From: Solobacterium moorei
GTDB lineage: Bacteria; Bacillota_I; Bacilli_A; Erysipelotrichales; Erysipelotrichaceae
Direction: 5' to 3'
Length of the DNA: 64,000 nt
Assembly (NCBI RefSeq): GCF_036323475.1
Contig: NZ_AP028934.1
Span: forward strand, 1,426,001-1,490,000
Shown: positions 1-64,000 of the stretch, piece after piece
Layout: each line of letters begins with the position of its first letter
How positions within the stretch are numbered: position 1 is the first letter of the stretch
Translations under genes and position numbers: made by a program
The notes under the pieces: model-generated
What the model saw: the letters and a program-made list of their open reading frames with translations, nothing else
Told to the model about the DNA's origin: nothing
Database searches by the model: none

Positions 1-64
1 TATAATGTTTCTCACCTTTATCTACAAATTCTCTCTCAATCTCTACAACAACTTTATTCTCCAT
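1..64 (-). CDS. Partial 5' end of an unidentified gene
   Basis: An open frame starts with ATG at 64 and runs off the left edge of the window, giving only about 21 residues (start MENKVVVEIEREF). A purine-rich stretch (AAAGGCGGAAG) lies just upstream as a possible ribosome binding site, and a short dyad lies further upstream. The charged N-terminus has no signal peptide. The fragment is too short to assign a family. Confidence 0.45.
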   Translation of the reverse strand, partial: MENKVVVEIEREFVDKGEKHY

Positions 65-100
65 ATCTTCCGCCTTTCTAAGTTAGTACTAATTAAATTT

Positions 101-115
101 ATACATGTAATGTAT
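101..115. promoter_or_regulatory. Short dyad upstream of the left-edge gene
   Basis: ATACAT and ATGTAT form a perfect 6-bp inverted repeat around GTA, about 40 bp upstream of the start codon at 64. The position would suit an operator for the truncated left-edge gene. The region is AT-rich, so chance is possible. Confidence 0.25.
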
Positions 116-139
116 GTTATGCGATTTAAATAATTATAA

Positions 140-175
140 AAGGATGAGTATCTTGTTAGCTACTTACTCATCCTT
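140..175 (-). terminator. Rho-independent terminator of the nusB-xer operon
   Basis: AAGGATGAGTA pairs with its complement about 13 nt away, giving a near-perfect stem of 10-11 bp. On the minus strand it is followed by TTTATAATTATTT. The upstream arm overlaps the last codons and stop of the Xer gene, so it ends the eight-gene operon directly after its last gene. Confidence 0.8.
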
Positions 176-1090
176 ATCCTTCTTCTTTGAAATCTCTAAG
201 TTTTGTGAAGCTAATGGATTAAAATTATTATATGCATCAAACAATTGTTTATTTTGTACGTGCGTATAGATTTCCGTCGTTTGAATATTACTGTGGCCAA
301 GAATCTCTTGAATACTCCGTAAGTCAGCACCACCTTGTAACATGTGTGTTGCATAACTATGTCTTAGCTTATGAGGTGTAATATGCTTCTTAAAGTCAAG
401 TTCAACACATTTACGCTGTAATAAAAGTTCTACATACTTACTAGTAATCTTACGACCAAATCGATTCAGAAAGAATATATTTGTCTTTTTCTGAATTAAA
501 TTAGCACGAGTAATCGAAATATATTGTTTTAGAAGTGGAATGCTACCCTTAGGAATTGGAACAATGCGCTCCTTATCCCCCTTTCCAAGTACACGAATTT
601 TTCCTGTATCAAGATCTACACGATTAATTGTAAGATTGCATACTTCAGATACACGTAAACCGCAGCTATAAATCGTTTCTAGCAATGTATGATCTAAATT
701 ATCTTGGATATTTGTATCATCGAAGGATTGCATTAAACGCTTTATTTCATCCACTGTACAGTATATAGGTAATGTTTTAGGCCCTTTATGTACCTGTAAA
801 TTTAAACTTGGGTCAGGTTCATCATGCATCATTGTCATAAATTGGTGAAATGAACGTATGGCAGCTGTCATTCTTGCTAATGATGTAGATGCTTTATATT
901 CACTTTGATTTGCTATGAACTCTTCAATTAATTCTGGTTTTATCTTCTTTGTATTAGTAATACCTTGTTCATCTAAAAACTGCATATATTGCTTTAAATC
1001 ATTTGTATAAGAAGATACCGTACGCTTACTTTTACCTTCATTAATTTTGATATTTGTGAAATATTCTATAAATGCGTCATGAATCTTCAT
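164..1090 (-). CDS. Tyrosine recombinase XerC/XerD
   Basis: A 308-residue site-specific recombinase of the Xer type, which resolves chromosome dimers at dif in partnership with a second Xer protein and FtsK. The N-terminal SAM-like core-binding domain spans about 1-95 and the catalytic domain about 105-285. All catalytic residues are visible: R146 (CGLRVSE), K170 in the beta hairpin (LGKGD), H240 and R243 (HKLRHSYATHM), H266 (LGHSN) and the Y275 nucleophile (EIYTHV). The length is normal for XerC/XerD. The motif wording fits both paralogues, with a slight lean to XerD, so no symbol is given. The start overlaps the 3' end of dinB by 14 bp and AAGGAG lies 7 nt upstream, so it is the last gene of the operon and translationally linked. 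Confidence 0.9.
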   Translation of the reverse strand: MKIHDAFIEYFTNIKINEGKSKRTVSSYTNDLKQYMQFLDEQGITNTKKIKPELIEEFIANQSEYKASTSLARMTAAIRSFHQFMTMMHDEPDPSLNLQVHKGPKTLPIYCTVDEIKRLMQSFDDTNIQDNLDHTLLETIYSCGLRVSEVCNLTINRVDLDTGKIRVLGKGDKERIVPIPKGSIPLLKQYISITRANLIQKKTNIFFLNRFGRKITSKYVELLLQRKCVELDFKKHITPHKLRHSYATHMLQGGADLRSIQEILGHSNIQTTEIYTHVQNKQLFDAYNNFNPLASQNLEISKKKDKDE

Positions 1091-2267
1091 GGGTATTCTC
1101 CTTTAAAAGATTACTGGCTCTTACAAATGCTTTTTTTAATCCAAGCATATCATTTAAATCGTTAATAATATCTTTTGTCTCCGCTTTAAATGCTGCAGCT
1201 TCATCAAATAAATTCAGCTGTGACAAGATATAATTTTCATCCGCAAAATCACCCACTGTAATACCGAGTAAGCGTACCGCTTCCCCCTCTTCCCAGTTAT
1301 CTTCAAACAACGCAATAGCTGCATTATAAATCTCATCAGCACGCCAAATTGGTGCAGATAACTTCATGGCACGAGTTATATTTCTAAAATCATAGTAACA
1401 AATTCGAATATGAATAGAACTACCTATTTTGCTTGCATTTTTAAGACGCTTTGAGAGCGTTCTGGCTAGTGTTCTAATTAATCCAGCTAATTCTTCATAT
1501 TCATTAATATCTTCTAATAGCGTCTCTGAAATGCCCATCGATTTTGCATCCCATTCCGTTTCTAATTCACGATGATCAATACCATTAGCCCGTTCGATAT
1601 AATCATCTGTATTTTTCCCTAATAATTCTCTTAGATTAGCGATATCTTTATAATTTGCTAAATCACCAATCGTTTGGACACCAATTTCTTGCATATATGG
1701 AACTGTTTTATTTCCGATACCACGCATATCCTTGATTGGTAGAGGCCACATCTTTTCTTGAATATCACGAATACGAAGAACAGTAATACCATTCGGCTTC
1801 TTCATATCACTCGCCATCTTAGCTAAAAACATATTCGGAGCAACACCAATAGAGCAAGTTAATCCTAGTTCGTTATAGATTTGTTTTTGTAAAGACCATG
1901 CAAGGTCTAAAGGTTTTTCAAATTTTTTAATTGCCTCTGTCATATCTGCATAGCATTCATCAACCGATGCTTGTTCTACAAGATTTGTGTAGGAACGTAC
2001 AATCTCCATGAAACGTTCTGAAAGATTGCGATACCAGGTATAGTGTCCCTCTACGATAATCAAGTCTCTACAAAGCTTCTGTGCTTCACTGACAGGCATC
2101 GCACTATGAATACCATATGTACGTGCCTCATAACTTGCAGTAGATACAACGCTACGTCTGGTAGCACCAGAAATTACGATTGGTTGTCCTTTTAATTCTG
2201 GATTTAATAGTACTTCCGCATTTGCAAAAAATGCATTTAAATCAATATGAAAATAAACGTGATACAT
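1077..2267 (-). CDS. dinB: DNA polymerase IV (Y-family translesion polymerase)
   Basis: A 396-residue Y-family polymerase that copies past damaged template bases with low fidelity. The palm begins with the metal-binding Asp in FHIDLNAFFA (D9), and the second acidic pair is in SVDECYADM (D103, E104). A helix-hairpin-helix region follows (MRGIGNKT, about 170-190), then the little-finger domain to about 350. The start ATG shares one base with the recN stop (TGATG), which indicates translational coupling. The next gene, the Xer recombinase, overlaps its end. Sharing a transcript with recN places it in a DNA-damage context, although no LexA box is visible inside the operon. Confidence 0.95.
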   Translation of the reverse strand: MYHVYFHIDLNAFFANAEVLLNPELKGQPIVISGATRRSVVSTASYEARTYGIHSAMPVSEAQKLCRDLIIVEGHYTWYRNLSERFMEIVRSYTNLVEQASVDECYADMTEAIKKFEKPLDLAWSLQKQIYNELGLTCSIGVAPNMFLAKMASDMKKPNGITVLRIRDIQEKMWPLPIKDMRGIGNKTVPYMQEIGVQTIGDLANYKDIANLRELLGKNTDDYIERANGIDHRELETEWDAKSMGISETLLEDINEYEELAGLIRTLARTLSKRLKNASKIGSSIHIRICYYDFRNITRAMKLSAPIWRADEIYNAAIALFEDNWEEGEAVRLLGITVGDFADENYILSQLNLFDEAAAFKAETKDIINDLNDMLGLKKAFVRASNLLKENTHEDS

Positions 2268-3910
2268 CAGCTATGATTTCTCCGATAGAGTTCTTGTGCA
2301 GCTTTCTTAGAAAGCTCTGTAATACTGCCGCTCGAAATTAATGCAAGTTGATTGATACGTCCTTTCTCATCAAGTTCACTAACATGCGTAATTGTTTTAT
2401 TATCCTGGTCCTCTTTCGATACAAAATAATGTGTATCAGCACAAGCTGCTACCTGTGCTAAGTGTGTTACCGCAAAGACTTGGCATGACTTTGATAACGC
2501 CTTCATCTTTTGACCAATTGCTGTTGCAACTGGACCACTTACACCAGTATCAATCTCATCAAAGATAACAGTTTGAATACCTTGTAGTTTTGTAAAGATA
2601 ACCTTTAAACCAAGCATCAAACGACTTAGTTCACCACCAGATGCAGTTTTTACAAGAGACTTTGGCACTTCCCCTTTATTCATGGAAATCATAAACTCAA
2701 CATTCTCATTTCCATGCTCACTAGGACTGCAGCCTGTAAACACTGTTTTAAAGCATGCATTTGGTAACATGAGTTCATTTAGATTGATAAGAATTGCATC
2801 ATCCAATTCTTTTGCACGTGTTTGACGAATCTTAGATAACTTAGAAGCATTCTTTTGATATGTAATGTGCGCAGCTTCAATCTTTTTATCCATCTGCTCA
2901 ATAAACTCTTTGCGATGTGTAAATATCTGCACTTGTTGCTTGAGTTGTTCTTGTTGAGCAAGAATTTGTTCAATGGAGTTTCCATATTTTCTCTTTAACT
3001 TTTGAATTGTAAAGAGACGTTCTTCCATCTCATTAATTTCTTCTTCATCCATATCATATTCACCAACAAGCTTATGAAGTTCATCAATACTATCGGAGAT
3101 AGAATAGTATGCATCAGAAATAGAGGTTTGAATTGCAGTTGTTTTTTCATCATTTCCTAAATTTGAACATAGTTTTTGCAAATCATATAAAGAATCAGCT
3201 AAGCTATCTTCATATAGTGAAAAGACTTGATTGTATTTATCAAGTGAATTTTTGATTTGTTTATACTTTCTTTCCTTTTCGGCAAGTTCCTCATCTTCGC
3301 CAATTTTTAAATCAGCTTGTTCAATTTCTTGAATTTGATATTGAAAGTATTCTAAATCATTTTCATTAAATTCATTCTGGAGAGCTTTTTCTTTTTCTTT
3401 TAATAGTTTTGAATATGCTTGATAGGAATCTTTTACTTGTTGTAGTTCTTCCTCTACTTGCAAGAAAGTATCAAGTAATCGAATATGATTAGTAGTATTT
3501 AACAAATACGCAGTATCTCTTTGACCGTGGATATCAATCTCATCACGTAGTATATCTTTTGCCAGAGATAATGTTACAATGCGATGATCGATACGAATGA
3601 CAGACTTACCTGAAGATAATAGTTCGCGTGTGAAAGTTACATCTTCATTTGTTTCTAAACCCGCATCTGCTAATACTTCTAATGCATGTTTGTTATGGGA
3701 TAAATCGAAAGTACCCTCAATGATAGATTTCTCTTTTCCCTTTGAAATATAAGAAGCACCTGCACGCTCTGCGCATAAAATTGAAATGGCATCTAGCATA
3801 ATTGATTTACCAGCACCAGTTTCACCAGTAAATGCGCTAAACCCAGACTTAAAATCCAGATTTAGTTCATCAATAAGTATGAAGTTTTTGATATACAGGT
3901 GTTTCAGCAT
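2267..3910 (-). CDS. recN: DNA repair protein RecN
   Basis: A 547-residue SMC-like ATPase that acts early in double-strand-break repair and recombination. The N-terminal ATPase half carries Walker A GETGAGKS (about 29-36). Two coiled-coil arms cover roughly 155-370. The C-terminal half has the ABC signature SGGELSRLM and Walker B QTVIFDEIDTG, followed by a conserved His (VTHLAQVAA). The length is typical of Firmicutes RecN. It starts 9 bp after the dxs stop with GTAGGAGAACG upstream as the ribosome binding site. Confidence 0.95.
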   Translation of the reverse strand: MLKHLYIKNFILIDELNLDFKSGFSAFTGETGAGKSIMLDAISILCAERAGASYISKGKEKSIIEGTFDLSHNKHALEVLADAGLETNEDVTFTRELLSSGKSVIRIDHRIVTLSLAKDILRDEIDIHGQRDTAYLLNTTNHIRLLDTFLQVEEELQQVKDSYQAYSKLLKEKEKALQNEFNENDLEYFQYQIQEIEQADLKIGEDEELAEKERKYKQIKNSLDKYNQVFSLYEDSLADSLYDLQKLCSNLGNDEKTTAIQTSISDAYYSISDSIDELHKLVGEYDMDEEEINEMEERLFTIQKLKRKYGNSIEQILAQQEQLKQQVQIFTHRKEFIEQMDKKIEAAHITYQKNASKLSKIRQTRAKELDDAILINLNELMLPNACFKTVFTGCSPSEHGNENVEFMISMNKGEVPKSLVKTASGGELSRLMLGLKVIFTKLQGIQTVIFDEIDTGVSGPVATAIGQKMKALSKSCQVFAVTHLAQVAACADTHYFVSKEDQDNKTITHVSELDEKGRINQLALISSGSITELSKKAAQELYRRNHS

Positions 3911-3919
3911 AACGTTCTC

Positions 3920-5779
3920 CTACAAATATTGTTGTACATCAGCTAAGAAGGTATTCATATCAATGTGATATTCCTTTCGTAGCTGTGCGCTTGTTCCTTG
4001 TGGTATAAACTTGTCAGGCAATCCGTAAATCTTGATTGGAAGACAAATCTCTGACTCATTTAGATATTGTAATATCAATGAGCCTAAGCCATTTGTCTTA
4101 TAATCCTGTTCATAGACAAATAGCTTTAATTTACGCTTTACAAGAGACATAATCATCTCTTGATCGAGCGGCTTGATATAACGTGCATTTACAATTGTTA
4201 CTGGAAGATTATTAGACATTACCTTATCTAATAACTTATTTACCATATCACCATAAGTGATAATAGCCACTTTATTTTCAGGTGAATCATGTAATAGTTC
4301 CCACTGTCCAATCGGAATTAAATTTGCTTTACATACAGCAGATGTTTTTACTTCACCCTTAGGGAATCGAACTGCAAAAGGATGATTTTGATTAAAAGCT
4401 GTATATAACAAGTCCTTAGCTTCTTGTGCATCTTTCGGATGGGAAATAATCATATTAGGTAGTCCGGATAGAATACCAATATCAAATATTCCTTGATGTG
4501 TTTCACCATCTCCTCCAACAAGTCCAGCATGATCTACACCAATAACAACCGGCAAATCCATACGACAAATATCATGGTTAATTTCATCGTATGCACGCTG
4601 TAAGAATGAACTATAGATACACATATATGGCTTCATACCAGAAATTGCTAGACCTGCAGCGAAAGTCGCTGTGTGTTCTTCCGCAATGCCAGTATCAAAA
4701 CTACGCTCTGGATACTTAGCAAACAAAACACCCATACCGCTACCATTGATCATTGCGGGAGTTAATGAAACAATGTCTTTATCATTCTGTGCAAACTCCG
4801 CAACACAATGACTCATAAATGGCCCCCACGCACTAAAACCACAAGGCACTTCATGTAATGGTTTGCCAGTTTCGATATTGAAAGGACCTACACCATGCCA
4901 ATGCCCCTCACTATCCTCTTCACACGGAGAATAACCTTTCCCCTTTTTTGTCATAACATGAATTAAAGTCGGACCACTATGATGCTTTGCAGTTTCTAAA
5001 ACTTGAATTAAATCATGAATATTATGTCCATCGACTGGTCCCATATAATCAAGGCCAAATTCTTCAAAAATACCACCATCAATAACAGCTTCACGCATAG
5101 AATCCTTGACTACCTTTAAACCTTTATATAGCGCATCACCAATTGGATTGCCTGATAATGAACGCTTTAAAGATGACTTAAATGTATTGTAACCTTTTAA
5201 TGTGCGTAGCTTTGAAAAACCTGCATTCATGGCACCGACATTTTTTGAGATAGACATATTGTTATCATTAAAAATAATAATAATATTGCGTTTTTCAACA
5301 CCAATTTCGTTTAGTGCTTCCAAAGATAAGCCATTACTAATAGCACCATCACCAATGACTGGAATGATACTATAATTCTCTTTGTTTAAATCTCTAGCAA
5401 CAGCCATACCTAATGCGGCAGAAAGTGACGTAGAACTGTGCCCAGCTTCCCAGACATCGTGTATACTTTCACTACGTTTTTGGAAACCAGATATGCCCTT
5501 ATATTGACGCAACGTCGAAAAACGATCAGCACGACCGGTTAAAATTTTATGTACATATGATTGATGGCCTACATCAAAAATAATCTTGTCTTTTGGTGAA
5601 TCAAATACATAATGTAATGCAATTGTTAATTCAACAATTCCTAAATTACTAGCTAGATGTCCACCTGTCTTAGATAAAGAGTAGATTAAAAATTTACGAA
5701 TTTGTTCAGCTAGGTCTTTTAGTTGACTGTTATTTAAAGTTTTTAGAAATGCGGGGTCACGAATTTCATTTAATTCCAT
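3920..5779 (-). CDS. dxs: 1-deoxy-D-xylulose-5-phosphate synthase
   Basis: A 619-residue thiamine-diphosphate enzyme that condenses pyruvate and glyceraldehyde-3-phosphate, the first step of the non-mevalonate isoprenoid pathway. The cofactor motif begins at GDG (143-145) and closes at FNDNNMS about 28 residues later. Conserved histidines are at GHQSYVH (about 72-77) and EAGHSS. The transketolase central domain carries EEHTATFAAGLA, and a C-terminal transketolase domain follows. It is 12 bp downstream of ispA, so two isoprenoid genes are adjacent in the operon. No ispC, D, E, F, G or H gene is in the window. Confidence 0.96.
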   Translation of the reverse strand: MELNEIRDPAFLKTLNNSQLKDLAEQIRKFLIYSLSKTGGHLASNLGIVELTIALHYVFDSPKDKIIFDVGHQSYVHKILTGRADRFSTLRQYKGISGFQKRSESIHDVWEAGHSSTSLSAALGMAVARDLNKENYSIIPVIGDGAISNGLSLEALNEIGVEKRNIIIIFNDNNMSISKNVGAMNAGFSKLRTLKGYNTFKSSLKRSLSGNPIGDALYKGLKVVKDSMREAVIDGGIFEEFGLDYMGPVDGHNIHDLIQVLETAKHHSGPTLIHVMTKKGKGYSPCEEDSEGHWHGVGPFNIETGKPLHEVPCGFSAWGPFMSHCVAEFAQNDKDIVSLTPAMINGSGMGVLFAKYPERSFDTGIAEEHTATFAAGLAISGMKPYMCIYSSFLQRAYDEINHDICRMDLPVVIGVDHAGLVGGDGETHQGIFDIGILSGLPNMIISHPKDAQEAKDLLYTAFNQNHPFAVRFPKGEVKTSAVCKANLIPIGQWELLHDSPENKVAIITYGDMVNKLLDKVMSNNLPVTIVNARYIKPLDQEMIMSLVKRKLKLFVYEQDYKTNGLGSLILQYLNESEICLPIKIYGLPDKFIPQGTSAQLRKEYHIDMNTFLADVQQYL

Positions 5780-5791
5780 AGAATATATCTC

Positions 5792-6628
5792 CTACTTACG
5801 ACGTTGTTGGATTTGACAAACGTATTCCAATAATTCTGCAGATTCAAATCCAGTTAATGTCTGAATTTCTTCAATCGCAGTTTGATATAAGTCGTTCATC
5901 ACTTCTTTAGCGCGTTCAATTCCTAAAATCGAAACACTAGTCCCCTTATGATTCTTTTGATCAGAATTTGATTTACCAAATTCTTTCGCAGTTAATTCGA
6001 TATCTAAAATATCATCTTGAATTTGGAAAGCTAGACCAAGTGAAAATCCTATCTTCTTCCATGTAGGAATATCTTCTTCATGTTTAGCAAGTGTACATGC
6101 TATTAAGAGAGGTGTTGTTAGTAAGCAACCCGTCTTATGTTCATGAATTCTTTGAAGCATATCCCAATCAATTTCTTTATATTCTGCTTCTAAATCTAGC
6201 TGCTGCCCATATACCATTCCGCTAGGTCCAGCCATCTTAGACAGTATAGAAATACATTTTAGCACTGTACCACTAGCTTCGTTTGAACCGGCCGCAATTT
6301 CAAATGCGTATGTTAATAGTCCATCACCAGCTAAAATTGCAGTTGCTTCATTAAATTGCTTATGACATGTCGGCAAACCTCTACGTAAATCATCATTATC
6401 CATCGCCGGTAAATCATCATGTATCAGAGAATATGTATGAATCATTTCTAATGCACAAGCAAATGGATCGCCGATTTCCGGATTAACACTGTACCCCTTT
6501 AAAACAGTGTAGAGAAGCTGTGGACGAATTCGTTTGCCTCCAGCGGTTAATGAATAAAGCATCGCAGATTTCGTTGTACTATCTGGAAGAGATTTTATGT
6601 AGTTTTCCAGAAGCAACTCAATTTGCAT
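5792..6628 (-). CDS. ispA: Polyprenyl (farnesyl/geranyl) diphosphate synthase
   Basis: About 278 residues; an all-alpha prenyltransferase that extends dimethylallyl diphosphate with isopentenyl diphosphate to make farnesyl diphosphate for undecaprenyl and quinone synthesis. The first aspartate-rich motif is DDLPAMDNDD and the second is DDILD, and the basic GGKRIRP motif lies near the N-terminus. Three in-frame ATGs occur at the start (6643, 6634, 6628). The one at 6628 has GGAGAG at proper spacing and is preferred. The gene overlaps the end of xseB, as is usual in Firmicutes nusB-xseAB-ispA-dxs operons. Confidence 0.93.
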   Translation of the reverse strand: MQIELLLENYIKSLPDSTTKSAMLYSLTAGGKRIRPQLLYTVLKGYSVNPEIGDPFACALEMIHTYSLIHDDLPAMDNDDLRRGLPTCHKQFNEATAILAGDGLLTYAFEIAAGSNEASGTVLKCISILSKMAGPSGMVYGQQLDLEAEYKEIDWDMLQRIHEHKTGCLLTTPLLIACTLAKHEEDIPTWKKIGFSLGLAFQIQDDILDIELTAKEFGKSNSDQKNHKGTSVSILGIERAKEVMNDLYQTAIEEIQTLTGFESAELLEYVCQIQQRRK

Positions 6629-6833
6629 TGTCATTCTCTCCATTTTTACGAATTACATCATTGATTTGTGATTCAAACTTCTTTAACTTTGTATCACAAG
6701 CTTTCACTAATTGAAGACCTTCTTCAAATAGTGTAATGGTTTCATCTAAAGGCTTTTCATTTTCTTCAAGATCATTGATAATTTCTTCTAATCGGTTCAT
6801 TGATTCTTCAAATGACTTATCCTTTGTTGGCAT
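6618..6833 (-). CDS. xseB: Exodeoxyribonuclease VII small subunit
   Basis: A 71-residue helical protein that partners XseA to form exonuclease VII, which degrades single-stranded DNA to acid-soluble oligonucleotides. The family pattern FEESMNRLEEIINDLE followed by PLDETITLFEEGLQL is present. An upstream in-frame ATG at 6863 would add 10 unlike residues. The start at 6833 is preferred because AAAGGAGG lies a few bases upstream and it gives the family's normal length. It overlaps the end of xseA by 17 bp. Confidence 0.94.
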   Translation of the reverse strand: MPTKDKSFEESMNRLEEIINDLEENEKPLDETITLFEEGLQLVKACDTKLKKFESQINDVIRKNGENDNAN

Positions 6834-8226
6834 GACTGACCTCCTTTGTTTGAACGATAGCACCTACTGTACCATCCGCTAAACGTATATTAATTTCATC
6901 ACCAATCTCTAATATATCTGTTGTATTGACAACTTTGTTATTTTTATAAGTGACGCTATATCCACGATTTAATACTAATAGTGGTGAATATGCATTTAAT
7001 AAAGACATATTCTTTTCTAACTTTGTTCTTCTATCATCAGCGGTAATACTTAATGTATGTTTCATTTGCGATTGATATTGAATAAGTAAATTCTTATTTG
7101 ATTGAACAGATTGCTTTGCGTACATTAACAATCTTTGTTTATCTTCTTGTATTGATTCATGTAATGCTGCAGAACGCTCTCGTATCAATTGAGAAAAGCG
7201 GTGAAACTTGTCATTCAATTCATGGCGTTTATCCTTTGGAAGTTCTTGAAAACGTATAAGTTTTTCAGCCAAATAATCCAAGCGAGTAATATAATCACGA
7301 TACAAACGTTCTGGCTTAGCAAGCACTGGTTGACTTGCGTTATAAACAAATCGTTTCTTCGCATGCATGAATGTATTACGCATTGCATTCATTAAACGAC
7401 TTCTACTATTCTGTAAAGTTGCTAGAACCTCTTGTATATCAGGAACGGTAGCTTCTACTGCGCCTGTTGGAGTATTAGCACGATAGTCAGACACAAAATC
7501 AACTAATGTAAAGTCAATCTCATGGCCAATGCCAGTAACAATTGGCGTTTTCATCTGGAAAATATATCTAGCGAGTGTTTCATCATTGAAACACCATAAA
7601 TCCTCAATAGATCCTCCACCACGTACTAGCATAATAACTTGGTGATTTCCATCATCCGCAGCTTGTAAAGCTGTAATGATTTTTGGGGCAGCATCCATAC
7701 CTTGTACAGGAGCTGGATATTCGGTTAGTTTTGCGATAGGCCAACGTTTCTTTAATGTAATTAAAGCATCTTCTCTTGCGGCGGTATTATTGCCGGTCAC
7801 AAGAGCGATATCCATTGGATATGCAGGCAGTGGTTTTTTATATCTAACATCAAACAATCCTTCATCACTTAACTTCTTTTTTAATAATTCAAACTGTTGA
7901 TACAATTGCCCAATACCGCTACGCTCCATATTGGTCGCAATCATCTGCATACTACCATCTACAACATAGACACTAACGTCACCCTTTAATACAACTTTAT
8001 CTCCATTTTCAGGCTTGAATCCTAACTTCTGATTTGCTGAAGAAAACATTACACACTTTAAAGTCGCATGATCATCTTTCAGTGAAAAATACCAGTGTCC
8101 ACTGTAAGGCATACGTATATTAGAAATTTCCCCCTCAATCATGACTCCATGTAAGACTGGATTTTCGTCCATTACTTTCTTTAAGTAATTTACAAGAGTA
8201 CTGACAGGGACAATACGTCTACTCAT
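6817..8226 (-). CDS. xseA: Exodeoxyribonuclease VII large subunit
   Basis: A 469-residue catalytic subunit of exonuclease VII. An N-terminal OB-fold (about 1-100, with VMIEGEISN and GHWYFSLKD) is followed by the catalytic region containing the conserved glycine-rich VRGGGSIEDLWCFNDE and the GIGHEIDFTLVDFVSD motif (about 235-255). A long coiled-coil region (about 270-400) holds the small subunits, and the C-terminus has a conserved GYS segment. The start shares an ATGA overlap with the nusB stop. Confidence 0.95.
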   Translation of the reverse strand: MSRRIVPVSTLVNYLKKVMDENPVLHGVMIEGEISNIRMPYSGHWYFSLKDDHATLKCVMFSSANQKLGFKPENGDKVVLKGDVSVYVVDGSMQMIATNMERSGIGQLYQQFELLKKKLSDEGLFDVRYKKPLPAYPMDIALVTGNNTAAREDALITLKKRWPIAKLTEYPAPVQGMDAAPKIITALQAADDGNHQVIMLVRGGGSIEDLWCFNDETLARYIFQMKTPIVTGIGHEIDFTLVDFVSDYRANTPTGAVEATVPDIQEVLATLQNSRSRLMNAMRNTFMHAKKRFVYNASQPVLAKPERLYRDYITRLDYLAEKLIRFQELPKDKRHELNDKFHRFSQLIRERSAALHESIQEDKQRLLMYAKQSVQSNKNLLIQYQSQMKHTLSITADDRRTKLEKNMSLLNAYSPLLVLNRGYSVTYKNNKVVNTTDILEIGDEINIRLADGTVGAIVQTKEVSHANKG

Positions 8227-8603
8227 ATTACATCTAATACGCTGTTTACTAACTTATATGTATCAGAGTCACAATAACGTTTTGCTAACTGAACAGATTG
8301 GTCAATAATAACAGCGGACTCCGTTTTCTTTAAATCAAATTCAGCACATCCGTTCAATAAGATTGCTTTCTCAATTAAGCCTAAACGTTCATAAGACCAG
8401 CCCTTCTTTAAGACTGAGTCAATATACTCTCGATAACGATCTTCGTTTGCAATTGATGTCTTAATGACATCAATAAAATATGGATCGATTTCACTTTCAT
8501 CAACTTTAAAAACATCATTGATAAGTGCGTGAATATCTCGTTGAACAATCAGGTATTGATATACCGTAATCATTGCGTTTTCTCTTTGGTCATGACGATT
8601 CAT
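8223..8603 (-). CDS. nusB: Transcription antitermination factor NusB
   Basis: A 126-residue all-helical RNA-binding protein that, with NusE (S10), forms the antitermination complex on rRNA boxA sequences. The family opening MNRHDQRENAMITVYQ is clear, and the C-terminal helices (ERLGLIEKAILLNGCAEF, IIDQSVQLAKRY) match NusB. The reading frame is open for a further 47 codons upstream. The ATG at 8603 is chosen because it begins the conserved domain and AGGAG lies 9 nt before it. It is the first gene of the eight-gene operon. Confidence 0.93.
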   Translation of the reverse strand: MNRHDQRENAMITVYQYLIVQRDIHALINDVFKVDESEIDPYFIDVIKTSIANEDRYREYIDSVLKKGWSYERLGLIEKAILLNGCAEFDLKKTESAVIIDQSVQLAKRYCDSDTYKLVNSVLDVI

Positions 8604-8661
8604 TTCTCTATAATCTCCTAACATATATTTTACCATGTTCATCCTTGTTTTGGGCATATTC

Positions 8662-8690
8662 TTGCCTGTTTTCATCGCTTGGATTAAAAT
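8662..8690 (+). promoter_or_regulatory. Candidate sigma-A promoter of the DUF5662 gene
   Basis: TTGCCT (8662-8667) and TAAAAT (8685-8690) are separated by 17 bp on the plus strand. The -10 box ends only 6 bp before the start codon at 8697, so a transcript from here would have almost no leader. Confidence 0.45.
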
Positions 8691-8696
8691 AGTCGC

Positions 8697-9269
8697 ATGA
8701 GTAAAAATAATAAACCAACATTTCTCCAAAAAACATTTCATCATCTAAAAACAATTGGTGAACATCGAAGTCTTGTTAGAAAGTTTTGCTTTCAGTGCGG
8801 TTTATATAAGCAGGGTTTAACACATGATTTATCAAAATATTCGTTTGCTGAGCTTATCCCTAGTATTCGTTATTATCAAGGTTATCGTTCCCCTTATACA
8901 AGGGAGAAAGAACTGAATGGTTATTCATTAGGTTGGCTTCATCACAAAGGTCGCAACAAACACCATTGGGAATATTGGTGGGATAAAATTGATGGTAAAT
9001 GGCAAGCTATCAAAATGCCACAAACCTATGTTGTTGAAAGTATCTGTGATCGTATCGCAGCGTGTAAAGTGTATCAGAAAGAACAATATACACAAGCATC
9101 ACCGCTAAACTATTACCTCAATAGTAACGATGAACAAAATCTTCACCCTCTTACTGCCAATCTATTTGAACGTATTCTTCGCTACATTCAAAAAAATGGT
9201 GAAGAAGATACATTTAAGAGAATTAAAGAACTCTTACACCAACAGAAAGATTTATATAAATCATTTTGA
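8697..9269 (+). CDS. DUF5662 family protein
   Basis: A 190-residue soluble protein rich in His, Tyr and Trp. It carries the blocks LTHDLSKYSFAEL (about 42-54), YYQGYR, and GWLHHKGRNKHHWEYW (about 80-96), which I recognise as the DUF5662 signature. Its function is unknown. The conserved HD and HxxxNKHHW residues could bind a metal, which is inference. It is divergent from nusB with 93 bp between starts. No ribosome binding site is visible upstream of the ATG and in-frame stops lie directly upstream, so a leaderless mRNA is possible. Confidence 0.8.
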   Translation: MSKNNKPTFLQKTFHHLKTIGEHRSLVRKFCFQCGLYKQGLTHDLSKYSFAELIPSIRYYQGYRSPYTREKELNGYSLGWLHHKGRNKHHWEYWWDKIDGKWQAIKMPQTYVVESICDRIAACKVYQKEQYTQASPLNYYLNSNDEQNLHPLTANLFERILRYIQKNGEEDTFKRIKELLHQQKDLYKSF

Positions 9270-9298
9270 CCTATAGCTATCTATAGGTTTTTATTTCG
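9270..9298 (+). terminator. Terminator of the DUF5662 gene
   Basis: CCTATAG and CTATAGG form a 7-bp stem around CTAT, followed by TTTTTATTT. It begins one base after the stop codon, so it terminates the plus-strand gene. Confidence 0.75.
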
Positions 9299-9384
9299 AC
9301 AAAATCAAAAGGCCCCTAAGCGAGACTGTTGAAAAAGTATCAGTCATAAACGAGATTTAATCAAATTGTTTACAAATCAGAATG

Positions 9385-9437
9385 AAAACAGGTATATTCA
9401 CAAATTTCAGAAAAAAATTGAGGTATATACCTGTTTT
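9385..9437. terminator. Stem-loop at the left end of the IS1182-type element
   Basis: AAAACAGGTATA and TATACCTGTTTT form a perfect 12-bp stem around a loop of about 29 nt. The plus strand continues TGTTTGGTTTTT. It lies 28 bp after the transposase stop and can end transcription from inside or block read-in from outside the element. Confidence 0.65.
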
Positions 9438-9465
9438 TGTTTGGTTTTTATCAATATATTTTTGC

Positions 9466-10941
9466 TTATCTATCTTTTTTCAGCTTCAATATTCTTTTTA
9501 AATTCACCACAAAAATGGTGACACCTGCCTGAAGCATCATCCCGTTCATTCCTGCATATATAGTATGTGCATATCCATGTTCTTTTTTCAGCTCAGCATT
9601 TTTAGCTTCTATTTTGTAACGTTCACCAGCCAGTTCCTGATAATATTCTGTCTGTTGCTTATCCTGATGGTCCTGATGAATTTTACTCATCTTTACTGTG
9701 ATGTTATATGTTTTGCTTTTCTGATTTTCTTTATATCCACATTTCTCTCTCAGCGGGCATTGAATACATTTTTTTACATCGAAAAAGTAGGATTCACGCT
9801 GTGGCTTATTTGGATCTTTCACACCAGTTTTAGATTTATGAATTGCCATATGTCCTGCTGGGCATACATACATTTTTGCGTCTTTATTGTAGCTGAATTC
9901 TCCGTCAAGGGCGTTTTTTCTGTTCCCGGATGATACTGTTTTGCTTAGCTTCGATACAAGGTTGATTTCATTTTCATTTGCATACTCTATATTTTCCTTT
10001 TCAGAATATGCTCCATCTCCGACAATATTGTCAACATCTATTCCGTTAGCTTCCGTCTTGTCTACTAAAGATGCAAGTTCCTTTCCATCGTGCTTCTCTC
10101 CAGAAGTGACAGCAGCAGCTGTAATAATTCTTTCTGGAGTCATTGCGATATGTGTCTTATACCCAAAGAATTCTGTGTCTGCAGTTTTGTGCCCCGTCTT
10201 GGCATCACTGTCCTTAGAGTAGGTCAGCTCTTCATTTACATCATCCAGCGTTTCACGGAGAAGATTCATATTTTCCTGTATGTACTTATATGCCTTTAAA
10301 CTGTTATCACCATCAACCAACTTATATACTTTTTCGCAGTAATCAACTACTTCTTCATACAGCCCGATTCTGTTGTTGTCCGGTTTCTTAGGCATCTGTT
10401 TCACATATTCTTCATTTACGCTGTATACTTTCTTTCTGAGATTTTTACAAACTTCAAGAAGGTATTCTCGTGCACTTTTTGTTCCATATCTGGCTTCTGT
10501 ATGCGTGGAATCAACAATAATTGTTTTAGACAGTTTGATTCCGTTCTCCATCGCTATCTGTACGCTCTTTGAAATCAGGGCATCTATGACGGATTCATCT
10601 TTCAGGCGCAGTTTTCTGAACTTGGTAAGACTTGAAAATTCAATTACATCTTCTTCGGGTGCAAGACCAAGAAAATATTTGAATGCCATGTCTGTACGGG
10701 CTCTTTCTACAACATCTCTGTCAGAAAGCTCATACATTCGCTTAAGCATAAGATATTTGAACATGACCTGTGGCCTGTAGCCTGGTCTGCCGTTGCTGGA
10801 AGTATATGTGTGTTTCAGAAGATCGTCTACAAAGCTGAAATCCACGAGCTCATTCAGCTGCCGGAGCTCGTGATCTTTTGGAATGATCATGCCGTAAAGA
10901 TCGATATAGGGACTGAGAATCATACCTTCCTGCTTGATCAT
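9466..10941 (-). CDS. IS1182 family DDE transposase
   Basis: A 491-residue transposase. The N-terminal InsH-like domain (DUF772 type, about 15-95) has NGRPGYRPQVMFKYLMLK. The catalytic domain shows the first Asp in IIVDSTHTEARYG (about 140-150), the second in DNIVGDGAYSEKENIE (about 300-315), and a C-terminal region with Cys residues (CPAGHM, CPLREKCGY) typical of IS1182 transposases, then the Glu-containing RYKIEAKNAELKKEHG. It is full length with no frameshift. Its ATG overlaps the stop of the upstream ribbon-helix-helix gene as ATGA, so the two are translationally coupled. Confidence 0.9.
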   Translation of the reverse strand: MIKQEGMILSPYIDLYGMIIPKDHELRQLNELVDFSFVDDLLKHTYTSSNGRPGYRPQVMFKYLMLKRMYELSDRDVVERARTDMAFKYFLGLAPEEDVIEFSSLTKFRKLRLKDESVIDALISKSVQIAMENGIKLSKTIIVDSTHTEARYGTKSAREYLLEVCKNLRKKVYSVNEEYVKQMPKKPDNNRIGLYEEVVDYCEKVYKLVDGDNSLKAYKYIQENMNLLRETLDDVNEELTYSKDSDAKTGHKTADTEFFGYKTHIAMTPERIITAAAVTSGEKHDGKELASLVDKTEANGIDVDNIVGDGAYSEKENIEYANENEINLVSKLSKTVSSGNRKNALDGEFSYNKDAKMYVCPAGHMAIHKSKTGVKDPNKPQRESYFFDVKKCIQCPLREKCGYKENQKSKTYNITVKMSKIHQDHQDKQQTEYYQELAGERYKIEAKNAELKKEHGYAHTIYAGMNGMMLQAGVTIFVVNLKRILKLKKDR

Positions 10942-11132
10942 AAGTTATTCTCGCTGCGATTCATTTCATTTCTCAGTGCTTTTTTTATGATCTCAGATTT
11001 AGATGTTTTGGATTTGTCCAGCCATGAAACAATATCTTTATCCTTATCAAGATTAAACCATACAGTTACTCTTGTCATCTTGCTTTTCTGGTAATCCATA
11101 TCATATTTGGCTTTGTCATTTTTAGATCTCAT
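10938..11132 (-). CDS. Small ribbon-helix-helix-like protein carried by the IS
   Basis: 64 residues, basic and Lys-rich. The pattern is a short strand (RVTVWFNLDKD, about 20-30) followed by two helices (DIVSWLDK and SEIIKKALRNEMN) with the turn KTSKS between them, which matches the MetJ/Arc ribbon-helix-helix fold by eye. It lies between the transposase and its promoter, overlaps the transposase start by 4 bp, and starts with ATG after GTAAGGACT. A perfect 15-bp palindrome sits in its promoter. The inferred role is a repressor of its own operon. A host-derived accessory role cannot be excluded. Confidence 0.65.
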   Translation of the reverse strand: MRSKNDKAKYDMDYQKSKMTRVTVWFNLDKDKDIVSWLDKSKTSKSEIIKKALRNEMNRSENNL

Positions 11133-11152
11133 AGTCCTTACCTCACAGCTAT

Positions 11153-11181
11153 ATTATAGCATAACTAGCCGCTAGTTTGAA
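11153..11181 (-). promoter_or_regulatory. Promoter with embedded palindromic operator of the IS operon
   Basis: On the minus strand TTCAAA (11176-11181) and TATAAT (11153-11158) are 17 bp apart, an excellent sigma-A spacing. The spacer holds AACTAGC-C-GCTAGTT (11163-11177), a perfect palindrome touching the -35 box. A protein bound here would block polymerase, and the adjacent ribbon-helix-helix protein is the obvious candidate. Confidence 0.7.
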
Positions 11182-11192
11182 GTATTTAAATG

Positions 11193-11220
11193 AAAACCTC
11201 ACTGTTTTTTGTGAGGTTTT
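11193..11220. terminator. Stem-loop at the right end of the IS1182-type element
   Basis: AAAACCTCAC and GTGAGGTTTT form a perfect 10-bp stem with an 8-nt T-rich loop, 10 bp inside the right inverted repeat and upstream of the IS promoter. Its position suits protection from external transcription running into the transposase operon. Confidence 0.55.
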
Positions 11221-11279
11221 AATTGAAGGACTTTTTCAGCAGTCTCGCCTAATGCCCTTTTTCAATATATCTAGAGGAT

Positions 11280-11774
11280 TTATAAAATATGTGTGAAAAT
11301 TAATACCATAATTACAACGAAAATAATTATATAAATGAAATATCCGAAAATACTCTTTTCATTTGTACGATATCTTCTTTCAAAAAGACTTTTTTCGGTT
11401 TGTTCTATCGGATGATACGAACCATAACGATTCGTTTCGATCGATGCTTTTTTAGTTAATGCTTGTTGTCTACGAATATATGCTAGAGGGTCTTCTTGTT
11501 TTAGTATTAATTCAAAGAAATATTCAATTTCATCAATATCTTCCTCAGTACACTCTGAACATTCTGTACTATGTACAAGATTATTTCGTAATCGGCGCTG
11601 ATATTTTAATCTTGAATAGAAATCTCGCCAATCTTGTTTCGAATTGATGCGAGAAATTACCCTATCCATTTGATTGATGTATTCTGTAACACCATCTTTA
11701 CTTCTAAACATATCTCTACATAATTGATCTAGTCTTTTATATGAATCTAAATAATCTAATGCACACTCATCCAT
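11280..11774 (-). CDS. Hypothetical tail-anchored protein
   Basis: About 164 residues with no family I recognise. The N-terminal 100 residues are charged and helical (YKRLDQLCRDMF, WRDFYSRLKYQRRLRNNLVH) with a short acidic Cys segment (ECSECTEEDIDE). A linker rich in basic and polar residues follows. The last 22 residues are a single hydrophobic helix (FGYFIYIIIFVVIMVLIF), so the protein is probably anchored by its C-terminus facing the cytoplasm. A GTG 6 bp upstream is an alternative start. It is the last gene of the recX-yhaM-murT-gatD operon, 13 bp after gatD, which suggests an envelope role but does not establish one. Confidence 0.7.
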   Translation of the reverse strand: MDECALDYLDSYKRLDQLCRDMFRSKDGVTEYINQMDRVISRINSKQDWRDFYSRLKYQRRLRNNLVHSTECSECTEEDIDEIEYFFELILKQEDPLAYIRRQQALTKKASIETNRYGSYHPIEQTEKSLFERRYRTNEKSIFGYFIYIIIFVVIMVLIFTHIL

Positions 11775-11787
11775 AATCACACCATTA

Positions 11788-12519
11788 TTACTTTACATTC
11801 AATCGTTTTAACATTGCATCATGTGCCGCATTTTCCAGTATATCTTGTAATGTTTCTAGATGCTCTACAACATATCTACGATTTAAACCACGTAGAATGA
11901 CTTCATCAGCGATTGCTGGGTTTTTTGGCAATAGTGGTCCATGCATGTAGGTTGCGATTGTCTTTGCATCCATATAGCCTTCATATCCACCTTTGTATGT
12001 ATTTCCATGTCCAACTATCACCTTACCAAATGGATTGGATACAGCTTTTGTTTGACCACCATGATTTTCGAATCCTACAACAGTAACCTGCTTATCGCCA
12101 ATCTTTGCTTCGACAATAATATTACCAATACAACGATGATCACGATCACTGCTTTCTGTATAGTAATCATAAATACTCAAGCCATCAATCTTTTTGCCAT
12201 CCTGATCTAAGTAGTATTGACCAAACAATTGATATCCACCACAAATTAATAAGAATGCAGTACCACTTTCTTTTGCCTTTAAGATGGATTCTTTACGTGC
12301 TAGTAAATCTTTATAAATAAGTGTCTGCTCTTTATCTGCTCCACCACCCAAGAAGAAAATATCATAATCTTCAATATTTCTTTCTTCTTGTAATGTACAA
12401 GTATCAACAACGACATTTATGCCACGCTTACTTGCGCGATAGCGTAGAGTTTCAATATTACCCTTATCTCCATAAAGGTCCATGAGGTCATGATACATCC
12501 ATAAAATCTTTAATTCCAC
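11788..12519 (-). CDS. gatD: Lipid II isoglutaminyl synthase, glutaminase subunit GatD
   Basis: A 243-residue class I glutamine amidotransferase of the cobyric acid synthase-like type. It supplies ammonia to MurT for amidation of D-glutamate in the lipid II stem peptide. The nucleophile Cys sits in LLICGGYQLFGQYY (about 94), and the catalytic His in YMHGPLLPKNP (about 190). It begins 2 bp after murT, the usual murT-gatD pairing. The length is normal for the family. Confidence 0.93.
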   Translation of the reverse strand: MELKILWMYHDLMDLYGDKGNIETLRYRASKRGINVVVDTCTLQEERNIEDYDIFFLGGGADKEQTLIYKDLLARKESILKAKESGTAFLLICGGYQLFGQYYLDQDGKKIDGLSIYDYYTESSDRDHRCIGNIIVEAKIGDKQVTVVGFENHGGQTKAVSNPFGKVIVGHGNTYKGGYEGYMDAKTIATYMHGPLLPKNPAIADEVILRGLNRRYVVEHLETLQDILENAAHDAMLKRLNVK

Positions 12520-12521
12520 GA

Positions 12522-13829
12522 TTATCTTGCCTCCTTCTTTAAGATGCTACGCACAACATGTAAAGCAGTATATGTAGAAAGAATATAACTATCCCTATCT
12601 GCTTTATCGATATACTTGATCGCTTCTTCAAAGTTTTCAATGACCTGAATATGGTCTTCTAAACCTTCATACTTCAAGCGCAAAGCCATATCATATGCAC
12701 GTGTTCCTGAACATACAATCGTATGAATATTCTCTTTATTAAGACGTTCAAAATGTGCATCCCAAATCCAACTGATATCTCTACCATCTTGGTCATTATC
12801 GTTTAAGAAGATAGCGATATTCTTATCACCTTCTTGGCTAACGATATACTTCATTACTTCATTTGCACCAGTTGGATTCTTTATTAGATTTAATACAGAT
12901 GGTTTACTGAGCACAAATACTTCATTACGTCCTTCCTTCATAGAGAACGTTTTAAATACTGTATTAGCCGCTTGTAAATCTAAACCCAATAAACGCATCA
13001 CTGTTAGTACAACTGCACAGTTATAGATTGCATAGATTGTATTCATAAAGGAATGATACTTTACACCATCTACTGTGAACGTCTGATTTTGATAATCAAT
13101 TTCTGAGACATATGTATATGGCGTAATCTTTCCAAATTGGCAGGATGGGCAAGCAAATCTTCCAATATGTGAATATTGGTAATACTCATAGACTAGCCGT
13201 GCACCACAATGTGGACAGAACTTACCTTCACTAGCTTCATTAGTGGTCTTTTGTGATACCTCATTTTCACCAACTGAGAAGTAATGTACTTTCGCTTTCT
13301 TTGCATTTTCAGCGATACGAACTACATTAGGATCATCTCCATTCATAATGAGATCTCCCTCAAAGTCTTCTGTTACTTCTTCAATCTTACGGATAATTGT
13401 TTCCATCTCTCCTGCACGATCTAATTGATCACGAAAGAAATTATTAACTACAAGTGCCGTTGGTCTTAACGATTTAAATTGACGATATAATGTTAATTCA
13501 TCGACTTCAATAACAGCCACGTCGGCTTGTACATTGAAGTCTGCATCAGAGCTAGCTGCTAATAATGTAGCAATACCTACATTCAAGTTATCACCACGAC
13601 TATTATTAATTACCTTCAAACCTGCTTGCATGAGTGATTTTGCGATAAGATTTGATGTAGTTGTCTTACCGTTTGTCCCTGTTACAAGAATCACATGCTT
13701 AGGCATATGGAATTTCTCAATGAAGCGAGAATCCATTTTTAGTGCTAATCGTCCTGGTAAGGAACCACCACGACCTACTGCAGTTAATGCTTTACGAACA
13801 ATTTGAACTGCTACTAAACGTAAATCCAT
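12522..13829 (-). CDS. murT: Lipid II isoglutaminyl synthase, Mur ligase subunit MurT
   Basis: A 435-residue Mur ligase-like protein that activates the D-Glu alpha-carboxyl of lipid II with ATP and accepts ammonia from GatD to give D-isoglutamine. The P-loop is VTGTNGKTTTSN (about 49-60). A Cys4 zinc ribbon inserted in the central domain is clear (FCPHCGARL and FACPSCQFG, about 205-235), and a C-terminal DUF1727 region follows. It is 2 bp downstream of yhaM in the same operon. Confidence 0.93.
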   Translation of the reverse strand: MDLRLVAVQIVRKALTAVGRGGSLPGRLALKMDSRFIEKFHMPKHVILVTGTNGKTTTSNLIAKSLMQAGLKVINNSRGDNLNVGIATLLAASSDADFNVQADVAVIEVDELTLYRQFKSLRPTALVVNNFFRDQLDRAGEMETIIRKIEEVTEDFEGDLIMNGDDPNVVRIAENAKKAKVHYFSVGENEVSQKTTNEASEGKFCPHCGARLVYEYYQYSHIGRFACPSCQFGKITPYTYVSEIDYQNQTFTVDGVKYHSFMNTIYAIYNCAVVLTVMRLLGLDLQAANTVFKTFSMKEGRNEVFVLSKPSVLNLIKNPTGANEVMKYIVSQEGDKNIAIFLNDNDQDGRDISWIWDAHFERLNKENIHTIVCSGTRAYDMALRLKYEGLEDHIQVIENFEEAIKYIDKADRDSYILSTYTALHVVRSILKKEAR

Positions 13830-13831
13830 GT

Positions 13832-14773
13832 TTATTCCTTTCCTTTCGGTTTATAGAATTGACGATTCTCTAACGCAAATAATTTTGGTGTCCATGTGCC
13901 TGGCTTGATTGATGAGAAAGCCTGACTTAACATATTCAAACGCGCATCTAAGTTATCTACCAAATATAAAACTTCAGCTTCTTGAAGTTTTGGTAATACT
14001 GGAGAGCCAAATTCCATCTTCCCATGATGTGAAAGAATCATATGATGTAACATGATTGTCTCTTCACAGTCTTCTAGATGTTCCTTAGCAGCTACTTCTG
14101 TTAACCAACCGTTTGCAATGGAAATATGGCCTTCTAGTTTTCCTTCTAAAGTATATTCTGTTGCAATCGCACCGCTCATCTCTGCTGTCTTACCAATATC
14201 ATGTATTAACGCACCTGAAACTAATAAGTCATAATCCAATTGTGGATAGTGCTCACATAGCATCTGGCATACTTCAACCATACTAATGGAATGTTCACTT
14301 AGACCACCTAAGTAGTTATGGTGAATTTGTGAAGCTGCTGGATACTCAATGAACTTTCTTCCCGCATGAATTAACATTCCCTTTACTAACTTACGATATA
14401 CCTCATTCTTGATAGAATCTAAAATCTCATGAAGTTTACGACTGCGTTCCTCTTCACTTTGTGCACTCGAGATAACAAAGTCACTCATATTCACTGTAGA
14501 TTGATCTAATGGCTGAATACGATTGATACGTATCTGTAAGTTATGATTATAGTCTAATACTTCAAAACTTACTTCTTGTACTAAACCAACTTGGACAATA
14601 TTTTTATCTTCTTGTTTGACATCCCAAAACTTGCCATCAATGGTACCTGAACTATCCTGTACAACAAGAGATAGATATTGAGCCCCTTTATTTGTTGTAC
14701 CATTCTTTACATCTTTTATTAATAGTGGCAAAACATATCTCTTACCTACTTCAAATTCATTAATCTTCGTCAT
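13832..14773 (-). CDS. yhaM: 3'-5' exoribonuclease YhaM family
   Basis: 313 residues. An N-terminal OB-fold (about 10-95, with GTIDGKFWD and NHNLQIRINRI) precedes an HD-type phosphohydrolase domain (about 150-280). Metal ligands are visible at HHNYLGGLSEHS, ALIHDIGKTAEM and HHMILSHHG. YhaM removes nucleotides from RNA 3' ends and also acts on DNA in related species. It overlaps the end of the RecX fusion gene by 14 bp. Confidence 0.92.
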   Translation of the reverse strand: MTKINEFEVGKRYVLPLLIKDVKNGTTNKGAQYLSLVVQDSSGTIDGKFWDVKQEDKNIVQVGLVQEVSFEVLDYNHNLQIRINRIQPLDQSTVNMSDFVISSAQSEEERSRKLHEILDSIKNEVYRKLVKGMLIHAGRKFIEYPAASQIHHNYLGGLSEHSISMVEVCQMLCEHYPQLDYDLLVSGALIHDIGKTAEMSGAIATEYTLEGKLEGHISIANGWLTEVAAKEHLEDCEETIMLHHMILSHHGKMEFGSPVLPKLQEAEVLYLVDNLDARLNMLSQAFSSIKPGTWTPKLFALENRQFYKPKGKE

Positions 14774-15914
14774 GACTCCACTCCATTCTATCCATCACTG
14801 CATTAATATCTTCGCTATGAAATCCTTGTGTTAAACAATAGCGATAGATACGTGTCTTTAAATCATATCCACGATATTTTCTCTCATATCGTTTCATAGC
14901 TTTCTTAACTAACTTCTCTAATAGTACATCTTCATTTTCTTTATTTGAGGAATAATCTAATTCCGATACAACTTTTTCGATTGTATTATTTGAATACCCT
15001 CTTGTCATCAGTTTATTACGAATCGTATTCTTCGTCTTTGTAACTGATGACTTCTGACTTTGTCTTAAAGCCTTTGTGGCATATGCTAGTGCAAATTCAT
15101 ATTCCTTGAGTTTAGACTGTTCCATGCATGCAAGAATACAATCCTCCTTCACACCACGCTGTTTTAACTTGGAGATAATTTGCTTTGGACCATACAGACT
15201 ATTAGATAGTGCCTGTATTTGCTCCATACATAACTTTTCATCATCAAGATATCCTTTTTGAATTAGCTTATCAATCAAAGCATTCACTTCTTGAAATTCC
15301 ACAAGTTCCGTTTCTTTTAGCCATTTACGCATTTCATAAATTGTCCTATCTTTTAATGATAGTTTGCGCAAGCATCTTTGATATAACTGTTCAGAATCAA
15401 TATGTTCTTCAAAGCTATGCAACTGTTCTTTGGTAATTGCAATACCTTTTCTTAACCCATACTGCATATAATCATCTAGCGTTATCTTGATTTCTTTTGA
15501 TAAAGTTGGATTTAATTGTATCACTAATTTTACGTATTTCTTCTGTAAGTCTACGCTACAAATACAATACGATTCTAAAGCATCCTGATATTTTTTGAAT
15601 ACATCATTAAAGTTACATTGAAGAATTTCTTTTTCAAATACAGGAAGTTTTAACTGTGTCTTACAGAGATTGATAAGCGGGTCATCAAATGTTGCTTGTA
15701 GAAGATCAAAATGAAACTCTCCCAATTCCATCACATCATTTAAATTCTTAAATGGTAATGATAAAACATTACTCTTTTTATCATATACATAGCTATCACT
15801 AAAACAAGCAATAACGATAACTTCTTGCTGTTTCTCTTTTACCCATTGATAGAAGGATGAAATCTGACTTTGCTTATCAAACGGATATGCATTTGTTAGA
15901 AATCCAATTCTCAT
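14760..15914 (-). CDS. recX: RecX-like regulator with a glycosyltransferase-like N-terminal extension
   Basis: 384 residues, much longer than usual RecX (about 150-270). Residues from about 130 onward match RecX: a strand-rich lead (VKLVIQLNPTLSKEIKITL, YGLRKGIAITKEQL) and then repeated three-helix units (QRCLRKLSLKDRTIYEMRKWL, QIISKLKQRGVKEDCI, IRNKLMTRGYSNNTIEKV). RecX binds RecA filaments and inhibits them. The first 100 residues (MRIGFLTNAYPFDKQSQISS, NVLSLPFKN, FDLLQATFDDPLINLC, KLPVF) follow the order of motifs in the N-terminal domain of GT4 glycosyltransferases, but without their glycine loop or any donor-binding domain. The start at 15914 has AAGGAG 6 nt upstream. It is the first gene of the operon. 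Confidence 0.75.
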   Translation of the reverse strand: MRIGFLTNAYPFDKQSQISSFYQWVKEKQQEVIVIACFSDSYVYDKKSNVLSLPFKNLNDVMELGEFHFDLLQATFDDPLINLCKTQLKLPVFEKEILQCNFNDVFKKYQDALESYCICSVDLQKKYVKLVIQLNPTLSKEIKITLDDYMQYGLRKGIAITKEQLHSFEEHIDSEQLYQRCLRKLSLKDRTIYEMRKWLKETELVEFQEVNALIDKLIQKGYLDDEKLCMEQIQALSNSLYGPKQIISKLKQRGVKEDCILACMEQSKLKEYEFALAYATKALRQSQKSSVTKTKNTIRNKLMTRGYSNNTIEKVVSELDYSSNKENEDVLLEKLVKKAMKRYERKYRGYDLKTRIYRYCLTQGFHSEDINAVMDRMEWSHDED

Positions 15915-16120
15915 CACTCACTCCTTCTTTCAAAATAACGCTCATTAATATGTACTAATTATACTATTTTGCCTACTCTATCACAACGAAACAGATAGAT
16001 TTACAATCTTAACAAAGATTTTATATAGCATGCTATATTTAGAAAACCATCACGTCTTGTTCATATGATGTTCACATACCACCGATATATTATGAACAAC
16101 CAAAGGAGATTATAACAGAA

Positions 16121-17368
16121 ATGAACGGAACAAAACTATTTCAAAGATTAGCAATTGTACCAATCCTAGCTCTTGGCTTAACAGTAGCCGGTTGCAACAA
16201 GCAAGCAGATAACGGGACAATAACACCTACTACAACTGCAAATACTTCTACAACAACGACTACGGGAAAAAATACTACTCTGAACTATTCAAAGAATTCT
16301 CCTTTAGATACATCAAATATGTTTACACAAACAGATCTTACACAGACTGTCGATACAACTAACGCAAAGAAGATAACTTTAGAAGATGGTAAGGATGTTA
16401 CTATCGATACAGCCGGCACTTATGTTATAACCGGTACAGCAAAGAATTCCACGGTAATCGTTAACGCTTCTGCAGATGCGGAAGTACATCTTGTATTTGA
16501 TAACGTATCTATCACAAATACAAATAAGCCAACTGTATATGCAGTCAATGCGAAAAACGTCTATGTGACAACTACACAAAACTCCACAAATAACTTAAAA
16601 GTTACTGGCGAATTTACTGAAGATGATGGAAATGACATTGATGCAGTTATCTTTGCAAAAACAAATATTACACTTAATGGTTTAGGTACCCTAAATATCG
16701 ATTCATCCGCAAATGGCATCGCTTCTAATAGCGATTTAAAGGTGACTGGCGGTACATACAATGTCAATACAACAAAGCATGGATTCAAAGCTCTTAACAG
16801 TATCCGTGTAGCAGATGGTACATTCAATATCAACGCAACAAAGGATGGTTTCCATTCTGAAAATGAAGATGATCTAACAACAGGATATGTATATATCGCT
16901 GGTGGTAACTTCACAATCAACTCCGAAGATGATGGTATCCAAGGTACAAGTATCACAGAGATTGATGGAGGTACATTTGATATTAATGCTGTTGAAGGAA
17001 TTGAAGGTACTTACGTACAGATTAACGATGGCACAATCAAAATCTACGCTACAGATGATGGTATCAACGCATCCGAAAAAGCTACAAACTATGATGTACA
17101 GTTAGAAATTAATGGTGGTAACTTAGACATCACAATGGCTGAGGGTGATACAGATGCTCTTGATGCAAACGGTACATTAACTATCAATGGTGGATATATC
17201 AATATCACAGCACAGTTTGCATTCGACTTCGATTTAACTGCTTCATTAAACGGTGGAACAGTTATCGTAAATGGAACACAAGTCACATCAATTACCAACT
17301 CCATGATGGAAGGTGGCGAAGGCCCAGGTGGACAACCAAGCCAAGGTGGATTTGGCGGTCCTAGATAA
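16121..17368 (+). CDS. Lipoprotein with carbohydrate-binding-type repeats (DUF4353 type)
   Basis: 415 residues. A lipoprotein signal peptide ends in the lipobox LTVAGC with Cys at about 25. A Thr-rich linker (about 30-58) follows, then a long region of short beta repeats in which GGTFDINA, GGNFTINS and NGGNLDIT recur about every 18-22 residues, as in right-handed beta-helix proteins of the DUF4353 carbohydrate-binding type. The tail is Gly-rich (GGEGPGGQPSQGGFGG). It is probably displayed on the outer face of the membrane; the ligand is unknown. It has AAAGGAG 13 nt upstream and its own terminator, and is divergent from the recX operon. Confidence 0.8.
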   Translation: MNGTKLFQRLAIVPILALGLTVAGCNKQADNGTITPTTTANTSTTTTTGKNTTLNYSKNSPLDTSNMFTQTDLTQTVDTTNAKKITLEDGKDVTIDTAGTYVITGTAKNSTVIVNASADAEVHLVFDNVSITNTNKPTVYAVNAKNVYVTTTQNSTNNLKVTGEFTEDDGNDIDAVIFAKTNITLNGLGTLNIDSSANGIASNSDLKVTGGTYNVNTTKHGFKALNSIRVADGTFNINATKDGFHSENEDDLTTGYVYIAGGNFTINSEDDGIQGTSITEIDGGTFDINAVEGIEGTYVQINDGTIKIYATDDGINASEKATNYDVQLEINGGNLDITMAEGDTDALDANGTLTINGGYINITAQFAFDFDLTASLNGGTVIVNGTQVTSITNSMMEGGEGPGGQPSQGGFGGPR

Positions 17369-17379
17369 CCATATACATT

Positions 17380-17410
17380 CAACTCTATGGAAACATAGAG
17401 TTGATTTTTA
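17380..17410 (+). terminator. Terminator of the lipoprotein gene
   Basis: CAACTCTATG and CATAGAGTTG form a perfect 10-bp stem around GAAA, followed by ATTTTTAAT. It starts 11 bp after the stop codon of the lipoprotein gene. Confidence 0.9.
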
Positions 17411-17415
17411 ATATG

Positions 17416-17438
17416 AAAAGGAAGGTCATTGACCTTCC
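17416..17438 (-). terminator. Terminator of the alpha-glucoside operon
   Basis: On the minus strand GGAAGGTC and GACCTTCC form a perfect 8-bp stem with a 3-nt loop, followed by TTTTCATATT. It lies about 30 bp after the stop of the 6-phospho-alpha-glucosidase gene. Confidence 0.75.
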
Positions 17439-17467
17439 CTAATTCTATTCAGTTTTTTACAAGTTTT

Positions 17468-20412
<2,945 letters not shown>

Positions 20413-20478
20413 ATTCCTCCTCCTTATAACACTCCTCTTTACTAGTTCGAACTTAAGTATGTCTATACTGTAATGCAT

Positions 20479-20523
20479 AAAAAAACAAGTGTATACGCTT
20501 ACAAGCCATATAAACACCTGTTT
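20479..20523 (-). terminator. Hairpin after the rpiR gene, with cre in its loop
   Basis: On the minus strand AAACAGGTGT pairs with ACACTTGTTT (one mismatch) and is followed by TTTTATG. The stem encloses the candidate cre site. It can terminate rpiR transcription upstream of the PTS operon. Confidence 0.55.
20490..20503. promoter_or_regulatory. Candidate catabolite response element (cre)
   Basis: The minus strand reads TGTAAGCGTATACA, which fits the Firmicutes CcpA consensus TGWAANCGNTNWCA at all fixed positions but one. It lies 78 bp upstream of the PTS start, so carbon catabolite repression of the alpha-glucoside operon is likely. Confidence 0.6.
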
Positions 20524-20562
20524 CCAACATTTAAAACTTGTTACCTTTTATAAAATTATCTT

Positions 20563-21303
20563 TTATAGATTAAGCAATTGGTATTCATAAACTAATAACT
20601 CAATCATTTCAATGATACGTGCATAAAACATAGTCGGTTTTTGATTACGGTCATCATAGCTTTGGTCATCTTCAATTTTGATAGCACAATCAGCATTTTG
20701 AGATAGGTAACTATCTGTCATATTAGTAAACCCAACTGTATATATTGAATTTTCATTAGCAGTTTGCAATCTATTTACAATGTTTTTTGATTTACCACTC
20801 CGTGAAAACAATATAAGCATTTTAATACTATCTAAATTATTCTCAAAAACGCCAATAGAATCATCGCCATTTGAAAAAATCAGTTTTACACCCAAGCCAA
20901 GAAATTTCTTTGATAAATATTCTGCCATGATACCCATAAAACCAGAACCATAAACATAGATAAGGCCTTCTGTTTCTGTAATGTGCTTTGCGCAATCTTT
21001 CACACTCTGATGTAATTTATTTGATACTTCATATCTTTCTGTATGATTTAGCGGATTTTTTATCTGAATATCATCATTCATTAGACCATTGCCAAATAAT
21101 TTATAGTACATATCGACAAATCCTTTATAGCCTAATTTTTTAGATAGTCTCATAACTGTTGATGTTGAAGTAAAGTTTTCTTTTGCAACCCCTCTAACAC
21201 CTAATTTTAAAATACGATTTTTATTTTCAAATAGAAATTCTAGCACTGATACTTCAGCATCAGATAGTTGTTTCCCCTGAGAAATTTTTTGCACATTTAT
21301 CAT
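20563..21303 (-). CDS. MurR/RpiR family transcriptional regulator
   Basis: 246 residues. An N-terminal helix-turn-helix (about 1-75, with TSTSTVMRLSKKLGYKGF) is followed by a SIS sugar-phosphate-binding domain (about 100-230, with YVYGSGFMGIMAEYLSKK and LFSRSGKSKNIV). Such proteins respond to phosphosugars. It lies between the KDPG aldolase and the alpha-glucoside PTS operon, all on the same strand. Bacillus subtilis GlvR, which controls the equivalent maltose operon, is from the same family. Control of the aldolase/dehydratase genes is equally possible. Confidence 0.88.
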   Translation of the reverse strand: MINVQKISQGKQLSDAEVSVLEFLFENKNRILKLGVRGVAKENFTSTSTVMRLSKKLGYKGFVDMYYKLFGNGLMNDDIQIKNPLNHTERYEVSNKLHQSVKDCAKHITETEGLIYVYGSGFMGIMAEYLSKKFLGLGVKLIFSNGDDSIGVFENNLDSIKMLILFSRSGKSKNIVNRLQTANENSIYTVGFTNMTDSYLSQNADCAIKIEDDQSYDDRNQKPTMFYARIIEMIELLVYEYQLLNL

Positions 21304-21328
21304 AAATTATCTATTCCCTTAAAAAAAA

Positions 21329-21964
21329 TTATATTTTTAAATCTTTAACTAGATTTGCAGCTTCCTTTGCTAATCTCTCGATTTCATCGAATCTCTTTTC
21401 ATTTATAAGATTAGATTTAACCATCCAACTACCACCAGAAGCATAAATTTTATCAAACTCTAAATATTCTTTAACATTATTTAAGTTAATTCCACCAGTT
21501 GGCATAAAGCGAACCTGTGGGAATGGCCCACAAAGCGCTTTGATAGTTTTTAAACCTCCACTTGCTTCTGCCGGAAAAAATTTCAGATCTGTCAAACCGA
21601 TACTTAGTGCATTTTGAATATCTGTAGGTGTACAGGTTCCAGGAATATATGGAATACCTTTCCCAATTGCATATAAAGCAACTTCTTTATCACAACCTGG
21701 TGCAACTAAAAATTTTGCTCCTGCATTGATTGCTTCATCCACTTGTTTTTTTGTGATAACTGTACCAGCGCCAACCAAAAAATCAGGTAATTCTTTAGCA
21801 ATTATTTCAATTGCCCCAGAAGCTGCTTTAGTTCGAAATGTAACTTCAGCACAAGGAAGACCTCCATTTTTTAATGCTTTTGCTAGCGGTAACGCATCTT
21901 CAACTCTCTCAATGACAACAACCGGTATAATACCAATTTCAGAAAACTTATCAATGATACACAT
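21329..21964 (-). CDS. eda: 2-dehydro-3-deoxy-phosphogluconate aldolase (KDPG/KHG aldolase)
   Basis: A 211-residue class I aldolase of the TIM-barrel type that cleaves KDPG to pyruvate and glyceraldehyde-3-phosphate. The family motifs are present: the catalytic Glu in CAEVTFRT (about 41), the Schiff-base Lys in DLKFFPAEASGG (about 129), and the phosphate-binding GGI in RFMPTGGINL. It lies 40 bp downstream of the broken dehydratase and upstream of the RpiR gene. With KDG kinase it would complete a sugar-acid route. Confidence 0.92.
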   Translation of the reverse strand: MCIIDKFSEIGIIPVVVIERVEDALPLAKALKNGGLPCAEVTFRTKAASGAIEIIAKELPDFLVGAGTVITKKQVDEAINAGAKFLVAPGCDKEVALYAIGKGIPYIPGTCTPTDIQNALSIGLTDLKFFPAEASGGLKTIKALCGPFPQVRFMPTGGINLNNVKEYLEFDKIYASGGSWMVKSNLINEKRFDEIERLAKEAANLVKDLKI

Positions 21965-22004
21965 TTCTATATACCCTTTCTACAAATACCATCTACTAAT
22001 TGAT

Positions 22005-22634
22005 TTATATGTCTAAATATGCACCCTTCATTGGGCTTACACAGTGCTTCGCGAACATTCTTAAAAGAGCAGATTTGTTCTTAGAAATAAATGGTTTAAG
22101 TTTCTTTCTTCTTTCATTTAATACAGTATTTATTTCATCTTCTGACTTCAGTTCGCCATTTATTCCTATAATATTTAATTTTCTAGCAAACACATCAATT
22201 TCAATCAAATCATTTTCTTCAACCAGAGCAATTGGACCACCTTGTGCTGCCTCTGGTGAACAATGTCCAATTACAGGTCCCGTAGAAGCACCCGAAAAAC
22301 GTCCATCCGTTATTAATGCAATAGATTTTCCAAGTTCAGCATCTGAAGAAATTGCCTCTGAAGTATAGAACATCTCTGGCATTCCTGATCCCTTAGGGCC
22401 TTCATATCTGATAAAAACTGCATCACCTTTTTGAACTTCATGATGTAAAACAGCGTTTAAACATTCCTCTTCACTATTAAATGGTCTTGCACGTAAAATT
22501 GCCTTATACATCTCCTTAGGACAAGCAGTATGTTTAATAACAGCTCCTTCCGGTGCTAGATTTCCCTTTAAAACAATAACAGAACCATTAGCGGAAATTG
22601 GTTTTTCAAACGGACGAATTATATCTTCTTTTTT
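22005..22634 (-). pseudogene. 3' fragment of an IlvD/Edd-family dehydratase
   Basis: About 209 residues of the C-terminal part of an IlvD/Edd dehydratase, starting near EDIIRPFEKPISANGS and continuing through GNLAPEGAVIKHTACP, FIRYEGPKGSGMPEM and ITDGRFSGASTGPVIGHCSPEAA. The matching N-terminal part lies at 24329-25453 on the same strand. Together they give about 584 residues, the family's usual size, with no missing conserved block. An ATG at 22511 could produce a 168-residue C-terminal product, but this would lack the iron-sulfur cysteines and be inactive. A stop codon occurs in frame just beyond 22634. Confidence 0.88.
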
Positions 22635-22659
22635 CTATTATGAAATCAGGAATAATCTA

Positions 22660-22984
22660 GTCCTGATCATAGAGAAAAAACTTCAGAAGAAGAATATGAT
22701 ATAGAGGTCAGGGACACTAGAATGTTTCTGGCCTTTCTCGTACAGGCATGTATGGGAATTGGTCTGGGTAAAGTGAGAACGTACCTTCTTTTAGACCAGT
22801 GATATCATTGAGTCCGTAATAAAAAGCGTTCTGCTTCCCTCCTATATTCTTAGGCTGCTTTATCAAGATGACAATCCAGGAAACAGTTAGATATGTCGTA
22901 TATAAGCCAGAAAAATAGTCGGATGTGGGGATGGGGAAGTTTACCAAGACATTATGCATATCAGAAAGAAAGGAGTATTCCATC
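22660..22984 (+). ncRNA. Likely bridge-RNA region of the IS110 element
   Basis: This leader of about 325 bp separates the left end from the transposase start and has no convincing gene. It contains strong inverted repeats. TGGTCT and AGACCA enclose a second helix, GGTA with TACC, separated by an asymmetric internal loop, at about 22759-22803. IS110-family elements are known to express a structured bridge RNA from such a region, with internal loops pairing to target and donor DNA. The exact limits and guide bases are not determined here. Confidence 0.4.
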
Positions 22985-24205
22985 ATGGAAGGACCAATCA
23001 TTACAGTGGATGTATCAAAGGGTTCCTGTCACTACCAGACCTTCATAGAGAATGGACATCCAATGCGAAAACCAAAGCAGCTTTCCGCTACGATCGATGG
23101 TTTCCAGAAATTAGGGCAAACTATCAAAGACCTTGAAGCTAAGACAGAACGAGAAGATATACCAGTTATCTTTGAGGCTACAGGTGTCTATCATCGACCA
23201 CTACAAAAATATCTTGAAGACCACAAGATAAGGTACTACATCATTTCTCCATTATTATCTGCGACCTATCGCAAGACCTCCCTACATAGTAATAAGACAG
23301 ACGCATTAGACTGTGCACATATCGCAAAAGCGTACTATTGTGAGAAGGAACTAAGACAATATCAAGCACAACCACAAGAGTACAAAAGACTCTATCAATT
23401 GAGCCGTATATATGAAAGTGAGTTGGTTCATCTTCGGAAACGCAAAGTGAGTTTGAGATCCATGCTGGATATCATATATCCAAGGATTGATAAGACCTTT
23501 AAAGGGAATCAAAATCTGTATGATCCACTCCCAATGGAGATATTAAAAAGATATCCTCATCCATCCTTACTATTGGGCCATAGAGAGGATACCATCGTTA
23601 AGACCGTTGGGCATCGTACAGGTCATTTAAAAGGATATACAGAAAGAATCGTACATAAGATCTACGAGAAGGCAAAGGAGTGCTATTCAGGATGTGATAT
23701 CGATGATATAGAAGTAGTCAAATTGCCAAGCTTGATAGAGAACGTGCAGGAACAGAAGAAAAAATGCGATTCACTATTGAAGGAAATGATAGAGATAGCA
23801 CGAACATGTCCTTATTTTGCATCTGTTGTTAGTATTGTTGGAATCGGAGAGAATCTGGCAGCCCGTATCATAGCAGAGCTTGGAGATGTAAGCCGATTTG
23901 ATAACAGAGCGGCTATCGTGGCATATGCAGGCTTGAATCCAAAGATACAACAATCCGGAGATATTGATGGACTGCATTTCAAGATATCAAAGAAAGGCAA
24001 TAAGCATTTGCGATGCCTTTTATACCTTGGTGCACAATGTAATTATCGATTGCGCAAAGAAGATCCACTATATGAATTCACCAAAAAGAAAAGACAGCAG
24101 ACCCAATGCCCATTGTCGTCTAAAGCTGCCTATACTGCTAGTGCTCATAAATTACTGGTCATAATCTATAGCCTATGTAAGAATGGTACTCTATATCATT
24201 CTTAG
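22985..24205 (+). CDS. IS110 family transposase (DEDD recombinase)
   Basis: 406 residues. The N-terminal RuvC-like DEDD domain (about 1-160) shows the first Asp in ITVDVSKG (about 8), the Glu in IFEATGVYHRP, and a later Asp pair in NKTDALDCAHIAK. A coiled linker follows. The C-terminal Tnp_20 domain has the helix-hairpin-helix VVSIVGIGENLAARIIAELGD and the Ser-containing QQSGDIDG. The start at 22985 is chosen because AAAGGAG lies 9 nt upstream and the following residues begin the conserved domain; an upstream ATG at 22925 would add 20 unrelated residues. The gene is intact, so the element may be mobile. Confidence 0.9.
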   Translation: MEGPIITVDVSKGSCHYQTFIENGHPMRKPKQLSATIDGFQKLGQTIKDLEAKTEREDIPVIFEATGVYHRPLQKYLEDHKIRYYIISPLLSATYRKTSLHSNKTDALDCAHIAKAYYCEKELRQYQAQPQEYKRLYQLSRIYESELVHLRKRKVSLRSMLDIIYPRIDKTFKGNQNLYDPLPMEILKRYPHPSLLLGHREDTIVKTVGHRTGHLKGYTERIVHKIYEKAKECYSGCDIDDIEVVKLPSLIENVQEQKKKCDSLLKEMIEIARTCPYFASVVSIVGIGENLAARIIAELGDVSRFDNRAAIVAYAGLNPKIQQSGDIDGLHFKISKKGNKHLRCLLYLGAQCNYRLRKEDPLYEFTKKKRQQTQCPLSSKAAYTASAHKLLVIIYSLCKNGTLYHS

Positions 24206-24328
24206 CAACAGTATAAACCTAATCTAGCAAAATGGGAGATATAATTTCTCTTGTTTTAATAATGCACAAAACGAAAAAGAAGAAATCACTAAAGATTAGA
24301 AATTTCTTCTTGACTTAAGTTATCAAGT

Positions 24329-25453
24329 TTTTATTTTTAAACCTGAAAGTTTATTTCTAATGTCTAATAAATTTTGACATTTTTCATAAAAGCCATTCTT
24401 CTTTAAATCATCTAAGTTTTCTCTGAGTGTTTTCCCTGTTACTGTCATAACATCTAAATGCAACACCGAACGAAGCTCTTCCATAATTGCTGGTACACCT
24501 CCAGCATAATAGAAAAATTCTGCTGGCCATTCGCCAGATGGTCGTACATTGAGTAAATAATGGGCGCCGCGATGTAAGCGGTCAAATGTATCTCCATCTA
24601 TATCAATACCAAATTCATGTGCAATTGCAGGAATATGTAGCATTGCATTTGTACTTCCTGCAATTGCAGCATGCACTAGAATTGCATTTTCAAAACTTTC
24701 TTTTGTAATAAAATCATGTGGTTTTAATCCGGTTCTTGCTAATTTTACAGCAAGTCTTCCAGATTCAAATGCATATTCTTCTAAATCTTTCGAAGTAGCT
24801 GGTAATAGAGCAGAACCAGGTAAACTTAGCCCTAATGCTTCAGCAATGATTTGCATGGTAGATGCTGTTCCAATAAATGAACATGCACCACAACTTGGAC
24901 ATGCGTTTTGTTTTGCCCAGTTTAATTTTGCTTCGTCTATTTCACCACGCTCATATTTAGCACTATACATGCCCAATTGTTCCAGAGTAAGTAATTCTGG
25001 ACCGGCATTCATTGTTCCACCGCTTACTACTACACTTGGAATATTAATTCTTGCGAGTGCCATAAGATTTGCTGGTAAGCCTTTATCACAGCTTGCAATA
25101 AATACACCTGCATCAAACGGAGTTGCATTTGCCTGAATTTCAATCATATCTGCAATGATTTCTCTACTAGGAAGGGAATAATTAATTCCATCAGTTCCTT
25201 GACTTTCACCATCACACATATCTGTTGTAAAATAACGAGCTCCATGTCCACCTTCTTTAGTAATCCCTTTACGAGCTGCTTCGACCAATCGCCCCAGACC
25301 TGCAGACCCTGGATGTGAATCTCCATATGTACTTTCAATAATAATTTGTGGTTTGCTAAGATCTTCTACCGTCCATCCTGCACCTAAACGTAATGGGTCT
25401 AATTCAGGAGCAACTTTCCGCATTCGTTGGCTGATTAATTCTTTATCACTCAT
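24329..25453 (-). pseudogene. 5' fragment of an IlvD/Edd-family dehydratase
   Basis: About 375 residues of the N-terminal part of an iron-sulfur sugar-acid dehydratase. Cluster ligands are visible in FIASCDKGLPANL (about 120) and ACPSCGACSF (about 190). ARYFTTDMCDGESQG and GSTNAMLHIPAIAHEFG are also family blocks. The natural sequence ends at about NKLSGLKIK, and a stop follows two codons later in inserted DNA. The start at 25453 has AGAGGTG upstream. The neighbouring KDPG aldolase and KDG kinase point to a gluconate- or related sugar-acid-type dehydratase rather than valine synthesis. The 3' part is at 22005-22634. Confidence 0.88.
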
Positions 25454-25520
25454 TTCACACACCTCTAACTTTTATATAAAAATAGCATACAATCAAAAAG
25501 ATAAAAAGGTAGATAGTATA

Positions 25521-25582
25521 GTAACATGTATCAATAAAACCTCTAAATTGCGTAACATGTTACTATTACTAAGTAATATTAC
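25521..25582. promoter_or_regulatory. Three palindromic operator-like sites between the dehydratase and kdgK
   Basis: GTAACATGTTAC at 25552-25563 is a perfect 12-bp palindrome. GTAACATGTATC at 25521-25532 and AGTAATATTACT at 25572-25583 are close relatives. Centre-to-centre distances are about 31 and 20 bp, near whole helical turns. They lie between the divergent dehydratase and KDG kinase genes and just upstream of the kdgK -35 box, so they suit a dimeric repressor of both. Confidence 0.6.
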
Positions 25583-25590
25583 TTATAATA

Positions 25591-25619
25591 TTGACATAAT
25601 ATTTACATATAATTATATT
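25591..25619 (+). promoter_or_regulatory. Sigma-A promoter of kdgK
   Basis: TTGACA (25591-25596) and TATATT (25614-25619) are 17 bp apart on the plus strand, 62 bp upstream of the kdgK start. Confidence 0.7.
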
Positions 25620-25681
25620 TATGATAATTGGACATATCTATTTTTCATGCATGCATATCAAATAAGAAAGCGAGGAATATA

Positions 25682-26704
25682 ATGAAAAAAATCGTAACAC
25701 TTGGTGAAATAATGATGAGACTATCGCCTACTTCAGTTAATCGTTTTGTACAAAGTGATGAATTTAAAGTTATCTATGGTGGTGGTGAAGCAAATGTAGC
25801 CGTTTCACTTGCAAATTATGGTAATGAATCGTCATTTGTCACAAAACTTCCAAAACATGAAATTGGTCAATCTGCAGTAAATTCCTTGCAACATTATGGC
25901 GTAAATACAAAAAATATTGTCCGTGGTGGTAATCGCGTTGGTATCTACTTTTGTGAGACAGGTTCTTCTTTACGCCCTTCTAAGGTAATATATGATAGAG
26001 CTCATAGCGCAATCTCCGAAGCTTGCGTTGAAGATTTTGATTTTGACAAAATTATGCAAGATAAAGATTGGTTTCATTGGACGGGTATAACTCCAGCGAT
26101 TTCAGATAGTGCTGCTGAAATTGTATTAGAAGCATGTAAAGCAGCAAAAAGAAATAATGTAAAAGTTTCTGTAGATTTAAATTTCAGAAAGAAGTTATGG
26201 ACATCTGAAAAGGCACAATCAATCATGCGCCCGTTAATGAAATATGTTGATGTGTGCATTGGAAACGAAGAAGATGCGGCATTATGTCTGGGATTTAAAC
26301 CCGATAGCGATGTTGAATCTGCTTCAACCGATGCTTCGGGATATTACAATATATTCAAACAAATGCGTGAAGAATTTAATTTTGATTTAGTAGTATCTAC
26401 ACTACGTGAAAGCTATTCTGCAACACATAATGGTTGGAAAGCACTATTATATGATGGAGATGAATTTTATGAATCTAAACACTACGATCTAAATCCAATT
26501 ACCGATAGAGTTGGTGGTGGCGATTCATTTGCAGCGGGATTAATCCATGGATTGCTTAATCTATCTAATAATCATGAAGCACTGGAGTTTGCAGCAGCTG
26601 CTTCAGCTTTAAAACATACAATTACAGGAGATTATAATCTTGTTTCGGAAGATGAAGTATTTTCGTTAATGAATGGAAATACAAATGGAAGAGTACAAAG
26701 ATAA
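25682..26704 (+). CDS. kdgK: 2-keto-3-deoxygluconate kinase (PfkB family)
   Basis: A 340-residue ribokinase-type sugar kinase. The N-terminal signature VTLGEIMMRLSP and YGGGEANVAVSLANYG (about 35-50) and the C-terminal anion-hole/base motif RVGGGDSFAAGLIHG (about 277-291) are intact. It would phosphorylate KDG to KDPG, the substrate of the aldolase at 21329. The start at 25682 is chosen because GCGAGGAAT precedes it; an in-frame ATG at 25628 adds 18 unrelated residues. It is transcribed divergently from the dehydratase with shared operator-like sites. Confidence 0.9.
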   Translation: MKKIVTLGEIMMRLSPTSVNRFVQSDEFKVIYGGGEANVAVSLANYGNESSFVTKLPKHEIGQSAVNSLQHYGVNTKNIVRGGNRVGIYFCETGSSLRPSKVIYDRAHSAISEACVEDFDFDKIMQDKDWFHWTGITPAISDSAAEIVLEACKAAKRNNVKVSVDLNFRKKLWTSEKAQSIMRPLMKYVDVCIGNEEDAALCLGFKPDSDVESASTDASGYYNIFKQMREEFNFDLVVSTLRESYSATHNGWKALLYDGDEFYESKHYDLNPITDRVGGGDSFAAGLIHGLLNLSNNHEALEFAAAASALKHTITGDYNLVSEDEVFSLMNGNTNGRVQR

Positions 26705-26711
26705 ACTACAT

Positions 26712-26734
26712 AGGGCTTTGGCCCTTTTAATTTT
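26712..26734 (+). terminator. Terminator of kdgK
   Basis: AGGGC and GCCCT pair around TTTG, followed by TTTAATTTT. It begins about 8 bp after the kdgK stop. Confidence 0.75.
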
Positions 26735-26759
26735 AAAAAGGAAGGTACTATGACCTTCC
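26735..26759 (-). terminator. Terminator of the V-ATPase operon
   Basis: On the minus strand GGAAGGT and ACCTTCC form a perfect stem with a 6-nt loop, followed by TTTTTAAAATT. It starts directly after the stop of the subunit D gene. The stem arm and the adjoining CCCTAATTCT are the same as at the alpha-glucoside operon terminator. Confidence 0.75.
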
Positions 26760-27374
26760 CTAATTCTCTTTCTGTGCTTTAATGACTTTCATACGTGAGA
26801 ACTCTTCACGTTCTTTTTCTTCCAAAGATTCAGTCATTTCTTTAATAGATGATTGATAACGAGGTATCACAACATTCTTTAAAGCATTTGCACGTTTTTG
26901 TGTTTTGGAGATTGCATTTGCTAGACGATAGATAGAATTATCTACCTCTGCTAAAACCAATGTAATCTGTTTTACTTTCTGAAATTGGATGTACGCTTCA
27001 TCGATACGTGACGATGTGCCCTCTAAACCGTATGGCACTTCCACACTCTCAGGTTGGTGGTAGATAATATTAGGAACTTCAACACCCATAACACTACGAT
27101 ATGTGAGTTTAATTGAATCATCTACTTTTATCTGTTCTGTGATTGCAGTAATCATACCACTAGACATATTTGCCTGTTGTAGTAAATAGTATCCTGTTTG
27201 ATACGCACTGGTAATCTGTTCACGTAGAACTTTTACCTTCTCTACCTGGGACATCATTTCACGAATCAAAATATTACGCTTACGATCCATTAGTTCAAAG
27301 CCGTTTTGAGCAAGAGCCAGGGATTTGCGGGCTTTGATAAGATTACCCTTTGTCGCAACTGCCTGCGCTGCCAT
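26760..27374 (-). CDS. ntpD: V-type ATPase subunit D
   Basis: A 204-residue central-stalk subunit that rotates inside the A3B3 head. It is a two-helix coiled coil: an N-terminal helix (about 5-75, with TKGNLIKARKSLALAQNGFELMDRKRNIL) and a C-terminal helix (about 125-190, with AISKTQKRANALKNVVIPRY), the latter highly conserved in subunit D. It is the last gene of the V-ATPase operon, 2 bp after subunit B. Confidence 0.95.
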   Translation of the reverse strand: MAAQAVATKGNLIKARKSLALAQNGFELMDRKRNILIREMMSQVEKVKVLREQITSAYQTGYYLLQQANMSSGMITAITEQIKVDDSIKLTYRSVMGVEVPNIIYHQPESVEVPYGLEGTSSRIDEAYIQFQKVKQITLVLAEVDNSIYRLANAISKTQKRANALKNVVIPRYQSSIKEMTESLEEKEREEFSRMKVIKAQKEN

Positions 27375-27376
27375 AA

Positions 27377-28795
27377 CTACTCTTCTCCTTTAATAATTAA
27401 CTGAATCGTATGCTCAGCATGTTCAGAGTCGTAGTTAGCTTCAATGATCTTAGGATCAAGACGATCTAACGCTTCCTTAGGAAGTAAGGATAATAATGCC
27501 CAACCAAGTCCAAGCGTTTCCTTCATGGAACGATTGACACGATATCCCTGTCCTAAAAATATAGATTCAAATCTCTTACCAAACGCAATATATTGTTTAT
27601 CTAATGGAGATAGTTCATCTTCACCGATAACACTCGCTAGAGATCTTGCGTCCTGTACTTTTGCATAACATGCAAATAACTGGTTCGCAACATCCTGATG
27701 GTCTGCTCTTGTATAACCCTCACCAATACCATCCTTCATCAAACGGGATAATGAAGATAGAATTCCGATTGGTGGATTGATGTTATTGAGATATAAGTCA
27801 CGATCTAATACAATCTGACCTTCTGTAATATATCCAGTTAAGTCAGGCACTGGATGAGTGATATCATCGTTAGGCATTGTTAAGATAGGAATCTGTGTAA
27901 CAGAACCCTTTCCACCTTTAACGATACCTGCTCTTTCGTATAAAGAAGCTAAGTCAGAATACATGTATCCAGGGAAACCTTTACGTGAAGGAATTTCACC
28001 CTTAGAGGATGAGAACTCACGTACAGCTTCACAATACGCTGTCATATCTGTCAAAATAACAAGAACGTTCATATCACATTCATATGCAAGATATTCAGCA
28101 GCTGTTAATGCACAACGTGGAGTCATAATTCTTTCAAGGATTGGGTCATCAGATAAGTTAATAAACATACATACCTTATCCATTACACCCGTTTCTTCAA
28201 AAGAACGTCTGAATGTATCCGCTACGTCATTCTTAACACCCATCGCACCAAACACAATACAGAAGTTTTCCGCATCCTGTCCTGTTAGTGATGCTTGTCT
28301 AACAATCTGGCTAGCAAGCTTATCATGTGGTAAACCTGAACCAGAGAAAATAGGTAATTTTTGTCCACGAATTAAAGTATTTAATCCATCAATCGCAGAG
28401 ATACCTGTATTGATGTAGTTACGTGGATATTCACGAGAAACTGGGTTTAAAGGCTTACCATTTACATCCTCATATTTGTTGATGTATACAGGTCCAAGGT
28501 TATCAATTGGATCACCTACACCATTAAATGTACGACCAAGAATTTCTTTGGATACCCCTAATACCATTGGATGTCCTAATAACTTTGTCTTTGTATTTGT
28601 TTTACCTAATCCATCTGTTCCTTCAAATACCTGAATAATGGCACGTTCCCCTTCAATTTCAACAACTCTGCCTTTACGTCTCGAGCCATTGTTTAGAAGA
28701 ATTGAAACCATTTCTTCGTTTGAAACATTTTTTACATGATCCAATGCAACAAGAGAGCCTTGGATTTCATCTAAACCTAATAACTGTAAACTCAT
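27377..28795 (-). CDS. ntpB: V-type ATPase subunit B
   Basis: A 472-residue non-catalytic head subunit that alternates with subunit A and contributes to the nucleotide sites. A beta-barrel domain (about 1-75) is followed by the nucleotide-binding fold with [17 protein letters not shown] in place of a full Walker A, as is normal for subunit B. FVNLSDD-like [16 protein letters not shown] and [14 protein letters not shown] are further family blocks. It starts 15 bp downstream of subunit A. Confidence 0.96.
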
Positions 28796-28810
28796 TGAAA
28801 TCCTCCTCTC

Positions 28811-30562
28811 TTATTGAATTGATGCTAATGCGGCATCAATTTTCTCATTGTATGTATCTAGTAACGCTAGATTATTATTTGGTACATCATATTTCATCTT
28901 GATAACTTCATCAAATACACCAGTCTGTGTCATTAGGGATACAGGGATATGTTTTTGAACATATGGTGTACATGCTTGTCTTAAGTAATGAATTACCTTT
29001 AGCATCTTATACTGTTTCTCAAGAGAAACGTAAGTATCTTCTGGATGGAAGGAATTTTGCTGGAGGTATCCAACACGTACGACACGTCCAATCTCTAGTG
29101 TTAACTTCTGGTCTTCAGGTAATACGTCAGAACCAATTAACTTAACGATTTCCATCAGCTGCGCTTCTTCATGTAGGATAGACTGCATTTCTTGACGTAA
29201 GTCAATAAAGTCATGTGCTACAGACTTATCATACCAACGTGTTAAATCATCGATATATTCAGAGTAACTATCTGTCCAGTTTACGGCTGGATAGTGACGC
29301 ATATATGCAAGTGATTTATCTAAGGCCCAGAAACTACGTACGAAACGTTTTGTATTCTGTGTAACTGGCTCTGAGAAGTCACCACCCTGTGGTGATACTG
29401 CACCAATTAAAGTAACAGAACCCTTCTTACCAGATAAGGCATCTACCATACCTGCACGTTCATAGAACTGTGCAATACGTGATGGTAAGTACGCTGGGAA
29501 GCCTTCTTCTGCAGGCATTTCTTCCAAACGGCCAGAGATTTCACGTAAGGCTTCCGCCCAACGAGATGTTGAGTCAGCCATGAGTGCTACATGATATCCC
29601 ATATCACGATAGTATTCAGCCATCGTAACACCTGTATAGATAGATGCTTCACGTGCAGCTACCGGCATGTTTGAAGTATTGGCAATTAACACCGTACGGT
29701 CTAACAATGGCTTGCCAGACTTAGGGTCAATTAATTCCGCAAATTCTTCTAGAACCTGTGTCATTTCGTTACCACGTTCACCACAACCTACATAGATGAT
29801 GATATCCGCATCACACCACTTGGCAATCTGGTGCTGTAGCATTGTCTTACCTGCACCAAAGCCTCCAGGAATTGCGGAAGATCCGCCCTTGGCAATTGGA
29901 AACATTGTATCGATAACACGCTGTCCTGTAATCAAAGGAATTGAGATTGGTTCACGCTTAATAATTGGACGTGGATTACGAATTGCCCATTGCTGCATCA
30001 GTTTTACTTCAACCTCTGCCTCATCAAAATCACTCTTTACAACGAGTAATACATCATTAACAGTATATTCTCCACTTGGTAGTGCTTTTACAACCGTACC
30101 GTTTAAACCAACCGGAATCAAAGAGCGATGTTCAATTAATGATGTTTCAGGGGTTGTAGCGAAGATTTGTCCTTCTTTAACAGTATCGCCTTCCTTTACT
30201 AACATCGTCACATTCCATTTCTTTTCAAGATCAAGTGCAGGTACAGATTTACCTTCCGCAATGAAGGCACCCTGTTCCTTGGCAATCTCATCTAGTGGTC
30301 TTTGAATACCATCATAGATATTACGCAAGATACCAGGACCTAATGTAGCATTTAGTAAATGACCTGTTCCCTTAACTGGTTCATTTGGTCTTAACCCCGT
30401 TGTAGATTCATATACCTGAATCATTGTCTTATCTTCATCAACACGAATCACTTCACCTAGAAGTTCCTTCTCACCAACATACACCATCTCACGCATGGAG
30501 AAAGTTTTTGTGTTAATGACGGAAATAACTGAACCATTAATTGAATAAATTACATCACTCAT
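28811..30562 (-). CDS. ntpA: V-type ATPase catalytic subunit A
   Basis: A 583-residue catalytic head subunit. Walker A is GGFGAGKTMLQHQ (about 230). The catalytic Glu lies in YVGCGERGNEM, and MADSTSRWAEALREISGRLEEMP and RIAQFYERAG follow. The non-homologous bulge domain (about 110-185) distinguishes it from F-type beta. The frame is open for 25 codons upstream, but the ATG at 30562 begins the conserved MSDVIYSINGSV and overlaps the end of subunit E by 8 bp. Confidence 0.96.
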   Translation of the reverse strand: MSDVIYSINGSVISVINTKTFSMREMVYVGEKELLGEVIRVDEDKTMIQVYESTTGLRPNEPVKGTGHLLNATLGPGILRNIYDGIQRPLDEIAKEQGAFIAEGKSVPALDLEKKWNVTMLVKEGDTVKEGQIFATTPETSLIEHRSLIPVGLNGTVVKALPSGEYTVNDVLLVVKSDFDEAEVEVKLMQQWAIRNPRPIIKREPISIPLITGQRVIDTMFPIAKGGSSAIPGGFGAGKTMLQHQIAKWCDADIIIYVGCGERGNEMTQVLEEFAELIDPKSGKPLLDRTVLIANTSNMPVAAREASIYTGVTMAEYYRDMGYHVALMADSTSRWAEALREISGRLEEMPAEEGFPAYLPSRIAQFYERAGMVDALSGKKGSVTLIGAVSPQGGDFSEPVTQNTKRFVRSFWALDKSLAYMRHYPAVNWTDSYSEYIDDLTRWYDKSVAHDFIDLRQEMQSILHEEAQLMEIVKLIGSDVLPEDQKLTLEIGRVVRVGYLQQNSFHPEDTYVSLEKQYKMLKVIHYLRQACTPYVQKHIPVSLMTQTGVFDEVIKMKYDVPNNNLALLDTYNEKIDAALASIQ

Positions 30563-31163
30563 GATCGTCACTTCCTTCCGTAATGATGAATCCAGAATGT
30601 TCGCGGAATAAGAGACGTGATTCTTCAAGCTTTTCACTTAAATCACAACGATATTCCAAACGATTTTCTAAATCTGAATATGTAAATCCACCAAAGCGGA
30701 AATAACCAGTTTGAACATTCGCTGTAATATTCTTCTCTTTTAATAATTCATTGAACAATTCTTCATCTTGTTTTCTAACTGTAAAGATACCTGTAGGTGT
30801 AACCTTGATCAGATTAATATTCTCTACAAGATATTCTTTATATTGACTAGACTTAACAAAGTTCTCAATTTTCTTACTAGCACCTTCTAGCAATTGATTA
30901 ATAAAATCCATACGAAGCTTTAATAAATCGTGCTTGATCTTTAAAGTCTCTTGAGATAGCTGTGAAGAAGCACTTAAACGTAAATCGTTTGTCTCTTTTT
31001 CAAGATAGGCTTCTGTTTCCTTCTTTAGTCCTACCATAAAGTAATTCAACTGCTCATCATGCATCTTTTGAATTTCCTTCATAACAGTTTCTTCTACTAA
31101 AGTAGATTGGTTCAGCATATCGGATTTAATGGATTTGATTATTTTCTCTTCAAATTCTTCCAT
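30555..31163 (-). CDS. ntpE: V-type ATPase subunit E
   Basis: A 202-residue peripheral-stalk subunit. The first 110 residues form a long charged helix (EEFEEKIIKSIKSDM, LRLSASSQLSQETLKIKHDLLKLRMDF), followed by a C-terminal globular head that contacts subunit B. Identification rests on this architecture and on its position between subunits F and A in the operon. Confidence 0.88.
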   Translation of the reverse strand: MEEFEEKIIKSIKSDMLNQSTLVEETVMKEIQKMHDEQLNYFMVGLKKETEAYLEKETNDLRLSASSQLSQETLKIKHDLLKLRMDFINQLLEGASKKIENFVKSSQYKEYLVENINLIKVTPTGIFTVRKQDEELFNELLKEKNITANVQTGYFRFGGFTYSDLENRLEYRCDLSEKLEESRLLFREHSGFIITEGSDDHE

Positions 31164-31172
31164 TGCTCACCT

Positions 31173-31481
31173 CTATAGTTTTACGCCGATTGCCTCACTG
31201 ATATAACGGTCGATAGTTTCACCAATTTTAGCGGAACCATGACGATCAGAAATCTCAGTAATTAATGGACGTTGTAATACTAATTTCTTTCTTGCGACAA
31301 CATCAGCAACCTGTTCCATCGCTTTGGTTGTCATTAAGACAATCGCAATCTCTGGATCAGCAATCAACTGATTAATTTTATCTAATATTTCTTGGCGTTC
31401 ATGTAATACGATGCCTTCAAATCCAGCAAGACGCATCCCCATTAACGTGTCAGTATTATCACTAATACAATATGCTTTCAT
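31173..31481 (-). CDS. ntpG: V-type ATPase subunit F
   Basis: A 102-residue rotor-stalk subunit that binds subunit D. The family opening KAYCISDNTDTLMGMRLAGFEG and the strand IAIVLMTTKAMEQV, then RPLITEISDRHGSAK near the C-terminus, match subunit F (called NtpG in Enterococcus hirae). It lies between subunits K and E. Confidence 0.92.
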   Translation of the reverse strand: MKAYCISDNTDTLMGMRLAGFEGIVLHERQEILDKINQLIADPEIAIVLMTTKAMEQVADVVARKKLVLQRPLITEISDRHGSAKIGETIDRYISEAIGVKL

Positions 31482-31490
31482 GCAGCTTCC

Positions 31491-31934
31491 TTAGAGTGCA
31501 TTGATAATCAAGATAGAAATTAGCAAACCGTAAATCGCTACACCTTCACCAAGGGCAACGAAGATAATAGCACGACCGAAGTTGTCTCCATTTTCAGAAA
31601 CAGCACCGATAGCAGCTGGAGCAGCAGAAGCAACGGCCCAACCAGCACCTAAACAGGAAGCAGCGACAGAAATTGCAGCAGCGATAAATCCTAGACCCTT
31701 TGCCAAATCACCTGTAGCAGCAGTTGTAGTAGCCTCTTCAGCTAAAGCAGTAAATGAGCGAGCTTGGAATAATAATGTAACTAAGAACACACCAGCAAAG
31801 ATAGCAATCTGTGCAAGGATTCTTGTCTTGGCATTTGTAGTATTAACACCTTTACGTAATAGAATCCATAATGGACCGACAACCAAAATAACAGCAACTA
31901 ATGGTAATAAAATTTCTTTTGTAGATAATAACAT
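31491..31934 (-). CDS. ntpK: V-type ATPase subunit K (membrane rotor ring)
   Basis: A 147-residue proteolipid with four hydrophobic helices. The ion-binding Glu is in the last helix (VALGEGVAIYGLL, about 128). The second helix has no acidic residue, as in other two-hairpin K subunits. The PxxxQ-type motif of sodium-binding rotors is not seen in GWAVASAAPAAIGAVSEN, which hints at proton coupling but does not prove it. The ATG at 31934, with GGAGGAG upstream, is preferred over upstream in-frame starts inside subunit I. Confidence 0.93.
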   Translation of the reverse strand: MLLSTKEILLPLVAVILVVGPLWILLRKGVNTTNAKTRILAQIAIFAGVFLVTLLFQARSFTALAEEATTTAATGDLAKGLGFIAAAISVAASCLGAGWAVASAAPAAIGAVSENGDNFGRAIIFVALGEGVAIYGLLISILIINAL

Positions 31935-31953
31935 GATTTCTCCTCCTAAGTTT

Positions 31954-33780
31954 TTATTCAGCATCTTCGGCAGTATATGCCTGATATTTAATTCCACCAC
32001 CGTTATAGTAACGGCTAAACATCTCATAGTATTCCAAACGTAACGTCTGAATACCTACAATCAAACCTTCTAACGCCATAACGAAGATATTACCAAATAT
32101 TGCTACTGCAATACCTGCATTACCTGTCATCTTTACAAGCGTCATTACAACAAGCATCATGCCTGCATGGCTTAATACGAAACCACCAACACGCAGATAT
32201 GACATGGAGTTTGTTACAAAACTCAATAAGATTTCGAATGCTTCAAAGAAATTCATAACGAAGTAGTTACCCCAACCGCCTTCTGGTTTTAATGGGTGTC
32301 CTTCAAACTTTCTTTCAAAAGCTTCCTTCATCATAAATAAAATAATTGGAACAACGATAAATGGAATGATAAACATTGGTCTTAGTACATTCACCTTAGC
32401 TACAACCAGTAACACAGCAGCTACGATGATAAATCCATAGAATACAAATCCTGCAACACCATTCTGTGAGAACAAGAATTCAGCCCACTCTTTCTTACGA
32501 GCACGATTCCACATATTCATAATCATCGTTACTAAGATAAGTACTGCACCAATCGCAATCGCACCAATCAGAAGTACCATTGTACTTGATGAAGCCATAA
32601 CTTCAAATAATTTCTCTCTTACGCCAAATAAGGATTGGTGAATTGGATCTAATAGTGACTCATTTCCAAATACAGAGCCAAACAAGAAGCCAAAGATTGA
32701 TGATGTAATGCCAACTCTTCCAACGATACCAAATAACTTACCCTTCTTTTCAAATAAGAAGCCTAGAATCATAAGTACAAGCCCTTGTCCAAAATCACCG
32801 AACATGATGCCAAACAAGATACAGTAGGTAATTCCAATAAAGACTGTTGGATCGAAATCATCATATGCTGGCAAACCATACATCTCAATAAATAATTCAA
32901 ACGGTCTAAAGAACCAACTATTCTTTAATAGAGTTGGAAACTGGATATCTTTTACTTCACTTGGATCTTTGATTCTAAAGTCAACTGGTAATCCATTAAA
33001 GGCTGCTTTGTATGTCTCAACATCAGAAGCCTTTACAAATCCACTGAGGATTTGTTTTTGGTCTAACACCGCAACATATGGATACATATTGCAGATAGAA
33101 CCTTGACGTACACAATAGGAATACATATCAACCATCTTGATACGGCATTGTTCTACTCTTTCCTGAATATCAAACTTTGGAATTGTAATTGGTTCAAAAA
33201 ATAAACTCTGGAAAATCTTAAAAGTCTTAGCAGCGTAAGTATCACTCGTTACATACACGAGCCACACATATTGTGCTGTGGAATGTAAACGATGTAATAT
33301 AAACATCTCTTCACGATACAAAGATAACTTCTTAAAACTATCCATTGGTAATCTACCAAAACCAAAGTTTAAATAGTTACATGCATGCATCTTTTCAAAG
33401 TTTAATACACTTAATTCCTTCAAAGCCTTCTCATCATCAGGTGATAATGTTTCACTTTGTGCAACGGAATCCAAACCAAACTCTTCATTTAATTCTTTAA
33501 TATATGCTTCAATTTCAGCATTGGTATAACTAGATGTAATCTTTTCTTTTACATTCAAATCACATCCAACTGCATGCGCAATACTCTTAAATGTCTGTAT
33601 GTAATCCTGATATGGATTTTCTGTACTAATGACGCTTCCATTGTTATCATCATTGATAATTTTGGTTGCTATCACTGGCTGTAACAGACCTGTGTTCATC
33701 CCTGCCAGTAACATCTCATCCCGATGTTCTGGGTCTGTGCATGCACTGACGAACTTCATTTTTTCTATAGCCATGTGCAA
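31954..33780 (-). CDS. ntpI: V-type ATPase subunit I
   Basis: A 608-residue subunit equivalent to eukaryotic subunit a. The soluble N-terminal half (about 1-320) forms the collar. The C-terminal half has about seven or eight membrane helices (YCILFGIMFGDFGQGLVLMI, VFYGFIIVAAVLLVV) that form the ion half-channels, ending near MSYLRVGGFVLSHAGMM with the conserved Arg. It is 7 bp downstream of the subunit C gene. Confidence 0.95.
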   Translation of the reverse strand: MHMAIEKMKFVSACTDPEHRDEMLLAGMNTGLLQPVIATKIINDDNNGSVISTENPYQDYIQTFKSIAHAVGCDLNVKEKITSSYTNAEIEAYIKELNEEFGLDSVAQSETLSPDDEKALKELSVLNFEKMHACNYLNFGFGRLPMDSFKKLSLYREEMFILHRLHSTAQYVWLVYVTSDTYAAKTFKIFQSLFFEPITIPKFDIQERVEQCRIKMVDMYSYCVRQGSICNMYPYVAVLDQKQILSGFVKASDVETYKAAFNGLPVDFRIKDPSEVKDIQFPTLLKNSWFFRPFELFIEMYGLPAYDDFDPTVFIGITYCILFGIMFGDFGQGLVLMILGFLFEKKGKLFGIVGRVGITSSIFGFLFGSVFGNESLLDPIHQSLFGVREKLFEVMASSSTMVLLIGAIAIGAVLILVTMIMNMWNRARKKEWAEFLFSQNGVAGFVFYGFIIVAAVLLVVAKVNVLRPMFIIPFIVVPIILFMMKEAFERKFEGHPLKPEGGWGNYFVMNFFEAFEILLSFVTNSMSYLRVGGFVLSHAGMMLVVMTLVKMTGNAGIAVAIFGNIFVMALEGLIVGIQTLRLEYYEMFSRYYNGGGIKYQAYTAEDAE

Positions 33781-33787
33781 TCCTTTC

Positions 33788-34834
33788 TTAATAAATCAGC
33801 AGAGCTTTCACACGCTCTTGTGGAATTTGATATCTAACACTTTCGATAATATCTATAACATTTTGAATCTCAATATCTGCTAATAGTACATATGCTAATA
33901 GCGATAGATTCGGGTCAGTATCCGTACGAATGAAATGTGCACTCATATTGAACGTAATGCGTTGTGCATAATGTTCAATATAAAGAAATTTTTGATTCGA
34001 TAGATATGCTTTGTATCTCGATTTCTCTAAACGTGTAATCACTTGATCTGCAGTATCATTGTCAACCATGTCGTATAAATCCTTCATTCGGAAGAAGCAA
34101 CAATAGTCAGCCAACATCTGCTTAATGAATTCCTTGGAAACAGTAAAGTATTTCTTCAAACGATAAATAATCGCAATATTCTCCAACTCAATACGAGATA
34201 AGATAATTTCTTTCATCTTTTCCTTTGAAGTAGTATTAGAGTATTTCTCAATCGTTTCCAAGCACGTTGCATAGTATCTAGTTCGTAAGGAATGTTCCAA
34301 ATTGATAAAATCCATATCCTCTAAGGATTTTTGCTCATACTTCTTTAATACTTCATAATAAGAAGTATCTTTCAATAACGTCAATACATCTTGGAAAGAA
34401 GAACTATCAGCCAATTTCTCTAATGGAAATGAAGTATAGCTTCCGATATATAACGGTAATTTAGAAATCATATTTTGTCGCAACATTTCATTATCTTGGT
34501 CAGACAATGAATGTAACTTCATCAAAATTAATTCAATTTCAGTTTCCATGACCGCAATATGACCAAAATGTTTTGCGTTATCATCCGCATAGCGAATCAG
34601 CTTTGCAAACCGATTGAATACACCTGTACGAAGTAAAACCTCTAACTGTCCACGATGTATTGCCTTTGGATTAATTCCTTCCAAGGACTCTTTATAAAGA
34701 GGTTGTCCTTGCAAAAATACTGCAATATCACCAACCGTCTTTCTTTGCAACATCGTTGCGTAATCAACAGGTTTCAAATGTTCTGCAAGCATCGCTCTCG
34801 CCTTAGCGGTAATCGCATTACTTGATTTGCTCAT
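33788..34834 (-). CDS. ntpC: V-type ATPase subunit C
   Basis: A 348-residue subunit that links the rotor ring to the central stalk (equivalent to eukaryotic subunit d). It is all-helical with three similar segments and carries conserved patterns such as RLKKYF and the C-terminal LSLLAYVLLADIEIQNVIDIIESVRY. It starts 3 bp after the small stalk subunit gene. Placing C before I differs from the Enterococcus hirae order. Confidence 0.88.
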   Translation of the reverse strand: MSKSSNAITAKARAMLAEHLKPVDYATMLQRKTVGDIAVFLQGQPLYKESLEGINPKAIHRGQLEVLLRTGVFNRFAKLIRYADDNAKHFGHIAVMETEIELILMKLHSLSDQDNEMLRQNMISKLPLYIGSYTSFPLEKLADSSSFQDVLTLLKDTSYYEVLKKYEQKSLEDMDFINLEHSLRTRYYATCLETIEKYSNTTSKEKMKEIILSRIELENIAIIYRLKKYFTVSKEFIKQMLADYCCFFRMKDLYDMVDNDTADQVITRLEKSRYKAYLSNQKFLYIEHYAQRITFNMSAHFIRTDTDPNLSLLAYVLLADIEIQNVIDIIESVRYQIPQERVKALLIY

Positions 34835-34837
34835 TCG

Positions 34838-35170
34838 CTACTCCTGTTCTCTTCTTCCAACTGTATAATCCACAATCATCTGAATCCAGCGTTCCTTATT
34901 TGCATTAAACATATCAGTAATACGCTTTGATTCTTTCTCATACATCGCTTTTGCTTCTGCCTGTTTCTTCTCATGAGTTGTACGAATTTCTTCACGCATT
35001 GATTTAACCTGTGCCTCTACATTGGCCCAAGCATCATCCGTCAGTTTCTTTTTTTCCTGCTCAATTGCCTGCTTCAATTTGTACTTCAATTCATGGGCAT
35101 TATTAATCTTATTACGAGTTTCTTCATCCATCTTAATAAGATCTTGAATTACTTCTATTTTCATAGTCAC
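34838..35170 (-). CDS. V-type ATPase subunit G/H (peripheral stalk)
   Basis: 110 residues forming one long charged helix (ETRNKINNAHELKYKLKQAI, MREEIRTTHEKKQAEAKAMYEKE). It pairs with subunit E as the peripheral stalk. The sequence is low in complexity, so identification depends on its place as the first gene of the V-ATPase operon. Confidence 0.8.
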   Translation of the reverse strand: MTMKIEVIQDLIKMDEETRNKINNAHELKYKLKQAIEQEKKKLTDDAWANVEAQVKSMREEIRTTHEKKQAEAKAMYEKESKRITDMFNANKERWIQMIVDYTVGRREQE

Positions 35171-35194
35171 CTCCCATAAACATTAGCGCCTATA

Positions 35195-35230
35195 ATTATA
35201 GTCCTTTTCACCTAAAAATTACAGGTGAAA
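35195..35230 (-). promoter_or_regulatory. V-ATPase operon promoter region with inverted repeat
   Basis: On the minus strand TATAAT (35195-35200) lies about 25 bp upstream of the first V-ATPase start. Immediately upstream is a perfect 8-bp inverted repeat, TTTCACCT and AGGTGAAA, with a 9-bp spacer (35206-35230), covering where the -35 box should be. No clear -35 hexamer is visible, so activation by a bound regulator is possible. Confidence 0.5.
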
Positions 35231-35290
35231 CAAAGATAAAACTCACCAACTTAGTCCTATTTTCTCTATTTTAAAAAAGAAAGCAGTTAC

Positions 35291-35317
35291 AAAAAGACAT
35301 CCACAACAGTAGATGTC
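35291..35317 (-). terminator. Terminator of the LMW phosphatase gene
   Basis: On the minus strand GACATCTAC and GTGGATGTC pair (one T-G) around a 4-nt loop and are followed by TTTTTG. It begins 5 bp after the stop codon. Confidence 0.8.
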
Positions 35318-35322
35318 CATTT

Positions 35323-35799
35323 TCATTTTGATTCATTTGTAAGATGCTCAAATAATGCGATACAGCCTTCTTCAATTTCACGATATGCTGTATCGAAATC
35401 ACCACTATACCAAGGATCAGAGATGCTTTTACGAATACCTGTATATTCTAGTAGTAGATGTATCTTTCTTTCTGGATCATTATGATACATCCGTTGCAGA
35501 TTATGGATATTCATCTCATCCATTCCGATAAGTAAATCATAATACGCATAATCTTTTGCGGCAATTCGTCTTGCACGTTTCTCATCGCAATTCATACCAT
35601 GCTCACATAGTTTTTGTTTGGCAGCAGGATAAACAGGATTTCCCCTACCATTCCATATCTCTTCTGAACTTGTCGCAGCAGACGCAATCTCATACATATC
35701 ACCAACACTGGCATCATTCACTATCTTACGAAAGATATATTCCGCCATTGGCGAACGACAGATATTTCCATGACAAACAAATAATATCTTTATCGTCAT
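35323..35799 (-). CDS. Low-molecular-weight protein-tyrosine phosphatase
   Basis: 158 residues. The active-site loop VCHGNICRSP (Cys9, Arg15) is at the N-terminus, and the general acid lies in SDPWYSGDFD (about 125). It dephosphorylates protein tyrosine or related substrates in the cytoplasm. It is the last gene after the XRE/membrane-protein pair, 7 bp downstream, and may belong to the same transcript. No tyrosine kinase gene is in the window. Confidence 0.93.
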   Translation of the reverse strand: MTIKILFVCHGNICRSPMAEYIFRKIVNDASVGDMYEIASAATSSEEIWNGRGNPVYPAAKQKLCEHGMNCDEKRARRIAAKDYAYYDLLIGMDEMNIHNLQRMYHNDPERKIHLLLEYTGIRKSISDPWYSGDFDTAYREIEEGCIALFEHLTNESK

Positions 35800-35806
35800 A
35801 ACTCGC

Positions 35807-36283
35807 TTACTCTTCTCCTGTATAAGTTCTCTTGTAGTATACTTTACAGATTACACCAGTGACAGCAAATACAATTACCGCTATGATAATGCCCGCAAAA
35901 AGATATGAATTAAAGAAACTGGATATTAAAGCAATCACTAGCAATAAGTCCTCCGCAATCATAAATGTTTGGCCCTTTGATAAAAGTTCAATTTGACGAT
36001 TCCTTTCATCATGCATTTCATTATACAAACGTAGAAGATCTCTTTCATTCTTCATCGCCTTATAATTCTTCCCTACATTATATAAAGCAACCATTCCAAT
36101 TACTATAAATAACCCTGTATAAAATCCATTCATAAAATCTGCAAAGTTACTATCTGCATAAGATTTTGTAAGATATCCTAATCCATTTGCAGTAAGAATT
36201 AATCCTGAATATATTCCGATAAATGCCCAAATTGTAGTATATTTTTGTAATTCATGCTTTGCCTTTAATAATTTTTTATCCAT
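35807..36283 (-). CDS. Four-helix membrane protein paired with an XRE regulator
   Basis: 158 residues with four hydrophobic helices at about 18-38, 50-72, 108-127 and 130-148 and a charged cytoplasmic loop between the second and third (NYKAMKNERDLLRLYNEMHD). It resembles the small membrane proteins often encoded right after XRE regulators, whose function is poorly known. It begins 2 bp after the regulator stop, so they are co-expressed. No enzyme motif is seen. Confidence 0.75.
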   Translation of the reverse strand: MDKKLLKAKHELQKYTTIWAFIGIYSGLILTANGLGYLTKSYADSNFADFMNGFYTGLFIVIGMVALYNVGKNYKAMKNERDLLRLYNEMHDERNRQIELLSKGQTFMIAEDLLLVIALISSFFNSYLFAGIIIAVIVFAVTGVICKVYYKRTYTGEE

Positions 36284-36285
36284 GT

Positions 36286-36495
36286 TTATGCCTCTTCCTC
36301 TAATTCCGAAAAATCAAATACTTCTTCAATGCTTAATGAAAACTGTTTTGCAATCTTGTAAGCTAATGGTAGTGACGCTGTGTACTTCCCCACTTCAATT
36401 GAAGTTATCGTCTGTCTAGTCGTACCAACTAAATCCGCAAGTTCTCCTTGTGATAGCTTATGTTCCTTTCTCAGTTCCTTTATTCTATTTTTCAC
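36286..36495 (-). CDS. XRE-family helix-turn-helix regulator
   Basis: 69 residues, essentially one HTH domain: NRIKELRKEHKLSQGELADL, then GTTRQTITSIEVGKY and a C-terminal helix (AYKIAKQFSLSIEEVFDF). It starts with GTG at 36495, chosen because TTAGGAG lies 7 nt upstream and the family begins at this lysine-rich helix; a longer frame to 36546 would place the start on the -10 region. Several copies of one hexamer surround its promoter, which suggests autoregulation. Confidence 0.9.
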   Translation of the reverse strand: MKNRIKELRKEHKLSQGELADLVGTTRQTITSIEVGKYTASLPLAYKIAKQFSLSIEEVFDFSELEEEA

Positions 36496-36528
36496 TTTAA
36501 TACTCCTAACTAATATATCGATATATAC

Positions 36529-36590
36529 GCAAAGTTTGCTTTGCATTTATAGTATAGTTAACTTTGCATTATATGTCAAGTATGCTTTGC
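36529..36590 (-). promoter_or_regulatory. Promoter and phased repeat operator of the XRE operon
   Basis: On the minus strand TTGACA (36574-36579) and TATACT (36551-36556) are 17 bp apart. The hexamer CTTTGC (plus strand) occurs at 36539, 36562 and 36585, exactly 23 bp apart each time, and the opposite orientation GCAAAG lies at 36529. The sites flank and overlap the promoter, as expected of repressor binding. Confidence 0.75.
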
Positions 36591-36828
36591 ACAAAAATCA
36601 CCCAGAAATGGATGACTTACAAATATAATCAATATTACTTAAATATTATATGAATAAAAACTAAAGATACTTGATACTATTTATATGTTGTGCTTAATTT
36701 ATCAAAATATAACTCCATAACACAATAATCTAATATGTGTTTTTTAGGCAGCAAAAATTTTTAATCATATATATTAAAACTTTAAGTTAATAATTCCAAT
36801 ATATTCTCAAATAGTTTTAACCTATGTT

Positions 36829-36856
36829 AAAAGCATCATTAAATGAAAATGCTTTT
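36829..36856 (-). terminator. Terminator of the AEC transporter gene
   Basis: AAAAGCAT and ATGCTTTT form a perfect 8-bp stem, followed on the minus strand by TAACATAGG. The T-run is short. The 230 bp between here and the XRE promoter hold no gene I can support. Confidence 0.5.
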
Positions 36857-36866
36857 AATTATTTAA

Positions 36867-37781
36867 CTATAAACCCAAACATAAAATTGGAATTGTAATC
36901 ACTGATAATGCTGTTGATACTAGAATTAGCTTTGCTGCAAACTTGGCATCACATCCATACTGCTCCGCAAGAATTGCTGCTGTAGATCCTGCTGGCATTC
37001 CGGTCATAATAACCGCAATAGCCTTAATCAATGTAGGAGCGTTCGCGAATGTTAATACAATAAACACAATGAAAGGATACGCAATTAAACGTATAGAACA
37101 GAAGAATAAGACTTTCTTATCTAATAGGTTATTCCACTCAATATCAGATAAGATTGATCCAACTACAAACATAGAGATTGCTGTAGTACACGACGCAATA
37201 CTGCTAATTGTTTTCTCAATAAATATTGGAAACTTGATACCAGTAAGCATAATTATAAATCCAATCAATACTGCAACTACAGATGGATTTCTAATCACAG
37301 ACTGCAATGCATGTTTGTGATCAATTGGTTTAAATAATGCTAAACCTATTGTCCACATCGTTACAATAATTGGAATTTGGAATACAGAGGCAAACATGAC
37401 TGCTTCACTACCATAGATACTTTGAATAATTGGAATACCAATAAATGCTGAATTAGAAACAATCATGCCATAGGTTAATACATTGGCATCCATCTTTTCA
37501 TATCTGTTAAAAAGGAATTTACTAGCAATGATAGATACTGTCTGAATAATTGCAGATATTACAACAGCCAATAAACAAGTCATTAATAAGTCTGAATTTA
37601 CAATTGAATCATTCATAAAAGACAGAATCACTGTACATGGCAAAACTACATTGATTAATAGCGCAGATAATCCTTTTCGAATTTCCGCTGTTACAATTTC
37701 CTTTTTACGCAAGAAAAAGCCGATACCTAGCATCAATACGATTTGCATCTGTAATTGTATCATCTGCGTAAATAATGACAT
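36867..37781 (-). CDS. AEC-family transporter (auxin efflux carrier fold)
   Basis: 304 residues with about ten membrane helices in two halves. The N-half shows LLINVVLPCTVILSF and SNSAFIGIPIIQSIYG, and the C-half MTGMPAGSTAAILAEQYG, all characteristic of the AEC family (MleP/YfdV type), which moves carboxylates such as malate. It lies 88 bp downstream of the yhf-type cluster on the same strand, with a strong terminator between, so it is probably a separate unit. Confidence 0.88.
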   Translation of the reverse strand: MSLFTQMIQLQMQIVLMLGIGFFLRKKEIVTAEIRKGLSALLINVVLPCTVILSFMNDSIVNSDLLMTCLLAVVISAIIQTVSIIASKFLFNRYEKMDANVLTYGMIVSNSAFIGIPIIQSIYGSEAVMFASVFQIPIIVTMWTIGLALFKPIDHKHALQSVIRNPSVVAVLIGFIIMLTGIKFPIFIEKTISSIASCTTAISMFVVGSILSDIEWNNLLDKKVLFFCSIRLIAYPFIVFIVLTFANAPTLIKAIAVIMTGMPAGSTAAILAEQYGCDAKFAAKLILVSTALSVITIPILCLGL

Positions 37782-37802
37782 AGTTCTACCTCATAAATAA
37801 TA

Positions 37803-37850
37803 AAATACCCTACTATTCTAATATAAAGACTATTAAATAGTAAGGTATTT
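37803..37850 (-). terminator. Terminator of the yhf-type operon
   Basis: AAATACC-TTACTATT and its complement form a 15-bp stem with one G-T pair and an 18-nt loop. On the minus strand the T-rich ATTTTATTATTT follows. It lies 20 bp after the yhfW-like stop and separates the cluster from the AEC gene. Confidence 0.85.
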
Positions 37851-37869
37851 AATTTAATCGGATAAAATC

Positions 37870-39090
37870 CTAGTTCTTTCCACCAATGAGTTCAATGAAG
37901 GACTCACCGTTTTGTGGTGCTTCTACATTAAAGTAATCACAACAGCTAGCACCCATGTCAGACATTGTTTTACGCGTACCTACTTGTACTCCTTCTAATC
38001 CTTTGCGATAGATTAGAAGTGGAACGCATTCTCTTGTATGTTTAGAATGTCCAATATTCGGATCATTGCCATGGTCTGCTTGGATAATCAAAATATCATT
38101 TTCAGTTAGATGGGGAAGAATCTTTGCTAGTCCTTCATCTGCTTGTTTCAATACTTCAACATATCGAGCTGCGTTTTGCGCATGTCCTGCCAAATCTGTC
38201 TCTTGTACATTTGTACAGATAAATCCTTGTTCCATTTCAAGAATAGCATTCAAAGTGATTTCCATAACTTCTGGTGTAGGAACACATGAAATGGACTTCC
38301 CTAAATCATTAGCGACAATATCTGCAACCTTTCCAATAAGCGTACATGGGATGTCACTCTTGGTTAGTATTGTAGGTGCTTGTACTTCTTTATCCACACC
38401 ATAACCTAGATGAAGACATTGATAACCTTGGTCGTACGACTTTGATTTAGCTGAAGCGATCCCAATGTACTTTCCTTCGCGAATCTCTTCAGCATTATAT
38501 AAATCCTGCATTGTATTACCAGTTCCACCGAACACAATTACACGACCTACCGTAGAAACTTCACGAACTAGCTTTGCAATTGCGTACTCTTTTTCAAATG
38601 GCATGTAATCGAGTGGTGCTGTTACGTTATAGCACATACCTAGATCTGCTTCTAAGTTATCCGCAACTGTAGCATAATCATCTACAACGACGTAACGAAG
38701 ACCATTTCGGTTCATAATTTCAACCTTGTGTCCTGCATCTTTAAGATGCTTCGCAACTTCATCTACTTTCTCTTGGAAAGGAACAAACTGTGGTTTCTTT
38801 GGTTTGGTTCCCATGATTTCTTGGTGTCCCATGAATGTATCTGCACCTTGATGCATTAACTCACTTCTACCAAAGTTTGCTTTAGGTTGAAACTTCATGC
38901 AATTACTTTCTCTCCCAAATGCATTCATCAATCCTAACTTTTCTAGTGTAGGTAGTTTTAAGTCTGGAAATTCATCAAGTATAGAAGCTAGTGTATTCGC
39001 CTTTTCATCACCTGCTCTAGCTTGCGCAGCATCATGCATCGCTCCAATCCCAAAACCATCTAAGACAATAATAATGAATCTCTTTTTCAT
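37870..39090 (-). CDS. yhfW: YhfW-like phosphopentomutase-family protein
   Basis: A 406-residue metalloenzyme of the alkaline phosphatase superfamily, close to phosphopentomutase. Metal ligands are visible in IVLDGFGIGAMHDA (Asp about 10), GADTFMGHQEIMG (the Thr/Ser phosphate carrier region, about 82), QADHGNDPNIGHSKHTRE (Asp/His cluster, about 337-354) and NVQETDLAGHAQN. Its substrate in the yhf context is unknown, probably a phosphorylated sugar or amino-sugar (inference). Its ATG overlaps the yhfX-like stop as ATGA. It is the last gene of the cluster. Confidence 0.88.
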   Translation of the reverse strand: MKKRFIIIVLDGFGIGAMHDAAQARAGDEKANTLASILDEFPDLKLPTLEKLGLMNAFGRESNCMKFQPKANFGRSELMHQGADTFMGHQEIMGTKPKKPQFVPFQEKVDEVAKHLKDAGHKVEIMNRNGLRYVVVDDYATVADNLEADLGMCYNVTAPLDYMPFEKEYAIAKLVREVSTVGRVIVFGGTGNTMQDLYNAEEIREGKYIGIASAKSKSYDQGYQCLHLGYGVDKEVQAPTILTKSDIPCTLIGKVADIVANDLGKSISCVPTPEVMEITLNAILEMEQGFICTNVQETDLAGHAQNAARYVEVLKQADEGLAKILPHLTENDILIIQADHGNDPNIGHSKHTRECVPLLIYRKGLEGVQVGTRKTMSDMGASCCDYFNVEAPQNGESFIELIGGKN

Positions 39091-40244
39091 TTCTTGCCTC
39101 CTAAACTATCATATACACCTACAATCTCAGGAGTTCCTGATTGAATTCCCTTAATTAGACACACATCACTACGTGTTACAAATATCTGATAACGAAAACA
39201 TAATATAGCACTATCACCGATATTATGTGGATTCTCCAATCCAAAATGATAATCAATGGAATCCATATCCGGAAGAATAACACTATCCTTTTCTAGTTCT
39301 TCATAAGAAGTACCAACCAATGCATTTTGAATATGACCACGTCTATAATATCCACCACCATAGATGTATGCATGATTATCTAATACGTGACTTACTTCCG
39401 AAAGATATAAAATACTTGGAATTTCCACTGTATCATGATTAATATGATACGGAGTCGTACCCGAAAGACCATGACCTGGTTCAGCAGATGTAATATCAGG
39501 ATATTGTTTCATCAGTTCTAATGTATGCACGCATGTGGCTGAAGGTGCGTTGACATTTTGAATATGACAACCTAGTGCTTCTAAAATCTTCTTTGCCTTT
39601 AGGACTGTATGTAGATTTTCTTGTGCTTTAATCTCTTTTGTTGCTTCATCATATAAAAAGCACGGAAAATTATCGACACCTGCAAGTTCAATATGTGTTA
39701 AGTCTTTTGACTTTTGTACAAGTTCTTTTAATTGGTTTAAATAAAAGCCTGCTGTCTGTCCACTATAAATTCGATCATTTTCACCAATGACACGTACACA
39801 GACCTTTTGAATCATACCCATCTTTTTAGCCGCTTCATTCACTTCAACTAATTTTTCATACGAATACACAGTGACATAGTCACAACCATACGCTACCAGC
39901 CGGTTTACCATCATTGATGGAATCTGTACCAAATGTCCTGCATGTGCAATGTGTAGTTGATTTTTCATCATCACTTCTGCTTCTTTAAAATCAACTACAA
40001 CTGCTCCTTTATAACCAATTTTTTCTAATTCCTTTGCTAAATATGGATTACGTCCAATTTGTTTTAGCATGTAATAAAGTTCGATATTTTGTTCATTTGC
40101 TTTTTGTAAAATCGCTTTTGCATTCTCTAAAAATTGATCAACATCCACAACATATGTATCAGGCATAATCTGTTCCTGTTGATGCATATGCACAGCTGTT
40201 TGAATAAGATTTGGATTTGTCTTACATAACTTATCTAGAAACAT
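39087..40244 (-). CDS. yhfX: YhfX-like PLP-dependent racemase-fold protein
   Basis: A 385-residue protein related to fold-type III PLP enzymes (alanine racemase N-terminal barrel). The cofactor Lys is likely in LYYMLKQIGRNPYLAKEL (about 62), where alanine racemases have YAVVKANAYG. AGVDNFPCFLYD and TSAEPGHGLSGTTP are specific to the YhfX group. The reaction is not established. It overlaps the end of the yhfS-like gene by 14 bp. Confidence 0.88.
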   Translation of the reverse strand: MFLDKLCKTNPNLIQTAVHMHQQEQIMPDTYVVDVDQFLENAKAILQKANEQNIELYYMLKQIGRNPYLAKELEKIGYKGAVVVDFKEAEVMMKNQLHIAHAGHLVQIPSMMVNRLVAYGCDYVTVYSYEKLVEVNEAAKKMGMIQKVCVRVIGENDRIYSGQTAGFYLNQLKELVQKSKDLTHIELAGVDNFPCFLYDEATKEIKAQENLHTVLKAKKILEALGCHIQNVNAPSATCVHTLELMKQYPDITSAEPGHGLSGTTPYHINHDTVEIPSILYLSEVSHVLDNHAYIYGGGYYRRGHIQNALVGTSYEELEKDSVILPDMDSIDYHFGLENPHNIGDSAILCFRYQIFVTRSDVCLIKGIQSGTPEIVGVYDSLGGKK

Positions 40245-41337
40245 CTTTCGCCTTTCTAATACTCTCTTTTAGAATACGTATAATCGTATCTGCTCCACTT
40301 CGATTTGGATTGATACGAATCATTCTTTCTTCTAGTGTTGGATCTGCTTTTCTAAATGTTCCGGATACACGATAAAACATAGGAACTGCTTCATATTTGG
40401 ATTCAGCACCAACCGGATTTGGTAATCCACCTAGCTTCTCTGCTTCATCTAATACTGCTTTTGCGATATCACCTTCAAATTCAACTAATAATACTTTTGA
40501 TTGTGCATTTGCTAAGAATGCTTCTTTTACACCTTCAACTTCATGATTGTTTAAACGTCTTACAAGCTCCTCATTTACTTCCGCTTGAATCGCTAGTGCT
40601 ACAGGTGCATAGGTAAAACCTCGTAACACTTCCATTGCTTGCCAACCCTGAACTTTCGAACCACCAGAGTAATTCATCTTTTCAATTGCATCTACTATAG
40701 ATGCTTTACCAACCACAACTCCAACTCCCTCTGGTCCTAATAGTTTAAAACAAGAGAAAGCAGATAAGTCAGCACCTAATTCAACACCAATTTTATGTAC
40801 CTTCATTACTGCATAATTATCATCTGTGATGATTTGAATATCTCTTATGGATTTGATTGTCTGAAGCACTTCTTCCATATCATAAGAATCATCAATCGCT
40901 TGACGTGTGTATTGAACAAGAGCAGTACGGATATTCTGATGTTCCTCTAGAACATGCTTGATATCTTCCAAATCGTTAAAGTTAGCCCTGACTGGAATTA
41001 ATCCCATAGATGAAAAACTAACTTCAGTAGTTGGATATATTGGAGAAGTATGTACTAAGATTTCTTCATTTGCAGAAGCCATGACTTGAAGCCCACTACG
41101 AATAGCACCTGTACCAGAACCAATTAATAACAGCGCCTTCTCAGCATGAAAGAAATTCGCAATGACTCTTTCAACCTTTTCAGCATATACTGGTTTATTT
41201 AAACCAGGTACTACACCAAAATCTCCGGCAGAAAGAAATTCCTTCCCTTGAAATTCTTTTGTGATCGCATCAATTAGTTGAAACTGTTTTTGTTTAGCTT
41301 CTTCTAAACTGATGGATTTTAAAGGATATGTGTTCAT
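40231..41337 (-). CDS. yhfS: YhfS-like PLP-dependent aminotransferase-fold protein
   Basis: A 368-residue protein with the fold-type I PLP layout: a cofactor-anchoring region (LIGSGTGAIRSGLQ, about 92), the Asp that holds the pyridine nitrogen (IITDDNYAVMKVH, about 178) and the Schiff-base Lys in LSAFSCFKLLGPEGVG (about 198). It most resembles Escherichia coli YhfS, whose physiological reaction is unassigned. It follows the php-like gene after a 50-bp gap that contains a hairpin. Confidence 0.88.
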   Translation of the reverse strand: MNTYPLKSISLEEAKQKQFQLIDAITKEFQGKEFLSAGDFGVVPGLNKPVYAEKVERVIANFFHAEKALLLIGSGTGAIRSGLQVMASANEEILVHTSPIYPTTEVSFSSMGLIPVRANFNDLEDIKHVLEEHQNIRTALVQYTRQAIDDSYDMEEVLQTIKSIRDIQIITDDNYAVMKVHKIGVELGADLSAFSCFKLLGPEGVGVVVGKASIVDAIEKMNYSGGSKVQGWQAMEVLRGFTYAPVALAIQAEVNEELVRRLNNHEVEGVKEAFLANAQSKVLLVEFEGDIAKAVLDEAEKLGGLPNPVGAESKYEAVPMFYRVSGTFRKADPTLEERMIRINPNRSGADTIIRILKESIRKAKDVSR

Positions 41338-41359
41338 GTAATACCTCCAGTTAAAATTA

Positions 41360-41380
41360 GGCTCAGAATATCTCTGAGCC
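41360..41380 (-). terminator. Intra-operon hairpin between php and yhfS
   Basis: GGCTCAGA and TCTGAGCC form a perfect 8-bp stem with a 5-nt loop, followed on the minus strand by TAATTTTAAC. The incomplete T-run suggests partial termination or an RNA processing or stability element that sets the ratio of upstream to downstream genes. Confidence 0.5.
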
Positions 41381-41387
41381 GTTTATT

Positions 41388-42296
41388 TTATTGAATATCA
41401 AAAATCCTACTTGGATTCTTTATCAATAGATGATCAATATCATCTTGACAAATACCGCGTTCTTTTAGAAGTGGTATAAACTTATCTAAAACAGCTGTAT
41501 ATCCGTTATATTCTCCAAAAGTCTTCATATATGATTTTCTAGAGATATCTGCTGAAAGAATAATATTGTTTACATAGCCTTCTTTGATAAGTTGTGCAAG
41601 ATTATCAGCTCTACTTTCGTCTTTTAGATACGACGTTTTTCCTATCGTATCAAAACCAATGTTTGCACCACGGTCCATTAATGATTTCATATATGCAATA
41701 TCATTAGAAAGATCAATGTGACCAAGTATAACCTTGTTAAGTGGCATAGCTTTCTCTGTAAAGATATCCAACTGTTGATGGCCTAAAGTTCCCATTTGGC
41801 AATGCGTAGAAACACAACATCCAACTTTCTTTCCAGCAATCGCAGCAGCAGCAAGAACCTTCTTTTCATCTTCGGTCATTACTTTACTTGTCGCAACTTC
41901 TCCGATTACGCCAGCTCTAATATTAGTGTCATCAATACCTACTGTTAAATCTTTAATGAATATTTCAGCAATATCATCCTCGCTCATTTCATGAATATAC
42001 TGTGGGTGATACTGTTCTAAATAGAAACCAGTTGGTGCAATAATATGAACATCACAAGCATTTGAAAGCTTAAGTAAATCATTCACATTTCTTCCCATAT
42101 CATTTGTGGACATTTCCACAAATGCTTGAACACCACACTCTTTTGCAAAGTTGATTTCATCAATTATCAATGGTGAATATCCAAATGTTGAATCAGGATC
42201 ATTACGAATTCTGCCAAGATCAACAGATAAGTGTTCATGACACATAGTGACTCCTAATTTACTAGGATCAATATAGCCTCTCACAGTACGAATCAT
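41388..42296 (-). CDS. php: Phosphotriesterase homology protein (Php/YhfV)
   Basis: A 302-residue TIM-barrel metal hydrolase of the phosphotriesterase family. Metal ligands are HxH in MCHEHLSVD (about 19-21), His in STHCQMGTLGH (about 163) and GHIDLSND (about 193), and the Asp in ILSADISRKSY (about 251). A conserved Glu takes the place of the bridging Lys (GVIGEVATSK, about 128). The natural substrate of Php proteins is unknown; related enzymes act on lactones and phosphodiesters. It lies 15 bp downstream of the yhfT-like gene. Confidence 0.9.
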   Translation of the reverse strand: MIRTVRGYIDPSKLGVTMCHEHLSVDLGRIRNDPDSTFGYSPLIIDEINFAKECGVQAFVEMSTNDMGRNVNDLLKLSNACDVHIIAPTGFYLEQYHPQYIHEMSEDDIAEIFIKDLTVGIDDTNIRAGVIGEVATSKVMTEDEKKVLAAAAIAGKKVGCCVSTHCQMGTLGHQQLDIFTEKAMPLNKVILGHIDLSNDIAYMKSLMDRGANIGFDTIGKTSYLKDESRADNLAQLIKEGYVNNIILSADISRKSYMKTFGEYNGYTAVLDKFIPLLKERGICQDDIDHLLIKNPSRIFDIQ

Positions 42297-42311
42297 AAAA
42301 CCCTCGCTTTT

Positions 42312-43619
42312 CTAACCAGCTAGTCCAATAAGCTGAACAAGATATAGTAAGTTTAAGATAATTCCACAAGCGATAGCAGCGATTGGACCAATAGCCATAC
42401 GCATTACTTTTCTACCTGTAGCTTCATTAATTAAGTAAATTGTTCCACCGATGAAGAATCCACCAGCTGCGCCAATCGTTGTAGCAGCACCCATAGATGC
42501 ACACGCTCCAATAGAACCGATTAATAATGCAAATTCAACAACTTGGTTCATTGATGAACGAATATTGTCAGAAGCATCACGGATTGATGGGAATCCACCT
42601 AAGAATTTACCTACAAATCCAAGTAACATTACTTCCGCAAAGATAATACCAGCACCAAGTACCACAGCAATAATTGGGTTAGGACTTAAGTATCCTGCAA
42701 CATATACGAATGTGAATCCTGCAACACCATATACACCTGTTGTAATCGCTGTTGTTGCAATTAATGGAATAAAGCTTAAACCACGCATCAATTCATTAGT
42801 AGCAGCTGTACGAACTAGATCCACATTGCCAGAAGCGTATGCTGTAGATAAATCAAACATAGATACTGTTGACCCTGCAAAAATATGTAAATTACAGATT
42901 AATGCAATCAACGCACCAGCAGCCATTAAAAATGGTAAATTTTTCTTAATTCTGCCTACTCTTTCACTAAAAATATTATTAGAATCATCTTCAGTTTCTT
43001 TATTTTTGTTGCTCAAGTCTTTAATGATGCATAATCCAATTAAGATAATAACACCAGTCATCATTGTCCATGCATCAGCACTAATTGTAGAGAACTTAGG
43101 ACCCAGAATTCTAATTACTAATACAACTAAAGCAGAAATTAACCCCTTCTTTGTACCAAATTGCATGAAGATTGCAACAATTGGGAAGATTGCAAATCCA
43201 GTAACTACATAAGTTCCTACTTGACCCATACCACCAATTAAGTCGATTGGTAATCCTGTAAGTACAGCATTAATAGCACTAATACCTGTCAAGCATAGTA
43301 AACCATATAGACCACCTAAAATTGGAGCCAACCATTTCTTAGGTGAAGCGATACCGATAATATCAGTCGCTAAGAATAATAACCATGGATTCATCAAGTT
43401 TGTTGCTAAAGCATTACCAATACCAACAGAAGCAATAAATCCTACACTTAAACCAAACGCAACAGAAGCAATCTCTGAACGCTTCATACGTTTCTCAAGA
43501 TACTCTGGGATAACAGGTCTAATTCCATCATGGAATACAGCCATACCCATGTGTGACATAAATGATGTAAGTGCACATAATGCAATTACAGATAAAGCAT
43601 TAATTAGATTAATTTCCAT
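42312..43619 (-). CDS. yhfT: YhfT-like membrane transporter
   Basis: A 435-residue integral membrane protein with about 11-12 hydrophobic helices and a charged cytoplasmic loop (KDLSNKNKETEDDSNN, about 200-215). HMGMAVFHDGIRPVIPEYLE near the N-terminus is characteristic of YhfT. It is presumably the substrate importer or exporter of the cluster. It lies between the yhfU-like and php-like genes with spacings of 14-15 bp. Confidence 0.88.
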   Translation of the reverse strand: MEINLINALSVIALCALTSFMSHMGMAVFHDGIRPVIPEYLEKRMKRSEIASVAFGLSVGFIASVGIGNALATNLMNPWLLFLATDIIGIASPKKWLAPILGGLYGLLCLTGISAINAVLTGLPIDLIGGMGQVGTYVVTGFAIFPIVAIFMQFGTKKGLISALVVLVIRILGPKFSTISADAWTMMTGVIILIGLCIIKDLSNKNKETEDDSNNIFSERVGRIKKNLPFLMAAGALIALICNLHIFAGSTVSMFDLSTAYASGNVDLVRTAATNELMRGLSFIPLIATTAITTGVYGVAGFTFVYVAGYLSPNPIIAVVLGAGIIFAEVMLLGFVGKFLGGFPSIRDASDNIRSSMNQVVEFALLIGSIGACASMGAATTIGAAGGFFIGGTIYLINEATGRKVMRMAIGPIAAIACGIILNLLYLVQLIGLAG

Positions 43620-43633
43620 AATAACTATCTCCC

Positions 43634-43993
43634 TTATTTATTTTTTAAAGCATCAATTAAAATTGGAACTGTATCGGTAATACTTGATATAGTCATACCA
43701 AAGCAGATCTTCCCATCATTAACTGCTTTGACAATTTCATCTTTATTTGGTCGTTGACCATTTTTACAAACAGTCGCACATTTACTATATCCAACTAAAC
43801 CAATCAGAATAGAAATTGCAGAACCTCCACCACTTTCACAGGCACCTAAATAATAATCAGCTTCACCTGATTTAAGTAGCTTTGATGCGTTTAAATCATT
43901 TGTAATAATTGTTTCAATTTGTGGATCAGCTTTTTTTACAGCTAATTCCATCTCATTCTTTTGCATTCCCCCAATAGCAATTTTCACTCCCAT
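43634..43993 (-). CDS. yhfU: YhfU-like DUF2620 protein
   Basis: A 119-residue soluble alpha/beta protein. It begins with a strand-glycine pattern (KIAIGGMQKNEMEL), has the glycine-rich CESGGGSAISILIGLVGYSKCATV (about 51-75) and ends in a helix (SITDTVPILIDALKN). It matches DUF2620, the YhfU family. The fold resembles small PTS or sensor domains, but no function is known. The ATG at 43993 has GATAGGTG upstream. It lies between the yhfY-like and yhfT-like genes. Confidence 0.85.
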   Translation of the reverse strand: MGVKIAIGGMQKNEMELAVKKADPQIETIITNDLNASKLLKSGEADYYLGACESGGGSAISILIGLVGYSKCATVCKNGQRPNKDEIVKAVNDGKICFGMTISSITDTVPILIDALKNK

Positions 43994-43996
43994 CAC

Positions 43997-44359
43997 CTAT
44001 CTTTCTAGCAAATTGCAAATATGGATTAATAATAAGATTTTTTCTCCTTCAGGAATTTCTACCTGAAATAAACCTTCTATTTCATCAAGTATTTTAGAAG
44101 CCTCAGCGAAGTTACCATTTTGCTTAATTTCGTCAACAATATTCTCATCGGCGCAAGCCTCACATTCACCTTTTTCAACACGTGATAATGCAATTGCTAA
44201 ATGAACACAAAACACATCCATCTTCTCTTGGCCAAAATCGTCAGAAATATCTAAAAATTTATCTACTACTAATTCCGACTTTTCTCTCACTGTTGATGAA
44301 ATGATATTAGCTTCATGCAAAATATCTAAACGTTCAATAATACTATTCTTATCAATCAT
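43997..44359 (-). CDS. yhfY: YhfY-like PRD-domain protein
   Basis: A 120-residue stand-alone PTS-regulation-type domain. The pattern of helices and the His in DVFCVHLAIALSRVEKGE (about 51) match PRDs, in which such histidines are phosphorylated by PTS proteins. A second His (LLLIHICNLLE) is near the C-terminus. There is no DNA-binding or RNA-binding domain. It is the first gene after the internal promoter and is followed immediately by the yhfU-like gene. Confidence 0.85.
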   Translation of the reverse strand: MIDKNSIIERLDILHEANIISSTVREKSELVVDKFLDISDDFGQEKMDVFCVHLAIALSRVEKGECEACADENIVDEIKQNGNFAEASKILDEIEGLFQVEIPEGEKILLLIHICNLLER

Positions 44360-44373
44360 ATCTTTCTCACTTT

Positions 44374-44383
44374 TTAATATTCA
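44374..44383. promoter_or_regulatory. Single operator-like half of the YhfZ site in the yhfY leader
   Basis: TTAATATTCA matches the palindrome TGAATATTCA found twice upstream of yhfZ at nine of ten positions. It lies about 15 bp before the yhfY-like start, downstream of the internal promoter, so the same regulator may control both units. Confidence 0.35.
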
Positions 44384-44405
44384 ATATTTTGTATTTTGTA
44401 AATTA

Positions 44406-44433
44406 ATAATAACATAATCAATATTACCGTCAA
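44406..44433 (-). promoter_or_regulatory. Internal promoter of the yhfY-W operon
   Basis: On the minus strand TTGACG (44428-44433) and TATTAT (44406-44411) are 16 bp apart, about 47 bp upstream of the yhfY-like start and just after the tyrosine phosphatase gene. Confidence 0.55.
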
Positions 44434-44446
44434 CAAATATTTAAAA

Positions 44447-45235
44447 TTATTCTAAAAATTGTTCTTTGATATAGCAGCAAAGATCCGTATCAACGCCATA
44501 TTCTTTTAAGAAGAATTCTTCATAGTTTGGGTATATATCTAAAATACCATCTATCATTTCCCTACCCATTTGTTCATCAACACCTGCTTCCATCATGATA
44601 TTTCGTTTAAGTGATGGATTCTTTTGAATTGCAGCTTTATTCTTTGCTAATGCCAATTCAATGCGTGCGTGATAAGCCCTATTTGATAGAAGATAGTCTT
44701 CTATGATATCTTCTTTTGGTACACCTAACAGTAAATATAACAAAACTGCAATTGCCCCTGTTCTATCTTTTCCTGTTGCGCAATGAAATAACAGTGGAAA
44801 TTCTATATTTTGTTTAATCATTTCAAGAATAAACATGAATCCTTCATTCTTAAACATCATATTCCTATATAGTTCTGCCATATGCTTATGTAGTGTTTCT
44901 TCGTCACTATCATCCGCAATGATCATCTTATGAATACCATATGGAGAAAAATCTACTCCCTCGCCATTACGATCACGCATACCGCTGACACGATAATTAA
45001 CAATTCCGTCGATGAGAGGATCTGGTTCTTCATACGCTTCATAAGAAGTACGTAAATCGAGTACTGTTTTGATACCCAGATTTTGAAGATGTTTTAACTC
45101 CTCTTTATTCATCCAGCCAAGAAAACAGCTGCGATATAATAATCCAGTCTTTACACTTTTTCCATCTACTGTAGAATACCCGCCAAGGTCTCTAAAATTA
45201 CAAATCTCACGGAAGTTGCTATCTAATATTCTCAT
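44447..45235 (-). CDS. Tyrosine-protein phosphatase-type protein in the yhf cluster
   Basis: 262 residues. The P-loop HCATGKDRTGAIA (Cys152, Arg158) and the N-terminal NFRDLGGYST are typical of the bacterial tyrosine/lipid phosphatase family (Y_phosphatase3, LipA/MptpB-like). LDLRTSYE and the C-terminal helices complete the domain. It could act on phosphotyrosine, phosphoinositides or a small phosphorylated metabolite. It lies 11 bp downstream of the yhfZ-like regulator on the same strand. No such gene is part of the Escherichia coli yhf operon, so it is an addition here. Confidence 0.88.
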   Translation of the reverse strand: MRILDSNFREICNFRDLGGYSTVDGKSVKTGLLYRSCFLGWMNKEELKHLQNLGIKTVLDLRTSYEAYEEPDPLIDGIVNYRVSGMRDRNGEGVDFSPYGIHKMIIADDSDEETLHKHMAELYRNMMFKNEGFMFILEMIKQNIEFPLLFHCATGKDRTGAIAVLLYLLLGVPKEDIIEDYLLSNRAYHARIELALAKNKAAIQKNPSLKRNIMMEAGVDEQMGREMIDGILDIYPNYEEFFLKEYGVDTDLCCYIKEQFLE

Positions 45236-45246
45236 GCATAATTTCC

Positions 45247-46173
45247 CTAATAACTTGGTGTTACAGTTCCATCTAACACTAAATCTTGAACTGCTAGTGT
45301 TTCTTTTACATCAAGCATCTGCCGTAATAACTCCGTCATCTCTGGTGTTTTACCATTTGTTACAATGACCGCATTTGTATCATCATTATCATCGATTGAA
45401 ACCTTCACGTAGTTTACTTTAGACATCTTATCGATAATTTCATCTTCATTCCATACTGCCGCATCAATTTCTCCATTTTGAACTAAACGCAATAAATTAT
45501 TTGATTCTACAGGGATGAATTCAACTTTCTTCATTCCGCATGCACGCTTTGTCATATCACTTTGATCAATCGAATCTCGATCAATCCCTACACGCATACC
45601 ATCTTGAATTTCTTTGGCATGAGGATCATGGAATACAATTACGTGTGATGAACAATATGTCCCTTCTCCAAATTCACATACAATATCAATTTGTCCCTTA
45701 TGTGCATCTAAGAATTCTTTTGCTGCATATTTTGAAACAACTGCGAAATTATAGCGATTCTCTAATACCATCGCAATTCGATTCTTCGCACCTCTCATAT
45801 AAGAAAGTGTCATTGGAATTCCATGTTTATTTTCCATTGTGGTAATAATGCCAGTCGCTAACCCCTCATACTTTCTAGAGTATGGTAAAGGCATAGCACC
45901 AACTAGTAAATTGATTCCAGCAAGTTCAAGTAGAATCTTGTCATTCTTTTCGATAACATAAGATCCTAAATGCCCCTTACTCACAATGTGAATTGCGTTA
46001 TTATTCTGTAGTGTTTTAATTGCAGATTGCGCAGTTCCTCTAGAAATATTCAATTTCTCACTTAGCTCTGTAACAGTTGGCGTGCGATCTCCTACTTTGT
46101 ATTTTAGAAGTGCTTTTGCTAGACTCAATACCGCAAGTCCGTTTTTACTCATTAGTTGATTATTATAGTTCAT
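45247..46173 (-). CDS. yhfZ: YhfZ-like transcriptional regulator
   Basis: 308 residues. The N-terminal winged helix-turn-helix (about 15-75, with TPTVTELSEKLNISRGTAQSAI) is GntR-like. The rest (about 85-300) resembles a type 2 periplasmic-binding-protein fold used as an effector-sensing domain (MTLSYMRGAKNRIAMVLENR, RLVQNGEIDAAVWNEDEI). It matches the YhfZ family. It starts with ATG at 46173 after AGGAG. Two perfect copies of a 10-bp palindrome lie just upstream, so it probably regulates its own operon. Confidence 0.88.
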   Translation of the reverse strand: MNYNNQLMSKNGLAVLSLAKALLKYKVGDRTPTVTELSEKLNISRGTAQSAIKTLQNNNAIHIVSKGHLGSYVIEKNDKILLELAGINLLVGAMPLPYSRKYEGLATGIITTMENKHGIPMTLSYMRGAKNRIAMVLENRYNFAVVSKYAAKEFLDAHKGQIDIVCEFGEGTYCSSHVIVFHDPHAKEIQDGMRVGIDRDSIDQSDMTKRACGMKKVEFIPVESNNLLRLVQNGEIDAAVWNEDEIIDKMSKVNYVKVSIDDNDDTNAVIVTNGKTPEMTELLRQMLDVKETLAVQDLVLDGTVTPSY

Positions 46174-46200
46174 AGTTTAACTCCTATAAACATTATAGAA

Positions 46201-46226
46201 TGAATATTCATTTATTTGAATATTCA
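46201..46226. promoter_or_regulatory. Tandem palindromic operator upstream of yhfZ
   Basis: TGAATATTCA occurs at 46201-46210 and 46217-46226, each a perfect 10-bp palindrome, with centres 16 bp apart. It lies 27 bp upstream of the yhfZ-like start in the divergent spacer. The arrangement suits binding of two dimers of a GntR-like regulator. Confidence 0.65.
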
Positions 46227-46348
46227 ATTAAACTTAAATTTTATAAAATTGTATTTATCATTAGCAATACCTTAGTGATACAATTTGTATAAAGATAACA
46301 TCTCGATTCATACATATTTCATAATTGATAGAAAGTGAGGATAAAAAT

Positions 46349-47236
46349 ATGTTTGTGGATAATAAATTTTATAATGATGTTTATCGGATGAGTAAAAAGA
46401 GTTTTATGAAATACTTTATTTTGTATTTGTTTTTACAATTATTATTGACTACCATACCTGAATTACCGTCCATTCAGATGATTTTAGCTGGTACTATAAA
46501 TCCTTTTAATTTTACTGAAGTAGCACATACTAGCTTCCTTCTATCATTTAGTTGTTCAATTATAATACAGTTTTTTACACTTCTAATCCTTATGCAGATT
46601 TTCCGAATCATACAGGGTTCTTATACAAAACTAATTGATTTATTTGAACCTTTAAGAGAAAAATGGTTGATTATCTTATGTATCTCCGCTTTTATCGCAT
46701 TTCTAGATAATTTATTTACGCATAACATTTCCAATACAATTTTATTGGTAATTCTAAAGTTAGCACTTTACTATTTAACAATATTTATTGCTTTTTCGAT
46801 TTATACTTATCCAACACATGCATATCAAGACGGAATTAGAAGTAGTATCAAAGAAGCCATTGATTCATTAATAGATATAATAAAGATAGACATTCACTAT
46901 ATGTGGATTTGCTTAGCTGCCTTACTCTTTACCATTGTCATCATATTTCCAATTCTAAGAACTATCTTTGGTGGGTCTTTACTTCTACCACTAGTTGCAT
47001 TGGATAATCCTAGTGCTTTAAATACACTTTCTAAATCAATGATGCCATTATTTACCGCAATGTTTATAGCTATACTTCTTGTATCGATTCTTACGCAATA
47101 CAGATTATTCTGTGCATATTATGCACATGCATTGTATTACTTCAAAAAGTATGTAGAAATAAAACCAGACGAATCAGAAACACTTACACAGTCAACTGAA
47201 TCAACATATATGATTGATAAAAATGAAGATGCTTAA
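46349..47236 (+). CDS. Integral membrane protein of unknown function
   Basis: About 295 residues with roughly six hydrophobic segments, including YFILYLFLQLLLTTI (about 25-40), FSCSIIIQFFTLLILMQIF (about 68-86), ILCISAFIAFL, TILLVILKLALYYLTIFIAF, WICLAALLFTIVIIF and MFIAILLVSILTQYRLFCAYYA. The C-terminal 30 residues are polar. I recognise no family. The start at 46349 is preferred over 46325 because AGTGAGGA lies upstream of it. It is divergent from yhfZ and shares the spacer with the operator, so it might be a member of the yhfZ regulon. Confidence 0.75.
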   Translation: MFVDNKFYNDVYRMSKKSFMKYFILYLFLQLLLTTIPELPSIQMILAGTINPFNFTEVAHTSFLLSFSCSIIIQFFTLLILMQIFRIIQGSYTKLIDLFEPLREKWLIILCISAFIAFLDNLFTHNISNTILLVILKLALYYLTIFIAFSIYTYPTHAYQDGIRSSIKEAIDSLIDIIKIDIHYMWICLAALLFTIVIIFPILRTIFGGSLLLPLVALDNPSALNTLSKSMMPLFTAMFIAILLVSILTQYRLFCAYYAHALYYFKKYVEIKPDESETLTQSTESTYMIDKNEDA

Positions 47237-47261
47237 GATTTCTAGCATCTTCATTCTATTT
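47222..47261. terminator. Bidirectional terminator between the membrane protein and cls
   Basis: AATGAAGATGCT and its complement form a perfect 12-bp stem with a 10-nt loop, followed by CTATTTTTAT on the plus strand. It overlaps the last codons of the plus-strand gene and serves the convergent cls gene as well. Confidence 0.85.
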
Positions 47262-48778
47262 TTATAATAATGGTGCAAACAATTTCGTAAAGCCAACAAA
47301 CAATCTATGTAAAATACCATCCTTGATTTCACCCCTTTGAATCTGGTGTGATTTACTGAAGGTATCTAACATATCATCACGTATATCTAATACCTTCTTA
47401 GAACCATAGAGATATGTACCATTCTCAAAGTGTAAATATAGTGAACGATAATCAAGGTTGATTGTACCAACTGTTGCTACAATATCGTCACTTACAAATA
47501 CTTTTCCATGTATAAATCCTGGCGAATATTCATAGATTTTTACACCACCATCTATCAAATTCCGATAGAACGATCTTGTAATATTCCAAACCATCTTCTT
47601 ATCGGGGATGCCTGGTGTAATAATCCTGACATCAACACCGCGCTTTGCGGCTAAGATTAAAGCATTCTCTAATTCTGTATCGATAATCAGGTATGGTGTG
47701 CAAATATATACATAGTTATTGGCACGATTCAGTATATTCATATAGACATTCTGACCGGTATTTTCTCCATCAAATGGAGTTTCACCATATGGTGAAATAT
47801 AACCATCTGTATTTTCCATCTTGGCATCAACTTTGAAAACAGTATAATCATTATCTGTCTTACGAATCGCATTCCAATTCGCTAGAAAGAGTACAGTATA
47901 TGACCAAACAGCCTCCCCTTTAACACGAATGACATTATCTTTCCAATGACCAAATACCATCTTTTGATTAATGTATTCATCTGCTAAATTCATTCCACCA
48001 GAGAATGCTACTTTACCATCAATTACCATAATTTTACGATGATCACAATGATTCATAACTACGCCAAGAAATGGATTAATCTTGTTATAACGAACACACT
48101 TAATTCCTTCACTCTCTAGCATATTTGCGTAATTTGGTGGAAGAGAATGAATGGTTCCCATATCATCATACATAACACGTACATCTAAGCCTTGTGCCAC
48201 TTTCTCTTTTAGAATAGTATGCATGCATTCCCAAAGTTTACCCTTCTCAATTGTAAAGTACTCTAAGAAGATAAGCTCTCTGCCTTCTTCATTTCCTCTA
48301 ACATAACAGGATAGCCAAGGTCACCTAAAGCATAGTAATCAAAATTTGAATTACGATAGATTGGATATCCTTCTGTCTTAGATAAGTAATAAAAATCTCC
48401 CTTCATATGTGGTGCAATTTCTTCCATCTCCTCCAAAACTATTTCATCTTGCACAAAATATTTCTTAGACTCAACTGTATTCTTAATAAGCTCCAAAAAA
48501 GTTTTTGAGGTAATTAAATTTGCACCCAACAGCAAGAATAATGCGGTACCTGGAATCGGGAATAAAATAATCAATAAAACCCACAACATGTCTGCCGATA
48601 GATGCCGTGAATTATTAATAATATACATAACAAGTAATATACTAAATAAACGAAGTGCCATTTCAATCCATACAAAATGTTCCGTAAAGAATAAAAATAG
48701 ATTACGTACAATTATAACTTCTACGATTAAACCTATCGCTATAATTCCAAACCGAAATATTTTCTCAAAAAAATTCAT
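47262..48778 (-). pseudogene. cls: Cardiolipin synthase, frameshifted
   Basis: A phospholipase-D-family cardiolipin synthase read in two frames. The first frame (48778 to 48263) gives the two N-terminal membrane helices and the start of the catalytic part, ending at EEMKKAESLSS. The second resumes with LIFLEYFTIEKGKLWEC and holds both HKD motifs (HRKIMVIDG and HGKVFVSDD). One missing base near 48270 restores a single frame of about 505 residues, the normal size. The start at 48778 has AAGGAG upstream. The first frame lacks the active site, and the second lacks the membrane anchor and may start at the ATG at 48224. A sequencing error is the alternative to a real mutation. Confidence 0.85.
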
Positions 48779-48972
48779 AGTTGGTCTCCTTACTAGTAAT
48801 GTTAATGTATCACTTTTAAAAATCATTGGCCAATCAATTCAAATTTAGTCAAAGTAAAAAATATATAAACTGGTTCAACAACACAAATAATTTACTTTTT
48901 TCAGTTGAAAAGGTTGTAAAAAAGCCAATATTAAGAGAAAATTATATGCGGAAATTGAAAGGAGTTAATACC

Positions 48973-49530
48973 ATGATTCAATCAACAGAAATTAAACCAG
49001 GTCAGTGCTTCGTTTGGGAAGGTGATTTATATCAAGCAATCACAGTTGACCGTAATAAGACAGCTATGGCTAAGATGAAGGTCGCTGTTAAAGTAAAGAA
49101 CCCAAGAACAGGTGTTGTAAAGGAACTCAGCTTAATTGGTTCTGACCGTGTCGAAGAAGCTTTCATCGATAAGAGAGAAATGCAGTATCTCTATAACGAT
49201 GGTGCAAACTTAATCTTCATGGATACAGAAACATATGAACAGATTGAAATTCCAGCAAGCCGCTTAGAGTGGGAAAAGAACTTCCTAAAGGAATCTTCTA
49301 TGGTAAACATTCAGGTTTACAACGGAGAAATCTTAGGTGTTCAATTACCAGATAAGGTAAATCTACAGGTTACAGAGTGTGAAGTTGCAGTTAAAGGTAA
49401 CACTGCGACATCCGCTACTAAAAATGCTACTGTAGAAACTGGTTTAAATGTTCGTGTACCATTATTCATCAACGAAGGAGAAGTAATCGAAATCTCTACA
49501 GCTGATGGTAAGTATTCTGGACGTGCTTAA
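48973..49530 (+). CDS. efp: Elongation factor P, variant tip loop
   Basis: A 185-residue ribosome-binding factor that relieves stalling at polyproline stretches. Three beta-barrel domains are evident: KOW-like (about 1-65), OB (about 66-125, with MQYLYNDGANLIFMDTETYEQ) and a C-terminal OB (about 130-185, ending ETGLNVRVPLFINEGEVIEI and DGKYSGRA). The loop that normally reads KPGKG, with modified Lys32, reads KTAMA here, so residue 32 is Met. The frame is open upstream to 48826, but ATG 48973 with AAAGGAG upstream begins the conserved domain. Confidence 0.92.
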   Translation: MIQSTEIKPGQCFVWEGDLYQAITVDRNKTAMAKMKVAVKVKNPRTGVVKELSLIGSDRVEEAFIDKREMQYLYNDGANLIFMDTETYEQIEIPASRLEWEKNFLKESSMVNIQVYNGEILGVQLPDKVNLQVTECEVAVKGNTATSATKNATVETGLNVRVPLFINEGEVIEISTADGKYSGRA

Positions 49531-49542
49531 TCACTTAAAATA

Positions 49543-49576
49543 GCTATGACATTATATGGTGTCATAGCCTTTTTTT
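49543..49576. terminator. Terminator between efp and the alcohol dehydrogenase gene
   Basis: GCTATGACA and TGTCATAGC form a perfect 9-bp stem with an 8-nt loop and are followed by CTTTTTTT on the plus strand, ending efp. The convergent dehydrogenase gene ends 3 bp further on and may use it too. Confidence 0.9.
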
Positions 49577-49578
49577 GC

Positions 49579-50784
49579 TTAGATTGTATATCCCTGTTTA
49601 ATCTTACGAATGACTTTTTCAAACTGTGTAACATTCCAAGTGACTGGTGTTGGATAAGTAGGATTCCCCTCCTTCTCTGCACCAGTCGCAAGATAATGAA
49701 TATCCTCCTCTTGAATTTCTGGAATTGAAGTTGGAATAGAAAATATTTGATTTAGATCTTTTAGTTTCTGAATAAACTGCTTTGACTTATCCTGGTTAGT
49801 AGCACCAGTGATACCTACTACATCCGCAATCGTTGCAAGCTTACCAACCACTGCACCACCATACTCTTCTAATACAATCGGTAAGATGATAGCGTTAATC
49901 ATTCCATGTTGTAAGTGATACATCCCACCTATTCCATGTGCTATCGCATGGACATAACCAACATAGTTATTGGAGATTGCTACTCCCGCATTATAAGAAG
50001 CTTCCAATAGTTCTAATCGATATTGTATATTCAAACCATCTTCAAAGCTAGGTACTAAGTATTGGCAAATGGACTTGATTGCACATAATGCATATTCATT
50101 GGTCTTACGATTATTAAAACAATTTATATACGCTTCAATAGCATGTGTCAGAGCATCCATCCCTGAATAGGCTGTCATTTTAGCAGGTAATGATGTTAAT
50201 AGTGAAGCATCTAACACTGCATACTTAGGAATTAAAAATAAATGACTTAATGCATATTTACGTTTTTTGATTGGATCTGTAATCACAGCACCTGCAGTTA
50301 CTTCAGAACCAGTACCAGCAGTAGTTGGTATAGCAATCAATAAAGGCAACTGCTTACTTACCCTTCCTGTATGTAATATTGTTTTAACATCTAGATTTTT
50401 CATTGGTACACTTGCAAGTGCTGCCTTTGAACAATCAATAACCGAACCTCCACCAATTGCGATAAGCGCTTGGCATCCATCCTTGATAAACATCTCTTTG
50501 AGTTTTTCTACATCAGAAATCTCAGGATCAGGTTTTACATCATGAAAGATACTATACTGAATATCATTCTGCGTTAATGCCTCAAAAAATGATTGTAGAG
50601 TTCCTCTTTTGATAAATCCTGGTGTAGTTACAATCATGTAGTGTGTTAGATGTTTCTCTTTTAAAACATCTACAAGATCAAGTAATGCATGTTCACCTTT
50701 TATCATCCTTGGCTGCATATATAACTGTGTCTTTTGTATCGGACTAAAGATCGCTTGTCTAACTCTTAATAAAAAATGAATCAT
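49579..50784 (-). CDS. Iron-containing alcohol dehydrogenase
   Basis: A 401-residue group III dehydrogenase. The NAD(P)-binding loop is IAIGGGSVIDCSKAA (about 95-110). TAGTGSEVTAGAVITD follows, and the iron ligands are in SGMDALTHAIEAYI (Asp and His, about 205-212), HAIAHGIGGMYHLQHG (about 275-290). It probably reduces short-chain aldehydes or ketones in fermentation, but the substrate cannot be read from sequence. It has its own ribosome binding site (GTGAGGT) and stands as a single gene between nifJ and efp. Confidence 0.9.
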   Translation of the reverse strand: MIHFLLRVRQAIFSPIQKTQLYMQPRMIKGEHALLDLVDVLKEKHLTHYMIVTTPGFIKRGTLQSFFEALTQNDIQYSIFHDVKPDPEISDVEKLKEMFIKDGCQALIAIGGGSVIDCSKAALASVPMKNLDVKTILHTGRVSKQLPLLIAIPTTAGTGSEVTAGAVITDPIKKRKYALSHLFLIPKYAVLDASLLTSLPAKMTAYSGMDALTHAIEAYINCFNNRKTNEYALCAIKSICQYLVPSFEDGLNIQYRLELLEASYNAGVAISNNYVGYVHAIAHGIGGMYHLQHGMINAIILPIVLEEYGGAVVGKLATIADVVGITGATNQDKSKQFIQKLKDLNQIFSIPTSIPEIQEEDIHYLATGAEKEGNPTYPTPVTWNVTQFEKVIRKIKQGYTI

Positions 50785-50828
50785 TGTTATACCTCACTAT
50801 GTTTAGTATAGCACTCTCCAGTCTCATA

Positions 50829-50871
50829 ATAGAAAAAAGACATATCCCCTAAATATAGAGAATATGTCTTT
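50829..50871 (-). terminator. Terminator of nifJ
   Basis: On the minus strand AAAGACATAT and ATATGTCTTT form a perfect 10-bp stem with a 16-nt loop, followed by TTTCTATTATG. It begins 10 bp after the nifJ stop. Confidence 0.85.
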
Positions 50872-50881
50872 GTTTGTTTAA

Positions 50882-53800
50882 TTATTCAGAAGTTTCTTCG
50901 TCTTGAACTCTCTTCTTGAATAAGAGTCTGTTATAACGCTTTTCAGCATCCTTACGAGCCTTCTCAAATAACTTGTCTGCTTCTTCTTGACCTAATACCT
51001 TAGGTAAGTTGAAATAACGAGCTTCGTTGAGTAAGAACTCTGTGAACTTGGAGAAGTCTGGAGTACGAGAGTCAATCTGTAATGGCTTCTCAAGTCTTGG
51101 GTCGAAGCGGTAAAGAACTGTGTAACCACAAGCAACCGCATTCTTCTGAACGTTAGGCATGTTAATCAAGCCACCCTTAATACCGTGCTCTAAGCATGGT
51201 GAGTAAGCGATGATGATTGATGGTCCCTTATAGCTTTCAGCTTCTTTGAATGCCTTGATTGTCTGTGACTGGTTAGCACCCATAGATACCTGTGCAACAT
51301 AAGCTGTACCGTATTCCATGAAAATCTGACCAATATCCTTCTTAGCACCCTGTTTACCACCGGAAGCAAACTTCGCAATAGAGGAAGCCTGAGATGACTT
51401 AGAAGACTGTCCACCTGTATTGGAGTAAACTTCAGTATCAAGTACTAATACGTTTACATCTAGGTTATTCGCCATTACATGGTCTAATCCACCGTAGCCA
51501 ATATCGTAAGCCCATCCGTCACCACCGATGATCCAAACAGACTTAGAAACAAGATCTCTTTCGAGTTTGAGTAGTTCCTTAACCTCTTCATTAGAAGAAG
51601 CCTTAACTTGTTCAACTAACTTATTAACGATTGTTTTTTGAACCTGACGGTCGTCATTAGCAGCGATATAAGCTTCAAATGATGCCTTTAAGTCAGCTTC
51701 AACCTTATCGAGATTATCTTCCATAATCTTGAGGATACGAGCACTCTTGTATGACTGAGCAATTGCCATACCATAGCCATATTCAGCGTTGTCTTCGAAT
51801 AATGAGTTAGCCCAAGCAACACCTTCACCATTTTCATCCTGTACAAATGGGTTCGTTGGAGTAGCAGAACAGTAAATCATTGAGCAACCTGTAGCGTTGG
51901 CAATTAACATATCGTTACCGAATAACTGAGAAGCTAAACGATAATAAGGAGCTTCACCACAGCCTGGGCAGCATCCAGATACTTCAAAGTAAGGCATCAT
52001 TAATGACACGCCGCCTTCAGTGTTATTGTTGCCATATTCCTTCTTATATGTTGTGTGCTTGTATAGATATTCAGCGACTGGTTCTTGACCTAACTGAGTC
52101 TTAACATCTGCTGCTGATAATGCCTTAGTAGGACATACTGTAATACATACACCACAGCCTACACAGTTACGTGTAGATACTTGAATTCTAAACTTGAGGT
52201 TAGCTTCCTTAGCTCCCTTATATGCAGGAGAAGGATCCTTCAATGTTAATTCAACATTGTTTTCAGCTGCAATCTTCTGAGCTGTAGCAACTTCTTCTTC
52301 ATCCATTAAGAATGAACGAATTGTTGCGTGAGGACATGCAAACCCACACTTACCACACTGGATACACTTATCAGCTTCCCATTCAGGAACAAGTGTAGCA
52401 ATTGTTCTCTTCTCTTCAAAAGCAACATTAGGCTTTAATGTACCATCTGTTACACCAAACTTCAAGAAAGCAGATACTGGCATATCTTGACCCTGTAAGT
52501 GATTGATTGGTGTTACGTGTTCATCAAAATATGCATCACCAGTTGTTCCCTTAACAGACTTATCAAACTGTAAGTCAGCCCAAGCTGGATCTACAGTTAC
52601 TTCTACGATTCCAGAAGCACCTGTTTCGATAGCCTTGATGTTCTTATCTACCACATCCTGTCCCTTACGAGCATATGTATGACGAGCAGAATCCTTCATT
52701 AATTCTAAGGATGTGCTATATGGCATAATCTGTTCATTTAAGCGGAAGAACGCTGCCTGTAAGATTGTATTTGTGAAACGTCCCATTCCTGTATCTTGCG
52801 CAATCTTAGTTGCGTTAATGATATAGAACTTCGCATGACGTCTAGCAAGTCTAGCTAAGATACGGTTAGGTAATCGATCTGCGATTTCTTCTGCTGGGAT
52901 AGTTGTGTTAAGTAAGAATGTTCCACCTTCCTTAAGGTCACGAATCATACCAAACTGGAAGCAGTAACTATCTAATGAGCAAGAGATAAAGTCAGCCTTA
53001 TCAATATAGTATGGGCTGTGGATTGGACTCTTACCAAATCTTAAGTGAGAACGAGTTACACCACCAGACTTCTTTGAGTCATATGCAAAATAAGCCTGTG
53101 AGTAAAGATCTGTATTGTTACCAATAATCTTAACTGTTGACTTGTTAGCACCTACAGTACCATCAGAACCCAAACCATAGAAAATACATGATGTATAGTC
53201 TGCATCAACTGTAATGTCAACTGGTTCAATTGAAAGATTTGTAACATCATCTTCAATACCAATTGTGAACTCTTCCTTTGGAGAATCCTTCTTCAATTCT
53301 TCAAATAGTCCATTGATATGAGATGGGTTTGTATCCTTAGAAGATAGACCATAACGTCCACCAACGATTGTTAGACCCTTGATATCACGTAAAGCATATA
53401 CAACATCTAAGAATAATGGTTCACGAGCACCCTGTTCCTTTGTACGATCTAATACAGCAATCTTCTTAACAGTTGCTGGAAGAACAGACTTCAAGAACTC
53501 AACAGAGAAAGGACGATATAGGTAAACCTTAATTAAACCTACTTTTTCGCCTCTCTTAACGAGTGTGTTGATTGTTTCTGTAATTGTATCTGTTACAGAG
53601 CCCATAGCGATAATGATACGTTCAGCATCAGGAGCACCTACATATGTAAATGGTGCATAGTTACGACCTGTATGCTCAGAAATCTTCTTCATATAATCAG
53701 CTACTACAGCTGGAATATTTGCAAAGTGATTATTTTGAGCTTCTGCAGCCTGGAAGAAGATATCATCATTCTGTGTACCACCACGAACTACTGGGTTTGT

Positions 53801-54445
53801 GTGTGGGTTTAGTGCTAATGCACGGAACTCTTCTAACTTCTCTTGGTTAACTAGGCTTCTTAAATAGTCATAGTCCATCACTTCAATCTTATCGATTTCG
53901 TGTGATGTACGGAAACCATCAAAGAAATGCATTACTGGTACACGTTGATCAATTGCGACTAGGTGTGCAACACCAGCAAGATCCATACAGTCCTGTACGG
54001 AGTGGGAACACATCTGAACAATACCTGTTTGGCGGCAAGCATAAATATCAGAGTGATCACCGAAGATACTTAATGTGTGTGTAGCTAAAGTACGAGCTGC
54101 TACGTGGATAACTCCTGGTAACATTTCACCCTTTAACTTGTAAATATTTGGGATCATTAATAATAGACCCTGTGAAGCTGTAAATGTTGTAGCTAAAGAG
54201 CCAGCCTGTAATGCACCGTGAATTGCTCCGGCAGCACCACCTTCAGACTGCATTTCCACAACCTTAACACGATCTCCAAACACGTTCTTACGACCTGCTG
54301 TTGACCATGCATCAACATTTTCCGCCATTGGCGATGACGGTGTAATTGGATAAATACCGGCTACTTCCGTAAAAGCATACGCGGCGTGGGCAGTTGCGGT
54401 ATTACCATCCATAGCTTCGAAAACTTTTTTGTTTTCAGTACTCAT
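50882..54445 (-). CDS. nifJ: Pyruvate:ferredoxin (flavodoxin) oxidoreductase
   Basis: A 1187-residue single-chain enzyme that oxidises pyruvate to acetyl-CoA and CO2 and reduces ferredoxin or flavodoxin; it is typical of anaerobes. Domains in order: alpha/pyruvate-binding (ITPSSPMAENVDAW near the N-terminus), the gamma region (about 415-640), a two-[4Fe-4S] ferredoxin insert (CIQCGKCGFACP at about 690 and CVGCGVCITVCP at about 750), then the thiamine-diphosphate domain with a proximal cluster (CCPGCGEAPY, about 820), GDGWAYDIGYGGLDHV and SNTGGQSSKSS. The length is normal and AAGGAGG precedes the ATG. Its presence indicates an anaerobic lifestyle. Confidence 0.97.
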   Translation of the reverse strand: MSTENKKVFEAMDGNTATAHAAYAFTEVAGIYPITPSSPMAENVDAWSTAGRKNVFGDRVKVVEMQSEGGAAGAIHGALQAGSLATTFTASQGLLLMIPNIYKLKGEMLPGVIHVAARTLATHTLSIFGDHSDIYACRQTGIVQMCSHSVQDCMDLAGVAHLVAIDQRVPVMHFFDGFRTSHEIDKIEVMDYDYLRSLVNQEKLEEFRALALNPHTNPVVRGGTQNDDIFFQAAEAQNNHFANIPAVVADYMKKISEHTGRNYAPFTYVGAPDAERIIIAMGSVTDTITETINTLVKRGEKVGLIKVYLYRPFSVEFLKSVLPATVKKIAVLDRTKEQGAREPLFLDVVYALRDIKGLTIVGGRYGLSSKDTNPSHINGLFEELKKDSPKEEFTIGIEDDVTNLSIEPVDITVDADYTSCIFYGLGSDGTVGANKSTVKIIGNNTDLYSQAYFAYDSKKSGGVTRSHLRFGKSPIHSPYYIDKADFISCSLDSYCFQFGMIRDLKEGGTFLLNTTIPAEEIADRLPNRILARLARRHAKFYIINATKIAQDTGMGRFTNTILQAAFFRLNEQIMPYSTSLELMKDSARHTYARKGQDVVDKNIKAIETGASGIVEVTVDPAWADLQFDKSVKGTTGDAYFDEHVTPINHLQGQDMPVSAFLKFGVTDGTLKPNVAFEEKRTIATLVPEWEADKCIQCGKCGFACPHATIRSFLMDEEEVATAQKIAAENNVELTLKDPSPAYKGAKEANLKFRIQVSTRNCVGCGVCITVCPTKALSAADVKTQLGQEPVAEYLYKHTTYKKEYGNNNTEGGVSLMMPYFEVSGCCPGCGEAPYYRLASQLFGNDMLIANATGCSMIYCSATPTNPFVQDENGEGVAWANSLFEDNAEYGYGMAIAQSYKSARILKIMEDNLDKVEADLKASFEAYIAANDDRQVQKTIVNKLVEQVKASSNEEVKELLKLERDLVSKSVWIIGGDGWAYDIGYGGLDHVMANNLDVNVLVLDTEVYSNTGGQSSKSSQASSIAKFASGGKQGAKKDIGQIFMEYGTAYVAQVSMGANQSQTIKAFKEAESYKGPSIIIAYSPCLEHGIKGGLINMPNVQKNAVACGYTVLYRFDPRLEKPLQIDSRTPDFSKFTEFLLNEARYFNLPKVLGQEEADKLFEKARKDAEKRYNRLLFKKRVQDEETSE

Positions 54446-54628
54446 ATGTCCTCCTTCATAATACCTCTATATATTATAAGACTAAAAGACATGAAATAAT
54501 AGACATTTGCGCAATAAATACCCTATTCCCCACTATTTTCACATGATTTTTTTACTACCAAAAATAATCAACTAACATTGTTTTGTAAATGCTATCTAAT
54601 TTGTTTATTTCTATGTCACTGTATGAAA

Positions 54629-54652
54629 AAAAGAAGTACTAAGACTTCTTTT
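54629..54652 (-). terminator. Terminator of yneF
   Basis: AAAAGAAGT and ACTTCTTTT form a perfect 9-bp stem with a 6-nt loop, followed on the minus strand by TTTCATAC. It overlaps the yneF stop codon and separates it from nifJ. Confidence 0.75.
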
Positions 54653-54860
54653 ATTGATTCATGGATTTCATAACAGAACGAATCTGTGCCTCACTTGGCT
54701 TACGTCCCATTTGCATAAACATTGCACGAACCATCTTCTCATTGATTGGTGGATTTTCCTTCAGCTGCTTTTCGAAATACTTTCTTGTTAAGAAGAATGT
54801 TACGATTGCACCGATTAATCCTCCAGCAATGAAGAATCCTAATGAACTCCAAAATTCCAT
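54651..54860 (-). CDS. yneF: YneF family (UPF0154) small membrane protein
   Basis: 69 residues with one N-terminal membrane helix (LGFFIAGGLIGAIVTFFLT, about 7-25) and a conserved cytoplasmic tail (NPPINEKMVRAMFMQMGRKP followed by SEAQI). This is the UPF0154/YneF family found across Firmicutes; its function is unknown. AGGTGG lies upstream of the ATG. The IS30-family element begins 88 bp upstream of its start. Confidence 0.92.
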   Translation of the reverse strand: MEFWSSLGFFIAGGLIGAIVTFFLTRKYFEKQLKENPPINEKMVRAMFMQMGRKPSEAQIRSVMKSMNQ

Positions 54861-54960
54861 AAATTACACCACCTATTCTTCATGTACCTTGTTATTTTAT
54901 CTTGTTTTGTACATGCTTGCAACGGCTAAAACAGTGTTTTATTTTGCTCCTCAAGTGAAA

Positions 54961-55050
54961 AGTTAAATTCCACTTCTAAGGTACGAAAGTTGAATTTAGT
55001 TATTCACCAAGCTCTAGTTGAATTTACTCTTACACTTCTAGTTCAATATA
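54961..55050 (+). repeat. Four iterated motifs in the left end of the IS30-family element
   Basis: AGTTAAATTCC (54961, inside the inverted repeat), AGTTGAATTTA (54988), AGTTGAATTTA (55016) and AGTTCAATATA (55040) recur every 24-28 bp upstream of the transposase. The right end has only the copy in its inverted repeat. They may be transposase-binding sites. Confidence 0.45.
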
Positions 55051-55085
55051 AGTGCCGATTCTTCGTGTTTTAGGAGGAAAACATT

Positions 55086-56360
55086 ATGTTAACGAAGAAT
55101 TCACACATGTCTTATTCAGATAGACAGATCATTGAAACTGGTATCGAAAATGGTTCTACCAAACAAGCTATCGCTACTACCCTTGGTAAAGACAAATCAA
55201 CCATAGGAAAAGAAATCAAATTCCATCGTGTCCTTGCATACAAATGTAATCTGCCTCTAGAGTGTGCTAACTACAAACGCTGTAAACATGAACGCCATTG
55301 TACTCTGGATTGTATCGATTATGTCCCTTTCAAATGTACTCGCAGGGACAAGTCACCAGGAGCTTGTAATGGATGTGGAAACTATCGCTCTTGTCGCTAT
55401 GACAAATATCGATACTCTGCCCTCGATGCACAGCACGACTACCAGATGACACTTACATCTTCACGACAAGGTGTCAATGCGACAGTAAATGATATCAAGC
55501 AGCTCGGTGAACTCTTATTACCATTGATTAAGAAAGGTCAGTCCATCTACTCTATTCTTCAAAGCCACAAAGAGATCAAACTATCCGAAAAGACGATATA
55601 CAACTATATCGAAAATGATGTCTTCCAAGATGTGGGTGTATCGATCGGTGCCATCGACCCGAAACGTGTCGTAAGACGAAAGATGTCCAAACAAAAGCGC
55701 AATACATACAAGCCACGTAAAGACAATCGATACCTGACAGGAAGAAAGTACTCCGACTTCTTGATATACATGGAAAAGAATCCAAATGCCAAGGTCGTAG
55801 AGATGGATACGGTATACAACGACGTGTCCAACGGACCTTTCCTACAGACCTTCAAATTCAGAGAGTATGACCTGTTGATATGTATCTATCAAACCGTAAA
55901 GGACTCCTTACATATGTTGGATGGGATCCTATTATTGGAAAAGATATTAGGAAAAGAAATGTTCGAAAAAGAAGCCGAGGTCATATTAACAGACAGAGGA
56001 AGTGAATTCGTCCTAGCTGAAGAAGCGGAGATACGTGAAGATGGAACTCGCAGGACACGTATGTTCTACTGTGATTCGATGGCCTCTTGGCAGAAAGGTA
56101 GTCTAGAGAACCTACACCTATTGGTAAGAGAGATATGCCCAAAGGGATGTGATCTCCATGCATTGGGACTTACATCACAAGAAAAGGCAAATCTCATCAG
56201 TATCCATATTAATTCATATCCAAAAGAAAAGCTGCACGGAAGATCATCCATACAGCTGCTCCATTTCTACAACGAAGAAATGGCCAAGAAACTCTATGAT
56301 TTTGGAATTACCGAAATCCCACCAGACGAAGTAATTCTAAAACCATATCTTCTAAAGTAA
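55086..56360 (+). CDS. IS30 family transposase
   Basis: 424 residues. An N-terminal helix-turn-helix (about 8-50, with SYSDRQIIETGIENGSTKQA) is followed by a Cys-rich segment (about 58-110, with CANYKRCKHERHCTLDCIDY) that may bind zinc. The DDE catalytic domain shows the first Asp in VVEMDTVYND (about 238), the second in VILTDRGSEFV (about 303) and Glu in WQKGSLENLH (about 345). It is intact, with TTTAGGAGG 8 nt before the ATG. Confidence 0.92.
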   Translation: MLTKNSHMSYSDRQIIETGIENGSTKQAIATTLGKDKSTIGKEIKFHRVLAYKCNLPLECANYKRCKHERHCTLDCIDYVPFKCTRRDKSPGACNGCGNYRSCRYDKYRYSALDAQHDYQMTLTSSRQGVNATVNDIKQLGELLLPLIKKGQSIYSILQSHKEIKLSEKTIYNYIENDVFQDVGVSIGAIDPKRVVRRKMSKQKRNTYKPRKDNRYLTGRKYSDFLIYMEKNPNAKVVEMDTVYNDVSNGPFLQTFKFREYDLLICIYQTVKDSLHMLDGILLLEKILGKEMFEKEAEVILTDRGSEFVLAEEAEIREDGTRRTRMFYCDSMASWQKGSLENLHLLVREICPKGCDLHALGLTSQEKANLISIHINSYPKEKLHGRSSIQLLHFYNEEMAKKLYDFGITEIPPDEVILKPYLLK

Positions 56361-56545
56361 GAAGATAACCAAGAAGTTTCAAAATCAATTACACACGAAG
56401 GATCGGCATATAACTTTCACCAAACAACGAAGTAGAATCAACTCTTACAAATTTTTTGAACAGTAGATTCTGCCTACCTTTCATGCGCTCATTTTTCTGT
56501 TACTTCACCTTCATTCTAACTAAAATAAAATCATTTTCAACTTAA

Positions 56546-56588
56546 AAATAGTACCATCTTGGATTATCAATCCTTGCCAGTACTATTT
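56546..56588. terminator. Stem-loop in the right end of the IS30-family element
   Basis: AAATAGTAC and GTACTATTT form a perfect 9-bp stem, and the loop contains a second small hairpin (GGATT with AATCC). The 290 bp between the transposase stop and the right end hold no gene; this is the main visible element there. Confidence 0.5.
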
Positions 56589-56656
56589 CTGAATGACTTA
56601 CTTCCACTTTATTGTTTATTCTTTAGAAGTGGAATTTAACTTTTCACTTGAGCGTT

Positions 56657-57238
56657 TTATTTTGCTGAGTCCTTCGCTGTAGTGATTTTAATTAAATCTG
56701 CGTAGATGTTATAAATTTTTTGATACTGCTCTTCTGTCATTTTTGGATTTACATCTAAATCATAATCATCCAAGATACCTACATGGAAATCTACAACTCT
56801 ACCATTCTTAACCGCCATAACATCAGGAATATATAAGGATTTTCCTCCCTGTTGGTTTTCGAGATATGTTACATCAATAAACTCTTCAACCTTTTCGCGA
56901 TACCGTGTAAATTCTTCTTCTGTCTTGTAGAACTTTCTACTTACGTCTACATAGTAAACTGTAACCCCCGCATCCTTAGCAGCTTGATTTAATACCGCAA
57001 ATGCTTTTTGACTATAGCGTGAGTCAGGTTTTGCAAATACCATCACACCTGAATATTTATTTTCAAAGAATGCAATAGCGGATGGTAATGAAATCTCCTT
57101 AATGGATGGTTCCTTGTCTGTAATCTCAGTAAATTGTGAGATACTGCCATCTGTTACATAGTCTAATTTATATTGTTCCTTCGGTGTGCAGCCAAGCATA
57201 AATACACATAGAACAATCATCATTAACTTCTTCATCAT
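56657..57238 (-). CDS. Thioredoxin-like lipoprotein
   Basis: About 193 residues. A lipoprotein signal ends in VFMLGC with Cys at about 17. The mature part reads like a thioredoxin fold (strand SGVMVFAKPDSRYSQKAFAVLNQA at about 63-86, then TVYYVDVSR, and SLYIPDVMAVKNGRVVDFHVG with the cis-Pro position). The active-site CxxC is replaced by PDSRYS, so disulfide chemistry is unlikely. A preceding ATG at 57250 is possible, but GAGGAATTCA favours 57238. It follows the 6S RNA candidate on the same strand. Its final codons and stop lie in the IS30 target duplication. Confidence 0.75.
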   Translation of the reverse strand: MMKKLMMIVLCVFMLGCTPKEQYKLDYVTDGSISQFTEITDKEPSIKEISLPSAIAFFENKYSGVMVFAKPDSRYSQKAFAVLNQAAKDAGVTVYYVDVSRKFYKTEEEFTRYREKVEEFIDVTYLENQQGGKSLYIPDVMAVKNGRVVDFHVGILDDYDLDVNPKMTEEQYQKIYNIYADLIKITTAKDSAK

Positions 57239-57256
57239 TGAATTCCTCATTTTATC

Positions 57257-57281
57257 AAAAAGTCGGTATTATAACCGACTC
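57257..57281 (-). terminator. Terminator after the 6S RNA candidate
   Basis: AGTCGG and CCGACT form a 6-bp stem with an 8-nt loop, followed on the minus strand by TTTTTGATAAAA. It separates the RNA gene from the thioredoxin-like lipoprotein gene. Confidence 0.75.
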
Positions 57282-57284
57282 AAA

Positions 57285-57442
57285 CAAATATTAAGACCGA
57301 AGGTAGATATAGTTCCCTCTTCTGTAGAGGTGGGTGTCCTTGGTAAAACTTCTGGATCCTCGCTCGCAACGAGTTTTCACTCCATCTTACGCAATCAGAA
57401 CTCCCTTATATCATATTGTAGGAAAAATATGTTTCCTCCGGC
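57285..57442 (-). ncRNA. ssrS: 6S RNA candidate
   Basis: The 250-bp gap between aspS and the lipoprotein gene contains a promoter, a structured stretch and a terminator on the minus strand. The 5' and 3' ends pair (GCCGGAGG with CCTTCGGT), as in the closing stem of 6S RNA. Further pairs along the rod are GATATA with TATATC and GTTC with GAAC. The segment CCAAGGACACCCACC near the 3' side resembles the conserved block of Firmicutes 6S RNAs as I recall it. A 6S gene next to aspS is also known in Bacillus. 6S RNA binds sigma-A RNA polymerase as a promoter mimic. Not confirmed by a covariance model. Confidence 0.65.
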
Positions 57443-57448
57443 ACATGT

Positions 57449-57457
57449 ATTATAGCA
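57449..57457 (-). promoter_or_regulatory. Extended -10 promoter of the 6S RNA candidate
   Basis: The minus strand reads TGC followed directly by TATAAT, an extended -10 element. No good -35 hexamer is seen, as is common with extended -10 promoters. Transcription would start near 57442. Confidence 0.6.
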
Positions 57458-57488
57458 CTAGTGGGAAATAAGAATAGTCTTGACACTT

Positions 57489-59246
57489 TTATTTTTCTTG
57501 CTTAGAGATTTCGATACCTAAAATATCTAATTGTTTCTTATCAACAACATTAGGTGCCTCACTCATAAGGTCAAAGGAACTATTTGTTGTTGGGAAGGCT
57601 ACAACATCACGGATGTTATCTGTACCAGCTAATACCATAATCAAACGTTCTAGACCAATACCAACACCACCATGTGGAGGTGTTCCATAACGGAAGGAAT
57701 CTAAGAAGAAACCAAAACGTGCTTTTGCATCTTCTAGTGAAAGTCCAATCGCTTCAAATACCTTAGCTTGTAACTCTTGGCTATGAATTCTAATCGAACC
57801 AGATAAGAGTTCATATCCATTTAATACTAAGTCATAGGCACGTGAAGATACATGCCCTGGATCAGTGAATAGTTTATCTACGTCTTCTTCCTTTGGTGCT
57901 GTAAATGGATGGTGTGCTGCTACCCAGCGCTCATCTTCTTCACTGTACTCAAACATTGGAAAGTCAGTAACCCAAAGGAACTTATAAGTTGTTTCAGTAG
58001 GAATTAAGTTTAGCTCATGGCCTAAACGTACACGTAATGCACCTAAGGATGCCTGTACGATTCTTGCACTATCCGCAATCACTAATACCAAGTCGTTATT
58101 TGCAAGACCCAACTTCTCAACTAACTTCGCCTTTTCTTCCTCACTTAATACCTTAGCGATAGAACCAGTTAATACATCGTTTTCCATCTTGAGGTATGCA
58201 AGTGCCTTTGCCTTAAAACCATGTTTTACAAAGTCTTGTAATTGATCTAGACCCTTACGACTATACTTATCAGCCGCATTCTCAAACTTCACGCAGTTTA
58301 CAATTCCACCGTTTTCAATTGTATTCTTGAATACTTGGAATTCTGTATTTTCAAATACAGACGTAATATCTTGAATTTCATTGCCAAAACGCATATCTGG
58401 CTTATCACTACCAAAGCGTCTCATACATTCTGCCCATGGTATACGTACAAAATGGTCTTCTAGTGTATAGTTTTTTGTTTCCTTGAAGATATTTTGCATA
58501 AGGTCTTCAACGACAGCGAAGATTGTATCTTCATCACCAAAGCTCATTTCAATATCGATCTGTGTAAATTCAGGTTGGCGGTCAGCACGTAAGTCTTCAT
58601 CACGGAAACATCTTGCAATCTGAAAGTATTTCTCCATTCCACCAATCATCAATAACTGCTTATAAATCTGTGGTGATTGTGGAAGCGCCCAGAACTTACC
58701 ATTATAGATACGAGATGGCACGAGATAGTCACGCGCACCCTCTGGTGTACTTCTCGCTAGGATTGGTGTTTCAACTTCTACAAAGCCTTGTTTATCCAAT
58801 ACATTTCTAGCAACCATGCATACCTTATGACGCAAGATTAAATTCTGCTGTAATATAGAGCGACGTAAGTCAAGATAACGATACCTTAAACGTGTATCTT
58901 CACTTGTATCTGTGTCATCCGCAATTGTAATCGGAGCTGTTTCAGCACTGTTAACGATATTAACAGACTCAACATGAATTTCAATCTCACCTGTCGCAAT
59001 CTTAGGGTTTGCGTCCTTGCGCTTTTCAACTGTACCTGTTACCTGCAAGATGTATTCATTACGAACATCTTTTACTGCATCCGCAATACTTTCATCAAAT
59101 GTTAACTGTACGATACCACTACGGTCACGTAAATCAATAAATACAAGTGATCCTAGATTACGGCGCTTCGCAACCCAACCAACTAGCGTAACTTTTTCAC
59201 CTACATTTGCCAGGCGTAAAGTACCATTTTCATGTGTTCTTTCCAT
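57489..59246 (-). CDS. aspS: Aspartyl-tRNA synthetase
   Basis: A 585-residue class IIb synthetase. An N-terminal OB anticodon-binding domain (about 1-105) is followed by motif 2 (FRDEDLRADRQPEFTQIDIE, about 217-236), a bacterial insertion domain (about 290-420) and motif 3 (GIGLERLIMVLAG, about 530). An upstream ATG at 59261 is possible. The ATG at 59246 shares one base with the hisS stop (TAATG) and has GGGAG upstream, so it is preferred. It is co-transcribed with hisS under the T-box. Confidence 0.96.
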   Translation of the reverse strand: MERTHENGTLRLANVGEKVTLVGWVAKRRNLGSLVFIDLRDRSGIVQLTFDESIADAVKDVRNEYILQVTGTVEKRKDANPKIATGEIEIHVESVNIVNSAETAPITIADDTDTSEDTRLRYRYLDLRRSILQQNLILRHKVCMVARNVLDKQGFVEVETPILARSTPEGARDYLVPSRIYNGKFWALPQSPQIYKQLLMIGGMEKYFQIARCFRDEDLRADRQPEFTQIDIEMSFGDEDTIFAVVEDLMQNIFKETKNYTLEDHFVRIPWAECMRRFGSDKPDMRFGNEIQDITSVFENTEFQVFKNTIENGGIVNCVKFENAADKYSRKGLDQLQDFVKHGFKAKALAYLKMENDVLTGSIAKVLSEEEKAKLVEKLGLANNDLVLVIADSARIVQASLGALRVRLGHELNLIPTETTYKFLWVTDFPMFEYSEEDERWVAAHHPFTAPKEEDVDKLFTDPGHVSSRAYDLVLNGYELLSGSIRIHSQELQAKVFEAIGLSLEDAKARFGFFLDSFRYGTPPHGGVGIGLERLIMVLAGTDNIRDVVAFPTTNSSFDLMSEAPNVVDKKQLDILGIEISKQEK

Positions 59247-60511
59247 TATTTGTTCTCCCATTGTTTGAGTGTCTCTAATAACTCTTCTTGCTTGATTGTT
59301 ACCTGTGACTTATCAGAAATATTCTTTATATTCATTGTGTTGTTCTTGACTTCATCTTCACCAAGAATGATTACATATCTTGCGTGGTTACGATCTACAC
59401 TCTTAAACTGTGCCTTCAACGAACGCTGTACAAGATTGGCTTCTGCACTATATCCAGCATGACGTAGCTGCTGTACTGTCTTTAAGACAGATGCACCTAC
59501 ATCGCCCAAACCGATGACATACACATCACAAGAATTCTCATCTCCAAAATCATGCCCTTCCTCAGCCGCTAAGTTAATCAAACGTTCCATACCAATCGCA
59601 AAACCGATACCGGACATCTCTGGTCCACCATAATACTCAACAAAGTGGTCATAACGGCCACCCGCAAAGATCGTAGCCTGTGCGCCACTGTCAGGTCTTG
59701 TGGATACGACTTCGAAAACTGTATGTGTATAGTAATCAAGTCCTCTTACAAGATGATCATCTACTTCATACGGAATCTCTAACGCATCTAAACATGCAAG
59801 CACGCGATTGAAGTAGTTCTTAGATTCTTCATTTAAGTAATCCGCAAGCTTTGGAGCCGCATGCATGCATTCCTTATCGTGGTCTACTTTACAATCCAAA
59901 ATACGCAAAGGATTCTGCTCATAACGACGATGGCAATCTCCACAAAGCTCTTCTAGATGTGGCTGAAAATATTCCTTTAAAGCTGTACGATACGCGGCTC
60001 TAGATGCGTCATCACCAAGTGTATTAATGCATACTTTAATACTTGAGATACCCATTTGTTTCACAATGTCATATCCTAGAGCAATCGTTTCCGCATCTAA
60101 TTCAGGAGATTTTGCACCGATGTTTTCAATCCCAAACTGTGTAAACTGTCTCTGTCTTCCCTTTTGTGGATTTTCATGACGGAACATTGCACCAAGATAA
60201 TAGAATCTACCAGGCATCTCCATTGAGCCATAAAGCTTATGTTGATCGAATGCACGAATTACACCGGCAGTTCCTTCTGGTCTCAATGTATAGGAATGTG
60301 TACCCATATCAAATGTGTACATCTCCTTGTTTACCATGTCACTGGAATCATTTTCACGCTTAAATACTTTTGTCTCTTCAAAATATGGTGTACGGATTTC
60401 ACGGTAACGATAACGCTTTGTCGTTTCACGAATGACTTCTTCTGTGTGATGCCAACGATTCATCTCATCCGGTAAAATGTCGTAAGTTCCTCGTGGTGTT
60501 TGATAACTCAT
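59246..60511 (-). CDS. hisS: Histidyl-tRNA synthetase
   Basis: A 421-residue class IIa synthetase. Motif 1 is near RYREIRTPYFEETKVF, motif 2 is FRHENPQKGRQRQFTQFG (about 112-129), the histidine-binding LVRGLDYYTHTVFE is at about 255 and motif 3 is GIGFAIGMERL (about 305-315). A C-terminal anticodon-binding domain follows (about 330-421). The frame is open upstream into the T-box, but ATG 60511 with AAAGGAGG begins the conserved domain. It is first in the hisS-aspS operon. Confidence 0.96.
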   Translation of the reverse strand: MSYQTPRGTYDILPDEMNRWHHTEEVIRETTKRYRYREIRTPYFEETKVFKRENDSSDMVNKEMYTFDMGTHSYTLRPEGTAGVIRAFDQHKLYGSMEMPGRFYYLGAMFRHENPQKGRQRQFTQFGIENIGAKSPELDAETIALGYDIVKQMGISSIKVCINTLGDDASRAAYRTALKEYFQPHLEELCGDCHRRYEQNPLRILDCKVDHDKECMHAAPKLADYLNEESKNYFNRVLACLDALEIPYEVDDHLVRGLDYYTHTVFEVVSTRPDSGAQATIFAGGRYDHFVEYYGGPEMSGIGFAIGMERLINLAAEEGHDFGDENSCDVYVIGLGDVGASVLKTVQQLRHAGYSAEANLVQRSLKAQFKSVDRNHARYVIILGEDEVKNNTMNIKNISDKSQVTIKQEELLETLKQWENK

Positions 60512-60534
60512 AGTTCTTTCCTCCTTTAAACAAA

Positions 60535-60747
60535 TATAAAAGCGTCCCTTTCCAAGGACGCTTTGTGCGCGGTACCACCTTAGTTCATGATTTCTCATGC
60601 GCTCTTTCCATAACGTGGAATACGTTTATCCCTACTCAGTTCAGGATACCTTCTCCAGAGTGTCAATCCTGTAAGAATCCGCCAATGCTTGCACCATACC
60701 ATTGTCGCTCTATCGTCTTCTAACAAGAACTCTCTTTCTTCGAATTT
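60535..60747 (-). promoter_or_regulatory. T-box riboswitch of hisS-aspS
   Basis: On the minus strand the antiterminator core AAGGTGGTACCGCGC (60567-60581) precedes a strong terminator, AGCGTCC with GGACGCT and a T-run (60536-60563). Upstream, AGAGT and ACTCT close a Stem I-like structure. The bases next to the 3' strand read GACAC (60660-60664), which contains GAC (Asp) and, shifted, CAC (His). The fourth base of the tRNA-binding TGGN is T, which can pair with the G73 of tRNA-Asp but not with the C73 of tRNA-His. Uncharged tRNA would favour read-through into hisS-aspS. Confidence 0.92.
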
Positions 60748-60753
60748 AGTAGT

Positions 60754-60782
60754 ATTATAGCCCTTACGCTTACTTTTCTCAA
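60754..60782 (-). promoter_or_regulatory. Sigma-A promoter of the T-box hisS-aspS operon
   Basis: On the minus strand TTGAGA (60777-60782) and TATAAT (60754-60759) are 17 bp apart. It lies between the relA stop and Stem I of the T-box, so hisS-aspS is transcribed independently of relA. Confidence 0.8.
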
Positions 60783-60790
60783 GTAATTTC

Positions 60791-62992
60791 TTAATGTGTT
60801 GTACGATCAACACTGAGCACAGATTCTACTTTGCGAATATTCGCAAATACGTTATCCATCTGTTCCAAGTTTCTTACTCGCATTGATACTTTTACTGTAG
60901 ATGTTAGTGTTTCATGATTTACTGTGACATTAATTGCTTCAAGCTGTACCTTACATTGAGAGATTGTATTTACAATATCTGTAAGTAAGTGCGATCGATC
61001 ATTACAAATGATGCTGAGATCGCAATCATACATACGATCCGCATCACCATCATCCCATTGCACATTGATGAGTTTTGTCTTCTCATTACGGATATTAGGA
61101 CAATCTATACGGTGGACCTTAACACCCTCATTACGTGTAATATAACCAATGATTTGATCACCATAGATTGGTAAACAACAATGCGCTAGTGACATCTTCA
61201 TCGATTCAACCCCAGGCACAACAAGTCCTGATTTTGATACACGGTGAACAGTCTCTTTGTTTAGTACACGTGATAAGCTCTCATCCTCACTTGTACGCTG
61301 TTTTACGTTTGTTAAACGTTCCGCCGCAAGAGATGGACTGATAGACTTTACTGCGATTCCATACATGAATTCGTTATAGTTAGATACTTGGAAACCAGTT
61401 GTAATACTGTCAATCTTTTTACGCTCCATGTATTCCTTAGGATCAAATCCACGCTTACGAAGTTCTTCAGAGAGAATCTTTTCTCCTTCTTCAATCTTCT
61501 CTTCACGCTTCTCGGTTTCTTTCTTTAGTAAATATGCACGAATCTTATTTCTTGCTTGGGCAGTCTTAACAATCTTTAGCCAGTCCTCAGATGGACCTGT
61601 TCCCTTTAAGGTCTTGATATTAACAACATCGCCAGTATGTAGTTCTGTCGTCAAAGGCACAATCGCATCATTGACAATTGCACCGACCATCGTATGACCT
61701 ACGTCGGTATGAATACGGTATGCAAAGTCAATTGGTGTAGCACCTGCCGGTAGGTCAATGACTCTTCCCTTCGGTGTCATAACATATACATTGGCTTCAA
61801 AGACATCCTTCTGCAATAACTCCATATAATCTGTCGCAGAAGTATTGGTTTCACTTTCACTATACGTTGCAAAATCTTTGAACCAAGACAGTTTATCTTC
61901 AATTTCTTTTTGTTCGGCCTTTGCATCATAGCGAGAACCCTCTTTATAACGCCAATGGGCCGCAATACCTTTCTCCGCAATCGCATCCATGTCTTCTGTA
62001 CGAATCTGTACTTCGAAGATTTTCGCATCTTCGCCAAGAATCGTTGTATGTAAAGACTGATACATATTCGGTTTTGGGACTGCGATATAGTCTTTTAATC
62101 TACCTGGAATTGGTTTGTATTTCGCATGAATATAGCCAAGGATTTCATAACAATTTAATTCCGACTTAGACACAATGCGAATCGCAAGTAAGTCCAAGAT
62201 TTCATCAAAACGTTTATGCTTATGAATCATCTTCTTATAGATGGAATATAAGTGTTTCGAACGGCCAAAAATACGGAACTTAATTTTATGACTCTTTAAC
62301 ATTGCAGAAATATCTATGATCATCTTGCTTACAGCCGCATCACGTTCTGCTTTCTTGGTTTCCACTAGATGAGCAATATGATAATACTCTTCAGGCATCA
62401 GATAATAGAAACATAAATCTTCTAGTTCATTCTTAATGGAGCTAATACCTAAACGGTGGGCAATTGGTGCATATACATCCAAAGTCTCCGCCGCAATTCT
62501 CTTCTGTGAAGCTTCTGGCTGAAACTCTAACGTGCGCATATTATGGAGTCTATCCACAAGCTTAATCAGAATTACACGAATATCCTTTGCCATTGCAATA
62601 AAAATTTTGCGATGGTTGGCTGCTTGATACTCTGGATCATCTTTCCCTTTAAAGTTCAGATTACCAATCTTCGTAACGGCCTCTACTAGGCTTGCGATTT
62701 CATCGTCAAAGTCTTGTGCCAACTCTTCACGTGTAATATTGCAGTCTTCAATCACATCGTGTAAGAATCCTGCCGCGATCGTCTTTGGACCGACACGTAG
62801 TGTCGTAAGAATATATGCTACATTTACAAGGTGTACAAAATATGGCTCGCCACTCTTGCGGAACATGCCTGCATGTTTCTCTGAAGCATACTTAGCCGCC
62901 TTCTCGATGAGAGCTAGATTTTCAGGCAAATGAATATAGGTACTTGCCTCTTTCATGACATCCGCTACTGTTGGATTTTTATGTTCAGCCAT
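60791..62992 (-). CDS. relA: Bifunctional (p)ppGpp synthetase/hydrolase
   Basis: A 733-residue long RelA/SpoT homolog that makes and degrades the stringent-response alarmone. Domains in order: HD hydrolase (about 45-150, with FLHDVIEDCN and the intact HD), synthetase (about 235-345, with PKPNMYQSLHTTIL), TGS (about 395-460, with VYVMTPKGRVIDLPAGATPIDFA), a helical/zinc-finger-like region (SLAHCCLPIYGD) and ACT (about 660-733). The intact HD residues indicate a bifunctional Rel enzyme. The start at 62992 has GGGGGTG upstream. It follows apt, a common pairing. Confidence 0.95.
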   Translation of the reverse strand: MAEHKNPTVADVMKEASTYIHLPENLALIEKAAKYASEKHAGMFRKSGEPYFVHLVNVAYILTTLRVGPKTIAAGFLHDVIEDCNITREELAQDFDDEIASLVEAVTKIGNLNFKGKDDPEYQAANHRKIFIAMAKDIRVILIKLVDRLHNMRTLEFQPEASQKRIAAETLDVYAPIAHRLGISSIKNELEDLCFYYLMPEEYYHIAHLVETKKAERDAAVSKMIIDISAMLKSHKIKFRIFGRSKHLYSIYKKMIHKHKRFDEILDLLAIRIVSKSELNCYEILGYIHAKYKPIPGRLKDYIAVPKPNMYQSLHTTILGEDAKIFEVQIRTEDMDAIAEKGIAAHWRYKEGSRYDAKAEQKEIEDKLSWFKDFATYSESETNTSATDYMELLQKDVFEANVYVMTPKGRVIDLPAGATPIDFAYRIHTDVGHTMVGAIVNDAIVPLTTELHTGDVVNIKTLKGTGPSEDWLKIVKTAQARNKIRAYLLKKETEKREEKIEEGEKILSEELRKRGFDPKEYMERKKIDSITTGFQVSNYNEFMYGIAVKSISPSLAAERLTNVKQRTSEDESLSRVLNKETVHRVSKSGLVVPGVESMKMSLAHCCLPIYGDQIIGYITRNEGVKVHRIDCPNIRNEKTKLINVQWDDGDADRMYDCDLSIICNDRSHLLTDIVNTISQCKVQLEAINVTVNHETLTSTVKVSMRVRNLEQMDNVFANIRKVESVLSVDRTTH

Positions 62993-63014
62993 ATTTTTCA
63001 CCCCCTACTATTTT

Positions 63015-63042
63015 GCAAAAAATCGAAGATTACTCTTCGATT
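63015..63042 (-). terminator. Terminator between apt and relA
   Basis: On the minus strand AATCGAAGA and TCTTCGATT form a perfect 9-bp stem with a 4-nt loop, followed by TTTTGCAAAA. It begins 5 bp after the apt stop and would reduce transcription into relA. Confidence 0.8.
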
Positions 63043-63046
63043 ATAC

Positions 63047-63580
63047 TTATTTGTCGCTTAAGCGAGTCATCGCATAGATGTCATAGCCTTCAAGCGCTTT
63101 ACGGCCATCCATATCATCACCGTATAATTCAATCACAAACGCAAAACCGGCTACGACACCACCTAATTGTTCAATCATCTTCGCAGTAGCCTTCGCTGTT
63201 CCACCAGTCGCTAATAAGTCGTCAATGATAACAACACGCTGTCCTGGCTTAATTGCGTCTTTGTGCATGTGCACTTCATTAGAACCATATTCTAATTCAT
63301 ATTTGCAGCTAATTGTCTCACGAGGAAGCTTACCTGGCTTGCGAACAGGCACAAAACCCAGTCCTAGTTGAACTGCGACTGGACAGCCAAAAATAAATCC
63401 TCTACTTTCAGGACCAACAATCATATCTGCTTTAACACTCTTTGCGTATTCACATAAACGATTCGTTACTTCTCTAAACGCTTCTGCGTTTTCTAGAATC
63501 GGTGTAATGTCTCTAAAAAGAATTCCTTTGATTGGAAAATCCCTTACAGACGCAATGTAGTCTTCAATCTTTAATACCAT
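63047..63580 (-). CDS. apt: Adenine phosphoribosyltransferase
   Basis: A 177-residue purine salvage enzyme that converts adenine and PRPP to AMP. The PRPP-binding motif [15 protein letters not shown] (about 117-131) is intact, and the N-terminal [15 protein letters not shown] and [10 protein letters not shown] are typical. AGGAGGGG lies before the ATG. It sits between recJ and relA, the usual Firmicutes order. Confidence 0.96.
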
Positions 63581-63643
63581 GATAAATCCCCTCCTGTGCG
63601 GATAAAATAATTTTTGTAATATGCATCCTTTAGTATAGCAGAT

Positions 63644-64000
63644 TCAGACAATATCTTCGAGTATCATTTGACAGGTTGTACGATTCCGCCATCTATGAAT
63701 GGATAATTTTCCAATCAAACGCTTTGGTAAAATTGGAGCTGCTATATTTCTGCTCTTATACAGTACTGCTTCAAAGCCTCCACTACTATTTGCGATTAGG
63801 TATTTCACCATCTTCGCAGTTTCTTTACGCTCTACAACATTCATATCCTCAAGCGCAAAGTTAGGCTCAATCATTTCTTTTGGATATGGTGTAAAACAAT
63901 CGATATCAATGATGTTGTTAAAATGAATATCCTCTGCATCAATACGAATCGCATCCTGAACCGGTTCTATATATTCATAACCCGCATTCGCCATCTTCTC
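63644..64000 (-). CDS. recJ: RecJ single-strand DNA exonuclease, C-terminal part
   Basis: About 119 residues in a frame that continues off the right edge of the window. The segment carries a C-terminal OB-fold with ALEDMNVVERKETAKMVKYL, LPKRLIGKLSIHRWRNRTTC and QMILEDI, which match the end of RecJ, the 5'-3' exonuclease of recombination and repair. The recJ-apt-relA order supports it. The catalytic DHH domain is outside the window. Confidence 0.8.
   Translation of the reverse strand, partial: EKMANAGYEYIEPVQDAIRIDAEDIHFNNIIDIDCFTPYPKEMIEPNFALEDMNVVERKETAKMVKYLIANSSGGFEAVLYKSRNIAAPILPKRLIGKLSIHRWRNRTTCQMILEDIV

Follow-up and report, generated by a model that had tools for sequence, protein, structure and literature searches.

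A yhf-type gene cluster of Solobacterium moorei whose putative entry genes are exchanged as one block

To our knowledge, the pathway served by the yhf operon is still unassigned even in Escherichia coli, the best-studied bacterium, and searches of open-access literature, judged by titles and abstract openings, brought up no paper on what these genes do, as the preliminary description of the present locus had supposed. Which of the genes act together, and on what kind of compound, is the question raised by a yhf-type cluster of Solobacterium moorei, located at positions 37870-46173 of a stretch of 64,000 nucleotides (the window). Nine open reading frames were confirmed there, all on the minus strand. 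The run begins with yhfZ (45247-46173), a GntR/HTH_41 regulator with a YhfZ_C domain that exceeds the cut-offs of PF14502, PF14503 and NF041241 (378.9 bits for the last, cut-off 260), followed by a gene of the tyrosine-phosphatase family (44447-45235; PF13350, Y_phosphatase3) with a CATGKDRTG loop. Then come yhfY (43997-44359; a single PRD domain, PF00874), yhfU (43634-43996; DUF2620, PF10941), yhfT (42312-43619; a multi-helix membrane protein and presumed transporter, PF10797) and php (41388-42296; a phosphotriesterase-family metal hydrolase, PF02126). The three core genes close the run: yhfS (40231-41337; a type I PLP enzyme, PF22475, YhfS-like_C; structure 4j8l), yhfX (39087-40244; a type III PLP enzyme with the alanine-racemase family fold, PF01168/PF21279, YhfX-like_C; structure 4kbx) and yhfW (37870-39090; a phosphopentomutase-like protein with an altered sugar-binding motif, scoring 584.2 bits with the YhfW-type phosphopentomutase model NF009049, cut-off 254). 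These Pfam and NCBIfam assignments bear out the eight yhf-type genes proposed earlier (YhfZ, Y, U, T, Php, S, X and W), with their two PLP enzymes, hydrolase, PRD protein, DUF2620, regulator and, by its NF009049 score, phosphopentomutase-like member.

The genes had also been described as an unbroken run ending in a strong terminator. They do share one strand, and overlaps, computed from ORF coordinates, reach 14 bp between yhfS and yhfX (4 bp between yhfX and yhfW), but gaps of 87 bp between the phosphatase gene and yhfY and of 50 bp between php and yhfS mean that the block is not tight. After yhfW lies an A+T-rich long hairpin (37799-37854, minus strand), a possible terminator seen as a predicted fold (-25.6 kcal/mol and z -3.9 for 37770-37870); its strength is not established, because it is missing from the output of a G+C-based terminator scan. 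A second terminator-like hairpin with a T-rich tail is located at the php/yhfS junction (41360-41380, minus strand; z -3.5 for 41340-41395). Upstream of yhfZ, two perfect palindromes, TGAATATTCA, have starts 16 bp apart at 46201-46226, just before a TATAAT box, and are the sole exact matches within the window. They are a possible YhfZ operator, the TATAAT box being a candidate yhfZ promoter. A second genome of the genus, L097, carries the pair TGAATGTTCA and TGAACATTCA at equal spacing. The exact pair was found in just two of the 21 loci with yhfZ, in a survey where some ORF starts may be placed too early, and no operator common to yhf clusters at large emerged. Before yhfY, consensus matching gave a candidate second promoter, TTGACG-16-TATTAT (44433-44406, minus strand), and an operator-like site with one mismatch (44374-44383, minus strand). 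Such single sites are suggestive at most, since the scan totals are close to those of shuffled sequences (38 promoter-like sites against 42.3, sd 6.5, with no excess; five terminator-like sites against 3.5, sd 1.9).

The division of the cluster emerges from its relatives. Twenty-three clusters were compared (L033, which has YhfT only, was left out), and short partial proteins were excluded from the trees. In the clostridial sample, one of 391 genomes was over the cut-off, the centre genome itself; the gammaproteobacterial sample consisted of E. coli K-12 and plasmid-collection records only, and a 392-genome 'phylum' sample overlaps the 'class' sample and provides no independent count. The yhf cluster of L097, which has an added amidase gene, occupies the same chromosomal site as that of the window, with flanks matching on both sides (main matches 64-88%). 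Identity between the two is 80% for YhfZ, 69% for the phosphatase, 79% for YhfS, 71% for YhfX and 84% for YhfW, against 39% for YhfY, 38% for YhfU and 37% each for YhfT and Php. At the DNA level, blastn homology is confined to 46226-44487 and 41349-37864, both blocks being 72-75% identical, and breaks off at the end of the phosphatase gene and in the php/yhfS gap. The segment in between (41350-44486, minus strand; php, yhfT, yhfU and yhfY, together with the gap that precedes yhfY) has no blastn homology to L097 at E 1e-5. Consistently, the window and L097 group together in the W (100/99), S (100/100) and Z (100/100) trees, while in the T tree, which carries a long-branch warning, the window groups with L002-L004 (100/100). 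In AU tests, for groups picked after identities and trees had been seen, window plus L097 was rejected on the T data (p 4.5e-4) and window plus L002-L004 on the W data (p 1.1e-5). The T tree served to define three entry types, A, B and C; for L029 and L051, where the T branch has no firm position, judgement was added. These types change twice on the U and php trees and three times on the Y tree (twice on the T tree by construction), against five times on S and X, six on Z and seven on W. For S, X and Z, the 5-6 changes are fewer than the shuffle means of 8.2-9.4, and the types are therefore less scattered than in shuffles: modules have been swapped often, not freely. YhfY, YhfU, YhfT and Php are thus exchanged as one block, while YhfS, YhfX and YhfW stay put. 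A recent transfer of the entry genes from Clostridia is not claimed, blastn identity between the window and L002 being 64-66% in both modules and G+C even.

Altogether, with a probability of roughly 55%, the cluster is a two-module catabolic operon, in which an entry module imports and cuts a small conjugate and a core processes the product. We infer transport, hydrolysis ahead of the PLP steps, operator function and substrate class, the substrate being, as one can reasonably presume, a phosphorylated amino-containing compound. The entry module would comprise YhfY, YhfU, YhfT and Php, plus an amidase-signature enzyme in other lineages, and would take up an amide- or lactone-type conjugate and perform the first hydrolytic cut. 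YhfT would be the membrane carrier, and YhfU, with its predicted RpiB-like fold and cysteine loop, would be either a soluble protein working with it or one of the entry enzymes. The PRD protein YhfY may couple the module to the state of the cellular phosphotransferase system. The amide or lactone bond would be opened by Php, alone or together with the amidase. Six residues of Php that we take to be metal ligands are kept in 22-23 of 23 proteins, and the related E. coli Php structures are 1bf6 and 4lef; enzymes of the phosphotriesterase family also cut lactones and phosphoesters, which counts against the proposed reading. The amidase gene occurs in 11 of 12 type B clusters, three of four of type C (the fourth being cut by contig ends) and none of the seven of type A, and all 14 amidases keep the conserved Lys and Ser. 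In the core, YhfS and YhfX would convert the released amino compound by two PLP steps; their presumed PLP lysines are K198 (21/21) and K61 (23/23). YhfS is not obligatory, since searches of the Breznakia genome and of the Vibrio halioticoli plasmid record did not find it. YhfW, as an altered phosphopentomutase, would move a phosphate on the sugar-like part of the compound. YhfZ would sense an inducer and act via the TGAAYRTTCA palindromes, and the phosphatase beside it would be a lineage-specific accessory.

The mosaic could also be read as hidden paralogy, i.e., two ancestral clusters followed by differential loss, with no module exchange. Types A, B and C are indeed old, YhfT of types B and C being 32-38% identical to that of the window. 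However, this account is improbable in view of the sharp DNA breakpoints within one cluster at one site, between well-matched blocks, of the 5-7 type changes on the core trees, and of the single YhfT gene per genome in the three genomes of the genus where YhfT was found. The phosphatase, which had been put forward as the local novelty, calls for a similar weighing. It is present between yhfZ and yhfY, scores 174.7 bits with PF13350 (cut-off 22.2), carries the CxxGKDRTG loop in its translation and has PDB relatives 8dhi and 1ywf. The neighbourhood comparison shows that it is not absent from relatives, yet it occurs in only three of the 23 clusters (the window, L097 and Breznakia); of the 20 where it was not found, two (L029 and L098/L099) are truncated at contig ends. 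In L097, it stands at the same position next to a different entry module; in Breznakia, its position differs and the protein looks non-orthologous. It might therefore be an integral enzyme stripping phosphate from the substrate or product, as its shared place in two genomes of the genus and the apparently independent recruitment of the same family in Breznakia would allow. We regard this as rather unlikely, given its rarity, the three PF13350 genes in the genome of the window and six in Breznakia, and the candidate separate promoter downstream of the gene, which itself adjoins yhfZ. The phosphatase appears instead to be a lineage-specific extra recruited twice, which weakens its standing as the key novelty of the pathway.

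Two further alternatives concern single enzymes. YhfW could stand in for DeoB, making the cluster a nucleoside or pentose salvage pathway. It keeps the DeoB-type Asp11, Thr/Ser85 (Thr in 17, Ser in five), His303, Asp339, His340 and His351 in 22/22 proteins, presumably as metal and catalytic residues, and the genome of the window has no canonical deoB, both matches being pieces of yhfW. Nevertheless, YhfW reaches 151.1 bits with the DeoB model TIGR01696, far under its cut-off of 341.2, and the SAD motif, which we take to contact ribose, is S-A-D in 9/9 deoB rows (nine of ten loci were used) but D-L/V-G in all 22 YhfW. Lack of deoB is moreover common in the genus without a yhf cluster, as eight of the 12 other same-genus genomes searched, all eight without YhfT, gave no match to deoB. 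A salvage role is accordingly the least probable of the alternatives. YhfU, in turn, might be a working RpiB-like sugar-phosphate isomerase with a cysteine base, acting with YhfW and not as transporter partner, in which case the pathway would yield a pentose- or hexose-type phosphate. Its AF2 model (pLDDT 91) predicts a ribose-5-phosphate-isomerase-B-like fold: the fold search gave VIA Z 13.7 to RpiB, and the top 22 rows (13.7-9.3, RpiB/LacAB) stand far above the next one (7.5), PTS EIIB chains falling among unrelated rows at 7.2-7.3. The loop cysteine, Cys53, is invariant (23/23) and aligns with that of the RpiB CGTG motif in an alignment of 12 of 20 RpiB loci chosen by a CGTG-like motif, and the would-be partner YhfW keeps its phosphomutase residues. 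YhfU thus has the predicted fold and loop-cysteine position in common with RpiB/LacAB isomerases but is shorter; in the same 12-row alignment, no counterpart was seen of the presumably catalytic Asp-His pair that follows the first strand of RpiB, nor of its C-terminal portion and arginines, presumably phosphate-binding. PF02502 is not among its Pfam matches at E 0.001, where DUF2620 alone is listed (profile comparison with PF02502: E 0.0011 at 19.9% probability), and YhfU travels with YhfT and Php, not YhfW. The isomerase is for these reasons doubtful, and a place of YhfU in the entry module is preferred.

From sequence alone, the exchange pattern separates entry genes from core genes within the yhf cluster, and this split predicts which yhf proteins determine the substrate. 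The swap of the genes for uptake and first cut offers a concrete handle on the purpose of the cluster. The RpiB-like fold, if true, would be the first structural identity for DUF2620 and the EF_0830 family.

All eight protein families are common to this cluster and the E. coli K-12 yhf operon, to which the phosphatase is an addition. The E. coli order, Z Y X W php U T S, differs; it is no strict criterion for the family, because order varies among other clusters too. The entry module of the window is nearer to clostridial ones, YhfT being 73% identical to that of L002 against 49% to that of E. coli. For Php, a parallel by description is mammalian PTER, another phosphotriesterase-related metal hydrolase, which cleaves N-acetyltaurine according to one report (PMC11374699).

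A wider comparison is provided by the EF_0829-EF_0839/DgaE-type clusters, composed of PRD, SFCGS, DUF4312, DUF4311, DUF4310, amidohydrolase, DgaE and, in some, KDGP aldolase. YhfY, whose His53 and His113 are kept in 22/22 and 19/22 of the proteins found, matches the EF_0829 PRD family at hhalign E 4e-7, and YhfU matches EF_0830/SFCGS at E 7.3e-6. Both score below the NCBIfam cut-offs of these families, and their kinship, as computed from sequence profiles, is that of relatives; their homologs elsewhere cluster with DUF4312/4311/4310, amidohydrolase and DgaE. For YhfT, with about 13 hydrophobic segments, no such link was obtained: at a loose setting, residues 15-184 of type A YhfT align with DUF4311 and 199-432 with DUF4310, collinearly but at a best E of 0.2-0.33, leaving a DUF4311+DUF4310 fusion unsupported. 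Its structure model failed (mean pLDDT 43), and its profile matched no PDB sequence at E up to 10. The aldolase of some DgaE-type clusters has no equivalent in the cluster of the window, and the stretches examined hold no YhfX or YhfW counterpart. Another report (PMC9529869) describes D-glucosaminate entering Salmonella via the PTS DgaABCD. The E. faecalis cluster also has a PTS IIC gene, and the L053 and L054 clusters encode other membrane proteins, carrier-like by eye; the PRD/SFCGS/DUF431x set therefore need not be the carrier there. It is a speculative and quite unlikely extension that YhfY-U-T and PRD-SFCGS-DUF4312/4311/4310 represent two lines of a kind of carrier not yet described. There, an RpiB-derived protein with an invariant loop cysteine would take the EIIB role, a lone PRD would couple uptake to the phosphorelay, and carrier and first hydrolase would be traded as a substrate-specificity cassette. 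What both kinds of cluster do have in common is their layout, PRD and SFCGS-type proteins followed by a membrane protein, a hydrolase and a PLP enzyme.

The yhf-type cluster with an added phosphatase of the preliminary description is borne out by profile models, which assign families to all nine genes of a minus-strand run (46173-37870) transcribed in the order YhfZ, PF13350 phosphatase, YhfY, YhfU, YhfT, Php (a phosphotriesterase-family hydrolase), YhfS, YhfX and YhfW. The eight yhf families are also present in E. coli K-12, where the gene order differs (Z Y X W php U T S). YhfT scores above the cut-off in 15 of 395 genomes sampled from the class and 3 of 70 from the genus, the window's genome included in both counts, and in 1 of 391 in a clostridial sample, namely the centre genome itself; the distribution of the cluster is therefore patchy. 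Twenty-three clusters were compared: those of the window, L002-L005 (L005 being Breznakia), L020-L032, L034 (E. coli), the plasmid-collection records L051 and L052, and L097 and L098+L099, both from the window's genus. YhfU, YhfT, Php, YhfX and YhfW occur in all 23, YhfY in 22, and YhfZ and YhfS in 21 each. L033 was excluded because it holds YhfT only; this very divergent YhfT (10359-11642) lies in a stretch without other yhf genes, near ORFs recognised by eye as nucleosidase-like and thioesterase-like.

Comparison with L097 sets the middle of the run apart from its ends. Protein identity is 80% for YhfZ, 69% for the phosphatase, 79% for YhfS, 71% for YhfX and 84% for YhfW, and 39, 38, 37 and 37% for YhfY, YhfU, YhfT and Php. 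Consistently, blastn returns two blocks only (46226-44487, 72%; 41349-37864, 75%), between which lie php, yhfT, yhfU, yhfY and the gap preceding yhfY. Against Clostridium sp. Marseille-P3244 (L002), identity of the window's proteins is 67% for YhfU, 73% for YhfT and 54% for Php; the L097 proteins reach 71% (YhfU) and 69% (YhfT) against L023, which belongs to a different genus within the window's family. Because outside genes match on both sides (main hits 64-81% identical on the 33001-35170 side and 77-88% on the 47262-49530 side), the two clusters occupy one chromosomal site. V-ATPase-type genes (window 33788-34834, PF01992; 64% identity) lie on the same side of the cluster in L097, and a PF01451 low-molecular-weight phosphotyrosine phosphatase gene (window 35323-35799, L097 13551-14012; 70% identical) is near the cluster in both, yet on opposite sides; these placements indicate a local rearrangement at that site. 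Two adjacent window ORFs at 47262-48826 (320 and 187 aa) both match a single 422-aa L097 ORF; the window copy of this gene thus appears to be split. Farther along, a T-box leader (60551-60749, minus strand) scores 93.7 bits against a gathering score of 93.

The gene trees extend this pattern. In the YhfT tree the window groups with L002-L004 (100/100) and L097 with L023/L024 (100/99), whereas window and L097 are grouped in the YhfW (100/99), YhfS (100/100) and YhfZ (100/100) trees. AU tests reject a window+L097 clade on YhfT data (p 4.5e-4) and a window+L002-L004 clade on YhfW data (p 1.1e-5), but these p values call for caution, as the groups were picked after identities and trees had been seen and the YhfT tree carries a long-branch warning between types. 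Each cluster was labelled type A, B or C from YhfT, L029 and L051 by judgement. Label changes number 2 on the YhfT tree (by construction), 2 for YhfU, 2 for Php and 3 for YhfY, values that 0 of 300 shuffles reach (means 9.4-9.7); for YhfS, YhfX, YhfZ and YhfW they number 5, 5, 6 and 7 (means 8.2, 8.7, 9.4 and 9.4), values reached by 2, 1, 1 and 9 of 300 shuffles. Since the changes are few on the YhfU, Php and YhfY trees and 5-7 on the others, Y-U-T-php travel as a unit, and the trees indicate that YhfZ, YhfS, YhfX and YhfW have repeatedly been paired with differing versions of it. The presence of an amidase-signature enzyme follows this entry type (11/12 type B, 3/4 type C, the exception being cut by contig ends, and 0/7 type A); PF01425 was found in the three rows tested, distant amidase models also match, and a conserved Lys and Ser are kept in 14/14. 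All four type C clusters carry, between yhfZ and yhfY, a small protein with hydrophobic segments and a start that is zinc-ribbon-like by eye (L030 11406-11795; L031 8571-9002; L032 11195-11566; L098 2227-2574); the one tested matched no Pfam family above cut-off.

The phosphatase had been singled out as the local novelty. Its place between yhfZ and yhfY stands, and it is found in related clusters (L097 and Breznakia L005), but its occurrence in 3 of 23 clusters does not make it a defining part. The L097 protein, likewise between yhfZ and yhfY, is 69% identical to the window's; in Breznakia the gene is located after php. The Breznakia protein scores 134 bits to a different Breznakia phosphatase versus 79.7 to the window's, and the window's scores best (160 bits) to an own-genome phosphatase among rows compared, which did not include L097. 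Because own-genome paralogs score higher and PF13350 genes are several per genome (three in the window's, six in Breznakia), the phosphatase looks like an accessory acquired twice, a repeated gain that mildly hints at a link to the cluster.

Regulation would involve YhfZ acting at two perfect palindromes, TGAATATTCA, which lie 16 bp apart upstream of yhfZ, adjoin a TATAAT box and have no further exact copies in the window; L097 has a matching pair with identical spacing. On the minus strand, the 87-bp gap between phosphatase and yhfY contains a site resembling a promoter (44433-44406) and one resembling an operator (44374-44383), and terminator and fold scans place a hairpin with a T-rich tail in the 50-bp gap between php and yhfS. 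The promoter scan of the window showed no overall enrichment over shuffles, so individual sites are only suggestive.

Altogether, the most likely scheme, offered as a proposal, is one in which YhfT would act as carrier together with YhfU under PRD control through YhfY, Php would make the first cut with or without the amidase, YhfX and YhfS would work on the released amino compound, and YhfW would shift a phosphate. The amidase link and the mammalian phosphotriesterase-related PTER, which cleaves N-acetyltaurine (PMC11374699), point to an amide as the target bond; a 2026 paper (PMC13311154) reportedly concerns N-acetyl-beta-alanine. Among the open-access papers listed in literature searches, no title or abstract opening concerned the function of these genes; two papers mention at least two of YhfT, YhfU, YhfW, YhfZ and YhfY, and DUF2620 and YhfX family genes appear in a table of a Lactobacillus rhamnosus paper. 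Presumed metal ligands of Php are kept in 22-23/23, and presumed PLP lysines in 21/21 YhfS and 23/23 YhfX. Structures are solved for the E. coli proteins YhfS (4j8l), YhfX (4kbx) and Php (1bf6/4lef). Searches of the Breznakia genome and of a Vibrio halioticoli plasmid record found no YhfS, so the core may have alternatives. Directly after yhfW, two clusters of one family carry a glucosamine-6-phosphate isomerase family gene (L026 1793-2515, PF01182; L027 17391-18113, alike by eye).

Profile comparison relates YhfY, a single PRD domain (His53 22/22, His113 19/22), to the PRD protein EF_0829 (hhalign E 4e-7) and YhfU to the SFCGS protein EF_0830 (7.3e-6). Of the remaining pairs, only YhfS/DgaE, a generic PLP match, comes below 0.13 (4.2e-6). 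These two proteins are encoded with DUF4312/4311/4310, an amidohydrolase and DgaE, and with an aldolase gene in 2/3 annotated stretches. D-Glucosaminate in Salmonella enters through the PTS DgaABCD ahead of the same enzyme type as DgaE (PMC9529869), so the PRD/SFCGS/DUF431x set would stand where a carrier is expected, against which counts the additional PTS IIC gene of the E. faecalis cluster. With five sequences as input, AlphaFold2 gives a confident model of YhfU (pLDDT 91). Foldseek gives four matches at E <=0.001, all RpiB chains (best 4.1e-4), followed by a response regulator at 1.1e-3; VIA-align gives 22 entries titled as RpiB or related sugar isomerases (Z 13.7 to 9.3) before dropping to 7.5, and thus sets RpiB-type entries apart better for the predicted fold. 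The best PDB profile match, the RpiB-like 2ppw, is non-significant (E 0.088), and a profile comparison against 12 RpiB sequences yields E 0.0011 but a probability of only 19.9% (unrelated pairs 0.13 or worse), with cysteines aligned; Cys53 is invariant (23/23). YhfU thus resembles RpiB in predicted fold and aligned cysteine, but the other catalytic residues of RpiB were not seen in the alignment, and for this reason it is not filed as an isomerase. In YhfW the metal-binding and catalytic residues of phosphomutases are retained, as are two arginines; across the whole genome of the window no canonical phosphopentomutase deoB was found, the sole matches being two parts of yhfW. Given that these catalytic residues are kept and that D-L/V-G takes the place of DeoB's SAD motif in 22/22 sequences, YhfW is probably a phosphomutase for another sugar.

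Follow-up and report, generated by a model that had tools for sequence, protein, structure and literature searches.

A predicted 26-bp operator of the YhfZ regulator in front of yhfZ in Solobacterium moorei, with a second copy in the yhfY leader and counterparts at other yhf loci

The 26 bp at positions 46201-46226 of the window (the whole 64,000-nucleotide stretch of Solobacterium moorei DNA that was analysed) very probably form one operator, to which YhfZ would bind as a repressor both of its own promoter and, by means of a second copy at 44374-44399, of the yhf operon. This reading is built on sequence comparison, and the features that it involves are the following.

46201-46226, minus strand: O-Z, inverted repeat of 26 bp with arms at 46201-46210 and 46217-46226, separated by 6 bp; predicted to be the operator of yhfZ that YhfZ binds
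44374-44399, minus strand: O-Y, ACAAAATACAAAATATTGAATATTAA; predicted to be the operator through which YhfZ acts on the yhfY-U-T-php-S-X-W part, and the highest-scoring place of the 64-kb window in the matrix scan
46192-46220, minus strand: predicted yhfZ promoter, TTCAAA-17-TATAAT, with its -35 and spacer under O-Z (consensus match only)
44406-44433, minus strand: predicted yhfY promoter, TTGACG-16-TATTAT, with a TG before the -10 (consensus match only)
45247-46173, minus strand: yhfZ, GntR-type regulator, with HTH_41 at residues 26-73 and YhfZ_C at residues 79-308
44447-45235, minus strand: tyrosine-phosphatase-like gene (Y_phosphatase3), between yhfZ and yhfY
43997-44359, minus strand: yhfY-like gene for a PRD protein
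37870-43996, minus strand: yhfU, yhfT, php, yhfS, yhfX and yhfW, predicted controlled operon
46349-47236: divergent membrane protein gene

The genes follow each other in the order yhfZ, tyrosine-phosphatase-like, yhfY (PRD), YhfU/DUF2620, YhfT, Php, YhfS, YhfX and YhfW, so the genomic linkage of yhfZ to yhfY/U/T/php/S/X/W is present. The product of yhfZ is a full-length member of the YhfZ family: it matches positions 2-304 of the 304 of NCBIfam NF041241 with 378.9 bits (cut-off 260) and has the HTH_41 plus YhfZ_C layout of that family. NF041241 names YhfZ a GntR-family regulator; the match to the Pfam GntR model is weak (24.1 bits, below the cut-off of 27). Residues 26-73 form a winged helix-turn-helix, and the C-terminal domain is matched by chain 2ozz_A of PDB entry 2ozz, its solved relative. 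An AlphaFold model built on three sequences had a low overall quality (pLDDT 55.8). The names given to the two genes by the sequence-only reading were right, yhfZ with its 379 bits and yhfY as the gene of a PRD protein followed by the yhf genes.

That reading had also noted that TGAATATTCA occurs twice, 16 bp apart, directly upstream of yhfZ. Both copies are exact (46201-46210 and 46217-46226, start-to-start spacing 16 bp) and yhfZ is the next gene, with 27 bp between its ATG at 46173 and the nearest copy. Read on the yhfZ strand, O-Z is TGAATATTCA-AAATAA-ATGAATATTCA, without any mismatch to TSAATATWCA-N6-TGWATATTSA. The whole genome (2,615,268 bp) contains three copies of TGAATATTCA, the two of O-Z and one within a coding sequence. 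Single-mismatch matches to the 10-mer in the window number 15 versus 7.65 expected, which is mildly unusual taken alone. When the pair was made degenerate (TGAANNTTCA-N6-TGAANNTTCA), it was found in 2 of 272 genomes of the family, directly upstream of yhfZ both times, and its reversed control in none of the 272. The nine-of-ten match reported in the yhfY leader, TTAATATTCA, is indeed there, at 44374-44383 with 14 bp between it and the ATG (44359) of the yhfY-like gene, as one arm of the full site O-Y (44374-44399), which has three mismatches to the same consensus.

When the leaders at some 47 yhfZ loci were read, a recurrent site emerged in relatives: an inverted repeat of 26 bp, TSAAWATACA-N6-TGTATWTTSA, with the 10-6-10 geometry of the window pair and with arms that differ at no more than one or two positions in ten. 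It typically comes just after a TTGACA/TATAAT-like promoter and before yhfY, a zinc-ribbon membrane protein gene or yhfU; the zinc-ribbon gene that carries the site in front precedes yhf genes. Two copies, 58-63 bp apart and on either side of the promoter, are present in L019 and L021-L024. In G534 and G682, yhfZ and the operon are transcribed away from each other, with the site in the intergenic stretch between them. Across gene orders the site tracks the promoter, be it before yhfY, between yhfZ and a divergent yhfX/yhfY, or upstream of yhfZ.

The nearest orthologue (YhfZ 80% identical) is found in a MAG of the Erysipelotrichaceae (JALENJ010000035.1; G570, locus L053). Its yhfZ site, TGAATGTTCA-AAAAAC-TGAACATTCA, is at the same distance to TATAAT as in the window, and it is kept although the upstream neighbour gene is unrelated to that of the window. 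The yhfY leader of L054 (YhfZ 73% identical) has TTAATATACA-AAATAC-TGAATAATGG; there, no site is found before yhfZ, which lies 17 bp after another gene. The operator is thus conserved in relatives, as the sequence-only reading called for; O-Z itself is kept upstream of yhfZ in one close relative only. Further away, a site found by eye in Cetobacterium, CTTATTTTCA-N6-TGAAAATTAG, lies between the promoter and yhfZ; Vibrio has a weak site, and no site is present in the Microbacterium record. Some 20 of the approximately 47 yhfZ loci show no site above 13 bits; most of them have a divergent YhfZ or short flanks.

A few peculiarities of gene content and arm sequence were encountered in the course of this comparison. 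Many relatives have the operator in front of a small zinc-ribbon membrane protein gene, located between yhfZ and the yhf genes (L073:2471-2902; also downstream of yhfZ in L004, L010, L018, L020, L025, L026, L029, L033 and L034), which is absent from the locus of the window. Some yhf operons have an amidase-like gene between yhfT and php (L053:13844-14893, L059:11968-12999), again without counterpart in the window. The tyrosine-phosphatase-like gene at 44447-45235 is common to the window and G570, and to G534 elsewhere in the locus; it is not found in L054. In G161, a mannose-class PTS operon with amidohydrolase-like and BtpA-like genes (recognised by eye) and no yhf enzymes begins with the gene of a YhfZ homologue, itself preceded by a matching 26-bp site (L068:4793-4818, 4833-9328). 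Covariation of the recognition helix with TTCA versus TACA cores gave no clean rule.

A scoring matrix was derived from 24 relatives' sites, leaving out the window, G570, L054 and E. coli. Over the 64-kb window it ranked O-Y first (22.4 bits) and O-Z second (18.7 bits). For comparison, the best score in 40 random 64-kb sequences had a median of 9.4 and reached 21.1 at the highest, and the chance per position of attaining at least 18.7 bits is ~7e-7, even under a leader-composition null. Lower-ranked matches at 12708 and 58328 fall within coding sequences (MurT-like and aspartyl-tRNA-synthetase-like, by eye). Over L053 (21 kb), the yhfY and yhfZ leaders came first and second, and over L054 the yhfY leader came first. 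Searching the 272 genomes with the consensus at one mismatch or less returned 14 matches, 13 of them at yhfZ loci. Of the 13 genomes with such near-perfect matches, 12 carry yhfZ, versus 43 of 272 overall (hypergeometric P 7e-10); the reversed control matched in one genome. Pattern searches with three mismatches were unspecific. Since the consensus was read from the very loci that this search recovers, the weight of the specificity rests on the near-absence of matches elsewhere; the out-of-sample cases are the window, G570, L054 and E. coli.

Among enterobacteria, the sample consisted of E. coli alone. Over 13 kb of E. coli K-12, the top two sites given by the matrix were on the yhfX side, TAAATATTCA-N6-TGAATATTTA between yhfY and yhfX (13.8 bits), and on the yhfZ side, TAAATATTCA-N6-TGAAAATTTA immediately before yhfZ (7.7 bits). 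A further site, CTTATCTTCA-N6-TGAAGATATA, abuts the latter on its upstream side; it was found by eye and not by the matrix. Because the matrix scores them low, this site and that of Cetobacterium are weaker evidence. Three divergent E. coli strains keep the yhfX-side site; on the yhfZ side, two of the three have an altered version of the site, and none was found in the third, UPEC_U013. The K-12 operon (yhfZYXW-php-yhfUTS) is similar to that of the window in having 10-6-10 sites at yhfZ and at a second promoter. It differs in the location of that second site, before yhfX instead of yhfY, and in position 2 of the arms, which is A rather than G or C. Judged by these matches, the predicted operator, which many gut bacteria have at yhf promoters, recurs in a second phylum.

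Rarity, placement and recurrence in relatives all favour the YhfZ operator proposed by the sequence-only reading; what has to be revised is its anatomy, which was described as two tandem palindromes. Among 68 half-sites, T7 is invariant, C9 is found in 66 and A10 in 63. In the 24 relatives' sites, the symmetry from arm to arm across the 6-bp centre averages 7.5 out of 10, versus 1-4 of 5 pairs (usually 2-3) for the palindromy of an arm with itself, and this arm symmetry speaks against tandem independent palindromes as the conserved unit. Most likely, 46201-46226 is one 26-bp inverted repeat, the arms of which happen to be palindromic here, because TTCA replaces TACA in this variant and position 2 is a G. 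One could still picture two tandem 10-bp operators, 16 bp apart on different faces of the helix, that would each take one YhfZ dimer and cooperate, in keeping with the perfect 10-bp palindrome formed by each window arm and with the arms of G570 and of E. coli yhfX, palindromic at 4 of 5 pairs. This arrangement is unlikely in view of the low self-matching of the relatives' arms, and of the left arm of O-Y (ACAAAATACA), where one pair in five is palindromic and the site is conserved nonetheless.

It is slightly less probable still that the site is that of a different regulator, one whose gene lies elsewhere and that controls the yhf locus. The roughly 20 yhfZ loci devoid of a site, mostly with divergent YhfZ, would fit such a situation, but near-perfect sites are almost confined to yhfZ-carrying genomes, where they adjoin yhfZ, they recur at both yhfZ and yhfX in E. 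coli, and that of G161 adjoins a YhfZ homologue without any yhf enzyme gene. Chance AT-rich sequence or a leader RNA hairpin can be set aside almost entirely. The AT-richness of the region and the fair number of single-mismatch 10-mers in the window are in favour of this reading. Against it stand the rarity of the palindromes in the genome and the family and their out-of-sample recovery by the matrix; what makes an RNA element unlikely is the position of the yhfZ site, which precedes the predicted -10 of yhfZ and so would lie outside the yhfZ transcript.

As to how a single 26-bp YhfZ operator might work, the positions of both sites would suit repression. O-Z lies over the predicted -35 (46215-46220) and extends through the spacer to within 3 bp of the -10 (46192-46197), so that YhfZ would repress its own promoter there, and O-Y begins 6 bp downstream of the predicted -10 (44406-44411), over the likely start point, from where YhfZ would repress the yhf operon. 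Since each of the two window sites overlaps a predicted promoter, the most likely role of YhfZ is to repress its own gene and the yhf operon. In the proposed scheme, a YhfZ dimer or a pair of dimers would bind the 26-bp operator and block the yhfZ promoter at O-Z (autorepression) and the yhf operon at O-Y, until released by a small molecule that the Yhf enzymes or transporter would handle and that YhfZ_C would sense. We infer three components of this scheme: YhfZ as the binder, repression as the effect and the existence of an effector. The type of domain that YhfZ_C represents suggests that it may sense a pathway compound.

The divergent membrane protein gene at 46349 had been suggested as a possible member of the same regulon, a suggestion for which no support was found. 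The gene (46349-47236) has no Pfam or NCBIfam match, the other yhfZ loci examined contain no homologue of it, its place is taken by an unrelated gene in the closest orthologous locus (G570/L053), and the best match to a promoter for it begins 28 bp past O-Z, at 46255. An effect of O-Z on it at a distance is conceivable. A 13-bp palindrome, ATACAATTTGTAT, lies at 46278-46290 over the predicted promoter of this gene, with a matching AAATTGTAT arm at 46246-46254. As a copy of the YhfZ-type operator it was rejected, its centre of 3 bp being too short; it is possibly the site of another regulator.

The predicted element is of an ordinary kind: an inverted repeat that serves as operator for a local repressor regulating its own gene. 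Autoregulating GntR repressors of the HutC/TreR type have a GntR-type winged helix-turn-helix, to which YhfZ shows a weak Pfam match, and a palindromic operator over their own and the operon promoter, as predicted for YhfZ. YhfZ differs from them by its C-terminal domain, YhfZ_C, and by a predicted operator of 26 bp with a 6-bp centre; GntR-family operators are typically shorter. In the open-access journal papers that mention yhfZ, titles and the beginnings of abstracts give no sign of work on DNA binding by YhfZ or of a described operator for any member of the family, nor is regulation of the yhfT/U/X/Z genes by YhfZ apparent from titles and abstracts. The yhf gene products of E. coli K-12 are still annotated 'putative' or 'uncharacterized'.

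We tentatively consider that YhfZ and its operator, with the unusually long 10-6-10 structure, may be an ancient pair that has moved together across the phyla Bacillota, Fusobacteriota and Proteobacteria through many rearrangements of the yhf operon, and that the same site may also serve YhfZ homologues whose operons have no yhf enzymes, as in the mannose-class PTS operon of G161. YhfZ and the yhf operon are uncharacterised, those of E. coli K-12 included, and the predicted operator gives a concrete candidate for the binding site. The three candidate sites in E. coli K-12 open the way to binding tests, reporters and inducer screens, and an inducer of YhfZ would give a clue to what the pathway acts on.
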